Source of the DNA: Closterium sp. NIES-65
Taxonomy: Eukaryota; Streptophyta; Zygnematophyceae; Desmidiales; Closteriaceae
Assembly (NCBI GenBank): GCA_948144175.1
Contig: CANXME010000207.1
Coordinates: forward strand, 60,315 to 124,314
Direction of reading: 5' to 3'
Length of the DNA stretch: 64,000 nt
Shown here: piece after piece, positions 1-64,000 of the stretch
Position numbering within the stretch: position 1 is the first letter of the stretch
How the letters are laid out: every line of letters begins with the position of its first letter
Notes under the pieces: model-generated
Told to the model about the DNA's origin: nothing
The model's database searches: none
The model's input: only the letters and a program-made list of their open reading frames with translations
Program-made: the position numbers and the translations under genes

Positions 1-1608
1 TTCGAGAGTGGAGCATGTGTCACGGCCTATGAGCACAGAGCCGTCATGCAGGTGAGCAAGCCATGGTGCATGTGATCCTCGTGAGCGACAGCATGCACCA
101 TGCTGAAACAGGATGCTGATTCCAGGCTACAACACCCCCCCTGCTGCATCCTAGTACCCATTCTCCCGCTCTCATCAATTCCGCCCCCTAACCTGTTTGT
201 TAATCGACACACGCATGTTCCAACTACTCATGCCCACCTGCCGTCCTTAACCCTGAAATTTGCAGGTCATGGTGTTCGTATTTGCTGGCCTGCTTCGCCA
301 GCCCCAGATGGATGCTGTTCGTGCCTATCTTGGCTGGTACCTCTTGTGTTGCCAGCCAACGGGGCACACCGAGCAGTCCTTGCGGGATCTCAAGAAGAAG
401 ACCTCCCGGTACTATTGAGATGCATGTACAGCCCTGGGGATTGCATGAATGCCTGGCCACGGCACCTAAGCTGTTGTAGTAACATATCTTCTGAGGTTGT
501 TGCTGATAAACCATGATAGTATATCAAATAAAGTAGGCTGCAGTATGCTGTAGTAGACTCTGATGTCCTTGCATGCTGTCAACTCCCACTCCCATCAGGC
601 TGGTTGAGCAGTTGCAGGCTGCTTTTCCAAAGCAGCCATCCTCTTGGTGCCTTGTGAAAACCCATCTCATGTCGCACTACATCGACTCCATTCGCCGTGC
701 GGGACACGTCACGGAATTCAGCACCAACATGTTCGAGCACTTGCATGGCCCGTTGGTAAAGAGGATCTACCGGCGGTCCAACAAGCGCAATGTAGATGGG
801 CAGATTATGAAGTTCCATGCTAGGCGCATCCCGGACGTTGTGCCGGTGGACGATCCCCTTGGCCGGGACACTGCCATGCGGCAGGTAAACCTGTCTAGTG
901 ATTGAATTGCAAAGATATGCATGCATAATGTAAAAAACTCGCCACTGTTCGTTGGCAGGCCATTGAGACAGGCACAAGGACTCTTATCAAAGAGTCCTAC
1001 TTTCTCCCTGTGGAGTTACCAGAAGAACCCACCTCCACCAACTGGTTTGCAAGGAAGTGGGCCATGCAACACCCAGTTGCACAAGCTGCCCTCAAGGATG
1101 CGCTAGTACGTTATGCTGGATGCGTCCCCAAGATCAGAGTAAGTACTTCGTGGATCATACAATCATTTTTTTCTTGCCCCAAACCCTAAACTGATTACAC
1201 ACTGCAATTGTTATGCAGGCCCATGCATCGTTGGCCATCCCAGCGGCAGATGATGCCAGCTTCTCAAGAGTTTCTCACTTCGTTCGAGCGACCCCTGACT
1301 ATTTTGAGAGGCCGTGGTACTCGGATGTTGCAGTGGAGGGTGTAAGGCATGGTCGGAGAGAGGAGTGGTATGCAAGGTTGCTCCTGTTGTTCCATACAAA
1401 AATACGTGGAGAGAGGGAGGAGCTAGCCTACGTTAGATATTGGAACGCAAGCGGAGAGGATGCTGCAACCGGATGCCTTCGCCTCAAGTGGACAACAGGA
1501 ATGTACGCATACTCTGTGATTCCGATGGAAGCGCTGCTCCGTCACGTCCATGTGGTGAAGGCATTCCATCTGGACAGTACCTATCTCCTTAATAAGTATC
1601 ATATGTGA
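1..1608 (+). CDS. Plavaka-like DNA transposase, spliced C-terminal part (5' end outside window)
   Basis: Five exons fit by GT-AG introns and kept frame: 1-51, 266-408, 599-884, 959-1138, 1219-1608 (stop TGA). Splice sites are clean, e.g. CAG|GTGAGC after base 51 and AGA|GTAAGT after 1138. The spliced product runs from TAYEHRAVMQ through HTEQSLRDLKKK, KTHLMSHYIDSIRRAG, FSTNMFEHLHGPLVKR and YRRSNKRN, to a C-terminal EALLRHVHVVKAF block. This order (mobile-element helix, MH-SHY-SIR, TE-x-x-EH/RLH, YR-x-SNK, C-terminal VIP-x-HVV) is what I recall of Plavaka-type (CACTA-related) transposases; the family name is by memory, not a search. The catalytic N-terminal half lies left of base 1, so activity cannot be judged. 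No terminal inverted repeat was identified. An AT-rich stretch with AATAAAA follows the stop at about 1623. Confidence 0.55.
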
Positions 1609-1884
1609 TGCATATATATTGTAATAAAATGGCCTGTTAAGTTATCCAGCACTCACATTTTACATAAGTAAAAAAAAACAAAACCAATTACAAATGGATC
1701 CCAAATTTGGCACGATCCAAATAAACAACAATGTACCAGAGTCGCGGATTCGATTTAGACTCGGACAAATAAACGCGGTCCGAATTCATTCCGTGATTGG
1801 TCGCGCTTTTGTTTCGGAACTTCGCCAACCAAAACACCTGAACTGTACCCCCCTCCGAACCCCCTTTAAAAACCAAGGTTTTTT
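1609..1884. other. Intergenic, no gene seen
   Basis: AT-rich 3' flank of the transposase with an A-run at 1670-1680, then unremarkable sequence up to the Copia-1 LTR remnant. I see no coding or RNA signal. Confidence 0.5.
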
Positions 1885-1971
1885 GTGATGTACTAACCCT
1901 AATTGGGTTGTACCCCCTATGGGATACCCCACTATAGCCTACACAAAAGCATAAGCTATAATGTTCTGACA
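1885..1971 (-). repeat. Copia-1 3' LTR remnant
   Basis: Ends in TTCTGACA followed by CACCCCCATAGG, the polypurine tract read on plus. The same block recurs next to the LTRs ending at 35817 and 62373. The outer part is missing; similarity starts only near 1885. It is closer to the LTR at 62.3 kb than to its own partner at 4853-4978. Confidence 0.65.
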
Positions 1972-2183
1972 CACCCCCATAGGCAAAGTGGGGGAGAACA
2001 AGGGGTCACAAGACCAGTCAAGCAGAGCAAAGCAAAGCAAGCTCAGGGTGGATCACAACGTCACCACATAGTCTGAGCACAAGGTCAAGGCCACAAGGCC
2101 AGTTCACATGCAGGACGAGACATATATCTATAAGTCTAAACAAGCAGGAGCAGGTATATATATATGCAAGAGTACAAGTAAGG

Positions 2184-3698
2184 TCAGGAGGTGAGCAAGT
2201 GAGGCAAGACTGGGACAAGTCCCAGCTGAGTGCAGAAACGCTGATGATCACAAGGCGGAAGTGCCTTGGTGAAAACATCAGCAGTGTTGGCCTCAGAGGC
2301 CACGTACGCAAGTCGCAACTGACCACGCTGGTGCAGCTCACGAGCAAGAAAGTAGCGGAGAGCAATGTGCTTCGTTCTGTGCTCCAGGCGCTGCTCTCGA
2401 CACAGGGCCAGCATGGCCTTGTTGTCTACGTACAGCACTGGAGGAGAACGAGGCGGCTCTCCAAGGTCAGTCAGCAGGTAGGTGAGCCAGCGAAGCTCCT
2501 GAGCAGCCATGGCCCCGGCGTAGATCTCAGCCTCACAACTGGAGCCGAGAACAGAAGACGAGCGAGTAGCCCGCCACGAAACAAAGCCGGAACCAAGACT
2601 GAAGGTGTAACCCTGCGACGACTGCTGAGTAGCCTGGTCGTCAGCCCAAGAAGCGTCCGCGTGCCTAGTGAGGACCACTGGACTCCGCCCTCCAAGCACT
2701 AGCCCCATGCCCGACGTACTGCACAAGTAGCGCAACACCCTCTTCGCTGCAGCCATGTGCTCTGGTCGGTGTCTCCCAGGATCAACATAGCGTGCGAGAA
2801 TGCTAAGAGGGTATGCAAGGTCAGGTCGTGTGCAGGTCATCAGGTACATGAGGCAGCCAACAAGCTCTGGGTACGGGCCACTCGACTCTACGGACTCATC
2901 CGAAGGCAGAGCTGAGAGCGAGTGGCGAGTAGACAGAGGAGTGGCCTGAGGCGAGGAGTACGTGAAGCCGAAGCGCTGAAGGACCTGCTGCACCATGTGT
3001 GACTTATTCAAGGTAATGGTGCGGCGTGCTCTGTCCCGAGTGATCTGCAAGCCAAGGTAGCTGCGCAGTTCACCCAGGTCTGTGCACGTGTGTCTCTTCT
3101 GCAGCTCGGACTTCACGTAGGCGAGTCCAGCAGTGTCCGCTATGGCAAAGACCAAGTCGTCGACGTACACGAGGATGTAGAACGGCGGCAGAGAAGTGTC
3201 GGTGCGCAGAAACAACGACGGGTCAGCAGTAGAGGGAGCAAACCCAAGAGCCGCAAGCGTAGTCCTCAGTGTGTCGTGCCACTCACGTGGTGCCTTGCGG
3301 AGACCGTAGACTGGCCGTCGGAGGCTCCACTGGGTGCCAGGAGGGAAAGTCCCAGTGAAGCCAGGTGGACGGCGCAGATAGATCTCCTCGTGCAGGCTAC
3401 CCTGCAAGAAAGCAGTGCTGAAGTCAAGAGAGTGGAGCTCGTAGTCGCGCTGAGCGGCTATGTGCAGCAGCACCCAAAGAGTGGTCATCTTTGGGGTGGG
3501 AGAGAAGGTCTGAAAGTAGTCAACTCCCTGCTGCTGACTGAAGCCACGAGCCACGTACCGCGCCTTGAAGACAGGTGGAGAGCCCGGCGGCCGCTTCACC
3601 CTGAAGATCCACATCCCACTGACGATGTTCGCCCCAGGAGGGGGAACCGCGTCAACGTAGGTGCCTGTGGACTTCCAGGAAGCCATCTCTGCATCCAT
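2184..3698 (-). CDS. Copia-1 reverse transcriptase-RNase H fragment
   Basis: 504 codons without a break. The order is RT_copia (VARGFSQQQGVDYFQTFSP, LHSLDFSTAFLQG, PVYGLRKAPREWH, catalytic ILVYVDDL), then the connection, then RNase H (HADASWADD, SCEAEIYAGAMAAQELRW, VDNKAMLAL, HIALRYFLARE, TADVFTKAL). The active-site YVDD Asp pair is present. The first Met lies in the conserved SQWQAAMDAEM segment, which in Copia-3 is mid-polyprotein, so this is a truncated frame and not a natural start. It is nearly identical in protein to the 3' half of Copia-3 and to the pieces at 61-64 kb. Without Gag and integrase it could move only with helper proteins. Confidence 0.85.
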   Translation of the reverse strand: MDAEMASWKSTGTYVDAVPPPGANIVSGMWIFRVKRPPGSPPVFKARYVARGFSQQQGVDYFQTFSPTPKMTTLWVLLHIAAQRDYELHSLDFSTAFLQGSLHEEIYLRRPPGFTGTFPPGTQWSLRRPVYGLRKAPREWHDTLRTTLAALGFAPSTADPSLFLRTDTSLPPFYILVYVDDLVFAIADTAGLAYVKSELQKRHTCTDLGELRSYLGLQITRDRARRTITLNKSHMVQQVLQRFGFTYSSPQATPLSTRHSLSALPSDESVESSGPYPELVGCLMYLMTCTRPDLAYPLSILARYVDPGRHRPEHMAAAKRVLRYLCSTSGMGLVLGGRSPVVLTRHADASWADDQATQQSSQGYTFSLGSGFVSWRATRSSSVLGSSCEAEIYAGAMAAQELRWLTYLLTDLGEPPRSPPVLYVDNKAMLALCREQRLEHRTKHIALRYFLARELHQRGQLRLAYVASEANTADVFTKALPPCDHQRFCTQLGLVPVLPHLLTS

Positions 3699-3739
3699 AG
3701 CTGCCTGCCACTGAGAGGAGGCGGATAGGAGGGCTAGCC

Positions 3740-4440
3740 ATGGTAGCAGCAGTAGGAAAAGCAGTTGGAGCAGTAGGGTAGGTAGGGCGGCGCGGCTCGG
3801 TACAGGTAGGGCGGCGCGGCTTGGTATAGGTAGGGCGGCGCGGCTCGGGTCGGGCGGTGCGGCTCGGTTCAGGCGGCTCGGCTCGGGCGGCGCGGCTCGG
3901 TTCGGGCAGCTCGGGTCGGTTAGGGCTGGCGGCTTGGGTCGGGCGGCTCGGTTCCGTTAGGGCTGGGCGGCTCGGGTCGGCTCGGTTCGGGCTGCTCGGT
4001 CTGGGTGGGGCCGTTCGGGGCCGCTAAGGGCGAGCGCGGGGAGCGGGTGGGGCCGTGAGGGACGAGCGCGGGGCCAACGTGGGTGGTAAGGGCGAGCGCG
4101 GGGCCGACGTGGGTGCTAAGGGCTAGCACGGGGCCTATCGGGGCCGTGAGGGACGAGCGCGGGGCCGATCGGGGCCGTAAGGGATGAGTGCGGGGCCGAC
4201 GTGGGCCTCTAAGGGCGAGCGCGGGGCCTATCGGGGCCGTGAGGGACGAGCGCGGGGCCGATCGGGGCCGGTAAGGACGAGCGCGGGGCCGACGCGAGCC
4301 TCTAGGGGTAAGCGCGGGGCCGACTCAGGGCCTCTAAAAGCGAGCGCGGGGTCGACCAAGGCCTCTAGGTGCGAGAGCTCGGGGCCGACGGGGCCTCTAG
4401 GGGCGTGAAAGCCGAGGCGCCCTAGGGCGCAGGTAGGTAG
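3740..4440. repeat. GC-rich tandem-like leader repeats of Copia-1
   Basis: Short, imperfect repeats: first GGCGGCTCGG-type words (to about 4000), then GAGCGCGGGGCCGA-type words at roughly 30-bp spacing to 4410. The position corresponds to the leader between LTR and polyprotein; Copia-3 and Copia-6 have GC-rich repeats at the same place but with different words. Several short frames run through it, but none looks like a protein. Confidence 0.7.
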
Positions 4441-4444
4441 GTAG

Positions 4445-4792
4445 TCTCAGAATCCCAACCACTAGGCCATTGGGATAAAAGGGCTTGTTTAAGTAGCGGG
4501 TCAGTGCGCCCATAACCCCCCAGACAACTGTGCCTGTAACCCTTCCCTAGGATCAATCGGGGATCACCAGTGGACCTCTGACACCCCCCCTCACTGGGAT
4601 GCCCGAAGTGCACACACCGGGATTCGAACCCGAGACCTTCGCTCCGAATACCATCTCAAAATCCCAACCACTAGACCATTGGGATAAAAGGGCTTGTTTA
4701 AGTAGCGGGTCAGTGCGCCCATAACCCCCCAGGCAACTGTGCCTGTAACCCTTCCCTAGGATCAATCGGGGATCACCAGTGGACCTCTGACA
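4445..4792 (-). mobile_element. TRIM-like miniature LTR retrotransposon (348 bp) with a tRNA-like pol III promoter
   Basis: Two 139-bp direct repeats (4445-4583 and 4654-4792, about three mismatches) flank a 70-bp interior (4584-4653). On the minus strand the interior begins right after the first repeat with TGGTATTCGGAGCG, which resembles an initiator-Met primer site, and ends GTGAGGGGGGG directly before the second repeat, as a polypurine tract should. The element is bordered by GGTAG on both sides (4440-4444 and 4793-4797). A perfect pol III box A (TGGTCTAGTGG, minus, 4668-4678) and box B (GGTTCGAATCC, minus, 4620-4630) span the repeat/interior boundary 37 bp apart, like a tRNA. There is no coding capacity. 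The alternative reading is a tRNA-derived SINE in partial tandem dimer form. It is nested in the Copia-1 leader. Confidence 0.75.
4620..4678 (-). promoter_or_regulatory. tRNA-like internal pol III promoter (boxes A and B)
   Basis: Box A TGGTCTAGTGG at 4668-4678 and box B GGTTCGAATCC at 4620-4630, both exact matches to the pol III consensus, read on minus. A TTTT run, the usual pol III stop, lies at about 4475-4478 in the downstream repeat, so a transcript of about 200 nt could cover the interior and most of the 3' repeat. A TTTT also lies just upstream of box A, at 4686-4689. Use is inferred only. Confidence 0.65.
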
Positions 4793-4852
4793 GGTAGGTA
4801 GTGGTGGGCCCTAAAAAAAAAACCGGTCCTAGGAAGGACCTGCTCTATACCA

Positions 4853-4978
4853 TGTTGAACAAGAATGAATGAACTAAGAGTGAAATGAGTACAAGTATCA
4901 AAACCTAGGAATGTGTACCCCTTATAGGCTAACCCACTGTTGCCTAAACAACTACAACAACATATATAATGTTTGACA
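4853..4978 (-). repeat. Copia-1 5' LTR
   Basis: Begins TGTTGAAC and ends TTTGACA on plus; length 126 bp, in the same size class as the Copia-3 LTR (129 bp). It is preceded on plus by CTCTATACCA, the complement of the primer-binding site. No matching target duplication is visible because the partner LTR is truncated. Confidence 0.7.
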
Positions 4979-5102
4979 GTCGCCCATTGCAGAACACCTC
5001 GAGGAGTAGTGGTTTCTACTGGATTGAGTAGCCAAAGAGGGTCTCGTTAATAGGATCATAGGGTATATCAAACTTAATACCTTCCCTATTTCCTATACCT
5101 GA
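4979..5102. other. Spacer between Copia-1 and the Gypsy-like element
   Basis: Unremarkable AT-balanced sequence with no gene; it may be the 3' flank or part of the Gag-bearing element. Confidence 0.4.
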
Positions 5103-5792
5103 CTAAGCACTTTCCAACTTCACCTTGGGAGTAGGAGGATTTTTCCGAGGCTTGTATAATTTCTCCTGAGCCTGGATGTCTCCTCTAAGCCTTGGCAGCT
5201 GTGTAGGCTTCACCTGTGGGCAACGGGGAGCCTTAACACTGTGCTGCGGGGAGAGAATATTAACTCCACGGGACGCACGACCCTTTTCTATGCTCCGTAG
5301 TACTTTGCCCAAATTCTCAGGTATCTGAATAATTTCTAAAGGCTTTTTCTTGGCCTCTGAACCTCCCCTGAATTTTTTAAAGGCTTGAAAACCACGAGAA
5401 GCAATATTCTTCGTTAGAGTATCTTTATAGGATACGTTTAACGAATTCTTACTTTCGTGGGTGTTCGGCTGGAGTTTCGCGGTCGGTGCAGAGTCTTTTT
5501 TCGCGGAGCCTCCATTCGCCTTGGCGATTTCCTCTGATGCCGGCCGGTCGTGACGTTTTAGATTCGCGCCATCTTTTTCTCCTTTTTTCACCCGCACTGA
5601 AGTCGCCACGTCGTCGCCTTTTTCTGCATTTCTGATCTTTACGCGATCGCCAGGTCGATCCGCGGCTACTGGCGATTCCCGTTTTTTGACTTCGGGGGTG
5701 CTCCACTGTTTCCGTCCCGGAGTGCCGTAGTTGCTTTCTTCATTTTGTAGCACGACAAAAACTGGTGCCCTGCTGCGCCGCAAAATTCGCAT
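5103..5792 (-). CDS. Unrecognised basic ORF2 downstream of Gypsy-type gag
   Basis: 229 codons, overlapping the end of gag by 127 bp in another frame, an arrangement like the gag/pol overlap of Ty3/Gypsy elements. I recognise no protease, reverse transcriptase, RNase H or integrase motif. The product is rich in Lys, Arg, Ser and Pro and looks disordered; a segment around FQAFKKFRGGSEAKKKP is strongly basic. It could be the remnant of a pol start that lost its catalytic part, an out-of-frame shadow, or an accessory protein. Confidence that it is a real coding frame is modest. Confidence 0.4.
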   Translation of the reverse strand: MRILRRSRAPVFVVLQNEESNYGTPGRKQWSTPEVKKRESPVAADRPGDRVKIRNAEKGDDVATSVRVKKGEKDGANLKRHDRPASEEIAKANGGSAKKDSAPTAKLQPNTHESKNSLNVSYKDTLTKNIASRGFQAFKKFRGGSEAKKKPLEIIQIPENLGKVLRSIEKGRASRGVNILSPQHSVKAPRCPQVKPTQLPRLRGDIQAQEKLYKPRKNPPTPKVKLESA

Positions 5793-6583
5793 TTTGTCGG
5801 CTGCTGCTTCGCGTCGTATTTGTCGATATCCATCGGTTCGGCGAACGTGGGGGGTGCCGATCGCTCCGTGCCGAATGTACGGTTCGGCGTGAAGCGTCGT
5901 GTTTCGGGTTGACCTCGAGTCAGCGCATCATATCGCTCGGCAGCACGCACGATGTCTCTGTAGCTGTTGTAATTCGCCGCAATCACCTGCCGTCGAATCT
6001 CCATTTTTAACCCTTCGGTGTACGCCTGGATTTTTTCGCCTTCGGTCAGGTCGGTGATGCGGTTGAATAGTAACTCCATCTGCTGCGTGTACTGTGCTAC
6101 ACTACTGTATTGCTTGTGTCGGTGTATCTGCTGCCGCGCCATGTAGGTTGTATTAATTGGTTCGAAACGCTCGAATAAATCTGCCCAAAACTGCTGCCAC
6201 GTTTTCTCCCCGCGGGCTACGTCGGTGTAGTAAATCCATTCGAGAGCCGGTCCACGTAACAGTGTCGCTGCGAGCCGAATCCTTGCTACGTCGTGTTGCC
6301 AGGTCGAACAGCCAATAGCCTCGAAGTAAATTTCGAGGATGGCCACGAATCGACGGACGTCGGATCCCTTCGCCCCTGGATCGAACGCCTCCGGGAGCCT
6401 CGGTCGTGCTGCTTCGAGGTTCGGCGACAGTGGTGCCATTGGTCCGTGAAATGTCAGTGTCGCCACTGCTGCTGGAGTTGTCGGTGCTGCAATCGCTGCG
6501 GTCGCTGCTGCTGCGGTGGCGAACCCTGATTGGCTTGTCTGAAAAGCCTCGAGTCGATGAAGCGTCGCCTGCGTCTGCTCCAT
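5666..6583 (-). CDS. Ty3/Gypsy-type Gag
   Basis: 305 codons. The N-terminal 75 residues are Ala/Thr/Pro-rich. They are followed by a Retrotrans_gag capsid fold (RPRLPEAFDPGAKGSDVRRF, LRGPALEWIYY, WQQFWADLFERFEP, YTQQMELLFNRI, YTEGLKMEIRRQV) and a CCHC zinc knuckle CEFCGAAGHQFLSC (spacing C-X2-C-X4-H-X4-C) near the C terminus. The knuckle binds RNA during packaging in this family. No pol domain follows within the element, so it looks like a gag-only, non-autonomous copy or a truncated one. A 16-bp inverted repeat lies in its upstream leader at 6608-6694. Confidence 0.85.
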   Translation of the reverse strand: MEQTQATLHRLEAFQTSQSGFATAAAATAAIAAPTTPAAVATLTFHGPMAPLSPNLEAARPRLPEAFDPGAKGSDVRRFVAILEIYFEAIGCSTWQHDVARIRLAATLLRGPALEWIYYTDVARGEKTWQQFWADLFERFEPINTTYMARQQIHRHKQYSSVAQYTQQMELLFNRITDLTEGEKIQAYTEGLKMEIRRQVIAANYNSYRDIVRAAERYDALTRGQPETRRFTPNRTFGTERSAPPTFAEPMDIDKYDAKQQPTKCEFCGAAGHQFLSCYKMKKATTALRDGNSGAPPKSKNGNRQ

Positions 6584-6607
6584 GTCGGTGCGGAGGCTCG
6601 CGATGTC

Positions 6608-6694
6608 GCTCGTAGTCGCGTAGTTGTCGCCTTGGCCACTGAGGGGGGGACGTGTGAGAGTACGACGGCTTATGCCAGCTACGCGACTACGAGC
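6608..6694. repeat. 16-bp perfect inverted repeat at gag/satellite junction
   Basis: GCTCGTAGTCGCGTAG at 6608-6623 and its exact reverse complement at 6679-6694, with a 55-bp loop. It sits in the gag leader, just before the satellite starts at about 6706. Confidence 0.75.
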
Positions 6695-6705
6695 GACAAC
6701 TACGG

Positions 6706-9700
6706 TTCAACCGGTCCACTGAACCAACAGGCTAGTTGGTCCAACCAGTCAAGTGGACCAACAGACCAGTTGGTCCAAATGGTCCACTGGACCAAGAGGT
6801 CAGTTGGTTCAACCGGTCCAGTAGACCAACAGGCCAGTTGGTCCAACCATTCCATTGGACCAATAGGCCAGTTGGTCCAACCGGTCCACTCTTCCTATAG
6901 GCCAGTTGGTCCAACCGGTCCACTAGACCAACAAGCCAGTTGGTCCGACCGGTGTAGTGGGCCAATAGGCTAGTTGGTCCAACCGGTCCACTGGACCAAC
7001 AGACCAGTTGGACCAATTGCTCCACTGAAAAAATAGGCCAATTGGTCCAACCGGTCCACCAGACCAATAGGCCAGGTGGTCCAACCGCTTGAGTAGACCA
7101 GCAGGCTAGTTGGTCCAACAGGCCTATTGGTCAAACCGGTCAATTTGACCAACAGGTTAGTTGGTCCAACCGGTCCACTGGACTAATAGGAGAGTTGGTC
7201 CAACCGGTCTAGTGGACCAACAGGCCTGTTGGTTCAACCGGTCCACTAAACCAACAGGCCAGTTGGTTCAACTGGTCTAGTGGACCAACAGGCCAAGTTG
7301 TCCAACCGGTCCGTTGGACCAACAGGCCAGGTTGTCCAACCGGTCCACTACACCAACAGGCCAGTTGATTCAACTAGTCCACTCGACCAACTGACCAGTT
7401 GGTCCATTTGGTCCAGTGGACCAATTGACCAGTTGGTCCAACCGTTCCACTGGACCAACAGACCAGCTAGTTCAGCCAGTCTACTGGACCAACGGACCAA
7501 ATGGTCCAATTGGTCCACTGGACCAACAGGCCATTTGGTCCAACCAATCCACTCGACCAACTGGCCAGACGGTCTAACTGTTTCACTGGACCAACAGGAA
7601 AGTTGGTCCAAAAGGTCCACTTGAGCAATAGGAGAATTGGTCCAACCGGCCCACACGACCAATAGGCCAGTTTCTCCAACTGGTCCGCACGACCAATAGG
7701 CTAGTTGGTCCGACTGGTCCGCTGGACCACTAGGTTAGTCGGTCCACCGGTCCAATAGGCCAGTTGGTCCAACGTGTCCACTCGATCAACAGGCCAGTTG
7801 GTCCAACAGGTCCACTTCACCAACAGGCCAGTTGGTCCAACCGTTCCACTCGACCAACATGACAGTTGGTCCAACCAGTCCACTGGACCAACACGACAGT
7901 TGGTCCAATTGGTCCACACGACCAATAGGCCAGTTGGTCCAACCGGTCCACACGACCTATAGGCCAGTTGGTCCAACCGGTCCACTGGACCAACAGGCCA
8001 GGTTGTCCAACCGGTCCACTACACCAACAGGCCAGTTGGTCCAACTAGTCCACTCGACTAAAAGACAATTTGGTCCATTTGGTCCACTGGACCAATTGGC
8101 CAGTTGGTCCAACCGTTCCACTGAACCAACGGACCAGGTGGTCCAACTGGTCCACCGGACCAACAGACCAGGTGTTTTAATTGGTCCACTGGACCAACAA
8201 GCCAGTTGGTCCAACCGGTCCACTGGACCAACAGGCCAGTTAGTCCAATCGGTTCACTGGACCAACAGGCCAGTTGGTCCAACCGGTCCATTGGACCAAC
8301 AGGCCAGTTAGTCCAACCGGTCCACTGGACCAACAGGCCAGTTGGTGCAACCGTTCCACTCGACCAACAGGCTAGCTGGTCCAACTGGTCCAGTGGACCA
8401 ACAAGCCATTTGGTCCAACCGGTCCTGTGGACCAACAGGCGAGTTGGTCCAACTAGTCCAGTGGATCAACAGACCAGTTGGTCCAACGGGTCCTATGAAC
8501 CGGTTTGACCAAATGGCCTGTCGGAAAAACTAGCCAGTTGGTCCAATTGGTCCATTGTACCAACAGGTCAGGTTGTCCAACCGGTCCACTACACCAACAG
8601 GCCAGTTGGTCCAACTAGTCCACTCGACCAACAGACAATTTGGTCCATTTGGTCCACTGGACCGATTGGCCAGTTGGTCCAACCGTTCCACTGAACCAAC
8701 AAACCAGCTGGTCCAACCGGTCCACTCGACCAATAGACCAGTTGTTCCAATTGGTCCACTGGACTAATAGGCCAGTTGGTCCAACCAGTCCACTGTTCCA
8801 ACAGGCCAGTTGGTCCAGCCGTTCCACTGGACCAACAGGCCTGCTGGTCCAACTAGTCCACTAGACCAACAAGCCATTTGGTCCAACTGGTCCAGTGGAC
8901 CAACAGGCGACTTGGTCCAACTGGTCCAGTGGACCAGCAGACCAGTTGGTCCAACTGGTCCAATGAACCAGTTTCACGAAATGGCCTGTCGGACAAACTA
9001 GCCTGTTGGTCCAATTGAGCGGTTGGACCATCTCACCTATTGGTTCGGTGAACCAGATGGACCAATTGGCCAGTTGGTCCAGTCGACTAGTTGGCCCAAC
9101 CGGTCGAGTGGACCAATAGGCTAATTGGTCCAACTGGTCCATAAGACCAACAAATCAGGTTGTCCAACCAGTCCACTAGACCAATAGGCCAGGTTGTCCA
9201 ACCGGTCTAGTGGACCAACAGGGCAGTTGGTCCAACCAGTCTAGTGGACCAAAAGACCAGTTGGTCAGTTTGTCCACTACATCAACAGGCCAGTTGATCC
9301 AACCGGTCCACTGGACCAACAGGCGAGTTGGTCTAACCGTTCCACTGGACCAATAGGCCAGCTAGTCCAACCAGTCCACTAGACCAACAGGCCAGTTGGT
9401 CCAACCGGTCCAGTCAACCAACAGGCCAGTTGGTCCAACCAGTCCACTAGACCTACAGGCCAGTTGGTCCAACCGTTCCACTGGACCAACACGCCAGCTG
9501 GTCCAACCGGTCCACTAGACCAACAAGCCAGTTGGTCCAACCGGTCCACTGTTCCAATAGGCCAGTTGGTCCAACTAGTCCACTAGACCAACAGGCGAGC
9601 TGGCCCAACCGGTCGAGTGGACCAATAAGCTAGTTGGTCCAACCGGTCCACTGGACCAACAGACCAGTTGGTCCAATTGGTCCACTGGAACGACACGCCA

Positions 9701-12246
9701 ATTGGTCTAACCGCTCAAGTGGACCAATAGGCTAGTTTGTCCAACAAGCCAGTTGGTCGCACCGGTTCATTGGACGAACAGGCCAGTTGGTCCAACCGAT
9801 CCACTGGACCAACAGACCAGTTGGTCCAACCAGTGCTTTGGACCAACAGGCCAGTTGGTTCAACCGGTCCACTAAACCAACAGGCCAGTTGGTTCAACTG
9901 GTCCCGTGGACCAACAGGCCAGGTTGTCCAACCTGTCCACTGGACCAAGAGGCCAAGTTGTCCAACCGGTCCACTGGACCAACAGGCCAGGTTGTCCAAC
10001 CGGTCCACTTTACCAACAGGCCAGTTGGTCCAACTAGTCCACTTAACCAACAGACCAGTTGGTCCATTTGGTCCACTGGACCAATTGGCCAGTTGGTCCT
10101 ACCGTTCCACTGGACCAACAGACCAGATGGTCCAATTGGTCCACTAGACCAACGCGCTAGTTGGTCCAATTGGTCCACTCGACCAACAGGCCATTTGGTC
10201 CAACCGGTACACTCGACCAACACGCCTGTTGGTCCAACTGTTTCACTGGACCAACAGGACAGTTGGTCCAACAGATCCACTTAACCAACAGGAGAATCGG
10301 TCCAACCAGCCGACACGACCAATAGGCCTGTTTCTCCAACCGGTTCGCACGACCAATAGGCCAGGTTGTCCAACAGGTCCGCTGGACCAATAGGTCAATC
10401 GGTCCACCGGACCAATAGGCCAGTTGGTCCAACCGGTCTACTGGACCAACAGGCCAGCTGGTCCAACAGGTCCACTTCACCAACAGGCCAGTTGGTCCAA
10501 CCGTTCCACTGGACCAACCGGACAGTTGGTCCAACCGGTCCACTCGACCAACCGGACAGTTGGTCCAACTGGTCCACACAACCAATTGGCCAGTTGGTCC
10601 AACCGGTCCACACGACCTATAGGCCAGTTGGTCCAACCGGTCAACTGGACCAAAAGGCCAGTTGTTCCAACCGCTCAAGTTGACGAACAGGCTAGTTTGT
10701 CCAATAGGCCTATTAATCAAACCGGTTCATTGGACCAATAGGCCAATTGGTCCAACCAATTTACTATACCAAAAGGCCAGTTGGTCCAACCGGTCCATTG
10801 GACGAATAGGCCGGTTGGTCCAATCGCTCCATTAGACCAATAGGCGAGTTGGTCCAACCGGTTCATTCCTCCAACAAGCTAGTTAGTCCGACAAAAACAA
10901 GTAGACCAATAGGCCAGTTGGTCCAACCGTCCAGTGGACCAACAGGCTAGTTGGTCCAACTGGTCCACTGGACCAACAGGCCAGTTAGTCCAACCAGTCT
11001 AGGGGACCAACAGGCCAGTTGGTCCAACCGGTCCAGTGGACCAACAGACCAGTTCGTCCAATCGGTCCACAGGACCAACAGGCAAGTTGGTCCAACTGTT
11101 CCACTAGACCAACAAGCTAGCTGGTCCAACCGGTCCACTGGACCAACAGGCGAGTTGGTCCAACCGGTCCACTGGACCAACAAGCCTGTTGTTCCAACCG
11201 GTCCAGTGGATCAACAGGCTAGTTGGTCCAACCGGTCCAGTGGACCAACAAACTAGTTGGTCCAACCAGTCTAGTGGTCCAACAGACCGGTTGGTCCAAT
11301 TGGTCCACTGGACCAACAGGCCAGTTGGTCCAACCATTCCACTGGACCAACAGGCGAGCTGGTTCAACCGGTCCACTCTTGGAATAGGCCTGTTGGTCCA
11401 ACCAGTCCACTAGACCAATAGTCCAGTTGGTCCAACCGGTGCAGTGGGCGAATAGGCTAGTTAGTCCAACCGGTCGACTGGACCAACAGGCCAGTTGGTC
11501 CAATTGGTCTATTGGACGAACAGGCCAGTTGGTCCAACCGCTCCACTTGACCAATAGGCGAGTTGGTCCAACCGATTCATTCGACCAGCAGGCTAGTTGG
11601 TCCAACCAGTCCAGTGGACCAACGAGCTAGTTGGTCGAACCTGTCTATAGGACCAAAGGCCAGTTGGTCCAACCGGTCCACTGGACCAACAAGCCAATTG
11701 GTCCAATCGGTCTATTGGACAAACTGGCCAGTCTGTCCAACCGCTCCACTTGACCAATATGCGAGTTGGTCCAACCGATTCATTCCACCAGCAGGCCAGT
11801 TGGTCCAACCAGTCTAGTGGACCAACGAGCTAGTTGGTCCAACCAATCCACTGGTCCAACAGGCCAGTTGGTCCAGCCAGTCCAGTGGACCAACAGAACA
11901 GTTGGTCCAATTGGTCCACTGGAACAACAAGCCTCTTGGTCCAACCGGTCCACCAGACCAATTGTTCAGTTGGTCCAACCGCTCAAGTAGACCAACAAGC
12001 TAGTTTTTCCAACAAGCGTGTTGGTCAAACCGGTTCATTTGACCAAGAGGCTAGTTTGTCCAACAGTCCCATTGGTCAACCGCTCAAGTGGACCAACAAG
12101 CTAGTTGGTCAAACCGGTCCACAGGTCCAAAGGCCAGTTGGTCCAACCGGTCCACTGGACCAACAAGCTAGTTGGTCCTACCGGTCCAATGGACCAACAA
12201 ACCAGTTGGTTCAACCGGTCCACTAGACCAACAGGCCAGTTGGTCC
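6706..12246. repeat. 34-bp satellite array, block 1
   Basis: About 160 head-to-tail monomers of 34 bp (verified spacing, e.g. CCAGTT at 8202 and 8236). Each monomer contains GTTGGTCCA and TGGACCAAC arms 10 nt apart and the nested dyad GGTCCACTGGACC. The consensus has no stop codon in any of six frames, so long spurious ORFs of Gln/Trp/Pro/Gly-rich repeats appear on both strands. Copies diverge by roughly 5-20 percent. Possible centromeric or heterochromatic satellite; function unknown. Confidence 0.95.
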
Positions 12247-12272
12247 TGCTATAGTCAAAGTAGGCTTCAATG

Positions 12273-12922
12273 AAAGCATTGCTCGCTTTACGTCTTCAAG
12301 CGAGAGGCGGGACAGATCACGGTTGAGGTTGATGATGAGGGAGGACCATGACTCAGGGAGTAAGGCCAACAATTTGGTCTTCTTTTGGAGCTCACTATAG
12401 TTCAAATCAGCTCCCTCAAGCCGTGTTATCAAGTCGAATAATTTATGCACCCCTTCTTCCACGGGTTCATCTTCTTCAATTCAACACCACCGCTACCGCC
12501 GCTGTTGCAAGAGCGTGTATACCCTTGAGGGCAGCCCATGCCTTTGATCCCTTCTCTGGTTCATGCCGGAATGGCTTGATGTGACGGATTTGGCTGCTCC
12601 TCAAAGCTTGCCCAAGTAGGAGATGGCCTTGTGCGCTCTTCCGCACCTACGGGCTTTTATCCGGGTCGTTCTCGAGACGGTTCTCCATTCCTTCCATCAC
12701 CTCCAGCAAGTCATAGTGGTCAAACACATTCTCCATTCTGAAAGACCATTCAGCAAAGTTGTCGCCGTTGAACTTGTCAAGCCCGAACACTCTTGGTTCA
12801 TCCGTTGAATGTCCAAGAGTAGGTTGCAGGGGCGCCACGGCTGAATCACGGGATTGACCTTGTGCTTGGGCTTCTCCACTGCCACCAGAACCTCTGCAAC
12901 CCCTTTCTTCAGGTCCATCCAT
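12273..12922 (-). pseudogene. Copia-2 gag, frameshifted
   Basis: The start segment reads MDGPEERG then FNGDNFAEWSFRMENVF and LLEVMEG, the N-terminal hallmark of Copia Gag (UBN2 type). A later segment in another frame reads HKLFDLITRLEGADLNYSE, LLALLPESWSSLI and LSLEDVKRAML, the C-terminal capsid part. The connection between them (about 12463-12646) needs frame changes. No zinc knuckle remains because the copy is cut off after the capsid region. Confidence 0.75.
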
Positions 12923-12956
12923 AGTCGTAGCTGCTCCAAGGCGCTCTGATACCGCT

Positions 12957-13792
12957 TGTTATAGTCACAGTAGGCTTCAATGTGCCTAAAAAGAAAGATA
13001 GAGTGCACAGTCAGATTTTTGCACAACGGCTTTAAACAAACATAGCGTTCTGATCACAGCTTCAAATGACCTGATTCAACTTGGATCTGGAGCGTCCTAA
13101 CGTCGCCTACAAATGAAAATTTAGATCACACGATTTCACCAAGTGTTTACGACACAGCATTGGTTTGAACGAATGGCACTATGGCAGCCACTATGACCTT
13201 AGAACACAACTTAGGAAGAGTTAGAAAGGGTTACAAGTTGGGAATGACTCCCCGCTCCTACAAACCCCAAGGTACAGTGATGTGGAACAATGCCACACTG
13301 TCCCCAACCACGCAGGGTCTCGAAAACACCCTTCACTAAGGCCTACACCAAGTGAAATGTTACACTACACAAAGTAATGTAATTATCTTCAATATCTTGA
13401 GGTATACCCTTTTCGCAGTCTTCGCGATCACTTTAATCTTGACACCAAGGCTCTGGTTCTTCACCACAAACTCATCCTATAGTTCTTGATGGATCTGCTG
13501 CACACATCTGCGACACGCCGAATGTTCGACACAGGACAAAATAGAAACCGCGTGGGGCACACAAGCGACAAAATAGAAACCGCGCGAAACACACAAAATG
13601 ACCGCGTAACACGCGACTAGCGATAACTTGCTATTCACTTGAAACACACACACTTGACATCACGACCCATCATACACACACAATTATAGGCATGAAATAT
13701 ATCTTATCTCATGCGCTCATACCATTCCATGCACACGTGCATCCACGCACACCGACAACAAACCGAATGCAAACCGTAGGGTTACACCAACA
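12957..13792 (-). repeat. Copia-2 LTR (836 bp)
   Basis: TGTTATAGTCACAG start and CACCAACA end on plus, inverted TGTT/AACA ends. The whole length matches 49781-50625, with shared landmarks such as GCGTAACACGCGACTAGCG. A second isolated copy elsewhere in the window defines the boundaries. Confidence 0.85.
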
Positions 13793-16700
13793 GGTCTAAC
13801 CGGTCCGGTGGACCAACAAGCCAGTTGGTCCAACTGGTCCACTGAACCAACAGGCCAGTTGGTCCAACCAGCCCAGTGGACCAACAGACCAGTTGGTCCA
13901 ATTGGTTCACTGGACCAACAGGCCAGTTGGTCCACCCGGTCCACTGGACCAATAGGCCAGTTGGTCCAACCGTTCTACTGGACCAACAAGCCAGCAGGTT
14001 CAACCAGTCCACTTGACCAACACACCAGTTGGTCCAACCGGTCCACTGGACCAACAGGACAGTTGGTCCAACCGGTCCACACAACCAATAGGCCAGTGGT
14101 CCAACCGGTCCATTAGACCAAAAGGCCAATTGGTCCAACCGGTCCACCGGACCAATCGGCTAGTTGTTCCAGCCAGTCCAGTGGACCAACAAAACAGTTG
14201 GTCCAATTGGTCCGCTGGAAAAACAAGCGAATTGGTCCAACCGGTACACCAGACCAATAGTCTAGTTGATCCAACTACTCAAGTGGACCAACAGCCAAAT
14301 TTGTCCAACAGGCCTATTGGTTAAACCGGTTGTGGACCAATAGGCCAGTTGGTCCAACCGGTCCACTGGACCTGCAGGCGAGTTGGTCCAACGAGTCCAC
14401 TGGAACAACAGGCCAGTTGGTCCAACCAGTCTACTGGACCAACAGGCCAGTTGGTCCAACCGGTCAACTGGACCAACAGGCCAGTTGGTCCAACCGGTCC
14501 ACTGGACCATCAAGCCAGCTGGTCCAACCGGTCTATTGGACCAACAGGCCAGTTGGTCGAGCCAATCCACTGTGCCAACATGCCAGTTCGTCAAAGCGGT
14601 CCACTGAACCAACAGGCTAGTTGGTCCAGCCGGTCCACTAGACCAATTGGCCGGTTGGTCCAACCGTTCCAGTGGACCAATAGGCCTGTTGGTCCAACTA
14701 CTCCACTCGACCAACACGCTAGTAGGTCCAACCAGTCCACAAGACCAAAAGGCCAGTTGGTCCAACCGGTCCACACGACCAATTGGCCAATTGATCCAAC
14801 CCGTCCATTAGACCAAAAGGCCATTTGGTCCAACCGGTCCACCGGACCAACAGGCTAGTTGGTCCAACTGCTCTAGTGGACCAACAGGGTAGTTGGTCCA
14901 AAAGGCCTACTGGTCAAACAATTTCATTGGACCAAAAGGCAAGTTGATCCATCCGGTTTACTGGACCAACAGGCCAGTTGGTCCATCCGGTTTACTAGAC
15001 CAACAGGTCAGTTGGTCCAACCACTTCACTGGACCAACAGGCTAGTTGGTCCAACCAGTTCAGTGGACCAACATACCTGTTGGTCCGATTGGTCCTGTGG
15101 ACCAACAGGCCAGTTGGTCCAATGGTTCCACTGGACAAGTAGGCTAGCTGGCCCAACCGGTCCATTGGACCAACAGGCCAGTTGGTCCAACGGGTCCACT
15201 GGACCATCAAGACAGTTGGTCCAACTAGTCCAGAAGACCAAAAGGCTAGTTGGTCCAACCAGTACACACGACCAACAAGCCAATTGGTCCAACCGGTCCA
15301 TAAGACCAAAAGGCTGATTGGTCCAACCGGTCCACCGGACCAACAGTCTAGTTGGTCCAATTGCTCTAGTCGACCAACAGGCTAGTTGGTCCAACAGGCC
15401 TATTGGTCAAACCGGTTCAATGGACCAAGTGGCCAATTGTTCCAACTAGCAAGTAAATTCATTTGGCCAGTTGATCCAACGGATCAGCTGGTCCAACCGG
15501 TCCACTCTACCAAAGGCCAGTTGGTCCAACGCGTCCACTGGACCAAAGGCGAGTTGGTCCAACCGGTCCACTGGACCAACAAGCCAATTGGTCCAGCCGG
15601 TCCATTGGACGAACATGCCAGTTAGTCCAATGGACCAACAGGCTAGTTGGTCCAACCAGTCGACATGACCAATAGGCCAATTGTTCCAATCGGTCCATTA
15701 GACCAAAAGGCCAATTGGTCTGACCGGTCCACTAGACCAATGAACAGTTGGTCCAACCAGCCCAGTGGACCAATAGACTAGTTGGTCCAATTGGTTCACT
15801 GGACCAACAGGCCAGTTGGACCAACCGGACCACTGGACCAATAGGCCAGTTGGTCCAACCGTTCCACTGGACCAACAAGCCAGCTGGTTCAATCGGTCCA
15901 CCGGACCAACAAACCAGTTGGTCGAACAGGTCCACTGTACCAACATGACAGTTGGTCCAACCGGTCCACACAACCAACAGGCCAGTGGTCCAACCGGTCC
16001 ATTAGACCAAAAGGCCAATTGGTCCTACCGGTCCACCGAACAAATAGGCAAGTTGGTCCAACAGCTCACGTGGACCAATAGGCTAGTTTGTCCAACAGGC
16101 CTATTGGTTACACCGGTTGATTAGACAAATAGGCTAGTTGGTCCAACCGGTCCATTTGACCAACAGGCCAGTTGGTCCAACCGGTCCACTAGACTACACG
16201 CAAGTTGGTCCAACCGGTCCACTAGACCATCAGGCCATTTTGTCAAACCGGTCTATTGGACCAACAGGCCAGTTGGTCGAAACGGTCCACTGTGCCAACA
16301 TGCCAGTTGGTCAAAGCGGTCCACTGAACCAACAGGCCAGTTGGTCCAACCGGTCCACTAGACCAATAGGCCAAGGGGTCCAACCGTTCCTGTGGACCAA
16401 TAAGCCAGTTGGTCCAACTAGTCCACTCGACCAACAGGCCTGTAGGTCCAACGAGTCCATAGGGCCAAAAGGCCAGTTGGTCAAACCGGTCCACATGACC
16501 AATAGGCGAATTTGTCCAGCCCGTCCATTAGACCAAAAGGCCATTTGGTCCAACCGGTCCACCTTACCAAATGCCCAGTTCGTCCAACTGCTCCAGTGGA
16601 CCAACGGGGTAGTTGGTCCAATAGTCCTATTTGTTAAACAGGCTAATTGGACTAACCGGTCCATTAGACCGGAAGGCTAATTGGACTAAATGGTCCACTT

Positions 16701-17060
16701 GACCAACAGTCGTGTTGGTCCAACCGCTCCATAGGGCCAACAGGCTAGTTGGTCCAACAGGCTAGTTGGTCGAACCGGTCCACTGGACCAACATGTAAGC
16801 TGGTCCAACCGGTCCATTGGACCAACAGGCAAGTTGGTTCAACCGGTCCACTCAACCAACAGGCCAGTTCGTCCAACCAGTCCACTAGAACAACAAGCCA
16901 GTTGGTTCAACTGGTCCATTGGACAAACAGGCCAGTTGGTCCAACCGCACCATTAGACCAATAGGCGAGTTGGTCCAACCAGTCCAGTGGACCAACATGC
17001 CAGTTGGTCCAACCGGTCCAAATGATCAATACGCCAATTGGTCCAACCGGTCCACCAGAC
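13793..17060. repeat. 34-bp satellite array, block 2
   Basis: Continuation of the same satellite, about 96 monomers, after the Copia-2 insertion. Monomer phase and sequence are the same as block 1. Confidence 0.95.
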
Positions 17061-17318
17061 TGATAATAATGGAGCTCAACTGATTGATTAGGAAAGAAGG
17101 CACTAGGCCTTAAGTACAAACGAGGTTGGGATGGGCAAGGCTAGGGAAAGGATGGGATGGGAATCCTAGCAAATCTCCAATTGGTGAGTTGGCAGATTTG
17201 TAGGATTACGAGGGAATCCCAACCAGTTAGGGTTGGGATCACAAACTACACCCAACCCGCAAATAACCTACGTGATATAGAATATAGTACACAAAGTGTT
17301 GACAGCCTAATTCTAACA
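17061..17318. repeat. Solo LTR (258 bp) in the satellite
   Basis: Starts TGATAATAATGG and ends TTCTAACA on plus. Flanks CAGAC (17056-17060) and TAGAC (17319-17323) are a near-match target duplication. The reverse complement is related to 51640-51846 (shared runs around TTTCTATATC and CATCCCAACC), which establishes it as a dispersed repeat. The LTR assignment rests on TG/CA ends and the flanks; the parent element is not in the window. Confidence 0.65.
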
Positions 17319-20300
17319 TAGACCAACTGTCCAGTTTGTCCAACCGCTCTAGTCGACCAACAGGCTAGTTTGTCCAACACGCCTGGTCAAACTGGTTCAA
17401 TGGACCAACTGGCTAGTTGATCCAACTTGCAGGTTGGTCCAACTGGACCACTCGACCACAGGCCAGTTCGTCCAACCGGTCCACTGCACCAAAGGCCAGT
17501 TGGTCCAATCGGTCCACTTCACCGACATGCTAGTTGGTCCAACCGGTACACATGACCAATGGGCCAATTGGTCCAACAGCACCATTAGACCAATAGGCCA
17601 GTTGGTCCAACCGGTTCATTCGACCAACAGGCCAGTTGGTCCAACTGGTCTTCTGGACCAACACACCAGTTGGTCCAACCAGTCCACTAGACTAACAGGC
17701 CAGTTGGTCCAACTGGTCTAGTGGACCTGTAGGCTAGTTGGTCCAACCGGTCTAGTGGACCAATAGGCGAGTTGGTCCAACCAGTCCACAGTACCACAAG
17801 ACAGGCCAGTTGGTCCAACTGGTCCACTGGACGAACAGGCCGGTTGGTCCACCCGGTCTAGTGGATCAACAGGCCAGTTCTTCCAGCTGGTCCACTGTAC
17901 CAGCACGCCAATTGGTCAAACCGGTCCACTGAACCAGCAGGCAAGTTGGTCCAACCGGTCCACTCGACCAAAAGGCCAGTAGGTCCAACCAGTCCAAACG
18001 ACCAAAAGGCTAGTTGGTCCAACCGGTCCAGTGGACCAAAGGCCAGTTGGTCCAACCGGTCCACGTGACCGAGAAGCTAGATGGTCCAACCGGTCCACAT
18101 GACCAATGGGCCAATTGGTCCAACCGCATCATTAGACCAATAGGCGAGTTGGTCCAACCGGTTCATTCTACCAACAGGTCAGTTGGTCCAACCGGTCCAC
18201 TGGACCAACAAGTTGGTTGGTCCAACCGGTCCAGTAGACCAATAGGACAGTTGGTCCAACAGATCTAGTAGACCAACAGGCCAGTTGGTCCATCCGGTCT
18301 AATGGACCAATAGGCCAGTTGGTCCAACCAGTCCACAATACCAACAGGACAGGCCTGCTGGTCCAATTGGTCCACTAGACCAACAGGCTAGTTGGTCCAA
18401 CCGGTGTAGTGGACCAACAGCCCAGTTGTTCCAGCTGGACCACTGTACTAGCACGCTAGTTGGTCAAACCGGTCCACTGAACCAACAGGCAAGTTGGTCC
18501 AACCGGTCCATTCGGCCAAAAGGCCAGTAGGTCCAACCAGTCCACAGGACCAAAAGGCCAGTTGGTCCAACCAGTCCACATGACCAATAGGCCAATTGGT
18601 TCAACCGGTCCACCGGACCAACAGTCCAGTTGGTCCAACCGCTTTAGTGGACCAACAGGCTAGTTGGTCCAACAGGCCAATCGATCAAACCGGTTCAATG
18701 GACCAACTGGCTAGTTGATCTAACTGGCCAGTTGATCCAACTGGTCAGTTGGTCCATCCGTTCCACTCAACCAAAGGGCAGTTGGTCCAACCGGTCCACT
18801 GGACCAAAGACCAGTTTGTCCAACCGGTCCACTAGACCAACAAGCCAATTAGTCCAAATGGGTCCATTGGACGAACAAACGAGTTGGTGTAGTGGACCAA
18901 CAAGCCAATTGGTCCAACCGGTCCACATGACCAATAGGCCTATTGGTCCGACCGGTCCACTGGAGCAACAGGCCAGTTGGTCCAACAGGCCTATTGGTCA
19001 AACAAGTTCACTGGACCAAAAGGCTAATTGATCCAACAGGCCTGTTGGTCGAACTGGTCTAGTGGACCAACAGGTCAGTTGGTTCAACCAGTCCACTGGA
19101 CCAACAGGCCAGTTGGTCCAACTTGTTTACTGGACCAACAGGTCAGTTGGTCCAACCGGTCCACTGGAAAAAACAGGCCAGTTGGTCCAACTGGTCCACT
19201 GGACCAAAAGGCGAGTTGGTCCAACTAGTCCAGTGGACGAACAGGCCAGTTGGTCGAGCCGGTCCACTGGACCAACAGGCCAGTTGGTCCAACCGTTCCA
19301 TTGGATCAATAGGGCAGCAGGTCCAACCGGTCCACTGGACCAACAGGCTAGTTAATCCAACCGGTTCATAGGACCAACAGGATAGTTGATCCAACCGGTC
19401 TAGTGGTGCAACAGCCTAGTTGGTCCAACCAGTCAACTGTACCAAGCAGCGAATTGGTCAAACAGGTGCACTGAACCAACAGGCCAGTTGGTCCAACCAA
19501 CTCAGTAGACCAATAGGCCAGTTGGTCCAACCGATCCACTCGACCAACAGGCCAGATGATCCAACCGGTCCAGTGGACCAAAAGGCCAGTTAGTCCAACC
19601 AGTCCACATGACCAATAGGCCCTTTTGTCCAACAGGTCCATTGGTCCTACCGGTCCACCGGACCAACAGGCCACTTGGTCCAACCGCTCCAATAGACCAA
19701 CAGGCTAGTTGGTCCAACAGGCCTATTGGTCAAACAGGTTCATTGGACCAAAAGGCTAGTTGATTCAATAGGCCAGTTGGTCCAACCGGTCTAGTGGACC
19801 AATAGGTCAGTTGGTTCAAGTGGTCCACTGGACCAACAGGCCATTTGGTTCGACCGGTTCACTGGACCAACAGGCCAGTTGGTCCAACTAGCCAAGTGGA
19901 CCAACAGACCAGTTGGTCCGATTTGTCCACTGGACCAACACGCCAGTTGGTCCAACCGATCAACTAGACCAAGAGGCCAGCTGGTCCAACCAGTCCACTT
20001 GACCAACAGGCCAGTTGGTCCAACCGGTCCAATGGACCAACAGGACAGTTGGTCCAGCTGGTCCACTAGACCAAAAGGCTAGTTGGTTCATCGGTCCACC
20101 GGACAAACAAGCCAGTTGGTCCAACCACTCCAGTGGATCAACAGGCTAGTTGGTCCAACAGGCGGATTGGACCAACAAGCTTGTTGGTCCGATCGGTCCC
20201 CTGGACAAACAGACTAGTTCGACTGGAATAACAAGCTAGTTGGTCCAACCGGTCCACTGGACCAACAGGCGAGTTGGTCCAACCGGTCTAGTGGACCAAC

Positions 20301-20953
20301 AGGCCAGTTGGTCCAATCGGTCCAGTGAACCAACACGCCAGTTGGTCGAACCGGTCCTGTGGACCAACAGTATAGTTGGTGCAACCAGTCCACTGGACGA
20401 TAAGGCCAGTTGGTTTAACCGGTCTACTGGACGAACATGCCAGTTAGTCCAACAGGTCCACTGGACCAACAGGCCTGTTGATCCAACCGATCCACTGGAC
20501 CAACAAGCCAGTTGGTCCAACCGTTTTACTGTACCAACAGGTCAGTTGGTCCAACCGGTCCACTAGATCAACAAGCCAGTTGGTCCAACCGTTTTACAGT
20601 ACCAACAGGTCAGTTGGTCCAACCGGTCCACTGGACGAACATGCCAGTTAGTCCAACAGGTCCACTGGACCAACAGGCCAGTTGATCCAACCTGTCCACT
20701 AGACCAACATGCTTGTTGGTCCAACCGGTCCACTGGACCAACAGACTTGTTGATCTAACCGGTCCACTGGACCAACAAGCCAATTGGTCCAATATGTTTA
20801 CTGTACCAACAGGTCAGTTGGTCCAACCGGTCTACGGAACCAACAGGCCGGTTGGTCCAACCCGTTTACTGGACCAATAGGTCAATTGGTCCAACCGGTC
20901 CACTAGATCAGTTTGTTGGTCCAACTGGTCCACTGGACCAAGAAGCTAGTTGA
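17319..20953. repeat. 34-bp satellite array, block 3
   Basis: About 107 monomers, ending near 20953 where the sequence changes to unique DNA and then a TG microsatellite. Several segments show exact short duplications of multi-monomer blocks (for example around 20510-20650). Confidence 0.95.
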
Positions 20954-21065
20954 TGTTGTGTGATGCAATCATATGCATACACGTCTGTCTGCCTCCCATC
21001 ATATGTTTGTGCATTGCATGGTTGGTGCGAACGTGCGCAAGCATTGTGTTAAGTGGTTGCAATTT

Positions 21066-21208
21066 TGTGTGTGTGTGTGTGTGTGTGTGTATGCGTGCGT
21101 GCGTGCGGACGTGCGAGCGCGCGCGTGTGTGCATGCGTGCGTGCGTGCGTGCATGCGTGCGCGTGTGTGTGTATGTATGTGTGTGTATGTGTGTGTGTGT
21201 GTGTTTGA
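21066..21208. repeat. (TG)n / (TGCG)n microsatellite
   Basis: Alternating TG, TGCG and TGTATG runs lead directly into the first (GA)n tract at 21207. It lies between the satellite and the LINE chain. Confidence 0.9.
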
Positions 21209-21225
21209 GAGAGAGAGAGAGAGAG
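21207..21225. repeat. (GA)n tract 1
   Basis: About nine GA units, immediately before the first LINE promoter block. Confidence 0.9.
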
Positions 21226-21346
21226 GCCCTAGGAGCTAGTCCTTAGCCTCTCCAGCACTCTCCAGCATAGTATAAAGTGCTCCTCTGCAGCTAGCTCTCT
21301 TCATTGTTCGGTTCTCTTTTCATTTGCTCTCCTAACCGAGCGGCTC

Positions 21347-21348
<2 letters not shown>
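21225..21348 (+). promoter_or_regulatory. LINE 5' promoter block, outer copy (element A)
   Basis: 124-bp block from GGCCCTAGGAGCTAG to CGGCTCGCG with a TATA-like AGTATAAAGTGC at about 21268. Nearly identical blocks stand at 26732-26856 and 34226-34350. Here it is followed by (GA)n rather than by the rest of the 5' UTR. Confidence 0.65.

Positions 21349-21427
<79 letters not shown>
21349..21427. repeat. (GA)n tract 2
   Basis: About 39 GA units with one GCGA interruption near 21382, separating the two promoter blocks of element A. Confidence 0.95.
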
Positions 21428-21428
<1 letters not shown>

Positions 21429-21554
21429 CCCTAGGAGCTAGTCCTTAGCCTCTCCAGCCCCCCTCCAGCCTAGTATAAAGGCCCTAGGATCTGTTCCTAG
21501 TGCCTCATTATTCGTTTCATAGTTCATGTGCCCTCCTAACCGAGCGGCTCGCGC

Positions 21555-21602
21555 CGGCCGCCTTCGGCGGCCGACGCTCGATTGCGCGGCCTTCGGCCGC
21601 GC
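21555..21602 (+). promoter_or_regulatory. Twin GC hairpins in LINE 5' UTR
   Basis: Hairpin 1 is an 8-bp stem, CGGCCGCC-TTC-GGCGGCCG (21555-21573). Hairpin 2 is GCGCGGCC-TTC-GGCCGCGC (21584-21602). Hairpin 1 is conserved in B (27038-27056) and E (34352-34370); hairpin 2 is conserved in E and degraded in B. Confidence 0.7.
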
Positions 21603-21688
21603 GTGAGGGGCGGCAAGGAAAGCAGGGACATAAGCAAGTATAGGAAAATATACAAGCATGCATCACACCAAACAGGCCTAAGAGATAC

Positions 21689-24600
21689 ATGGAGCAAGAG
21701 GAGCCCGCAACTAGCAGCGGTGAGCTCCCGGAGCACGCAGCCGCCACATCCCGTACGCGTCAAGCCGTGCAAGCTGCCCCAACAGCGCAAGAAGAGCCCG
21801 CGCCTACAAGCGGTGAGCTCCAAGGGCATGGAGAATGCCCGTCAGGGAGCGCCACAGCTCCCGGACCACAATTGTGCTTGCGCCGATCGCCGCGGCTCCA
21901 GATCCAGCGCGCAAGTGCCGCTTCAAGCTCCGGACAGCCTCACCAAGCTGTCCCGCGGCAGCAGCGCCTCCCTCTGCGGGCGCAGCCAGCACGGGCGCCA
22001 GCAGCTCCGCGAGCTGGTCAGCCGCGTCGAGGCACGGGTCACGCAGGTGGCTGCGAAAGGACTCGGGCGGGACAGCAGGGAGAGACGAGTGCGCAAGCAC
22101 TTGAATCAGAAGCAAAGCATGCAGGCTCTCCGCGAGACGGTGAAGCTGACCAAGCGTGGTCTCAGGAACGCGCGTCTGCGGAGGCAGCAGAGCCGCCGCC
22201 AGGAACCGGAGAGACGCATCAGCAGCGTTCGGAGCCGCATTCGCGCCACTACCCGCCGCCACGAACTCTACCCCCGCGACAGGCGGAACAGGTGGCAGAT
22301 GAAGGCGGGAGCCAGTCGCCGGCGTCGCAACAGAAGGATAAGGAACGGACGGGGCAGGGACATGAGGAAGAGGAGCAACAGCAGGCGGAGGGGCTACATG
22401 ATGCACAGGCGAACGAGGAGCAACGGGCTCCGGAGCAGCCTGCCGCGAATTGCTCTGGCCCGGCGCGGCCCTCCCTTGACGTACGGCACGCGACACCTCC
22501 CGAGACACCTCGCGCTGGAGGTCCGCCAGCGTCACTGGCGGCCGATACGACCCGCCTCCACCGCGCCCCGTGGGGCCCCGCCATCCCCGACTGCCACCCG
22601 AGTGCGTTGGCCACTGGGCCTGCTGCTGGTAGCGCCGGGGGGAGTTCCGCCGGCGCCGAGACGTCTCGCGCTCCTGCGGTGGCGCGGGAGAATGGGGCCG
22701 GGACAAGCGGCGGTCAGGCGACGGGGGACGAGACGGCGGAACAACCGGAGCCGCAGGCGGTGGAACGGGAGGAGACTGATCCGCGCTCGGAAGAGCAACC
22801 ACCGAGGGCGGGCCGCCAGTGGTGGCGGACACCGCAGGCGACGAAGAAGCAGACGCCAGCATCGGCACGCCGGGGACAGCACCGGCAGGTGCAGCTGGAA
22901 CGCCAGGCCCTGGGACAGGATGAGCGGCGACCCCCCCGGCAGGAGCAGATGCCGCCAGCGGCACGGCAGGAACAGGGAGAACAGGCGGAGAGGGGGCGAC
23001 AGGCGGAGCGGGAGGAGCAACCATCGGCGCAGACGGCTCAACCCCGTTCACGACGAGAGGACGTGCGGATACGAGGGGAGGAGTCTTTTCAGCGGCTACT
23101 AGGCCGGGCGGCAGAACAGACAGTGGCGGGGAACCCGTCGCCTCGGTCCTCGCTCCTGAGGCAGACGACGGCCTTTCGAGTACAACCGACGCGGCGCCAA
23201 CGCGCATTGGCGAATAATCAGTCACACCAGCAATCACCATCGCGAGGACAGGAAGCGCGAGGCGATGGGCGGGCAGCAGGTAGCGGTCGAGGAGGTGGGC
23301 CAGAAAATGGCTATCAGAGGGAGGCCAGAAGGGCTTTAACTAGGCTACTTAATGACGAAGAGGAAAATGACCCCTCTTATAGAGAAGAGCCAACGCCATC
23401 CAGTACGGAGGAAGGGTCAGAAGCAGAGGAAGGGGTAGAGGAGAATGGGAGAAGGACAGGAGCGAGAACAAGGCGGTCCCGAGGAGAGGGAACGACCACC
23501 GCGGCTGGACCGTGCGATGGCAATCGTACGGGCGAAATTCCAACCGCACCATCACAAGCAAGGCCGAGCCGCACCGGGAGAAATCGGGCCGCGACGGCAG
23601 GGGCATCGGTGCGAGACAATCCCAATCGCCCGCGCTATTTTACGCCAGAGGAGTTGGCGACGCGAGCAGATCTGTTCGCTGGCGTCGAGAACTGGGATAT
23701 CCCAGCCCTCTGCGATAGTCGACAACCATCCCTGGCAAGGCGGTTACCGCCCAATTTGTGCCAGTTGTTTTCGCTGGCGCTGCTAACCCCGTTACTCAAC
23801 CTGTCACGAAACCCGGAAGGAGAGGCAGGTTGGCGCCTACTCCTATTTCTGCCACGTCTGACGCTTCGCCAGACCTCGCCACGGAAACCAAACTGGCCCC
23901 AGATCAAGGCCCGGCTCCGAGCCTTCCAACGTGGCGAGTGGGGTCAACTGTACCAGGATGCGATCGAAGCAGTCAACACTCCCACGCCTCCACGTCACAA
24001 GCCCGACGCAACCGGGGTCATCAGCAGGGCCGAGGGCCTGGCGAAACGGGGTAGCCTACGACGCGCTGTGCTGGCGTTGGAGTCAACGCCGGTCTGCACC
24101 CCAACTCCGGAAATTCTGGAGGAGCTTCGACAGAAACACCCGCCAGCCGAAGCAGGGGAGACGACGTGGCCACCCTCGCCCGAGTCAAAATTGTTCATCA
24201 CCCAGGCTGACTTCGCCAAACTGTTGGGAAGGTGTGAAAATGGGGTCGGTGCTGGGCCATCGGGAACGACATTCGAACACATGCGCGACGCGGCAATCAC
24301 GAATAGACGAGTTAGCACCCATCTGCACGCCTTGGTTAACACCATTTTGGGGGGCAACCTTCCAGCACCGGTGTCGGACCTTCTGACAGCTTCACGGCTC
24401 ATTGCCCTGGCCAAACCCGGTGGGGGGGCTCGACCAATCGCCATTGGCGAATGCATCACGCGGCTGACTGCCAAAGCAGCCCTCGCAGCCATGGGAGAGG
24501 TCGCGCGGGCCTTTTTCCTACCTCTACAGTATGGCGTAGCCGTGCCTGGAGGAGCCGAGGCAGTCATCCACGTGGCACGGGCGTATCTGGACAAGCTTCC

Positions 24601-26563
24601 CAACAGCCTCGTGCTGCAAACCGACATCTCAAATGCATTCAACAGTATTTCACGGCAAGCCATCGCGACAGCGTTACAAGGACCAGAATTGTCGCCACTA
24701 CTGCCGCTGGTGAAACTGACATACGGTAACCCGTCGAAATTATTCGTCGACGCGAATTTTGGATCGGACCCACTGATCAGCGAACGGGGCGTGCGCCAAG
24801 GGGACCCACTTGGCCCACTACTGTTTGCGGCAGGTATGCACACTACACTCCGCGACACTGCTGCAGCACACCCCCAGGTGCTGTGTCTGGCATACGCCGA
24901 CGACGTCACATTCCTGGGGGAGGCGACGGCTACTGTAGCAGCCTTCAACCATTTCACCGAGCAGCTGGCACACCTGGGGTTACGGCATAATGCGCAGAAA
25001 TGCGCAGCTTGGAGCACACAAGCAGCAGTAAAGGATTTGCTGCCGCACGACGTACCATTCTCCCAGGATGGTGTTCGCTTGCTCGGAAGCTTTGTGGGGC
25101 CTGACAGTGGGGCGTCACAGTTCCTGTCGGGTCAGCTGGAGGAGATGGCCAAACCCCTGCCACTGCTCGAGAAAGCCGACCCGCAGGTAGCCTCGTTATT
25201 ACTCACCCGCTGCATTTCGAGGCGTGTGGCATACCTTACCAGAACAACACCGCTCTCCCTTTTGCCGCGAGAAACCTGGAGCCAGTGGGGGACAGACCTG
25301 CTAGCGGCCCTACTCACAGCATGCCACCTTCGCGTCCCCACCTGCCGTACCGAGCAAGCACGTGTCTGGGCGCAGGCGTCCCTGCCGCCGTCTTTGGGAG
25401 GGATAGGCATTGCTGACCCGCTGGTCGAGGGTGTTTTCGGGTTCGCAGCGAGCTTCACGCAGGCGGCGCTTTTCATCGCATCACTAGACGGCGCTCCTGA
25501 GGGCGCGCTGGCGCAGGCGCGGGACCACATGCAGTTGCCTGCTGACACCACCACACCCCTTCACACGTGGCTGTCGGAGTGTGAAGCAGCGTTACCCGAC
25601 GATGCGCGAGAAGTCCTGGAGAAAGAACGGCTGGAGCGAACCGATGTGAGGCTCCAGCACGCATTGGCGCTAAGGGTGCATGGGAGTAGATATGCGGCGC
25701 AGGTGCAGGCGACGAGGGAGATGGCGGTGAACCCCTTATGCGGACATACGCAGCGGATGTACTCAATGACGGGGTACGGGACTGGGGATTGGCTGACCGC
25801 TATCCCGATTGCGGCCAACAGGAGGATAGGGCCCACTCATTTTTCCAATGCCGTACGTTTCCGGCTGGCCCTCCCCTTCTCCACGCCGAAGAATTGCGAC
25901 TGTGCGGACCACACGGAGATCATAGACCCCCGCCTCCCGAATCACCTTCTCCGCTGCGGCACGGGCAGGCATCGCATCAACACCCACAACGAGCTGCGCG
26001 ATGCCTGTGTCAGCATGGCCCAGGACGCGGGTTTCATCGTTCACAGAGAATCCTCAGCGCACTGCCCCGTTGAGGAACAGACGGCAGATTTTACAATGAC
26101 GGACAGAAGCAGTGGGGCCGTCTATGTATGTGATGTCACCATCACCGACCCCATCAGCACAAGGGACCCGGAGGCACAGAAGGGCAGGGGCTGGGCGGCC
26201 CGGGAGCAAGCGGACAAGAAAATCCAGCACTATGCCTCCCTACCAGAGACGGTGACCTTCCTCCCCCTGGCTGTGGACACCTATGGCTGCCCGTGTGCGG
26301 AGGTCCCAGCCTTTTTGAAGCTCTTAGCGGACACTGCAGCTCGGCGACACTTCAACGCCGACTCTAAATCGTTCTATGCTGCAAAGTTCCTGCACCAGTT
26401 CAGGCAGCGCTGGTCTGTGGCCCTGCAAAGGGCCCAATCTGTAGGCCTCCTGCTAAAACTTGGGGAGGCGGCGGCGGTTGAGAACCCGCCGGTGGGAGGA
26501 ATTGGGGATGAGTTGCATCTAGGGGACTGCTTTGGAGTGATTGAGCCCCTCGTAGAGCTGTAG
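21689..26563 (+). CDS. LINE A polyprotein: reverse transcriptase with restriction-like endonuclease
   Basis: 1,624 codons, uninterrupted. Residues 1 to ~640 are Gln/Glu/Arg/Pro-rich and probably disordered, with a conserved LRRSPRLQIQRA word near residue 67. The RT has DISNAFNSISR, GVRQGDPLGPLLFA and the catalytic AYADDV (Y1069). A thumb/linker region follows, then a zinc-binding C1403-X-C-X13-H1419-X3-C1423, then HNELRD and a PD-(D/E)XK-like nuclease (ADF around D1467, CDVTI around D1482, downstream Lys). This order is that of R2/NeSL-type LINEs, in which nicked target DNA primes reverse transcription. There is no N-terminal AP endonuclease. The ATG at 21689 is chosen because copies B and E start at the equivalent EEPA/QEPA segment. 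Frames on minus (21804-23240) and in the other plus frame (21582-23102) are GC-bias shadows. Confidence 0.9.
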   Translation: MEQEEPATSSGELPEHAAATSRTRQAVQAAPTAQEEPAPTSGELQGHGECPSGSATAPGPQLCLRRSPRLQIQRASAASSSGQPHQAVPRQQRLPLRAQPARAPAAPRAGQPRRGTGHAGGCERTRAGQQGETSAQALESEAKHAGSPRDGEADQAWSQERASAEAAEPPPGTGETHQQRSEPHSRHYPPPRTLPPRQAEQVADEGGSQSPASQQKDKERTGQGHEEEEQQQAEGLHDAQANEEQRAPEQPAANCSGPARPSLDVRHATPPETPRAGGPPASLAADTTRLHRAPWGPAIPDCHPSALATGPAAGSAGGSSAGAETSRAPAVARENGAGTSGGQATGDETAEQPEPQAVEREETDPRSEEQPPRAGRQWWRTPQATKKQTPASARRGQHRQVQLERQALGQDERRPPRQEQMPPAARQEQGEQAERGRQAEREEQPSAQTAQPRSRREDVRIRGEESFQRLLGRAAEQTVAGNPSPRSSLLRQTTAFRVQPTRRQRALANNQSHQQSPSRGQEARGDGRAAGSGRGGGPENGYQREARRALTRLLNDEEENDPSYREEPTPSSTEEGSEAEEGVEENGRRTGARTRRSRGEGTTTAAGPCDGNRTGEIPTAPSQARPSRTGRNRAATAGASVRDNPNRPRYFTPEELATRADLFAGVENWDIPALCDSRQPSLARRLPPNLCQLFSLALLTPLLNLSRNPEGEAGWRLLLFLPRLTLRQTSPRKPNWPQIKARLRAFQRGEWGQLYQDAIEAVNTPTPPRHKPDATGVISRAEGLAKRGSLRRAVLALESTPVCTPTPEILEELRQKHPPAEAGETTWPPSPESKLFITQADFAKLLGRCENGVGAGPSGTTFEHMRDAAITNRRVSTHLHALVNTILGGNLPAPVSDLLTASRLIALAKPGGGARPIAIGECITRLTAKAALAAMGEVARAFFLPLQYGVAVPGGAEAVIHVARAYLDKLPNSLVLQTDISNAFNSISRQAIATALQGPELSPLLPLVKLTYGNPSKLFVDANFGSDPLISERGVRQGDPLGPLLFAAGMHTTLRDTAAAHPQVLCLAYADDVTFLGEATATVAAFNHFTEQLAHLGLRHNAQKCAAWSTQAAVKDLLPHDVPFSQDGVRLLGSFVGPDSGASQFLSGQLEEMAKPLPLLEKADPQVASLLLTRCISRRVAYLTRTTPLSLLPRETWSQWGTDLLAALLTACHLRVPTCRTEQARVWAQASLPPSLGGIGIADPLVEGVFGFAASFTQAALFIASLDGAPEGALAQARDHMQLPADTTTPLHTWLSECEAALPDDAREVLEKERLERTDVRLQHALALRVHGSRYAAQVQATREMAVNPLCGHTQRMYSMTGYGTGDWLTAIPIAANRRIGPTHFSNAVRFRLALPFSTPKNCDCADHTEIIDPRLPNHLLRCGTGRHRINTHNELRDACVSMAQDAGFIVHRESSAHCPVEEQTADFTMTDRSSGAVYVCDVTITDPISTRDPEAQKGRGWAAREQADKKIQHYASLPETVTFLPLAVDTYGCPCAEVPAFLKLLADTAARRHFNADSKSFYAAKFLHQFRQRWSVALQRAQSVGLLLKLGEAAAVENPPVGGIGDELHLGDCFGVIEPLVEL

Positions 26564-26653
26564 ATTGGCGAGGTTTGCAACCGGCATGCTTGTTATCTAG
26601 GCCACTATAACTTGCCTGCCTGTACTTGACTGCTATATCAATAAAAGGACCAT

Positions 26654-26654
<1 letters not shown>
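26564..26654 (+). other. LINE A 3' UTR
   Basis: Ends ATCAATAAAAGGACCATT before (GA)n. B and D end ATCAATACAAGGACCATT, and C ends ATCAATACAAGGACCGCTT. The shared terminal word is probably the part read first by the reverse transcriptase. Confidence 0.7.

Positions 26655-26731
<77 letters not shown>
26655..26731. repeat. (GA)n tract 3
   Basis: About 38 pure AG units between the 3' end of LINE A and the first promoter block of LINE B. Confidence 0.95.
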
Positions 26732-26733
<2 letters not shown>

Positions 26734-26853
26734 CCCTAGGAGCTAGTCCTTAGCCTCTCCAGCACTCTCCAGCATAGTATAAAGTGCTCCTCTGCAGCTA
26801 GCTCTCTTCATTGTTCGGTTCTCTTTTCATTTGCACTCCTAACCGAGCGGCTC

Positions 26854-26856
<3 letters not shown>

Positions 26857-26922
<66 letters not shown>
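26857..26922. repeat. (GA)n tract 4
   Basis: About 33 GA units between the two 5' blocks of LINE B, at the same point (after CTCGCG) as tract 2 in LINE A. Confidence 0.95.
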
Positions 26923-26925
<3 letters not shown>

Positions 26926-27176
26926 TAGCCCCTGTCCTCTGCCCCTAGCCTCTGTCCTTGCCTTTCAGCCATATTTAAGGCCTTCCTAAGGCCGTTCTCT
27001 TCTTCATTAGTTTGGCGGCTGGAATTTTCGCTCGCGCCGGCCGCCTTCGGCGGCCGACGCTCGACGGCGTGACCTTCGGCCGCGCGAGAGGTGTGGCAAG
27101 CGCAAACACAATCGAGTAACAATAAGCAACGACACGCATATACGCAATGGCTGGTCCTACTCGGAACTAGGAACAA

Positions 27177-30100
27177 ATGGCATCAATTGGGCAGCAGGAG
27201 CCCGCATCTACATGCGGTGAGCTCCAAGGGCGTGAAGAACGCCCGTCAGGGAGCACCACACCTCCCGGACTACAAGCGTGCTTGCGCCGATCGCCGCGGC
27301 TCCAGACCCAGCGCGCAAATGCCGCTTCAAGCTCCGGACTGCCTCGTCCAGCTGTCCCACAGCAGCAGCGCCTCCCTCCGCGGGCGCAGCCAGCACAGGC
27401 GCCAGCAGCACGGCGAGCTGGTCCGCTGCATCCAAGCAAGTCTCGCGCGGACGGTCGCGGAACGTCTCTGGAGAGACCACAGGGAGCGAAGAATGGGCAA
27501 GGACCTGTATCAGCAGCAAAGCGTGAAGAATCTCGGCAAGACGGTAGAGCTGAGCGAGAGTCGACTGAGGAACACGAGTGTGCGGAGGCTGAAGCGCCTC
27601 CACCAGGAACTGGAGCGGCTCATCAGCTGCATATTGAGCCGACCCCGCGACACCACCCGCGGCCACGAACTCCACCCCTGCAACAGGCGGAAGCGGCGGT
27701 AGCCGCAGACGGGAACCAGGAACGGGCGCTGAGGCGGGATGAGACGGAGCAGACGGGGCGAGGACGGAAGGAAGGACGGCAGCTACAGGCGGAAGGGCTA
27801 CAGGAGGCTCAATGGGACGGGGAGCCTCAAGTGCTGGCGCGGCCCGCAGGGAACTGCTTTGACTCTGCGCCGCCCGCTCCTTGCGCACAGCCCGCGACAC
27901 CTCCGCTGGAGATCCGCCATCGTCACAGGCGGACGATACCTCCCGCCACCACCTCGACCGTAGGGGCCCCTCCAGCCCCCATTGCCACCAGGGGGGGCAG
28001 GCCACTGTGCCTGCTGCTGGTAGCGCTGGGGAGAATTGCGCCGGCGCCGCGACGTCTCGCGCTCCTGTTGGGGCGCAGGAGAATGGGGGCGGGACTGGCG
28101 GCGGTCCGGCGACGGGGGGCGAGACGACTGCACCCCAGGGGCCGCCGGCGGCTGAGCGGGAGCTGGCGGGTCGGCGCCAGGAGGAGCATCCATCGGAGCA
28201 GGGTCGTCAGTGGTGGCGGACGCCGCCTTTGGGGAAGAAGCAGACACAGGCACAGGCACGCCGGGGACCGAAGCAGACGGCACAACGAGTGCACGAACAA
28301 CGGGACCGGAGCGAGCAGCTGCCTCCCCAGCAGGCGCGGACACCACCGGTGGAACCGCAGGAGCCAGGTGCGCTGGAGCAGGAGCAGCAGACGGGACAGG
28401 CGGAGCCTCAGCAGGAGCAGACGGGCCAGCCGCTCCCCCCCCCCTGGGGAGCCACGGGTGCGGGGGGATGAATCTTTTCAGCGTCTGCTAACGAGGGCTT
28501 CGGAGCCGCGGTAGAGGAGGTTTCAAGGCAGTGGTCGCCCTTTCGGGCTCCGACTGAGGCCTGGCGACGACAGCCGACCAGGCGGCAGCGAGCTCTGGCG
28601 ACGGCTCGTCAGCACCAGGAATCACCATCTCAAGCGCGGGGAAGTCGAGGGACGGAACGGCAAACGGCAAGCGGGGTTGGCGGAGGCCCGGAGAATGGTT
28701 ACCAGGCAGCGGCTAGAGTGGCTTTAACCAATTTGACTACAGCGAATGATGAAGACGAGCGGCAGGATCCCTCTTATATAGAAGAGGCAGCACCAGCTAG
28801 CGAGGGCGAAGAGACAGAGGAAGAGGAAGGCAGGGCGAGAAGGAACACCGGCGGATTGACTGAAGTGGGGGAGCAAGCACGCTTGGACACGCCCCAGGAG
28901 ACACGCCCACCGCTCGATGCAGAACGGACGGAGGGGATTCCAACCTCCGCTCCCAGGGCACGAGGGAATCGCCCAAGAGGAAATCGGCCAGCAGACATTG
29001 GGACTGCAACACGCCCAGCCGCTTCGGTCCCCCGCTATTTTTCGCCAGACGACCTCGCGAAGCGGGCAGACCTGTTCGCTGCAATCAGTACTTGGGATAT
29101 CACGGCCCTGTGCGACAGTCGCCAGCCTTCACTGTCGCGGCGCTTACCGCCGAATTTGTGTCAGCTGTTCTCACTGGCGATGCTGACGCCGTTACTACAC
29201 CTCTCACGAAACCCCGAGTCAGAGGCAGGATGGCGCCTGCTGCTATTTCTCCCGCGCCTAACCCTTCGCCAGACCTCGCCTCGCCGTCCGGATTGGACCA
29301 AAATCAAAGCTCGTCTCCGAGCCTTCCAGCGTGGCGAATGGGAGCAATTGTACCAGGACGCGGTCGACGCGGTCAACATGCCACCTCTGCCCCGCCACCG
29401 TCCCGACGCGACAGGTGTGATCAGCCGGGCTGAGTGTCTAGCGAAACGTGGCAGCCTTCGAAGGGCCGTACTCGCCCTTGAGTCAACCCCCGTCTGCACT
29501 CCCAGCCCCGAAATTTTGGAAGAGCTGCGTCAGAAACACCCTCCAGCAGCGAGCGAAGGGGTGACCTGGCCAACCACGAGTGAGTCAACACTTTCAATCG
29601 CCCACGCGGGATTCGCCAAGATGTTGGGCAGATGCGAAAATGGAGTTGGAGCGGGGCCTTCTGGGATGACATTTGAGCATTTGCGCGACGCGTCAATCAC
29701 AAACGCGACGGTCCGAACCCATCTGCACGCCTTGGTTAACACCATCCTGGGTGGAAATCTGCCAGGCCCGGTGGCGACCCTCTTAACCGCATCGCGGCTT
29801 ATTGCTCTGGCCAAGCCGGGAGGAGGCGCTCGGCCAATCGCGATCGGCGAGTGTTTGACCAGGCTGGCAGCCAAGGCTGCCCTGATGGTGATGGGCGAAG
29901 CTGCCCGCGATTTCTTCCTCCCCCTTCAGTATGGGGTGGCAGTGCCAGGTGGCGCCGAAACCGTAATCCACGCGGCCAGAGCTTTCCTGGATTCCCACCC
30001 TAACAGCCTGGTATTGCAAGCGGACATAAAAAACGCTTTCAACAGTATTTCGCGACAGGCCATCGCCACTGCGTTACACGCCCCCGAACTCTCGCCACTG

Positions 30101-31963
30101 CTGCCGCTCGTCAAACTAACCTACGGTAACCCGTCGCAGCTAGTCCTGGATTCCAACTACAACCCCGAACCACTGCACAGCGAACGCGGGGTTCGCCAGG
30201 GGGACCCACTTGGGCCGCTACTGTTTGCAGCGGGGATTCATGCTACACTACGCGACACTGCAGATGCTCACGCTAGGGTACTTTGCTTGGCGTATGCGGA
30301 CGACGTGACTTTCATAGGGGACTTTGAAGACACTGTAGCAGCATTTACACATTTCACAAGCAAGCTGTCGTTCCTGGGACTTGAGCACAACCCACACAAG
30401 TGCGCCGCCTGGAATCCGAGCGCAGTCCAAGCAGCACACCTACCTCAAGGGGTCCCCCTAACCAAGGACGGCGTGCAATTACTTGGCAGCTTCATAGGGC
30501 CTGATAGCGGCGCGACGACTTTTCTAACAAGGCAGCTTGACGAGATGGCGAAGCCGCTAAGACTCATCAAACAGACAGACCCACAGGTTGCGGCACTTCT
30601 CATCACTTGATGCATTTCGAGACGGGTCGCATACCTCACACGGACCACTCCTCTCAACCTCCTGCCCCGTGACAGATGGAGCCAGTGGGGTATGGACCTG
30701 CTCACCACGCTCCTCATTGCTTGTGACATCCGCACGCCGACCTGTAGGACGGAGCAGACGCGCATCTGGGAGCAGGCGTCGTTACCCCCATCACTAGGAG
30801 GCCTCGGTATCACTAATCCCCTCGTCGAAGGGGTTTACGGCTTCTCGGCGAGTTTTACCCAGGCAGCGTTGTTCCTCAACGAACTCACGCTGGAAGAGGG
30901 GACCGCGCTCTCGTTGGCAAGGAATCATATGCTCCTCCCGCGCGACGTCAGCACTCCACTACACACATGGCTGAGGGGGTGTGAAGCCGCACTGCCAACA
31001 GACGCGCTGGAGGTTTTAGAGAAGGAGCGGCTGGAGCGTTCTGACATTCGGCTCCAGCACGTGCTCGGACTGAAGGTGCACGGGAGCCGGTATGCCGTAC
31101 AGGTGCAGGCGACGAGGCAAATGGAGTTGAACCCGCTAGCCGGACACACGCAGCGGATGTACTCCTTGACTGGATATGGCACCGGCGACTGGATTACGGC
31201 CATCCCAGTGGCTCCCACAAGGCGGATTGGGCCGGTGCATTTCGCCAATGCAGTACGCTTCCGCCTCGCGCTGCCGTTTTCCACCCCTAAAAACTGCGAC
31301 TGCTCAGAGCACACGGCCATCACTGACCCCCGGCTCCCAAACCACCTTCTCCGGTGCGGCACGGGCAAGCACCGCACTAACACCCACAATGAGCTGCGGG
31401 ACGCATGCGTAAGCATGGCGCAGGATGCGGGCTTTATAGTACACAGGGAGTCAACGGCCTACTGCCCCATCGAGGAACAAACGGCTGATTTCACAATGTC
31501 GGACAGAAGCAGTGCAGCGGTCTACATCTGCGACGTCACGGTCACTGACCCAATAAGCACTAGGGATCCGGAGGCTCAGAAAGGCAGAGGGTGGGCGGCA
31601 CGTGAGCAGGCCGACAAGAAGATCAAGCACTATGCCAACCGCCCGGAGACCGTTGGCTTCTTCCCCCTCGCAGTGGACACTTACGGCTGCCCGTGTGCTG
31701 AGGTTCCCGTATTCCTTAAGCTCCTGGCAGACTCGGCGGCTCGGCGGCACTTCAACGCCGACTCCAAATCTTTCTATGCCGCCAAGTTCTTGCACCAGTT
31801 CCGGCAGCGTTGGTCCGTGGCCCTTCAACGGGCCCAATCCGTGGGGCTTCTGATGAAATTGGGTGAGGCTGCAGCAGCAGAGAATCCTCCTGTGGGGGGC
31901 ATCGGGCATGAACTGCACCTGGGGGACTGTTTTGCGGTGGTGGAACCACTCCTGGAGATTTAG
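27177..31963 (+). pseudogene. LINE B polyprotein, frameshift and nonsense
   Basis: The frame opens at ATG 27177 with the same N-terminal region as A (LRRSPRLQTQRA) and stays open to GDESFQRLLTRASEPR, stopping at 28512. The homologous frame resumes by 28718 (another frame) and carries the whole RT (AYADDVTFIG) to a TGA at 30608-30610, where A has CGC (Arg) in TRCISRR. After the TGA the same frame runs on through the CCHC motif (NCDCSEHTAI) and endonuclease (ADFTMSDRSS, CDVTVTDP) to 31963. One frameshift plus one nonsense codon make it non-functional unless read through. Confidence 0.9.
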
Positions 31964-32079
31964 AGTGGGGTAGCAGGGTGGCAGCAGAGGTAGCCTAGGT
32001 GATGTTGCATCGTGTTTCATGTTGTTTGCTTTCTACCTTGCATGTGTGTACCTTCCGGCTCTATCAATACAAGGACCAT

Positions 32080-32080
<1 letters not shown>

Positions 32081-32160
<80 letters not shown>
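32081..32160. repeat. (GA)n tract 5
   Basis: 40 pure AG units between LINE B and LINE C. Confidence 0.95.
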
Positions 32161-32162
<2 letters not shown>

Positions 32163-33853
32163 CGAGGCGGGTGCAGCTGAGAACCCACCTGTGGAAACGG
32201 CGTGAAGCTGTTAGGCAGTTTCATAGGCTCCGATGAGGCCACAGCAGACTTCATCCGTTCAAACCTTAGCTCCATGGCGGCACCTCTTGGCCTGATAGCA
32301 CGGATGGAACCTCAGCTGGCTGCCCTGCTACTCGCCAGGTGTATCTCAAGACGAGTTTCTTACCTCATCCGAACCACACCCCTCATGCATATGCCTCTGT
32401 ATGAGTGGTCCGGTTGGGGCAGGCAGTTGTTTGAGACTCTGTTAACGGCATGTGGCATTAGTCATCCGCGGGGTGATGCTGAGATCTCTCGTACATGGTC
32501 CCAAGCTTCGCTGCCAGTATCACTTGGGGGCCTCGGAATCACTGACCCCGTGGTCGAGGGCAGCTACAGCTACCTAGCTAGCTTTACCCAGGCACAGCAG
32601 CTGCTCTCAACCCTTGAAGATAGCCAGCTGGGGCCCCTGACAGGGACACGGGTGCAGATGATGGGACCGTATACAGACTCCTGCGCTCTCTATCGCTGGC
32701 TAGCTCAGTGCGAGGCAGACCTACCGAGTGATGCCGGGGAGCTACTACAGAGTGACAGGGCTGCTCCCACGGGTGTGAAGCTGCAACAGGGGCTAGCTTT
32801 GGCAGTTCAGGGCAGAAGGTATGCTAACCAGGTGGAGAGCACAAGGGGCATGACCCCAAACCCCAATAGCGGCCATACGCAGCGCCTTCTCTCTTTGTCA
32901 GGGTACGGAGCCGGGGACTGGCTCCATGCAGTCCCGCTCATGCCCTCCCTGAGGCTCGACGGTCCCCAGTTTGCCACAGCCCTACAGTTCAGGCTAGGAC
33001 TACCATTTTCAGCCCCCGGCGCTTGTGACTGCACCAAGCAGGTTCCCATCCCAGACAATCGGCTTCCAAACCATCTGCTACGCTGCGCCACAGGAGGGGG
33101 AAGGACAAATACTCACAACGAGCTGAGAGATGAGTGCATTAGGATGGCACAGTACGCCGGGTTCATGGTGCACAAGGAAACGTCGGAGTTCTGCCCGGTC
33201 ACTAGGAAGACAGCGGACCTCGCCATTCGTGAACGGTCTTCAGGGGCAGTATGGATCGGGGACGTCACCATCACTGACCCCATCAGCACACGTGACCCCA
33301 ATGCGGTGAAAGGGAGGGGGTGGGCTGCCAGGGAAGCCGCTGACAAAAAAATCTCAGACTACAGCAGCTCCCCGGCAGCCTACGTCTCATTCGTACCCCT
33401 CGCAGTCGAGACTTATGGCTGCCCATGCGCAGAGGTCCCCGCTTTCCTCAAGCTCTTGGCTCACACGGCTGCACGCAAGCTCTTCAACGCCGACCCTTCA
33501 ACCTACCAGGCGGCAAAACTACTCAACCAGTTCCGCCAGAGATGGTCGGTCGCCCTTCAGCGCGCGCAGGCCGTAAGCTACATGGCCAAGTGCAACATGG
33601 CAGCAGAGGCCCAGAACCCTCTTGTCGGGGCCCCTGGCGAGGAAATGTCCCTGGGGGACTGTTTTGTGGTGCTCGAACCTACTGCTGAGCCCCCTTAGGA
33701 GCTTCCAGTGGAGGGGGGGTGGCTGGTGGGTAGGGTTGTAGGTTGATCTTCGGATCTGGGTTGCTGCTAGGTTGTTCTTTTAGTCTCTAGTGTTGCCTGT
33801 TTCTATTCTGCCTCGATCGTTTGTACTCACCCGTTATATCAATACAAGGACCG

Positions 33854-33856
<3 letters not shown>
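32161..33856 (+). mobile_element. LINE C: 5'-truncated, divergent subfamily
   Basis: After a 34-bp start shared with copy D, the coding region begins at VKLLGSFIGSDE (the end of the RT region) and runs open to TAG 33696-33698: CISRRVSYLIRTTPL, SLGGLGITDPVVEG, ACDCTKQVPI zinc motif, ADLAIRERSSGAVWIGDVTITDP nuclease. The protein is clearly less similar to A and B than they are to each other, so C is a separate subfamily. The 3' end is ATATCAATACAAGGACCGCTT, then (GA)n. Confidence 0.9.
32202..33698 (+). pseudogene. LINE C C-terminal polyprotein fragment (endonuclease half)
   Basis: 498 codons, open. It lacks the N-terminal region and the RT catalytic core. It contains the zinc-binding CxC...H...C, the THNELRDECIRMAQ helix and the D...D-V-T-I nuclease core, and ends SLGDCFVVLEP. 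The apparent first codon is GTG inside the RT region, so this is a 5'-truncated insertion and not a gene start. The 34-bp prefix is out of frame with it. Confidence 0.85.

Positions 33857-33945
<89 letters not shown>
33857..33945. repeat. (GA)n tract 6
   Basis: About 44 GA units between LINE C and LINE D. Confidence 0.95.
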
Positions 33946-33947
<2 letters not shown>

Positions 33948-34137
33948 CGAGGCGGGTGCAGCTGAGAACCCACCTGTGGGCGGCATTGGGCAGGAGTTGC
34001 ACCTTGGAGATTGTTTTGCAGTGATAGAGCCCCTCCTAGACCTTTAGGGGGGGGGTTTAGGGTAGGATTTGCCTTTGTGTGTATGCATCTATACCCTGCA
34101 TGCTTGTACCTGGCGGCCACATCAATACAAGGACCAT

Positions 34138-34138
<1 letters not shown>
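33946..34138 (+). mobile_element. LINE D: 193-bp 3'-end fragment
   Basis: Reads GEAGAAENPPVGGIG...LGDCFAVIEP to a stop at 34045-34047, then a short 3' UTR ending ATCAATACAAGGACCATT and (GA)n. This is an extreme 5' truncation, as expected from incomplete target-primed reverse transcription. The first 34 bp are the same as the start of copy C. Confidence 0.9.

Positions 34139-34225
<87 letters not shown>
34139..34225. repeat. (GA)n tract 7
   Basis: About 43 AG units between LINE D and LINE E. Confidence 0.95.
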
Positions 34226-34227
<2 letters not shown>

Positions 34228-34350
34228 CCCTAGGAGCTAGTCCTTAGCCTCTCCAGCACTCTCCAGCATAGTATAAAGTGCTCCTCTGCAGCTAGCTCTC
34301 TTCATTGTTCGGTTCTCTTTTCATTTTCTCTCCTAACCGAGCGGCTCGCG
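34226..34350 (+). promoter_or_regulatory. LINE E promoter block
   Basis: The same 124-bp block as at 21225 and 26732, with TATA-like AGTATAAAGTGC. Here it is joined to the rest of the 5' UTR without an intervening (GA)n, which shows the undisturbed structure. Confidence 0.65.
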
Positions 34351-34481
34351 CCGGCCGCCTTCGGCGGCCGACGCTCGACAACGCGGCCTTCGGCCGCGCG
34401 TGAGGGGTGGCAGGGAAACACACACACGATTGACTACAAGCAACGGCATACATGGCGGCATCAACACAATCCTAAGCACAA

Positions 34482-35393
34482 ATGGCCACGCAAGGGCAAG
34501 CGGAGCCCGGATCTACATCCAGTGAGCTCCAAGGGCATGGAGAATACCAGTCAATGTCCGCCACAGCTCCCGGACCACCAGCGTACTTGCGCCGATCGCC
34601 GCGGCTCCAGATCCAGCGCGCAAGTGCCGCTTCAAGCTCCGGACAGCCTCGTCCGGCTGTCCCGCAGCAGCAGCGCCACCCTCCGCGGGCGCAGCCAGCA
34701 CGAGCGCCAGCAGCACGGCGAGCTGGTCTGCCGCATCCAAGCAAGTCTCGCGCGGACGGTCGCGAAACGTCTCAGGAGGGACTCCAGGGAGCGAGGAGTG
34801 AGCAAGGACTTGTATCAGCAGCAACGCGTGGAGACTCTCTGCGAGGCGGTGGAGCTGACCGAGAGTCGACTCTGAAACACGCGTCTGCGGAGGCTGAAGC
34901 GCCTCTGCCAGGAACTGGAGCGGCTCATCAGCTGCACAATGAGCCGCTTCCGCGCCACCATTTGCGGCCACAAACTCCACCCCCGCAACAGGCGGAACCG
35001 TCGGCAGATGCAGACGAGAGCCCGGAGATGGCGCCGCCACGGAAGGATAGGGAGACGACGGGACGAGGACAGGGGAGGGAAGCGGAGCAGCCGGCGGAGG
35101 CACCACAGGAGGCACAGGTGGGCGAGGAGCCACGGGCGCCGACGTTGCTCGCGGCGAACTGCTCTGGCTCTGCGCCGCCCTCTCCTCGCGAACGGCCCGG
35201 GACACCTCCCGCTGTAGATCCGCCATTGTCACAGGCGGACGATACCTCCCGCGACCACCACGCCCGGGGAATCCCCTCCAGTCACCATTGCCGCCAGTAT
35301 GAGCAGGCCACTGGGCCTGTTGCTGATAGCGCCGGGGGGGAGTTGCGCCGGCGCCGCGACGTCTCGCGCCCCTGTTGCGGCGTTGGAGAATGA
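34482..35393 (+). pseudogene. LINE E N-terminal ORF fragment
   Basis: 303 codons of the disordered Gln/Arg/Pro-rich N-terminal region, corresponding to residues of A before the RT. It ends in a stop after a frame change relative to A and B. No domain is recognised apart from the conserved LRRSPRLQ word. Confidence 0.7.
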
Positions 35394-35540
35394 GGCCGTG
35401 AGAGACGGCGGTCAGACGACAGGGGACGCGACGGCCCACCAACTGGGACTGCTGGCGACAGAGTGGGAGCCACCAAATCCGAGCCGGGAGGCGCAACCAT
35501 CGGGGCCGGGCCGATAGTGGTGGCGGACGCCACCTTCGGG

Positions 35541-35688
35541 TATCGACTTTTGGGTGTTGGAAAATTCGTCCCCATCACTGTAGATGCTGCCGAGTGGTTG
35601 GCAAGTGTGGCCAAGTTGGTGTGAGGTGGATTGTGGAGGTTGGGTAAATGACTAGGGTCATAGTTGGGTTCCTAGTGTTGGTCCTACC
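35541..35688. other. Short unassigned sequence between LINE E and Copia-3
   Basis: No gene or repeat recognised. It ends in CTACC, the left target-site duplication of Copia-3. Confidence 0.5.
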
Positions 35689-35817
35689 TGTGAGAATAAA
35701 CGAACAGGGATGAAAATGACTAAGGAAAGATGGGTACAAATACAACCCTAGAAACCCTGTACCCCATATGTGCTACCCCACTATAGCCTAGAACAACTAT
35801 GTCATATAAATCTGACA
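35689..35817 (-). repeat. Copia-3 3' LTR
   Basis: TGTGAGAATAAACG to AAATCTGACA on plus, 129 bp, one difference from the partner. Confidence 0.95.
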
Positions 35818-36023
35818 CACCCCCATAGGCAAAGTGGGGGAGAACAAGGGGTCACAAGACCAGTCAAGCAAAGCAAAGCAAGCTCAGGGTGGATCACAAA
35901 GTCACCACACAGTCCGAGCACAAGAGTAGGGCCAGAGGCCAGTTCACATGCAGGAGTACAGACATATATATAAAACTAGACAAACAAGAGCAGGCATATA
36001 TATATGTCTCAGTACAAGTGAAG

Positions 36024-39000
36024 TCAAGAGGAGAGCAAGTGAGGCAAGACAGGCACAAGACCCAGCTGGGTGCAAAAGCGCTGATGGTCACAAGGCGCGA
36101 GTGCCTTGGTGAACACATCAGCAGTGTTGGCCTCAGAGGCCACGTACGCAAGTCGCAACTGACCACGCTGCTGCAGCTCACGAGCAAGGAAGTAGCGGAG
36201 AGCAATGTGCTTCGTTCTGTGCTCCAAGCGCTGCTCTCGACACAAGGCCAGCATAGCCTTGTTGTCTACGTACAGCACTGGAGGAGAACGAAGCAGCTCT
36301 CCAAGGTCAGTCAGCAGGTAGGTGAGCCAGCGAAGCTCCTGTGCAGCCATGGCCCCGGCGTAGATCTCAGCCTCACAACTGGAGCCGAGAACCGAAGACG
36401 AGCGAGTAGACCGCCACGAGACAGAGCCGGAACCAAGGCTGAAGGTGTAACCCTGTGACGACCGCTGCGTAGCCTGGTCGTCAGCCCAAGAAGCGTCCGC
36501 GTGGCCGGTAAGGACCACTGGACTCCGCCCTCCAAGCACTAGCCCCATGCCCGACGTGCTGCACAGGTAGCGCAATACCCTCTTCGCTGCAGCCATGTGC
36601 TCCGGTCTGTGTCTCCCAGGAGCAACATAGCGTGCAAGAATGCTCAGAGGGTATGCAAGGTCAGGTCGTGTGCAGGTCATCAGGTACATGAGGCAGCCAA
36701 CAAGCTCTGCATACGGACCACTCGACTCTACGGACTCATCCGAAGGCAGAGCTGAGAGTGAGTGGCGAGTAGGCAGAGGAGTGGCCTGAGGCGAGGAGTA
36801 CGTGAAGCCGAAGCGCTGAAGGACCTGCTGCACCATGTGTGACTGAGTCAAGGTAATGGTGCGGCGTGCTCTGTCCCGAGTGATCTGCAAGCCAAGGTAG
36901 CTGCGCAGTTCACCCAGGTCTGTGCACGTGTGTCTCTTCAGCAGCTCGGACTTCACGTAGGCGAGTCCAGCAGTGTCCGCTGTGGCAAAGACCAAGTCGT
37001 CGACGTACACGAGGATGTAGAACGGCGGCAGCGAGGTGTCGGTGCGCAGAAACAGCGACGGGTCAGCAGTAGAAGGAGCAAACCCAAGAGCCGCAAGCGT
37101 AGTCCTCAGTGTGTCGTGCCACTCACGCGGTGCCTGGCGGAGACCGTAGACTGGCCGTCTGAGGCTCCACTGGGTGCCAGGAGGGAAAGTCCCAGTGAAG
37201 CCAGGTGGACGGCGCAGCCAGATCTCCTCGTGCAGGCTACCCTGCAGGAACGCAGTGCTGAAGTCAAGAGAGTGAAGCTCGTAGTCGCGCTGAGCGGCTA
37301 TGTGCAGCAGCACCCGAAGAGTGGTCATCTTCGGGGTGGGAGAGAAGGTCTGAAAGTAGTCAACTCCCTGCCGCTGACTGAAGCCACGAGCAACGTACCG
37401 CGCCTTGAAGACAGGTGGAGAGCCCGGCGGCCGCTTCACCCGGAAGATCCACATGCCACTGACGATGTTCGCCCCAGGAGGGGGAACTGCGTCAACGTAG
37501 GTGCCTGTGGACTTCCAGGAAGCCATCTCTGCATCCATAGCTGCCTGCCACTGAGAGGAGTAGGGACCCTCTACGGCCTCCGCGTAAGAACGCGGAGTCG
37601 GGATGTCTAATGCATCCGGGTCTCCCTCAGGGGCAAGTAGTACAGACGCGAGATGAGGTGAAGCAGCCGCTAGACACTGTAACTCCTCCTGTCTGTCCTC
37701 TAGGACGTCCGTGCCAAGAGCACACTCACCCCCGACGGACGGAGGACAGACAGACGCAGACTCAGCAACAAGACCAGCAGCGTAGTCGAGACGACAGCGA
37801 GCAGCAAAGTCAACGAGCTCAGCGACTAGAGCAGACGCAGCAGTGGACTCAAAAGAGGGGTCAGTGACGACAGTAGCAAGCAGACGCGTGACAGTAGGAC
37901 TGGCAGCGCGAAGAGAGTTTGACTCAGGGTCGGCAAGCGCAGGAAGAGAGGACTCAGGAGGAGAAGGCAGAGGGGCACGCAGAGGAGCAGTGGACGGACG
38001 CAGAGACATCCGGTGCGTGCCAGGGACAGGAGGAGGACGCTGACGCGAACCGCGACCACTAGCGCGAGCAGCACGAACAGGCGACGCGGGACGAGACGCA
38101 GGCTCACGACGCTCAGCAAGACCTCCAGTAGGACCAGTGTAAGGAGAGGGAGCAGGCAGAGGAGAGGAAGGCTCCAACAGTGACTGCGACTGGACAGGCT
38201 GTGGACACTCTACCGAAGGAGAAAGACCAAGAACCTGCTGTAGGAGCGGAACAAAGTACGGCCGAGGCCGCGCGGCAGCTCCAGACTCAGCAGGGACAGC
38301 ACCAGCACCCTCAGCGACAGCACCAGCGCCACCCACACCTCCAGCGGCAGGACCAACAGCAGTAGGCTCAGCACCAACGCCCTCAGCACCTCCAGCTGCA
38401 GGAGGACCCTCAGGTCCAGCAGCTCCGGGACCGGCAGCACCCGCACCCTCGACGGTCGAAGAAGCTCCAGCTCCAGCTCCAGCAGCACCTCCAGACTCAG
38501 CAGCACGCCTCCAGCGGCGAGCGTACCACTCGCGCAGCTCCTGTGGAGAGAGGGGCTCCCGGCGAGACGCAGCAGCAGGAGAAACCCCAGGCTCAGCAGC
38601 TCCAGACGCAGCAGGGACAGCACCAGCACCCTCAGCGACAGCACCAGCGCCACCCACACCTCCAGCGGCAGGACCAACAGCAGTAGGCTCAGCACCAACG
38701 CCCTCAGCACCTCCAGCTCCAGGAGGACCCGCAGGTCCAGCAGCTCCAGGACCGGCAGCACCCGCACCCTCGACGGTCGAAGAAGCTCCAGCTCCAGCTC
38801 CAGCAGCACCTCCAGACTCAGCAGCACGCCTGCAGCGGCGAGCGTACCACTCGCGCAGCTCCTGTGGAGAGAGGGGCTCCCGGCGAGACGCAGCAGCAGG
38901 AGAAACCCCAGGTTCAGCAGCTCCAGACGCAGCACCCCCAGGCTCAGCAGCTCCCAGGTCAGCACCCCCACGCTCAGCAGCTCCCGACCCAGCACCCTCA

Positions 39001-39942
39001 GACCCAGTACCTCCAGGCACAGCACCCCCCGGCTCAGCACCCCCAAGCTCCGCACCCACCGCAGTAGCACCCTCAGGCCCAGCACCCCCAGCAGTAGCAC
39101 CCCCAGGCTCAGCACCCCCGCGCACAGTACCCCCAGAGTCAGCACCCCCAGGCTCAGCACCCGCAGCAGCACCAGAGTCACCAGTAACCTCGACCGGGTC
39201 AACGGCGTCTACCTGGGACACACCTGAGGGGGCAGGAATCTGAGGGGGGAGGGGGTCTCCCGGGTGGGGAACCGGCACAAGGAAGTCCGGGGGAGGGGGG
39301 AGGGAAGGAGTGCGGTAGGGGAAGAGACGGTAGAAGGGGACTGACTCATCGAACGTGACGTCCTGGGAGGACAGAACACGACGAGAGGAGGGGTGGTAAA
39401 ACTGCCACCCTGGGGCGTCAGTGGGGAAGCCAAGGAAGACACAGGGAGCAGCACGAGGGGACAGCTTGTCCGCAGACAAGTCGCGGACAAACGCCCGAGA
39501 TCCCCAGACATGGAACACAGACGCATCGCCAACCTTCCCCGTCCACAGCAAGACTGGGGACATCGCAGGCCGAGAGACCCGGGGGTGAAGGTTGAGCTGA
39601 TGCGCCGCGTACCTCACCGCAAACGGCCATAGAAAATGGGGGGCAGCCGCATGCATCATGGACGTACGAGCGACATCCATGACCATGCCAATGCGGCGCT
39701 CAGCAATCCCATTTTTCTGTGGTGAGTCCGGAAGCGTGAAGGTCTGGCGGATCCCCCGTGCACGACAGTAGTCTCGCAGAAGGCGGGAAGAGAACTCTCC
39801 GCCTCTGTCAGAGTGCAGACGCAGAACAGGAAAGTCCGAGCCGAAGCTCTTCCTGAGCTGGAGACGAGCCTCGCGGATCCAGTCGATCAGCACCACAGTG
39901 ACCTCACCCTTGCTGCGCAAGGGGAAGACTGTGGTGCGAGTA
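36024..39942 (-). CDS. Copia-3 integrase-linker-RT-RNase H
   Basis: The frame is open from before the frameshift point to the stop at 36024. Integrase core: HSDRGGEFSSRLLRDYC, then SPQKNGIAERRIGMV (second and third acidic residues of the DDE triad). A roughly 400-residue Gly/Ala/Glu/Pro linker follows, containing LSPQELREWYARR twice within a 321-bp in-frame tandem duplication. The RT (LHSLDFSTAFLQG, YGLRQAPREWH, ILVYVDDL at about 37000) and RNase H (HADASWADD, SCEAEIYAG, VDNKAMLAL, TADVFTKAL) end the frame. The first integrase Asp lies in the preceding frame (HMDVWGP). It is co-linear with Copia-1 and Copia-8. Confidence 0.9.
38281..38922 (-). repeat. 321-bp in-frame tandem duplication in the Copia-3 linker
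   Basis: Two copies, 38281-38601 and 38602-38922, with the next copy beginning at 38923 before diverging. 321 bp is 107 codons, so the frame is kept. Each unit holds one LSPQELREWYARR motif. Confidence 0.85.
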
Positions 39943-41352
39943 GTCGTCAACCACCAACAGGAAGTAGCGCTCGTAACCCTGCCCACGGACGGGGGCTGGG
40001 CCCCACACATCCATGTGAAGCGTCTGCAGGGGAGCCTCTGTCGGGGGGAAGTGGGAGGAGTGAGGAGTAGCCCGGAGGCGACCCTCGACACAAGGGACAC
40101 AGGAAGGTCCTGGCCCGGAGGGGAGAGGAGGGAGAGACTGGGGAAGACCAGAGACAAGGACACGGGAAGCCATGCTCCGAAGACGGGGCAAGGAGGGGTG
40201 GCCAAGACGGTGGTGCCACAGGAGAGTCTCGTGAGACAGGAGGCGACAAGTACAGGGGGCAGACTCAGGACCAGACCTGGACGCAGCAGCAAACACCTGA
40301 CCCGACGCTGCTACCTGACCGGACGCGGGGACAGGAGGAGACTCAGTGGTCAGGGTGTAGAGGCTCGACCCCGGCCGACGCGAGAACGTGGCCAGGTGCC
40401 GGCCTGTGCGTGCGTCCGTGCAGTGGGTCACCCGCTGACTCGCAGGAGTGAACTGGTGAACCCCCGCATCCTGTAGGTCTGCACCACTCACCAAGTTCGT
40501 CGAGAACGAGGGGAGGTACAGGCCAGACAGGGTGCCCGAGGGGGCAGCCGGACACGGGAGGACAGTGGAGAAGTGAGCGAGGACAGGACCCCCAGAGGGG
40601 TCAGCCAGGGAGACTGCAACCGGCCGACCAAGCGGCGTGAGTGTGGTGCGGTCCCGAAAGAAGGAGCGAGAAGCCCCAGAGTCAAGTGTAAAGGTGAGGG
40701 AGGCCGAAGCTAACGCGGTACCTGAGAGCGCAGCCTCACCCGCACCTGAGGAAGCAGACTCACTAGCACCTAGAGCAGCAGCCGTACCTGTACCTGGAGC
40801 AGGAGACTCACTAGCACCCAGAGCAGCAGCCTCACCAGTAGCTAGAGCAGCAGGTCCTATACCTGGGTCAGGCGGGACGCACAGGTGACCGGCACGGTCA
40901 GTACTAGTAGGCAATGCATACATGGCAGTGAGAATAGCATCATAGTCAAGAGCATATATATCTACCCTCTGCCTAAGCAACTCCACCCAGTCGGGAAGCT
41001 CAGCCTCGTCGCCAAACACGGTACGCCAGGCGTCGCTCAGACGGGCGAAGCAGCGGGACGGTGTATGACTACGTGTCCCACAAGGCTGACCAGTCCGAGT
41101 ACCAGTGCGAATCACGTACGAGCAGCGAACAGCACTGAGAGACCCTCCACTCTGAGCGTACCACTCACGAAGCTGGCGAGGCGTGAGAGACACGGGAGAG
41201 GGTCGCGGGAGCTGCATCTGGCCGCCACCACGAGTAGAAGCAGCAGGAGTGGTAGTAGGAGTAGCGTCGCCACCCCTACAGCCCCAACCAGCGTACCACT
41301 CACGCAGCTGCTGGGGCGTGAGGGACTCACGCCGGCGTCGCTGGGGCTGCAT
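39904..41352 (-). CDS. Copia-3 gag-like N terminus, protease and GAG-pre-integrase
   Basis: The first ATG is at 41352. Residues near the start repeat SLTPQQLREWYA and SLTPRQLREWYA. A possible metal-binding CSYVIRTGTRTGQPCGTRSH...RCF and SDAWR follow, then the aspartic protease FTLDSGASRSFF, the GAG-pre-integrase LLWHHRLGHPSLPRLRSM and the start of integrase (HMDVWGPAPVRG, VVDDYS). It then shifts into a short tail and stops at 39904. A classic Copia Gag capsid (UBN2) and CCHC knuckle are not recognised. The change of frame relative to the downstream ORF is by one base near 39936-39942: a mutation, a sequence error, or programmed frameshifting. Confidence 0.8.
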   Translation of the reverse strand: MQPQRRRRESLTPQQLREWYAGWGCRGGDATPTTTPAASTRGGGQMQLPRPSPVSLTPRQLREWYAQSGGSLSAVRCSYVIRTGTRTGQPCGTRSHTPSRCFARLSDAWRTVFGDEAELPDWVELLRQRVDIYALDYDAILTAMYALPTSTDRAGHLCVPPDPGIGPAALATGEAAALGASESPAPGTGTAAALGASESASSGAGEAALSGTALASASLTFTLDSGASRSFFRDRTTLTPLGRPVAVSLADPSGGPVLAHFSTVLPCPAAPSGTLSGLYLPSFSTNLVSGADLQDAGVHQFTPASQRVTHCTDARTGRHLATFSRRPGSSLYTLTTESPPVPASGQVAASGQVFAAASRSGPESAPCTCRLLSHETLLWHHRLGHPSLPRLRSMASRVLVSGLPQSLPPLPSGPGPSCVPCVEGRLRATPHSSHFPPTEAPLQTLHMDVWGPAPVRGQGYERYFLLVVDDYSHHSLPLAQQG

Positions 41353-41449
41353 TTGGCTCCGCAAGTAGAAGCAGGAGCAGGACTAGCAGCAGGGAGGCAG
41401 GCAGCCAGGCAAGCCAAAAGGCAGGCAGGCAGGCAAGCAGGCGACGCGC

Positions 41450-42420
41450 AGTGTGCTAGCAGGGCAAGAGCTCACCAGTGGTGGGAAGAGTAGGCTCGGC
41501 GACTCAGCGGCTCGGCAGCTCGGCGGCTCGGCGGCTCGGGCGACTCGGGCGGCTCGGCGGCAAGGCGGCTCAGCAACAACTGCAGCTCAGCAGCTCGAGG
41601 ACTCGGCGGCTCGGCGGCAGGGCGGCTCGGCAGCAACTGCAGCTCAGCAGCTAAGCGACCCGGCGGCTCGGCTGTGGGGCGGCTCGGCTGCTGCAGGTGA
41701 GCGGCTCGGCTGCTGCAGTGGGAGATGAAGGAGGAGGAGAAGCAGGGGAGGCCACACACCTGCCACCCCTCTGCTGGCCTCCGCAAGCGGCCCCCTCAGG
41801 TCGCCTCGACAGGCGACGGGAAAAGGGGGGGGGTGGGTGGTGGGGGGCCGGTAGGTGCAGCGGCGGGGCCAGCAGATGCAGTTGCGGGGCCGGTAGAAGG
41901 GGGGACGGCAGGAGCCGTCAGAAGGGGACGGCGGGGCCGTCAGGAAGGGACGGCGGGGCCGTCACGAAGGGACGGCGGGGCCGTCAGGAGGTGACCGGGC
42001 CGCGACGGGGGCAGGCGGCGGGGCCGCGTAAGGGCCTGGGCGGGGCCGCGACGAAGCCGTCGGCGGGGCCGCGTGAAAGCCGGGGCGGGGCCGCGTAGAA
42101 GCCGGGGCGGGGCCGCGTGAGAGCAGGCGGCGGGGCCGCGAAGGAGCCGGGGCGGGGCCGCGTGAGAGCAGGCGGCGGAGCCGCGTAAGGGCCTGGGCGG
42201 GGCCGCGACGAAGCCGTCGGCGGGGCCGCGTGAAAGCCGGGGCGGGGCCGCGTAGAAACCGGGGCGGGGCCGCGCGAGAGCAGGCGGCGGGGCCGCGAAG
42301 GAGCCGGGGCGGGGTCGCGTGAGAGCAGGCGGCCGAGCCGCGACAGAGAGGGCGGCGGGGCCGCGTCAGTGAAGGCGGCGGGGCCGCAGGGGAAATGGCG
42401 ACCCGAGGGGTCGCTAAAAA
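41450..42420. repeat. GC-rich leader repeats of Copia-3
   Basis: At 41490-41720 GGCGGCTCGG-type words; at 41860-42400 GGCGGGGCCGCG-type words. A longer 157-bp period is visible: TAAGGGCCTGGGCGG at 42029 and again at 42186. Lies between the 5' LTR/primer site and the coding region. Confidence 0.8.
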
Positions 42421-42498
42421 AAAGGATCGCGCCTCGGGGGGGCGCTTCGGTGGGCCCAAAAAAAAAAACCGGTCCGTAGAAGGACCCGCTCTATACCA

Positions 42499-42627
42499 TG
42501 TGAGAATAAACGAACAGGGATGAAAATGACTAAGGAAAGATGGGTACAAATACAACCCTAGAAACCCTGTACCCCATATGTGCTACCCCACTATAGCCTA
42601 CAACAACTATGTCATATAAATCTGACA
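42499..42627 (-). repeat. Copia-3 5' LTR
   Basis: 129 bp, TG...CA ends; followed on plus by CTACC, the target duplication. The plus sequence CTCTATACCA just left of it is the complement of the primer-binding site. Confidence 0.95.
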
Positions 42628-43023
42628 CTACCAGTCCACTGGATCAGTAGGCCGGTTGGTCCAACCGATTTACTGGACCAACAGGTCAGTTGGTCCAACC
42701 GGTCCACTGGACCAACAGGCCGGTTGGTCGAACTGGTCCACTAGACCAACATGCCAGTTGCTCCAACCCGTTTATTGTTCCAACAGGTCAGTTGGTTCAT
42801 GCGGTCCACTGGACCAACAGGCCAGTTGGTCCATCCGGTCCAGTGGACCAACAGACCGGTTGGTCCAAGCGATCTAGCGGACCATCAGGCCGGTTGGTCC
42901 AACCGGTCCACTGGACCAATAGGCCAGTTGGTCCAACCGGTTTACTGGTTCAACAGGTTAGTTGGTCCAAGCGGTCCACTGGACCAACAGGCCCGTTGGT
43001 CCAACTGGTCCATTGGACCAACA
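42628..43023. repeat. 34-bp satellite array, block 4
   Basis: About 11-12 monomers of the same satellite, 22 kb from block 3, bounded by the Copia-3 5' LTR on the left and the Copia-4 3' LTR on the right. Confidence 0.95.
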
Positions 43024-43276
43024 TGTTAAAGTGAGTCTTAGAAGAGCCATGGCGGCCGACAGGTGACTTAGGTGAGAACGAATAGTTGAACTAGGAAAAA
43101 GTCGAGAGACATTTCAAGCATAGAGTTGGGAAACCCCAACTGAACCTAGGGTATGTTCAATGCAAGTACAAACTTCAAAGTGAACCTAAAACAGAAATGA
43201 AACTAAGTCTAATACTAGCCGGAAGATCATGTAAGGCCAAAATAAAAGGCAGAGCGAACACTAGCTTGCTCCAACA
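43024..43276 (-). repeat. Copia-4 3' LTR
   Basis: TGTTAAAGTG to GCTCCAACA on plus, 253 bp, inverted TGTT/AACA ends. It is bordered by satellite on the left and by the RNase H end on the right. No second copy in the window, so the boundaries rest on the ends and context. Confidence 0.6.
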
Positions 43277-43312
43277 CACCTTCAGGCTAGGTGAAGCTCT
43301 GAAGAAGAGTGC

Positions 43313-43646
43313 CTAGCGAAATGGAACACCCCCTGAAGTGGAAACACGAGAGAGACCAAGAGCGCGCATGTAGAACCGGAGTGGCGCACGTAGGAGCGCT
43401 TTTGTGAATCTATCAGCAAGGTTGCCATCAGAGACAACCTTGCGAAGGTGGAGCAGACTGCACCAGCTCCCGAACGAAGAAGTACCGCACTTCAATGTGC
43501 TTGCTGCGAGCATGATAGACAGGGTTCTCAGTGAGATGAATCATGCTGGCACTGTCACAAGCAAGCGTCAAAGAGGGCTGATAGTGACCCAGCTTAGCAA
43601 GGAGAAAGGAGAGCCAGCGAGCCTCCCTAGCCGCCAGTGTGCCTGC
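43313..43646 (-). pseudogene. Copia-4 RNase H, C-terminal piece
   Basis: Reads TLAAREARWLSFLLAKLGHY, HARSKHIEVRYFFVRELVQ and, after a one-base frame change near 43450, LHLRKVVSDGNLADRFTKAL and the polyprotein end. Continues the piece at 49446-49780. Confidence 0.8.
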
Positions 43647-44146
43647 TGATGGAAAGCGCGTGAATCTGGAGAGCGTACAAGAGATTAAGTCCGCCGACTT
43701 CGACGGAACATTGCGTGCAGCTCACGTAACCTTAAACTATGAGAAGGTACGCGTTGGAACAGTCTTAATATCTACTTTCCAGAATAGTAACGCACGCTTT
43801 CAACCAAGATCTAGGCCGATCGCTATCGCGATTTAAGTGCGACGGTGTATTCTGGCGGAATTAGTAGGCAGCCATGGATTAGACCAAAAGACTAGATTTA
43901 GCAAGAGTTCAGATCTGAAAAGTGACGAGTTGTTCAAACCCTACCAACCCAACTCTCGCCCTACAACAATCCCCAACAACCCAAAGTGCTAAACTAGCAA
44001 CACCAAAGGTGTTGTAGTGAATAGCAAAGGTTTGTTGGTGCTTGTTGGGTGCGAGATCAATACCAGCCCTCAACACCACATTTTGCCCAAACCCTTAGCC
44101 CACAACCAGCTAGAGCAAAATACCACAACCACCTACTCAATCAACC
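43647..44146 (-). repeat. Copia-5 3' LTR
   Basis: TGATGGAAAGCGCG start on plus. The 500-bp length is set by comparison with the partner and by the CCTGC flanks. Contains GCGATCGCTATCGCG-like palindromic words. Confidence 0.9.
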
Positions 44147-44196
44147 CTCCCCCTTGCTCGTGCTGGAGGTGGCTGAACACCACTGGGCAAAATCCT

Positions 44197-46401
44197 TCAC
44201 TTCACTCCCCCTTGCCCAGGGAAGAGCGCCATCCACAGCATGAGGTCGTCAATGCAGAGAAGCACCAGTCCTCCCACATCCTGCTCAGGCACCATGCTGA
44301 CATGGGGCTGCATCCCCATCAAGGACATGCACACACCATGCCGCTCAAAAGGGAGGGGTTTGGTGAGTATATCTGCTGCTTGACGGTTGGTGGGGCACCA
44401 CCGGAAGATCACCTCGCCGCACGCTACCATCTCCCTGATGAAATGCCACCGAACCTGCATGTGCTTGGTGCGGCCATGCAAGCATGCATTCTGTGCAAGG
44501 GCAATGGCAGACTGGTTGTCCACAAACACAGGCACACCACCAGCAAACTCATGCCCAAACTCCCCAAACAAACGCTTCAGCCACACACCCTCCTGAATGC
44601 ACTGACACAAACTGATGTACTCACTCTCAGTGGTAGACAATGCAACCACCGGCTGCCTCTTGCTCTGCCAAGAGATGGCTGCACCATTAAGGCAATAGAC
44701 ATAGCCGGTGTGACTCTTGCGATCAGCTGAATCTCCAGCATAATCAGCATCACTAAAGCCCACCAACTCAACCTGAGGCTTGCTATGTGCGGGGTAGAAT
44801 ATACCTGACTTGACACAACCTTTCAGGTACCTTAGCACTCTCTTAGCAGCCTGCAGGTGAAATGCCTTGGGACAAGACACCACCTTGGACAGCTGTGACA
44901 CTGCATAAGCAATCTGGGGCTATGTGGTCGTGCTTGCATACATGAGAGACCCCACAATACTTTCATAGAGTTGGACCAGCTCATCTCGCAGCAAGGGCTC
45001 CTCAGCATGTGCATACACGTCGAACCCTGTAGGGAGAGGGGTACGCACGGGGTTAGCCTCAGAAAGACCAAAGGACTCAAGCATGTTGAGAATGTACCTC
45101 TCCTGATGAATCAAGATGCCACTCTCATCACGCTCAATCTGCACCCCCAAATAGTACTTGGCCTCCCCCAAGTCCTTCATGCGGAACCGAGAGGACAAGA
45201 GACCCTTCACATCGTCCAGCAAGACCATGCTCGAAGACATGAGCAGAATGTCATCCACATAGAGGTAAAGGGACAGCCTGCCCTCATGCCTCACCAAGTG
45301 GTACAAGGCGGGGTCACACTCCGACCTCTCAAACCCAAAATCCATCAGCGCCTCATCAAACTTGAGGTACCACTGCCTTGGAGCTTGCTTTAGCCCATAG
45401 ATTGATTTCTTGAGTCGGCAAACTCTGCCGGACCCATCATCAAAACCAGGTGGCTGCCTCATGTAAAGCTCCTCCTTAAAGACCCCATGAAGATAGGCGG
45501 TGGTCACATCCATGTGATGGATGTGCGACCCCGAGGATGCTGCCATCCCAAGGGAACCTCTCAGGGTGGTAGGTTTACCCACAGGGGTATATACCTGGTC
45601 ATAGTGAACGCCTCGTGTTTGAGTGTTCCCCATGGCCACCAACCTGGACTTAGGCCTCTCAATACTCCCATCAGCCATGTGCTTATACTTCCACACCCAC
45701 TGACACCTCAAGACCTCCATTCCAGGTGGCACACAAGCTGGATCAACCAGCTCAAAAGACTCGTTCACCCTATGAGACTCAAGCTCCTCACGCATGGACT
45801 CGACCCACTCAGGACGGGACAAGGCCTCCTTGACCGACTTAGGCTCATGCACCTGACCCATGAGACAGAAATCAAGCGCAAGCTCATCCCCCTCAGCATC
45901 CACAAGCATGCACTCCTCCATATCATGCACCTCATGATCATGCATGCAAGCATACTGTGCACTTGGTGTGAACCTTTCGGGTGGCCGGGAGATGCGTGTG
46001 GTGCGGCGCAGAGGTGATGCCTCCCCCTGCTCCAAACTTTGCAGCTTCTCCTTCCAATTCACTCTCTTCATGGGGGACCGTGGTGACTTGGACAGCTGCT
46101 GCTGCAGTATTTGCTGCCACCTACCCGCAGGAACAGGTGGTGTATGCTCCTATGGTGGCTGCTGCGGCTTCTCTTGTTGCTGTTGCTGCCCCTGTGGCTG
46201 CTCCGGGTCATGGGCTGGTGCGTTAGGGTCAGGGGTAGAACCAGCAGTTGGTGACTCCTCATGGTGAGGTGCAGCTGCCTTTTGTTCCTCTTGCTGCTCC
46301 TCTACCTCCTCTCTAGGGTCCTCCCATGCCCCCTCAAAGATGGAAGAGGTGTAGGGATCCTGAAGGGAGTTCCCAACTGTACTAGCACCAGCTCTTTCCA
46401 C
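44197..46401 (-). pseudogene. Copia-5 linker-RT-RNase H
   Basis: One frame, broken by TAG at 46147-46149 in the linker and another TAG at about 44917-44919 just after the RT palm (STTT*PQIAYAVSQLS). RT: WVWKYKHMADG, HHMDVTTAYLHG, YGLKQAPRQWY, LYLYVDDILLM. RNase H: GFSDADYAGD, STTESEYISL, VDNQSAIALA, HIQVRWHFIRE-like HMQVRWHFIREMV, AADILTKPLP. The upstream integrase frame enters through a frameshift near 46370. Two nonsense codons plus the frameshift abolish a single polyprotein. Confidence 0.9.
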
Positions 46402-48686
46402 CCCTTATAGCTCAGCCCCTCGTGGAAAACCACATCCCTGCTTTCCACCACCCGCTGATCCGCCACACTCCACAACATCCAAGCTTTACTCCTCTCCGAC
46501 ACCCCAAGAAAAATGCCCCATTGTGCCTTAGGATCCAGCTTCCTCCGTTGCTGGTCGGGCACTTTGTACTGCGCCATGCACCCCCACACTCGTGCCATGG
46601 ACACACTAGGCACCTTCCTGGTCCACATGAAGTAAGGGCTCTTGCCCCCTAGCCCCTTGCTGCCCATTCTGTTCTTAACCCAGTTGGCATATTGCACTGC
46701 TGCCCCCCACCAAGTATGGTCCAGCTGCGCATGAGCAAACATGGCTCGGGCAAGGTCAATGAGGGTCCGGTTTAGCCGCTCCGCTGCCCCATTTTGCTGC
46801 GGTGTGTAGGCGACTGAAAGCTGGTGGGTGATGCCCTTGTCTTCAAGGAAAGCCTCTAGATCCTTCCCCATGTACTCCCCACCCCGATCAGACCTTAGTA
46901 TCTTCACCTTCGCCCCGGCTTCCCTCTCCGCATAGCGTATCCAACGTTTGAAGACCTTGGCCACCTCATCCTTGGTTTTCACCAAGGTAACCCAACTTAG
47001 GCGGCTGAATTCATCCAAGAAGGTGATGAAGTATTTGCTGCCCTTCTCCCTATCCGGTGTTTGCATGGGGCCACACACATCCGTGTGCACCAACTCAAGA
47101 GGTGCGGAGGCTCGAGTGGTGGAGGTAGGGAAAGAGGTCCTTGGCAGCTTCCCGGTCGTGCAATCAGGGCACTTGCTTGGCTGCCCACCACCCTCCTTGA
47201 TCTCCACACCCTTCAGCTCCCCCTTCTTCACACACTCCACAAGTTGCTGCCTTCCTGCATGCCCCATGCGTAGGTGCAGCAAATCTGCCGTCACCTGCTC
47301 CACGTCCCTCCAACGGCTGCTACAAGCGGCTTCCTCGGCTTCAACTCCATGTGCCCTCTCCACCTGAGGCACACAAACTGGAACAAGGTATAGGCCCTTC
47401 TCTAATTTGGCCTCCATCACCACAGCTCCACCCTTGCGAACCGTGCCACCTTCCATGGTGAAGGTGCATATGTATTCTTGCCTCGCAAGTTGAGAGCATG
47501 AGAGAAGGTTGGCTGCCAAATCAGGAACATGAAGGACACCCTTCACATTCAGCACCTCCCCCTCCTTCCCCATGACGGTGATGGTGCCGATGCCGATTGC
47601 TTGCAGCGTATCTCCGCTCCCCACAATCACATTTCTGGAGTTAGGTGGGAGGGAGTGATAAGTGGTGAAGAGGTCGCGCCGAGGTACCATTCCACAGGTT
47701 GCTCCAGAGTCTAGAATGAGCTGATTGGGGTCAGCCAACGTACGACCAGCAAGCGCCGTCTCCTTCTCGAAGGATAAGAAGGAGAAGCCATCATCCGATA
47801 CGTCCTCCTTTCCCTTCTTATCCTCGTTTGCCGCCGCTGCTGCCGCTTTCTCTTTGCTGCCCTTCTTGTTCCATGCTCCGTTCTTCATCCTCCTCTCCAC
47901 CCACTCAGGCCTAGTGACAGGTGGAGCCTCTCCTGGGTACCCTTGAGGCTTCCACCCATCTGGTCGACTCCAGCACTCCTTCCAAGAGTGCTTCCGGTTG
48001 CATCCAGGGACGAGGCACTTGTCGAGCTCCTTCTTCTTCCCCCCACCTCCGTGCCGCTGCTGGTATTTCTTGGAGGCAACCCTATCACCTGCCCCCATTC
48101 CCCCTTCAACTCCTCTACCAGCATTACGCTTGCGAGCCTCATCAGAAACCAACACCTCCCATATCCAGGCCTTGGTCCATTTCTGCTGCTCTAGGTGAAG
48201 GTATTGTAGTAGAGCCTCGTTTGCTTCTTGGTCCAGCCCCTGGAGTGCGGTGTAGATGATCTCCTTCTCATCTACTTCATAGTTCAGCTCCTCCAATGCC
48301 CTCACATACTCATCCACCCTCTGGAGGTACTGCACCATGGTCTCCCCATCGCCATAGTTGCGTTCCATGGTGTAGAACCGCTTCCTCCAGGTGAGTATGC
48401 TTAACAACCCTTTTTGCAAATGTCGATCTTGAACTCTCTTCCATGCTAGTGCAGCTGCTCCTTGCTTGCCCTTCAGGTCAATCAGCATGTTTAGGAGATC
48501 TAGTTGGCCTTCCAAGGCCCAACACAGGTACTGGAACGCTTGCTTGTCCTTGCGGTCCCATGCTTCTTGTGCCTTAAGAAGCTCCTCTGTACTAAGCCGT
48601 TGCCTTCCGGTTCGTGGTGCTGCTGGTCCACCTCCACTTCCCTCAGTTATGGATGAGCTAGAGGCTCCCCCAGCCCCTTCTCCCAC
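46302..48686 (-). CDS. Copia-5 Gag-protease-integrase
   Basis: 794 codons. Gag capsid (WDRKDKQAFQYLCWALEGQL, DGETMVQYLQRVDEYVRAL), a CCHC-like knuckle CLVPGCNRKHSWKECW, aspartic protease LILDSGATCGMV, GAG-pre-integrase LLHLRMGHAGRQQL, and the zinc and core integrase (CPDCTTGKLPRTSF, VHTDVCGPM, LRSDRGGEYMG, TPQQNGAAERLNRTL). It ends in a shifted tail after WKELVLVQ; the RT frame continues in another frame. The order and spacing are those of a standard plant Copia. Confidence 0.9.
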   Translation of the reverse strand: MGEGAGGASSSSITEGSGGGPAAPRTGRQRLSTEELLKAQEAWDRKDKQAFQYLCWALEGQLDLLNMLIDLKGKQGAAALAWKRVQDRHLQKGLLSILTWRKRFYTMERNYGDGETMVQYLQRVDEYVRALEELNYEVDEKEIIYTALQGLDQEANEALLQYLHLEQQKWTKAWIWEVLVSDEARKRNAGRGVEGGMGAGDRVASKKYQQRHGGGGKKKELDKCLVPGCNRKHSWKECWSRPDGWKPQGYPGEAPPVTRPEWVERRMKNGAWNKKGSKEKAAAAAANEDKKGKEDVSDDGFSFLSFEKETALAGRTLADPNQLILDSGATCGMVPRRDLFTTYHSLPPNSRNVIVGSGDTLQAIGIGTITVMGKEGEVLNVKGVLHVPDLAANLLSCSQLARQEYICTFTMEGGTVRKGGAVVMEAKLEKGLYLVPVCVPQVERAHGVEAEEAACSSRWRDVEQVTADLLHLRMGHAGRQQLVECVKKGELKGVEIKEGGGQPSKCPDCTTGKLPRTSFPTSTTRASAPLELVHTDVCGPMQTPDREKGSKYFITFLDEFSRLSWVTLVKTKDEVAKVFKRWIRYAEREAGAKVKILRSDRGGEYMGKDLEAFLEDKGITHQLSVAYTPQQNGAAERLNRTLIDLARAMFAHAQLDHTWWGAAVQYANWVKNRMGSKGLGGKSPYFMWTRKVPSVSMARVWGCMAQYKVPDQQRRKLDPKAQWGIFLGVSERSKAWMLWSVADQRVVESRDVVFHEGLSYKGWKELVLVQLGTPFRIPTPLPSLRGHGRTLERR

Positions 48687-48945
48687 TTGGCTAGAGACTC
48701 CAGTAGATGCCTTTCCTTCATCAGCTTCAGGTCTTCACTCCGATCCCTCCAAAACGCCTTCTAGGTCTTTGATACCTAGCCAAAGCGTAAACTGGAACCG
48801 CCATAGCGAAAAATCCGAGCCGGTGAACCTAGGAGGGCCATCTAATTTCTGGGCCATAACCAACCCTAGATCTGGAGATTCTTAAGCCAATTCGTAATAT
48901 GATAATAGGAGGGAATGTCGCAGGCCTAACCAGCTCTGATACCAC

Positions 48946-49445
48946 TGATGGAAAGCGCGTGAATCTGGAGAGCGTACAAGAGATTAAGTCCGCCGACTTC
49001 GACGGAACATTGCGTGCAGCTCACGTAATCTTAAACTATGAGCAGGTACGCGTTGGAACGGTCTTAATCTCTACTTTCCAGAATAGTAACGCACGCTTTC
49101 AACCAAGATCTAGGCCGATCGCTATCGCGATTTAAGTGCGACGGTGTATTCTGGCGGAATTAGTAGGCAGCCATGGATTAGACCAAAAGACTAGCTTTAG
49201 CAAGAGTTCAGATCTGAAAAGTGACGAGTTGTTCAAACCCTACCAACCCAACCCTCGCCCTACAACAATCCCCAACAACCCAAAGTGCTAAACTAGCAAC
49301 ACCAAAGGTGTTGTAGTGAATAGCAAAGGTTTGTTGGTGCTTGTTGGGTGCGAGATCAATACCAGCCCGCAACACCACATTTTGCCCAAACCCTTAGCCC
49401 ACAACCAGCTAGAGCAAAATACCACAACCACCTACACAATCAACA
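48946..49445 (-). repeat. Copia-5 5' LTR
   Basis: Partner of 43647-44146; followed on plus by CCTGC. Confidence 0.9.
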
Positions 49446-49780
49446 CCTGCGTACAACTCAGCCTCGCAAGTGCAAAGGCAGACAGAGGATGAACGAGTGG
49501 AACGCCAGCAGATGAGGCCAGTGCCAAGAGTGAATCCATATCCCTGAGAAGAGCGGCGATTAGGGCGAGAGTCAACATAGGAAGAGTCGTTGTAGCCGGA
49601 AAGAACAGGAGGAACAGAGCCACCAAGAGTGAGAGCAAGGTAAGAGGTTGCGCGAAGATAGGGCAAGATGCGCTTGGCAGCCGCCCAGTGCACGTCAGTG
49701 TGGCATGCAAGGCCGACAAAGCGAGAGTGAACATTGAGGGGATAGGCAAGATTGGGGCGAGTGCACATCATAGCATACAT
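49446..49780 (-). pseudogene. Copia-4 RNase H, N-terminal piece
   Basis: Reads YAMMCTRPNLAYPLNVHSRF, HWAAAKRILPYLRAT, LSGYNDSSYVDS, SSQGYGFTLGTGLICWRS and CEAELYAG, where it is cut by Copia-5. On its other side it is cut by the solo LTR. Confidence 0.85.
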
Positions 49781-50625
49781 TGTTGTAGTCACAGTAGGCT
49801 TCAATGTGCCTGAAACGAAAGATGGAGTGCACTGTCGTATTTTTGCACAGCGGCTTTAGACGTTCATAGCGTTCTGGTCACAGTTTCAAATGACCTGATT
49901 CATTCTGGATCTGGAGCATCTTAATGTCGCCTATAATAGGCAATTCAGATCGCACGATTTCACCAAGTATTGACCACACAGCGTCGGTTTGAACGAACGG
50001 CACTATGGCAGCCTAGTCTTAGAACACCATATAGGAAGAGTTTCGAGTTGGGAATGACTCCCAGCTCCTACAAACCCCAAGAGCCGAGGTACAGTGATGC
50101 AGAACAGTGCCACACTGTCCCCAACCAAGAAGATTCTCGAAACTACCCTCCACAAGGGTCTACACCAGTAGAAATGTTACACTACACATTGTAATGTAAC
50201 TATCTTCAACATCTTGAAGTGTACCCTTTTGGCGAGCTTGGAAATCACTTGAGGCTTGACACCAAGGCTAGGGTTCTTCATCACAAACTTATCCTTGAGT
50301 TCTTGATGGGTCTGCTGCACACACCTACGACACGCTGAACGTTCGACACACTACAAACTAGAAACCGCGCACGGGACACACGACAAAATAAAAATCGTGC
50401 GCGAGACACAAATGACCGCGTAACACGCGACTAGCGATAACTCGCTATTGACTCGACACACACACACACACTCAACATCATGACTCTTCATGCACACACG
50501 CATGACTCTTCACTATTATAAGCACAAAATATACATATTATTTCATGCCCTCATTCCATTCCATGCACACACGCATGGACGCACACGGACAACAAGCCGA
50601 GTGCAAACCGTAGGTTGCACCAACA
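49781..50625. repeat. Solo LTR (845 bp), same family as the Copia-2 LTR, in Copia-4 RT
   Basis: TGTTGTAGTC to CACCAACA on plus, with TACAT on both sides (49776-49780, 50626-50630). Homologous along its length to 12957-13792. A single LTR with a perfect 5-bp duplication is the usual product of LTR-LTR recombination after insertion. Confidence 0.9.
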
Positions 50626-51639
50626 TACATGAGTGACCCAACGAGCTCAGGATATGGCCGCAACTCTGAGGAGGAAGCAGGGACGGCAGGGGCATTGAGC
50701 TGATGGTTAGCGGGAAGAGGGGTGGAGACCGGCTTAGCCTGCGACATCTCGAACCGCTCAAGGATGGAGTGGATATAGAAAGATTGGGAGAGAGATATAG
50801 TGCGCGCAGCACGATCGCGACGAGTCTCCATGCCGAGGTAGTGTCGAAGCTCGCCGAGATCCTTGCACAGGAGATGGGCCTGAAGGGCCTTCTTGACAGC
50901 GACAAGATCGGCAGAGTTCTCAGCGAGCAGCACTAAGTCGTCGATGTAGACAAGAATGTAAAGCCTGTGGGGGAAAGTGTGAATGAAGAGATTGGGATTG
51001 GAAGAAGAGGTGGAGAAGCCAAGAGAGTAAAGAGTAAACGCGAGTTTGGCATGCCACTCGCGAGGGGCCAGCTTGAGGCCGTACAGAGGGCGCTTCAGCT
51101 CCCAGGCAGTGCCTCGAGAAAATGGATGGGGAAAGCCAGCGGGGCGCTCAAGAACGATGCGTTCATGAAGCTCGCCCCGAAGGAAGGCATTGGAGACGTC
51201 CATAGTGTGGATCTCCCAATCCCAGCGAGCACCTAAGTCAAGAAGGAGGCAAAGAGTAGGGAGACGAGCAGTGGGGGAGAAGGTGGCAAAATAGTCAATG
51301 CCTTTGCGCTGGGTAAAGCCCTTAGTGCAATAGCAGGCTTTGAAGACAGGGGGCTCCTTAGGCAACTGCTTGACACGAAAGACCCATTTGCCTTTGACAA
51401 TGGTGGCACCAGAGGGGGGGACAGAGTCGACGTAGGAATGAGTACGAGTGAACGCCTCACACTCAGCAATGATGGCAACCATCCACTCAGTGGCGTGGAA
51501 GCCAGAAACTGCCTCAGAGCCGGTCTGAGGGGTGGGAATGGTGGCAGTGTCGACAGAGAGAAGAGTGGGAGAATTGCAGAAGTCGCCGATGGTGACACTG
51601 AGAAGAGGAGAAACAAGATGGATAGTAAAAAGTTCCTCA
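50626..51639 (-). pseudogene. Copia-4 linker and reverse transcriptase
   Basis: Linker (VTIGDFCNSPTLLSVDTA), then RT: VKGKWVFRVKQLPKEPPVFK, GIDYFATFSPTARLPTL, IHTMDVSNAFLRGELHE, YGLKLAPREWH, ILVYIDDLVLL (YIDD variant), LGELRHYLGMETRRDRAAR, LVGSLMY. Interrupted at SLMY by the solo LTR. It is a separate Copia lineage from Copia-3 and Copia-5. Upstream it stops near 51615-51639, where an LTR fragment begins. Confidence 0.85.
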
Positions 51640-51846
51640 TGTTAGTGTTAGCCGTCAATCTCACACTTTGTACTTTGTATTTTCTATATCCTAGAGTTGT
51701 GTAGTTTGCACTTTGTGTTTGGTTGGGTGTACACCTACATCCCAACCAAACCCAAATGTAATCTCCAAGCAATCTCCAACCTGCCAATTGGATATTGCCT
51801 TGGGATTACCCCCAATCCCTAGGGATTGCCCCCGATTCCCTTCCCA
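51640..51846 (+). repeat. LTR fragment related to the solo LTR at 17061-17318
   Basis: Starts TGTTAGTGTTAGCC and matches the reverse complement of 17061-17318 over most of its length (shared GTCAA...CTTTGT, TTTCTATATC, CATCCCAACC). Its far end is missing at the junction with Copia-6 near 51847. Confidence 0.55.
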
Positions 51847-53080
51847 GTGACAAGGACACGGGAGGCCATGCCTCGGAGACGAGGAAGAGAGGGGTCACCA
51901 AGGCGGTGGTGCCAGAGGAGAGTCTGGTGAGACAGGAGGCAACACGAGCAGGGGGCAGACTTAGGACCAGACCGGGACGCTGCAGCAAACACCTGACCCG
52001 ACGCGGCTACCAGACCAGACTCAGCAACCGGAGGAGACACTGTAGTCAGGGTGTACAGGCTCGACCTAGGCTGACGGGTGAACGTGGCCAGGTGCCGGCC
52101 CGTCTGAGTACACGAACAGTGGGTCACCCGCTGACCTCCAGGAGTGAACTGGTCAACCCACGCCGCCTGAAGGTCAGCTCCACTCACCAAGTTCGTGGAG
52201 AACGAGAAGAGGTGGAGGCCAGATAGAGAGCCGGACGAGACCGCCGGACACGCCAGAACTGTGGAGGAGTGTGCAAGGACCGAACCCCCAGAGGGGTCAG
52301 CCAGAGAGAGTGCCACTGGCCGACTGACCGGCGAGAGTGTGGTGCAGTCGTGAAAGAAGGAGCGGAAAGCACCCGAGTCAAGGGTGAAATTGTGCAAGGC
52401 CGCGGCAGGCGTAGTACCAGAGAGAGCAGACTCACCAGCGCCTAGAGCAGTGGACTCACTAGCGCCTAGAGCAGCAAAATCACCAGCACCTGGAGCAGGA
52501 GACGCACCAGCACTTAGAGCAGCAGCCTCACCAGTACCTAGAGCAGTAGACTCTATACCTGGGTCAAGCGGCACACACAGGTAACAAGCACCCTCAGCAC
52601 TAGTAGGCAATGCATACATGGCAGTGAAGATAGCATCATAGTCAAGAGCAAAGATACATACCCTCTGTCGAAGTAGCTCCAGCCAGGAGGGGAGCTCAGC
52701 GTCGTCGCCAAACTCTGTATGCCAGGCGTCGCTCAGACTGGGGAAGCAGCGGGACTCTGTGTGACCAACCGTCCCGCAAGGCTGACCAGCCCGAGCACCA
52801 GTGCGAATGATGTACCGGCAGCGAGCTGTACTCTATGACCCTCTAATCTGAGCGTACCACTCACGAAGCTGCTGGGGCGAAAGAACCGCGCGCGGACGCA
52901 GCTGCAGCTACACCTGGTCACTACAAGAAGCTCCCGAACGACCCGCTCCAGGGCGACTCCCACCATGGCCACCCCTACAACCCCAACTAGCGTACCACTC
53001 ACGAAGCTGCTGGGGCGTGAGGGACGCGCGCGGACGTCGCTGGAGCTGCATTTGGCCACCGCCAGTAGCAGCAGTAGCAC
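51847..53080 (-). pseudogene. Copia-6 gag-like/protease/GAG-pre-integrase fragment
   Basis: Contains SLTPQQLREWYASWGCRGG near 53000, a degraded zinc-like region, SDAWHTEFGDDAELPSW, MYALPTSAEG, the protease FTLDSGAFRSFF and LLWHHRLGDPSLPRLRGM, then breaks off. At least one stop (near 52833) interrupts the frame relative to Copia-3. Confidence 0.75.
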
Positions 53081-53159
53081 CTAGGGCAGCAGCACCTAGG
53101 GCTCCTCTTTTCTTTTCTTTTTCTTTTTTCAAAAATTATTATTTTTTTTTTAGGGTTTG

Positions 53160-53990
53160 GCAGGGCGCACTGGGCGCTGCAGAGGCGGCTCGCGGGCTGC
53201 AGGGGTGGCTCGCGGGCTGTAGGGGCAGTGCGCTGGCTGCAAGAGGCAGGCGCGCTGGCTGCAGGGGCCGTTCGCGGGTTGTAGGGGAGGCTCGCCGGCT
53301 GTAGACGGACGGCGCACGGGCTGCAAGGGTCTGCGCGCGGGCGGCTTGCACGGGGCGGCGCGTCGCGGGGCGGGTAGGGGCGGCGCGTAGGTACGCAGGG
53401 CGGACGGACGTCGCGGCGGGCTGGGGCAGCCCGCTCTGGCGACGCGACGGGCACGGGCAGGGCCGACGAGCGACGCGACAGGCTGCAGGGGCGCGCGACG
53501 CGACGGGCTGCAGGGGCGTGCGACGGGACGGGCTGCAGGGGCGCACAGCGCGGTGGGCAGCCGGGGCGCGCGATGCGACGGGCAGCAGGGGCGCTTAGTA
53601 GGGGCGGGTGCAGGGCAGGGCCGCGGTGGGTGGTTAAGTCAGGGCTGCAACGGGGCGGCTGTAGGGCAAGGCCGCGACGAGGCGGCGGCAGAGCAGGGCC
53701 GCGACGGGGCGGCAGCAGGGCAGGGCCGCGACGGGGCGGCTGTAGAGCAGGGCCCCGACGAGCGGCTGAGGGCAGGGCCGCGACGGGTGGCGGCAGGGCA
53801 GGGCCGCGACGGGCGGCGAGGTCAGGGCCGCGACGGGCAGCGAGGTTGGGGCCGTGACGGGCCGTTAGGGTAGGGCCGCGACGAGCCGAGAGGGCAGGGC
53901 CGCTACGGGCCGAGAGGGCAGGGCCGCTACGGGCGGCAATAAGGCAGGGCGCGCGACGGCGCAGGTGAGGCAGGCGCGAGGCGCGCTTCG
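53160..53990. repeat. GC-rich leader repeats of Copia-6
   Basis: CAGGGCCGCGACGGG-type words at roughly 20-30 bp spacing. Same position as the leaders of Copia-1 and Copia-3, but different repeat words. Confidence 0.75.
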
Positions 53991-54064
53991 GGCAGGGCAG
54001 GAAAAAACGATCGTGGTGGGCCCTTAAAAAAAACGTTACCACTAGGGAACCTGCTCTGAAACCA

Positions 54065-54178
54065 TGTGAAAGATAGAACGAGGAATAACTAGAAACAAGG
54101 CAGTATAAGGTTTGTATAGCAAAACCTAACAATACTGTACCCCACAAGGAGTGCCCCACTACAGCCTTCAACATGACA
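54065..54178 (-). repeat. Copia-6 5' LTR
   Basis: TGTGAAAGATAGAACG to CAACATGACA on plus, similar in size and ends to the Copia-3 LTR. The last bases include an ATG in frame with the pirin-like exon that follows. Confidence 0.75.
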
Positions 54179-55458
54179 CACCCGCACCGCAACATGGACA
54201 TCATCACGTACGTGGCAGACGGCCGGCTTACTCACAAGGACAGGTGCGCGCAGCCTGCGACGCCCCTCCCTCCACCATCCTTGCGTTGTGCATCCACGCC
54301 TTTCGTGCACGCTATTCCATCCATACTACCCACAGCCGCTGACTGGGTAAGTTCATGCCAGTCGTTGTGAATATAACCTTCTTTCAATTGCTTCCCATTG
54401 CCATGAATCTACTTGCCCCTTGACCCTGGCCTGGCACCATGGGGACAGCGGAGACGTTGGGGCGAGGGTGGGTGCAGTACATGAGTGCGGGCACTGGGAT
54501 CACGCACTCCAAGATGAACAACTCCAACCACCTGTACGCGCATGTGTATGTGACCAACAACTCTCCACATTGACATAATCTCATCAGCCTGGTTCACCCT
54601 GTGTTCCCTGTTGTAAGGCCTTTTGCCCTTTCCATGTGTTCCCTGTTCTCCTTCTCATCCGTGCCTGCATACAATGGTTCATCAGATCTGGGTGAAGCCG
54701 AGCGCAAGGGGTCTCAAGCCTAACAATGGCTCGCGCACCTTGTGCGATCAAGCGCGATCAGCTCGTTGCTCCTCTACATTCTTCAGCACGCATCATTTCC
54801 GTTGTCTCCACCCATTATTCCACTCACATCCATTGATTCGTTATCTGGTCCATCATTCTCACTTGAACAAGTATAGCACGCTGCGTTCAAGAATCATACT
54901 TGTGTTGACTATATGTGCTACCAAGGTGAGTGGAATGTGCTTCAAGTAGCTCTGACTTGTCTCTCTTTCCTTCTCAACCTCGTCGTGGCTACAGCAAGAG
55001 CGATCACCACAACAAGCTACAGCAAGTAGTCACCAGCTATGACCGTTATGGTTCCAATAAGGATGCGGGATCGGGAATCATTCCCGTGAATCAAGACGTC
55101 AACATCTTTGTGTCGGAGATGGATGGCTCGCTGCCTGGTGCTACTACGAGGAGCTTTGAGTACACACTACAGAGGGGGCGGCAGATGTACCTGCTGTGCA
55201 TTGAGGGCGGCCTAAGAGTGACCTCCAAGGACAGTGGCATCAAGGAGATACTCACTTCCTGTGATGCCCTGCAGGTACTATGCCTTTCAGCACCTCCATC
55301 ATCCTTTTTGAACTCACTAGAATTGATCTCACAAATAATCGCCTATGGTCGTCTAGCAGGTTGCTGCGCCGTCAAAAGGAGACATGTCTCTCACGTTTCA
55401 GCCTGATGATGCTTCTGGAGCGCACATTTTGTTCCTGGAGATGGCCAGAACAGTTTGA
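54173..55458 (+). pseudogene. Pirin-like (cupin) protein gene, 5'-truncated
   Basis: Pirins are iron-binding bicupin proteins, some with quercetin 2,3-dioxygenase activity. Exons inferred: to 54243 (HPHRNMDIITYVADGRLTHKD, the metal-binding N-cupin), 54438-54543 (MGTAETLGRGWVQYMSAGTG, ITHSKMN), from 54686 (IWVKPSARGLKPNNGS), about 55003-55274 (HHNKLQQVVTS to DALQ), and 55360-55458 (VAAPSKGDMSL to LEMARTV, stop). The region before HPHR is replaced by the Copia-6 LTR, so the first third of the protein is gone; an ATG at 54173 lies inside the LTR. The second intron boundary needs an AC acceptor (GGCAC|CATGGG) to keep frame, another sign of damage. The end of exon 3 is not settled. It converges on the TBL gene. 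Confidence 0.75.
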
Positions 55459-55916
55459 GCTGATGTGTTTGAAGCCATTCTGTATTTCTTTTTACAGCAA
55501 TGAGTTGTCTTTCTACCAGTTCTTCACGGTGGCAAATGGCAGAGGGTTCACCCACACTCCGCCCACACAAACCAGCCAAAAAGCTTCCAGGAATGAACGC
55601 ACACAGTTGAACTCCCATCACTAGGCTTACCGTAGGAGTCAGAACAGGATGCTAGGGAGCATGCTGTGTTCCCTATCCATTTTCTGTGAACTTTCTGTTG
55701 CTTAGGTTGGGCCTCATAACCTGGCTGGCTTACTTGGCTTATTAAAATAACAGGACAGCTTCTTTCGTGTATCTTTGTGTGAAATTATGAGGGGCTCCTT
55801 CGTCGCATCATTTGACGCATCAGGTGTTGCTCACATCACATCCGAGCATCAGGTTGTGGCGACAAGGGACTACGGTAGCTTGTGTGGCTACTCCTTACAC
55901 AGAGCATGGCAGGGAA

Positions 55917-56327
55917 TCAAATGATAGCAAGAAGGCCAGATTGCAAGAGGTCGGCATACATGAGCTGGTTCCAGGTGTCAGGCACGCCAGGCAGGAACCA
56001 GTGCACGCAGTCACGAATCATTCGCCCCCCTCGCCCCCGCGTTACAGCGCCATCGCCCTGCCCCACCACAGACCCATTCACCACCTCTCGTGGCAGCAGC
56101 CGCCTGTGGGGCAGCAGCGGTTGCTCTGACATGAACGGGTGAGGCAGAGGGGGGCCGTTGAGGAGCAGGGGGAAGGCGACGACGTGGGCGTCTGGGCGCA
56201 TGAGGGAGAGGGGGAGGGCGTCCAGCAGGCGCAGCCACGGGATGCTGGGCTGCCCCCACGTGGACTCATGCACGGCCAAGGCAGAGGGTGGGGCGCCAGG
56301 CATAGTGGCAGCAAGGTCATCAGAGGC
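55917..56327 (-). pseudogene. Duplicated TBL last-exon fragment
   Basis: Carries [13 protein letters not shown] to [10 protein letters not shown] and a stop at 55917, matching TBL exon 5, but has DCVHWFLPG where the gene has DCVHWCLPG: the conserved Cys is Phe. It lacks upstream exons because the tandem-duplication breakpoint lies at 56327. Non-functional remnant of unit 1. Confidence 0.85.
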
Positions 56328-56334
56328 GGCAAGG

Positions 56335-56714
56335 TCATTCCCGTGAATCAAAACGTCAACATCTTTGTGTTGGAGATGGATGGCTCGCTGCCTGGTGCTG
56401 CCGTGAGGAGCTTGGAGTACACACTGCACAAGGGGCGGCAGATGTACCTGCTGTGCATTGAGGGCGGCCTAACAGTGACCTCCAAGGAGAGTGGCACCAA
56501 GGTGACACTCGATGCCTGCGATGCTCTGCAGGTATGCGCTTCACCACGTCCTTCATCCCCACTTCTATTCCATTCGAAAATAATGCATTTCTAATTGCCA
56601 ATTGTTGTTATGCAGGTTGCTGCGCCCAGAAAAAGTGACATGCCTCTCGCGTTTCAGCCTCATGATGCTTCTGGAGCTCACATTTTGTTCCTGGAGATGG
56701 CCAGAACAGTTTGA
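56335..56714 (+). pseudogene. Duplicated pirin-like last two exons
   Basis: Exon remnant 56335-56531 ([18 protein letters not shown] to DALQ), intron with GT-AG ends, and exon 56616-56714 (VAAPRKSDMPLAFQPHD to LEMARTV, stop). Equivalent to 55078-55458. It has no promoter or first exons; a 7-bp filler GGCAAGG joins it to the TBL fragment. Confidence 0.85.
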
Positions 56715-57317
56715 GATGCAATTGTGAATGCATGCTGTATTTCTGTTCACAGCAATGAGTTGTCAGTTTTTCAGTGTCAAATGGCTGGGTGCCCATGCTC
56801 ACCCACACAATCCACCCAGTAACCTTGTTGGAAGGAACGAGCACATGTGAGCTGGCTAGGCTTGGGAGAACAGTACCAGTAGGCACAAGGAACCAGTTGC
56901 TCAGCAGCCAAGTACTGTGCGGTGGAGAAAAGCACGGCTGGAACAGCAGCAGCAGAGCAGAGGAACCATCGGCCCAGCAGAACACCGGCCTCGCTCGGCG
57001 GGTGGTGAACGACACAGAGGAAGGAGGTTGAGCTGAGACATGTTTGAGAGGGGAAGCATGGCAGCTACCGGTAGTAGACGGCAGGTTGGCAAGGCAACTG
57101 CCTGTAATTGTCATTGTACCCTTGTGTGCGGGAGAGCATGTTGCGCTTCCTCCTCCATCCCTCTGTTCCATGCACCTCGTGCATGCACACTCCTGTGGGA
57201 TCATGACGTGTTCCTTCTTTGCATTCTTTGTTGCGTAATCTATTGCTCACTCTTGGGGCAGCTGCTGGCTGGACGGGTTACGGTAAGCAGCTGCTCAATA
57301 TGGCAGCACAATGAGAA

Positions 57318-60300
57318 TCAAGTGACAGCAAGAAGGCCAGATTGCAAGAGGTCGGCATACATGAGCTGGTTCCAGGTGTCAGGCACGCCAGGCAGGCACC
57401 AGTGCACGCAGTCACGAATCATTCGCCCCCCTCGCCCCTGCGTTACAGCGCCATCGCCCTGCCCCACCACAGACCCATTCACCACCTCCCGTGGCAGCAG
57501 CTGCCTGTGGGGCAGCAGCGGTTGCTCTGACATGAACGGGTGAGGCAGAGGGGGGGCGTTGAGGAGCAGGGGGAAGGCGACGACGTGGGCGTCGGGGCGC
57601 ATGAGGGAGAGGGGGAGGGCGTCCAGCAGGCGCAGCCACGGGATGCTGGGCTGCCCCCACGTGGACTCATGCACGGCCAAGGCAGAGGGTGGGGCGCCAG
57701 GCATAGTGGCAGCAAGGTCATCAGAGGCAGCAGCTGTAGCGGCAGCAACAGCAGCGCTGGCAGTTGCTACAGCTTCCTCTGCAGCGGCATCACGGCAGTC
57801 GGCAGCATGTGCGCAGGCTGTAGCAGGTGAGAGGGGCTCCTGGAGGGAATGGGTCGCAGGGGAGGAGAGGGAGAGGAAGGAGGGAGAAGTAAACATGAGA
57901 TGCTTGTGGGGTGATGGGGAGCAGCTGTGCAGCACAGCACTACCAGCTGCTACAGCAGCACACGCAAAAAGTGCACATCAACGTACCTTAAACAAGCTGA
58001 ATTGGCATGCATTGCTCTCTGCACTCATTGCATGCATTGCTCTCTGCACTCACCGCATGCATTGCTCTCTGCACTCACCGCATGCATTGCTCTCTGCACT
58101 CACCGCATGCATTGCTCTCTGCACTCACCGCATGCATTGCTCTCTGCACTCACCGCATGCATTGCTCTCTGCACTCACCGCATGCATTGCTCTCTGCACT
58201 CACCGCATGCATTGCTCTCTGCACTCACCGCATGCATTGCTCTCTACACTCACCGCATGCATTGCTCTCTGCACTCACCGCATGCATTGCTCTCTGCACT
58301 CACCGCATGCATGTCACAGCGGCCACCAGATTGAAAGGTGCCGCCGGTGAAGTGGCTGGGCGAGGCGGAGCGCAGGAAGATGACGGGCGGAGCGGCACGG
58401 GCAGAGCGGACAGCGGCGAGCGCCAGCGAGCGCATGACTGCCAGCAGTGCCTGCCTGCGCAGGCCAGCCATGAATGGCGTTGACTCCAATTGACTCTCAG
58501 ACGGCATGAACGGGCGCGCGGTGGGGGAGTTCTGCACGGCCTGCTGGTTGGCTCTGAAACTGTGTGGAGGGGGGAGGTGGTTGGAGCGATAGCGAGACAA
58601 AGGATAGAGGAGTGGGGATGAGGAGTGGGAATGTAGGGCGGGCGGAACGAGGGGTGTGTGATGATCAAAACACAAACCGAGGCTGGCTGCCCTACTGCGT
58701 GCGTGCCTCGCCTCGTACGCACCTGCTGGCAGTCCAGTGGTTGGCAGTGCTGAGCACGACCACGTCCAGGCGCCACAGGTGCTGCAGCAGCCACTCGTCC
58801 GCCTCATACACCCGAACCACCCGCCGGTACTGCCTCCTCCTCCCCGCTCCCACTTGCCGCCGCCCCTGCCCGCCCTCCTCCCTTCCCTCCTCCACACTCT
58901 CCCCCTTACTCCCCCCTTCCTTCTTCTCATCCTCCCCCCCCTCCTCCTCCTCCTCTCCCTCTTCCTCCACGGGCACGGCAGCGGGCAGCATGTGCTCGTG
59001 GCACAGCAGGTTGGAGGTGCGCTGCAGCAGCGTGGTGTTGCTGCCAGGCAGCCACACAGCAGCGCCCCTGGCAGTTCCGCGCACGAGGCGCGCCCCATGT
59101 GAGGTTGAAGCGCCACCCCACGTCCACCACCGCCACGCCCTGCCCGCCCCCGTTGACTGCGTTGAGCGGGCGGGTGTGGTTGGGGGGCAGCACTCGGGGG
59201 TGTGGGGCGAGCAGGCAGAGCAGCGAGAGGAACTGCTGGCGGCTGAGCGAGTCGCCCACCAGCGCCACCGTGCGGTGCTGCATCCTGCTCACGCATGGCG
59301 GGTGGAGAGGAGGGGAGGAAGAGGGGAAAGAGGGGAAAGAGAAGAGGAGCGGAGGAAGAGAGGAGGTGAGATGTTGCGTGGCGTGGCAAGTTAGAGAGTA
59401 AATGGCACCGCCAGTTGCCAGTGAAGGTTCTGTGTGTGGCATTGCAGCAGGGCGGGGATAGGGCAGAGGAGTTTAAAAATGAGGTGATGGCGCAGGGAGC
59501 GAGCAATGAGAGCCGAGGTGCCATGGCTTTGCCTGGCGCCTGGTGCGCTGCAGTGGGCGCCAGGTGGGGTGCGCGTGAGGGTTGTGGTGGGCAGCGTGAG
59601 GGTTGTGGTGGGCAGCGTGAGGGTTGTGGTGGGCAGCGTGAGGGTTGTGGTGGGCAGCGTGAGGGTTGTGGTGGGCAGCGTGAGGGTTGTGGTGGGCAGC
59701 GTGCGTGCCTGAGGAGAAAGTCAGAGGCGTTGAAGGCAGGCACGTCGCACCCATGGGGCTGCCACCGATACTCCTCAAACGCAAAGTCCCGACTCATGCC
59801 CTCCCCCTCCCCCTCCCCGTCCCATCCTGTCCCCCCTCCTCCTTGCCTTGATCTCCCCCCTTTCTGCTTCTTCGCTCGATCTGCTCTCCCTGCTGCGGCG
59901 TCCTTTCATTCGCCCCTGCATCACTCGTCTGCACCCAACCAACCCGCCAACCTCCCTCTGCTTCCTCCTGCCGCCCTTCCTCTTGTACCCGTCGCCTTTG
60001 CCGCATGTTGTCTTCGGATTCTGCATTTCCGCGTTGCTTCCCCCGGCGATCTCCACCGGCAGTTGCATGTGCCGGCAGTTGAATTTCTCCCACAGGCACT
60101 GCGATATCCAGAAGCACTCCCCGCCGTGGTAATAACGAGAAATGGGTGTTCTCGCGTCCCTGACCCATCGACCCTGGTACAAGTGACAGTAAGGGGAAGA
60201 TCCAGAGCGCTGGCTTGAATGAGTGTCACGAGGTGGGCTCCTCGATTCTCGCTGCTGTGATTCAGTTTCGGCTTCGAATGAAGATTCAAGCGATTTTAAA

Positions 60301-60492
60301 GGGGCATTTTCTTCTAGCGAGAGCTTTTCAGAGAGGGCAAGGGGGGAATCTCCCCCCGGAAAGTTCTCTCCGGCCAGAAGGTCGTTTCGGCTGCTGCTGT
60401 CGGTCGGCGATCAGCCAATAGGACGCGAGAACGACCGCTACCAGCAGCAACAGAAACCCTCGATTGCCCAGGATATCTGTTCGCGAAGGCAT
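57318..60492 (-). CDS. TBL: Trichome-birefringence-like (TBL/PMR5) polysaccharide O-acetyltransferase
   Basis: Exons on minus: 60492-60057, 59800-59709, 59284-58723, 58559-58304, 57839-57318, about 622 codons. Exon 1 starts [12 protein letters not shown] with a signal anchor [16 protein letters not shown], then PMR5N ([16 protein letters not shown]). Exon 2: [20 protein letters not shown]. Exon 3: GDSLSRQQ (catalytic Ser) and [12 protein letters not shown]. Exon 4: [17 protein letters not shown]. Exon 5: [17 protein letters not shown] (catalytic Asp-x-x-His). Such Golgi type II proteins acetylate wall polysaccharides. Intron 2 uses a GC donor. Two apparent one-base insertions (in the six-base G/C runs at 60341-60357, and near 59085-59096) break the frame; they may be sequence errors or real lesions. 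An acidic Glu/Gly-rich insert follows GDS. Confidence 0.85.
58005..58304 (-). repeat. 25-bp minisatellite, 12 copies, each carrying a 5' splice site
   Basis: Period 25 from 58005 to 58304. On minus each unit begins GGTGAGTGCAGAG, the same sequence as the exon 4 donor (GCG|GTGAGT at 58304/58303). It lies at the 5' end of TBL intron 4. A period not divisible by three makes it open in several frames, which produces spurious ORFs. Confidence 0.95.
59285..59708 (-). other. TBL intron 2 with GC-AG ends
   Basis: Exon 2 ends CTCAG, the intron begins GCACGC (59708) and ends GAGCAG (59285). Joining gives FLL-R-MQHRT, which keeps frame and the family spacing to GDS. No GT donor lies nearby. Confidence 0.65.
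59575..59700. repeat. 21-bp minisatellite, 6 exact copies
   Basis: Unit GTGAGGGTTGTGG plus TGGGCAGC (21 bp) repeated six times, ending 8 bp from the 5' end of TBL intron 2. Confidence 0.95.
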
Positions 60493-61454
60493 TTCGCACA
60501 AGCGATGGTGAAACCCGCATAGGTTCTCGCGGAAGGGAGTCCTGGCGCTGGGCCAGCGGGCCTCGTAGTATTAGGGACGCGTCGTGTCGGACGGCGAAGC
60601 GAGAGCGAGTGGCAGCGAGCTTTGGGTCAAGTCATTGCAGAAGGCATGGTGCACGTGGAACGAGATGGCGATGCGCGCGAGCTAAGGTTCATAAGTGGGT
60701 ATGTGGACGTATTACGGATTCCGACAACGTTGCACCTAGGTGGCTCTAAGCCATCCTCGCTATAGCATGATTGTTTCAAGCGTTGGCGGCTTTCACGAAA
60801 GAGCACAACCTGATTATGATTGCGATACGACCTGTGGGGAAAGCCGATCCATATTGGTCCATCAATTGAATACAAATACATATTGTGAAAGCTTGCTTAG
60901 TCCATCTTGCAAAGGCAGCGTGCTTCATTCCAAGTGGGGTATTACAACGTTCTCGTACATCCATGATACACAATGGGGTGGGTGGTGGGAGAGTAAACTA
61001 GAAAATTGTAAATGAAGAACGTGGGTGGAGCTATTGAACTCACGTTCCTCTTTTGTAGGCAAAAGAGGGGTGAGTAGCGTCGAACCGCTGCCTTTGCTTT
61101 GCTGGCCACGTCCTCGCTTTCACAATACGAAATTTTAAAAAGTGTTACACTTTTAAAAAATATAATGTCTGTGCGAAACCACTTTACCCATGTGCGTTCA
61201 AAAGGTACACCCCGTATGGTCAGCTGCATACACCAACATCTTTCGACAGCTGCTCTCCCCTCCTCTCTTTTCCCATCCACGCCCTCACATCTCATATGGC
61301 GTTCACAGAAAGTTCCCCAAAGCGAACCGCGCTCAACAATAGTGCACAGATATTTGTGAAGCACGTGTTTGAGGTTGCTTCACGAAAGTTTGTCATGAAC
61401 GATCTTGAAGTCTACGGGGTTACATGCCCCTGATTGGGTTTGATGATTCGAAGT
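60493..61454. other. Upstream region of TBL, no gene seen
   Basis: It should hold the TBL promoter. An AT-rich near-palindrome (TTTTAAAAAGTG / CACTTTTAAAAA) lies at 61134-61160. No recognisable coding exon or RNA gene. Confidence 0.5.
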
Positions 61455-61985
61455 GTCGGTGCGCAGAAACAGCGACAGGTCAGCAGTCGACGGAGCAAAC
61501 CCAAGAGCCGCAAGTGTCATCCTCAGTGTGTCGTGCCACTCACGTGGCGCCTGGCAGAGACCGTAGACCAGCCGCCGGAGGCTCCACTGGGTACCAGGAG
61601 GGAACGACCCACTAAAGCCAGGCGGGTGGCACAGCCAGATCTCCTCGTGCAGGCTGCCCTGTAGGAGCAGTGCTGAAGTCAAAAGAGTGAAGCTCATAGT
61701 CACGCTGAGCGGCAACGTGGAGCAGCACCCGAAGAGTGGTCATCTTCGGGGTGGGGGAGAAGGTCTGGAAGAAGTCAACTCCCTCTCGGTGACTGAAACC
61801 TCGAGCAACGTAAGGAGCCTTGAAGACAGGCGGAGAGCCTGGCGGTAGAGGAACACGCTCCGCTGTAGAGCCATGAGGTGTGTGCCGGGGACAGCCGGCA
61901 GACGCGGACGAGGAACACGACGACCAGTGCGGACAGGCGAGACAGGACGCGACGCAGTCTCACGACGCTCAGCAAGACCTCCTAG
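61455..61985 (-). mobile_element. Copia-7: rearranged fragment of a Copia-3-family RT
   Basis: Minus-strand pieces of RT (PSTADLSLFLRTDTS; QGSLHEEIWLCHPPG; YGLCQAPREWHDTL; FSHREGVDFFQTFSPTPK) and of the linker (GLAERRETASRPVSPVR), joined with frame breaks and an internal deletion that brings the linker next to VFKAPYVARGF. No LTR recognised. Confidence 0.75.
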
Positions 61986-62040
61986 CTGCTGAATGTAAAA
62001 GCGTGTACAAAGTAATATTCTACAGTTTTTTACGTTGAAG

Positions 62041-62236
62041 GCTCGACGTCGGTCGACGTCGTGCTCGACGTCGATTGACGTTGAGCGCGGCACTTTGAAC
62101 ACAATGCCGGCGACGAACTTCCACTCAAGACAAATGCCGGCCTAAATAGTAGAACAATTGAATTCAGACGAATTTGGATAATCTCATGGCTTTTTTCGTA
62201 TGCAAAGACAGTGCGTTTAATGGCTGCGAAAAACCT
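62041..62236. other. Spacer with a CGACGTCG cluster
   Basis: Three near-repeats of CTCGACGTCG at about 62040-62085, then AT-rich sequence. No gene. Confidence 0.4.
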
Positions 62237-62373
62237 GAGAAGAAGTGAACGAGAAAAAATGAATCAACTATGAATGAAGTGAGTACATATAGGAAACCCT
62301 GATTGGGTTGTACCCCCTATGGGATACCCCACTATAGCCTACACAAATATATATAAGCTATAATGTTCTGACA
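62237..62373 (-). repeat. Copia-8 3' LTR
   Basis: About 137 bp; starts near TGAGAAGAAGTGAACG and ends GTTCTGACA, matching the Copia-1 remnant at 1885-1971. The outer boundary is approximate. Confidence 0.6.
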
Positions 62374-64000
62374 CACCCCCATAGGCAAAGTGGGGGAGAA
62401 CAAGGGGTCACAAGACCAGTCAAGCAAAGCAAAGCAAAGCTCAGGGTGGATCACAAAGTCACCACACATTCCGAGCACAAGGTCAAAGGCCAGAAGGCCA
62501 GTTCACATGCAAGATCATATAAAGAGATATACAAGAGGCAAGCAAGCAAGAGCAAGAGTATATATAGGTAAAAGTACAAGCACGGTCAAGAAGTGAGCAA
62601 GTGAGGCAAGACACGCACAAGGCCCAGCTGCGTGCAGCAGCGCTGATGATCACAAGGCGCAAGTGCCTTGGTGAAGACATCAGCAGTGTTGGCCTCAGAG
62701 GCCACGTACGCAAGTCGCAACTGTCCACGCTGCTGTAGCTCACGAGCAAGAAAGTAGCGCATAGCAATGTGCTTTGTCCTGTGCTCCAGTCACTGATCTC
62801 GACACAAAGCCAGCATGGCCTTTTTGTCTACGTACAGGACTGGAGGAGAACGAGGCGGCTCTCCAAGGTCGGCCAGCAGGTAGGTGAGCCAGCGTAACTC
62901 CTGTGCAGCCATGGCCCCGGCGTAGATCTCAGCCTCACAACTGGAGCCGAGAACAGAAGACGAGCGGGTAGCCTGCCACGAAACAGAGCCGGGAACCAAG
63001 ACTGAAGGTGTAACCCTGTGACGACCGCTGCGTAGCCTGGTCGTCAGCCCAAGAAGCGTCTGCGTGCCCAGTGAGGACCACTGGACTCCGCCCTCCAAGC
63101 ACTAGCCCCATGCCCGACGTACTGCACAAGTAGCGCAACACCCTCTTCGCTGCAGCCATGTGCTCTGGTCGGTTGTCTCCCAGGAGCAACATAGCGTGCA
63201 AGAATGCTCAGAGGGTATGCAAGGTCAGGTCGTATGCTGGTCATCAGGTACATGAGGCAGCCAACAAGCTCTGCATACGGGCCACTCGACTCTACGGACT
63301 CATCCGAAGGCAGAGCTGAGAGCGAGTGGCGAGTAGGCAGAGGAGTGGCCTGAGGCGAGGAGTACGTGAAGCCGAAGCGCTGAAGGACCTGCTGCACCAT
63401 GTGTGACTAAGTCAGGGTAATGGTGCGGCGTGCTCTGTCACGGGTGATCTGCAAAGCCAAGGTAGCTGCGCAGTTCACCCAGGTCTGTGCACGTGTGTCT
63501 CTTCTGCAGCTCGGACTTCACGTAGGCGAGTCCGCAGTGTCAGCTGTGGCAAAGACCAAGTCGTCGACGTACACGAGGATGTAGAACGGCGGCAGAGGAG
63601 GTGTCGGTGCGCAGAAACAGCGACGGGTCTGGAGTGGAGGGAGCAAACCCAAGTGCCGCCATCGTAGTCCTCAGTGTGTCGTGCCACTCACGCGGCGCCT
63701 GGTGGAGGACCATAGACTGGACGCCGGAGACTCCACTGGGTACCAGAAGGGAAAGACCCAGTGAAGCCAGGTGGTGGGCGACGTAGCCAGATCTCCTGTG
63801 CAGGCTGCCCTGCAAAGAAAGCAGTGCCTTGAAGTCGAGAGAGTGCAGCTCGTAGTCACGGTGAGCAGCAAGGTGCGCAGTACCCAAAGAGTGGTCATCT
63901 TCGGGGTGGGGGAGGAAGGTCTGAAAGTAGTCAACTCCCTGCCGGCTGACTGAAACCGCGAGCCACGTACGCGCCTTGAAGACAGGCGGAGAACCCGGCC
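62237..64000 (-). mobile_element. Copia-8: degraded Copia-3-family element running off the window
   Basis: A 3' LTR (about 62237-62373, ending TTCTGACA), polypurine CACCCCCATAGG on plus, then RNase H and RT on minus with many frame changes. RNase H: TADVFTKAL-equivalent region damaged, LYVDKKAMLAL, SCEAEIYAGAMAAQELRW, HADASWADD. RT: QQVLQRFGFTYSSPQATPL, VYVDDLVFA in broken frames. About 90 percent identical in coding words to Copia-3, but with numerous single-base indels, so it is dead or badly assembled. Confidence 0.8.

Follow-up and report, generated by a model that had tools for sequence, protein, structure and literature searches.

How do five copies of one retroelement family come to stand head to tail at a single locus, with a dinucleotide repeat at every joint? 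The question is raised by a 64-kb window of Closterium DNA (the whole stretch that was analyzed), in which elements A to E all lie on the plus strand and encode or match one common reverse transcriptase (RT) protein. We consider it probable (about 0.85) that they are R2-like LINEs targeting (GA)n, that their chains grow upstream of older copies while the target is renewed, and that their 5' ends are built from tandem (GA)n-promoter heads.

Layout of the chain and class of the element

Between neighboring copies lies pure (GA)n of 77 to 89 bp, as the initial annotation had described, the measured tracts being 77, 79, 89, and 87 bp (Table 1). Its picture of bare (GA)n gaps holds for the purity of the tracts but not for A and B, which are preceded by extra heads of 123 nt. 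All eight (GA)≥6 runs in the window lie at borders of the A-to-E elements or of heads. Copies C and D are indeed 5' truncated, retaining only the C-terminal part of the open reading frame (ORF) and the last 194 bp, respectively, and the truncation points differ. The similarity of E to A and B stops at about position 35540. Divergence among the chain copies is approximately 20 to 33%. When C is counted from 32161, its initial 34 nt match the start of D over their full length at 100% identity, a match that is probably the target-site duplication of C, comprising (GA)n plus 34 nt. The chain adjoins satellite and other retroelements, with satellite on its left and more than 28 kb of other sequence on its right within the window.

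Table 1. Features of the (GA)n-LINE chain, in window positions
Feature	Position	Strand	Remarks
(GA)19	21207..21225	+	Left-most tract, after TGTGTGTTT flank; identical on C1485
Head h1	21226..21348	+	Extra promoter unit of element E (best reading); TATA box 21271; end ..CGAGCGGCTCGC
(GA)35-C-(GA)43	21349..21427	+	5' tract of copy A
Copy A	21428..26655	+	Youngest; 5'UTR head, GC-rich double-hairpin block, ORF, 3'UTR ending ATTA
Copy A head		+	TATA 21474; predicted start ~21507
Copy A ORF	21689-26563	+	1624 aa, RT
(GA)77	26656..26732	+	Separates A from h2
Head h2	26733..26855	+	Second extra promoter unit of E (best reading)
(GA)67	26856..26922	+	5' tract of copy B
Copy B	26923..32081	+	Full length; head of different type
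Copy B coding region	27177-28514, 28718-30610, 30692-31963	+	Three frames
(GA)79	32082..32160	+	3' of copy B
Left copy of probable target-site duplication of C	32161..32194	+	34 nt, equal to 33946-33979 (100% identity)
Copy C	32195..33856	+	5' truncated; 3' end GCTT
Copy C ORF part	32202-33698	+	C-terminal
(GA)89	33857..33945	+	3' of copy C
Copy D	33946..34139	+	Strongly 5' truncated, last 194 bp; first 34 nt are the right duplication copy of C
(GA)87	34140..34226	+	3' of copy D
Element E	34227..35540	+	Oldest resident; final head, hairpin block, 5' part of ORF
E final head h3	34227-34349	+	TATA 34272

The ORF of copy A matches PF00078 (E value, 3.5e-19). When the RT profile was compared with solved structures, R2 proteins ranked first (5.8e-16 to 1.8e-07), above the group II intron RT and LINE-1; the RT is of the non-LTR/R2 type, as in the RLE-type R2 superfamily. 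A C-terminal CCHC motif together with a PD-(D/E)XK endonuclease is characteristic of RLE-type LINEs. In an alignment of eight sequences (A3), C1403, C1405, H1419, and C1423 of a C-terminal CCHC motif and D1467, D1482, and K1511 of a D..D..K motif are invariant. Alignment of the C-terminal part with an R2 chain stayed below threshold, and Pfam at the gathering cut-off gave no match for the CCHC/D..D..K part; the putative RLE-type endonuclease is thus identified by motif only. Precise 3' junctions without poly(A) and 5'-truncated copies (C, D, and the downstream elements at loci L025 and L026, which start inside the ORF straight after GA) are as in RLE-type LINEs. R2 in the strict sense occupies a 28S rDNA site, whereas the target is (GA)n at the sites examined here. 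One simple pattern for an N-terminal zinc finger found no match in copy A, and three candidate stretches for relatives in viral contigs yielded none that was confirmed. In the literature library searched, no paper brought together most of the terms describing RLE LINEs in green algae or streptophytes, or nearly all of those describing the named microsatellite LINEs.

Tandem heads and sites without a copy

The 5' end of these elements consists of one or more units of (GA)n plus an approximately 123-nt head with a TATA box. Head h1 is identical to the E head at 122 of 123 positions and h2 at 121 of 123, while the head of A itself aligns with the 5' end of E with 97 matches, 23 mismatches, and 7 gap columns. 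The best reading makes h1 and h2 additional promoter heads that belong to E, not parts of A or B. The tandem promoter heads, and insertion between them, were missed in the earlier sequence reading.

On contig C1485, the same locus is present without copy A: h1-(GA)87-h2 stands there in place of the h1-(GA)35C(GA)43-A-(GA)77-h2 of the window contig, and its head is identical to h1 at all 123 positions. C1485 is probably the other haplotype. Its left flank aligns with that of the window with 459 matches, 3 mismatches, and 4 gap columns, and the spacing of two anchors is 26,751 bp on C1485 versus 26,746 bp on the window contig; the final-head motif occurs once on C1485 and twice on the window contig. 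Based on the C1485 site, A is placed between h1 and h2 of E, and we infer that B, C, and D were inserted between h2 and h3. The GA content rises from 87 at the empty site to 35 + 43 + 77 at the filled one. Part of the 5' GA of A probably arrived with the element, because the C that interrupts it is missing from the C1485 site. Alternatively, recombination between the GA tracts on either side could have removed A from C1485.

Related versions of a second locus show (GA)n alone, a single element, or two elements. On C2384, (GA)79 precedes a GAATGG-type element; at L048, (GA)69, an A-type copy with two heads, and (GA)91 precede an element of the same type, alike at 277 of 278 nt. Insertion thus corresponds to a change in GA from 79 to 69 + 91. 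The L048 copy brought both heads in, as the empty site on C2384 has neither; C2384, too, could have lost such a copy by GA-GA recombination. Contigs C32 and C1805 carry GA tracts and no element at this site. Both may be paralogues, since the GGCT or GGCC that precedes GA in the occupied records is absent from them and the flank is only 96% alike. Judged by the two filled/empty pairs, one tract becomes two on insertion, in keeping with the earlier proposal that each insertion leaves fresh (GA)n, and C1485 and the second-locus series therefore point to chain growth by (GA)n insertion in front of older copies. Among the flanks searched for empty sites, that of L048 led to four further places, that of L039 gave no second full match in the assembly, and that of L041 proved to be a dispersed repeat (40 of 253 candidates scored). 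For L032, matches to the right flank reached at most 93%.

An unlikely alternative takes h1 and h2 for long target-site duplications of (GA)n and about 123 nt, left by the insertion of A and B and resembling the exceptionally long one reported for the rotifer element R9. The 98 to 99% identity of both to the head of E, with the same cut point, would fit such an origin, as would the (GA)n plus 34-nt duplication at C and D. However, C1485 carries h1-(GA)87-h2 without A, unless A was lost there, and the extra head at L048 came with the copy. L032 bears tandem heads of the element's own type with no relative within 1.4 kb downstream. Copies at L033/L034, L037, and C1039 are preceded by heads of another type, and the resident expected for these heads was found in none of the downstream stretches examined; these cases also weigh against the favored reading of extra heads. 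The duplication origin of h1 and h2 was dropped on the failed prediction at C1039 and the C1485 site without A, whereas the (GA)n plus 34-nt duplication at C and D is retained.

The reading of h1 and h2 as extra heads of E agrees with how widespread such units are. For one head type, 100 final and 75 extra heads were counted on the plus strand with search patterns of different length, and up to five extra heads occur in a row. Extra heads stop about where the hairpin block begins. The heads are promoters by prediction and are copied along with the element. The distance from the TATA box to the predicted start is 30 to 35 nt in 21 of 23 head strings; the two others were set aside as a 3'UTR match (L046) and an ambiguous start (L036), and the L046 7872 row was excluded from the head listing as a false match in the 3'UTR. 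Incomplete first heads at L043 and L044 match from about +1 and +2. Ahead of the matching part, they have 36 and 31 nt that look like head starts, which makes internal deletion as likely there as initiation of the RNA. L047, whose sequence opens at about +5 of a head, also lacks the hairpin block. The GC-rich double hairpin of the 5'UTR is predicted, with covariation support for 0 of 19 pairs. Rfam at relaxed E values gave 21 matches in positions 21000 to 36000, none at gathering score, and on that ground the 5'UTR is not taken to contain a ribozyme or another known RNA.

The (GA)n rule across the genome

A shared 3' end running into (GA)n without poly(A) had been noted for the chain. With up to two mismatches allowed, ATCAATAMAAGGACC occurs in the window at exactly four sites (26637, 32063, 33838, and 34121), all exact, against 0.12 expected by chance; each is followed by a pure (GA)n tract, and none by poly(A). 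On the plus strand of the genome, GAGAGAGA follows the 3' end of ATCAATAMAAGGACC within 8 nt in 214 of 230 cases, leaving 16 exceptions, and a backward-read control gave 0. Minus-strand rows, with several matches per site, were excluded from the 3'-end and head counts. This refutes the possibility, raised in the initial annotation, that copies lie mostly outside (GA)n: the majority stand in one simple repeat, and insertion elsewhere is the exception. For one end type, 3,401 tracts of (GA)≥21 were counted in 874 Mb.

Among the best 30 3'UTR loci, (GA)7-94 (median, 74.5) follows the element in all 30, at a junction of ATTA (29 loci) or ATGA (1 locus) with GA. The tract runs into the head of another element at 19 of these loci; at 4 more, same-strand coding sequence of a relative starts no more than 430 bp away, and the remaining 7 lie in GA that no relative follows directly. 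Of 396 listed 3' ends, the first 100 were compared for position: 55 have a neighbor no more than 7 kb away, where a uniform spread would give 0.6%. Of the 32 adjacent pairs, 31 are on one strand and 1 is on opposite strands. Landing thus often occurs in the repeat immediately upstream of an older copy, and young copies lie mostly in GA repeats.

Such a distribution could also arise if copies inserted widely and survived only in harmless GA tracts. The chain does lie beside satellite and other retroelements, and selection after insertion is invisible in one genome. We give this reading little credence, as the nine copies 99.3 to 99.8% identical to A show the ATTA|GA junction in every case.

Duplication of one ancestral element, segmental or tandem, or unequal exchange between its GA tracts would make targeting unneeded. 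Long GA tracts are prone to recombination, and exchange may well alter head number because the (GA)n-head units are tandemly repeated; it is a possible origin of that number. As the source of the whole chain, which the initial annotation had named as a possible refutation, it is very improbable and is ruled out by the 20 to 33% divergence of the copies. In addition, A matches 11 full-length copies elsewhere at 98.2 to 99.8% identity, is missing on C1485, and shares the chain with copies truncated at different points; neighbors elsewhere often differ in head type. Some LINEs have simple-repeat tails, and the GA gained per insertion, at A in part probably element-borne, would suit a tail made by reverse transcription, but GA is present at all four sites without a copy (87 and 79 long on C1485 and C2384; also on C32 and C1805) and flanks the displayed full-length copies on both sides rather than 3' alone, which makes this reading highly improbable.

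Proposed mechanism and comparison with known elements

Under targeted insertion into (GA)n, element RNA ending in ..ACCATTA would be reverse transcribed from a nick, possibly made by the element's own nuclease, in the tract's CT strand, so that the 3' end joins the tract at the observed ATTA|GA. The 5' end of the cDNA, itself running up to or into (GA)n, would then join the target GA, splitting the tract with one GA on either side of the new copy, as seen at two sites. Because full-length copies start with (GA)n and a head, each would be a landing site in front of itself. Newcomers would land in the same orientation and extend chains upstream of older copies (two sites, with consistent genome-wide data), also between the tandem (GA)n-head units that many elements carry. 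Spacing, mainly, suggests that RNA starts inside the head, downstream of the TATA box; a copy would then retain a complete promoter only when its RNA had been initiated in a more upstream head. Having heads in tandem would remedy this promoter loss, and a newcomer between a resident's heads could gain an upstream promoter. We tentatively propose, at somewhat less than even odds, that the family is self-hosting: the target would be built into its own promoter array, newcomers would take the upstream promoter, and the chain would grow at its 5' end.

Microsatellite-targeting, nested, and telomeric LINEs are already known. Dong elements target (TAA)n, and R2 is cotranscribed with rRNA. Togen targets (TG)n, and some HERO families also target microsatellites (PMC4640811). 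The Closterium elements resemble Dong, Togen, and these HERO families in their simple-repeat target and RLE type (here by motif only) but differ in using (GA)n, often at the 5' end of sister copies, and in their tandem (GA)n-promoter heads and same-strand chains. With R2 and the rotifer element R9, for which an "exceptionally long target site duplication" is reported (title cited in PMC2861651), they share a single ORF and C-terminal CCHC and D..D..K motifs, and their RT is closest to R2 among solved structures; they differ in the (GA)n target and a probable TATA promoter of their own. Zepp (Coccomyxa/Chlorella) and ZeppL (Chlamydomonas) likewise form clusters of nested LINE copies, Zepp being grouped with L1 and having one, probably centromeric, cluster per chromosome (PMC3446292, PMC8226300). 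In contrast, the Closterium RT is R2 type and chains occur on many contigs; the accessible portions of the Zepp accounts mention no (GA)n target. Drosophila HeT-A, TART, and TAHRE form telomeric LINE arrays (PMC5537684, PMC3828246). The earlier likening to telomeric LINEs holds for the head-to-tail layout of related elements but not for location: the window chain stands away from any sequence end, with other sequence on both sides, and involves microsatellite insertion with the newcomer upstream of the older copy. Mouse L1 has tandem 5' monomers (PMC9022269), comparable to the tandem 5'UTR units with predicted promoters described here, except that each Closterium unit begins with the insertion target and other elements land between units.

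Self-hosting, if true, would let the resident keep its downstream promoters and would re-form the target on either side of the newcomer. The number of targets would rise with copy number, host genes would be spared, and propagation would run along a linear chain, much as at telomeres but remote from chromosome ends. LINEs with a specific site rely on a limited host target, such as rDNA, telomeres, or microsatellites. The Closterium element appears to supply its own, two long GA tracts arising from one and one tract fronting full-length copies, and as one repeat becomes two on landing, copies pile up in same-direction chains. A self-made target would be a concrete answer to how a multiplying selfish element does not run out of safe sites, and tandem (GA)n-TATA heads may be a testable solution to the old LINE problem of a promoter upstream of the RNA start. 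With copies up to 99.8% identical and A missing from C1485, the family looks recently active, so both ideas should be testable in living cells.

A chain of LINEs joined by (GA)n

The chain at positions 21207 to 35540 comprises five plus-strand copies of one LINE superfamily, A to E. The initial annotation had described same-strand copies with (GA)n between them and a shared 3' end without poly(A), which proved correct: the gaps contain pure (GA)77-89, and the 3' ends have ATCAATAMAAGGACC in common, followed by ATTA (A, B, and D) or GCTT (C) and then by GA, with poly(A) absent. Copy C (33838-33856) and the related loci L031 and L033 end in GGACCGCTT rather than GGACCATTA before (GA)n and possibly form a second 3'-end lineage.

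Features of the chain and its surroundings (positions within C207:60315-124314; genome of 874 Mb in 2,400 contigs)
Feature	Position	Strand	Remarks
Ty3-type capsid ORF	5666-6583	minus	
Array of 34-bp satellite GGTCCAACCGGTCCACTGGACCAACAGGCCAGTT	6704-12246		large
Array of the same satellite	13793-20952		large
Copy A	21428-26655	plus	full length; (GA)77 to B
Copy B	26923-32081	plus	full length; (GA)79 to C
Copy C	32195-33856	plus	5'-truncated; (GA)89 to D
Copy D	33946-34139	plus	5'-truncated; (GA)87 to E
Element E	34227-35540	plus	3' part lost
130-bp direct repeat, first unit	35689-35818		99% between units
Copia-type ORFs	36024-41364	minus	RVT_2
130-bp direct repeat, second unit	42499-42628		
34-bp satellite, short block	42630-43023		
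Second Copia-type polyprotein	46302-48686	minus	
Tandem array, 25-bp unit	58005-58312		nearly perfect (98%)
Tandem array, 21-bp unit	59573-59703		nearly perfect (100%)

Similarity of E to A and B stops at 35540, about 150 bp ahead of the direct repeat. This repeat brackets the first Copia-type ORFs and perhaps represents very short terminal repeats. The satellite arrays adjoin the chain.

The single ORF of copy A (1,624 amino acids) carries a reverse transcriptase (PF00078, E = 3.5e-19). When a profile of eight family members was searched against solved structures, R2 proteins ranked first (5.8e-16 to 1.8e-07), followed by group II intron reverse transcriptases and, weakly, LINE-1. Judged by its sequence, the family is firmly R2-like as to the reverse transcriptase. 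A C-x-C..H-x3-C and D..D..K pattern, as expected of an R2-type endonuclease, is invariant at the family C terminus; the domain search gave no significant match for this part, and an R2-like endonuclease is probable.

(GA)n as the probable genomic target

The exact 15-mer shared by the 3' ends occurs 396 times genome-wide, and the pattern read backwards does not occur. GAGAGAGA was present within 8 nt after 214 of the 230 plus-strand sites, counted as one row per site and leaving out minus-strand rows, which hold several matches per site; GA was not found near the other 16 plus-strand 3' ends. The background of (GA)≥21 tracts ending in G plus a non-A base is 3,401 in 874 Mb, a count for which the backward pattern is no control, since GA tracts match it too. 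The association of the 3' end with (GA)n is far beyond chance.

Among the best 30 of 40 scored 3'UTR loci, taken from 125 candidates, (GA)7-94 (median 74.5) followed the 3' end in all 30, although these are not all independent (L003 and L004 share flanks, and L015 is the window locus) and are biased to the young A-type family. The GA was directly followed by another element's 5' head at 19 loci; at four (L023, L025, L026, and L028) the coding sequence of a same-strand relative begins at most 430 bp away. The other seven have other GA hosts, with a relative's coding sequence 0.8 to 1.35 kb further at L018, L022, and L030. At L030 (region of C1977:1902971-1903061), the copy's (GA)n gives way to TTTAGGGTTTAGGGTTTAGG, a short run of telomere-like TTTAGGG repeats of plant type that may point to the green lineage, and then to other sequence.

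Among the first 100 of the 396 listed 3' ends, 55 had a neighbouring 3' end within 7 kb, against 0.6% expected from a uniform spread, and 31 adjacent pairs were on the same strand and one was not; this count includes the window's own four 3' ends and relies on the single exact 15-mer, which misses relatives with other 3' ends.

Sites without a copy and probable renewal of the target

A variant of the motif found in heads (5' units of about 123 nt with a TATA box, preceded by (GA)n) occurs at eight genomic sites, three in the window, three on contig C1485, and two on contig C2029. Window positions 61000 to 61600 match C1485 at 100% (rounded), their distance to the head of E is 26,751 bp on C1485 and 26,746 bp on C207, and in the left flank 459 positions match, with 3 mismatches and 4 gap columns, which makes C1485 most likely the other haplotype of the locus. 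Its order is h1-(GA)87-h2-(GA)77-B, where h1 and h2 are probably extra heads of E, whereas the window reads h1-(GA)35-C-(GA)43-A-(GA)77-h2-(GA)67-B; C207 has two intact final-head motifs (one each in A and E), C1485 a single one (in E). Therefore, copy A sits within a (GA)n tract and is absent from C1485. Nine other full-length copies are 99.3 to 99.8% identical to A, and two more 98.2% and 98.7%.

At a second site, several contigs share one left flank. On C32 and C1805 it leads into (GA)nT(GA)n and no element, and C2384 has (GA)79 ahead of a GAATGG-type element. The order on C1822 (locus L048) is (GA)69, then an A-type copy with two heads, then (GA)91 and again a GAATGG-type element; C1825 carries a B-type element at this position. 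After the tract, the C1822 and C2384 elements are identical at 277 of 278 nt. Some of these records may be paralogues rather than alleles, because their flanks are 96 to 99% alike and GGCT or GGCC, absent from C32 and C1805, stands in front of GA in all occupied records. In both pairs (C1485 and the window; C2384 and L048), two GA tracts stand in place of one, which bears out the earlier proposal that insertion leaves fresh (GA)n. The copy-less sites could in principle also reflect loss of a copy by GA-GA recombination.

Predicted promoter heads and probable assembly of the chain

A predicted GC-rich double hairpin, preceded by the more variable head, is common to 11 sampled 5'UTRs; a covariation test found no support for its pairing. 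The TATA box lies 30 to 35 nt from a predicted YCATTRTTC-like start in 21 of 23 head strings, the two excluded being L046 (within a 3'UTR) and L036 (ambiguous start site). Extra (GA)n-head units, each stopping about at the start of the hairpin block, precede many elements. Plus-strand counts for one head-end type are 100 for final heads, by a 27-nt pattern, and 75 for extra heads, by a 15-nt pattern plus GA; up to five extra heads stand in a row. About five or six predicted promoter heads stand in tandem before one element at L050:171-850 and on C802, C1642, C1337, and C1662; GA-GA exchange is one candidate route by which their number may grow. Both heads of L048 came in together and C2384 has neither; thus, extra heads are copied along with the element.

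Element E would have entered a (GA)n tract, bringing h1, h2, and its final head h3 (98 to 99% mutual identity). D would have followed into the GA between h2 and h3, and C into the GA ahead of D, duplicating (GA)n and 34 nt. B probably entered the same interval before A, in any order relative to C and D, and A, the last arrival, the GA that separated h1 from h2. On C1485, h2 and h3 are 7,473 bp apart, versus 7,494 bp in the window, which points to the presence of B, C, and D on that contig as well; the start of B is the part read there. On C2029, an E-type head precedes heads of a different type, and a 3' end with an E-type final head behind it lies 5.5 kb further along, a layout similar to the window chain as judged from the two ends of this stretch. 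Other-type heads also precede a copy at L033/L034, L037, and C1039, and their resident was not found in the downstream stretch examined. The nucleotide C inside A's 5' GA tract does not occur at the site on C1485 and is similar to the GAGAGAGAGC junction before final heads of related copies; we infer that RNA would reach into the upstream (GA)n and that the cDNA would join the target by GA-GA pairing. An origin of h1 and h2 as long target-site duplications, produced when A and B inserted, is contradicted by C1485, and its prediction failed at C1039.

The first heads of L043 and L044 are incomplete, with matches beginning at +1 and +2 after 36 and 31 nt of head-start-like sequence, and L047 has a short 5' end that also lacks the hairpin block. 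Because of the sequence before the match in the former two and the missing block in the latter, these 5' ends are only suggestive of an RNA start at the predicted site. For that reason the boldest reading is given a somewhat lower probability, roughly 0.4: the elements would host one another, the target being built into the promoter array and newcomers landing between the resident's promoters and taking the upstream one.

Telomeric LINE arrays are known. Microsatellite-specific RLE LINEs (Togen and some HERO; PMC4640811), nested LINE clusters (Zepp; PMC3446292, PMC8226300), and LINE 5' monomers (mouse L1; PMC9022269) have been described, and a literature search did not find an element that unites all these features, has its target within the promoter unit, and has newcomers that would land between the resident's promoters.
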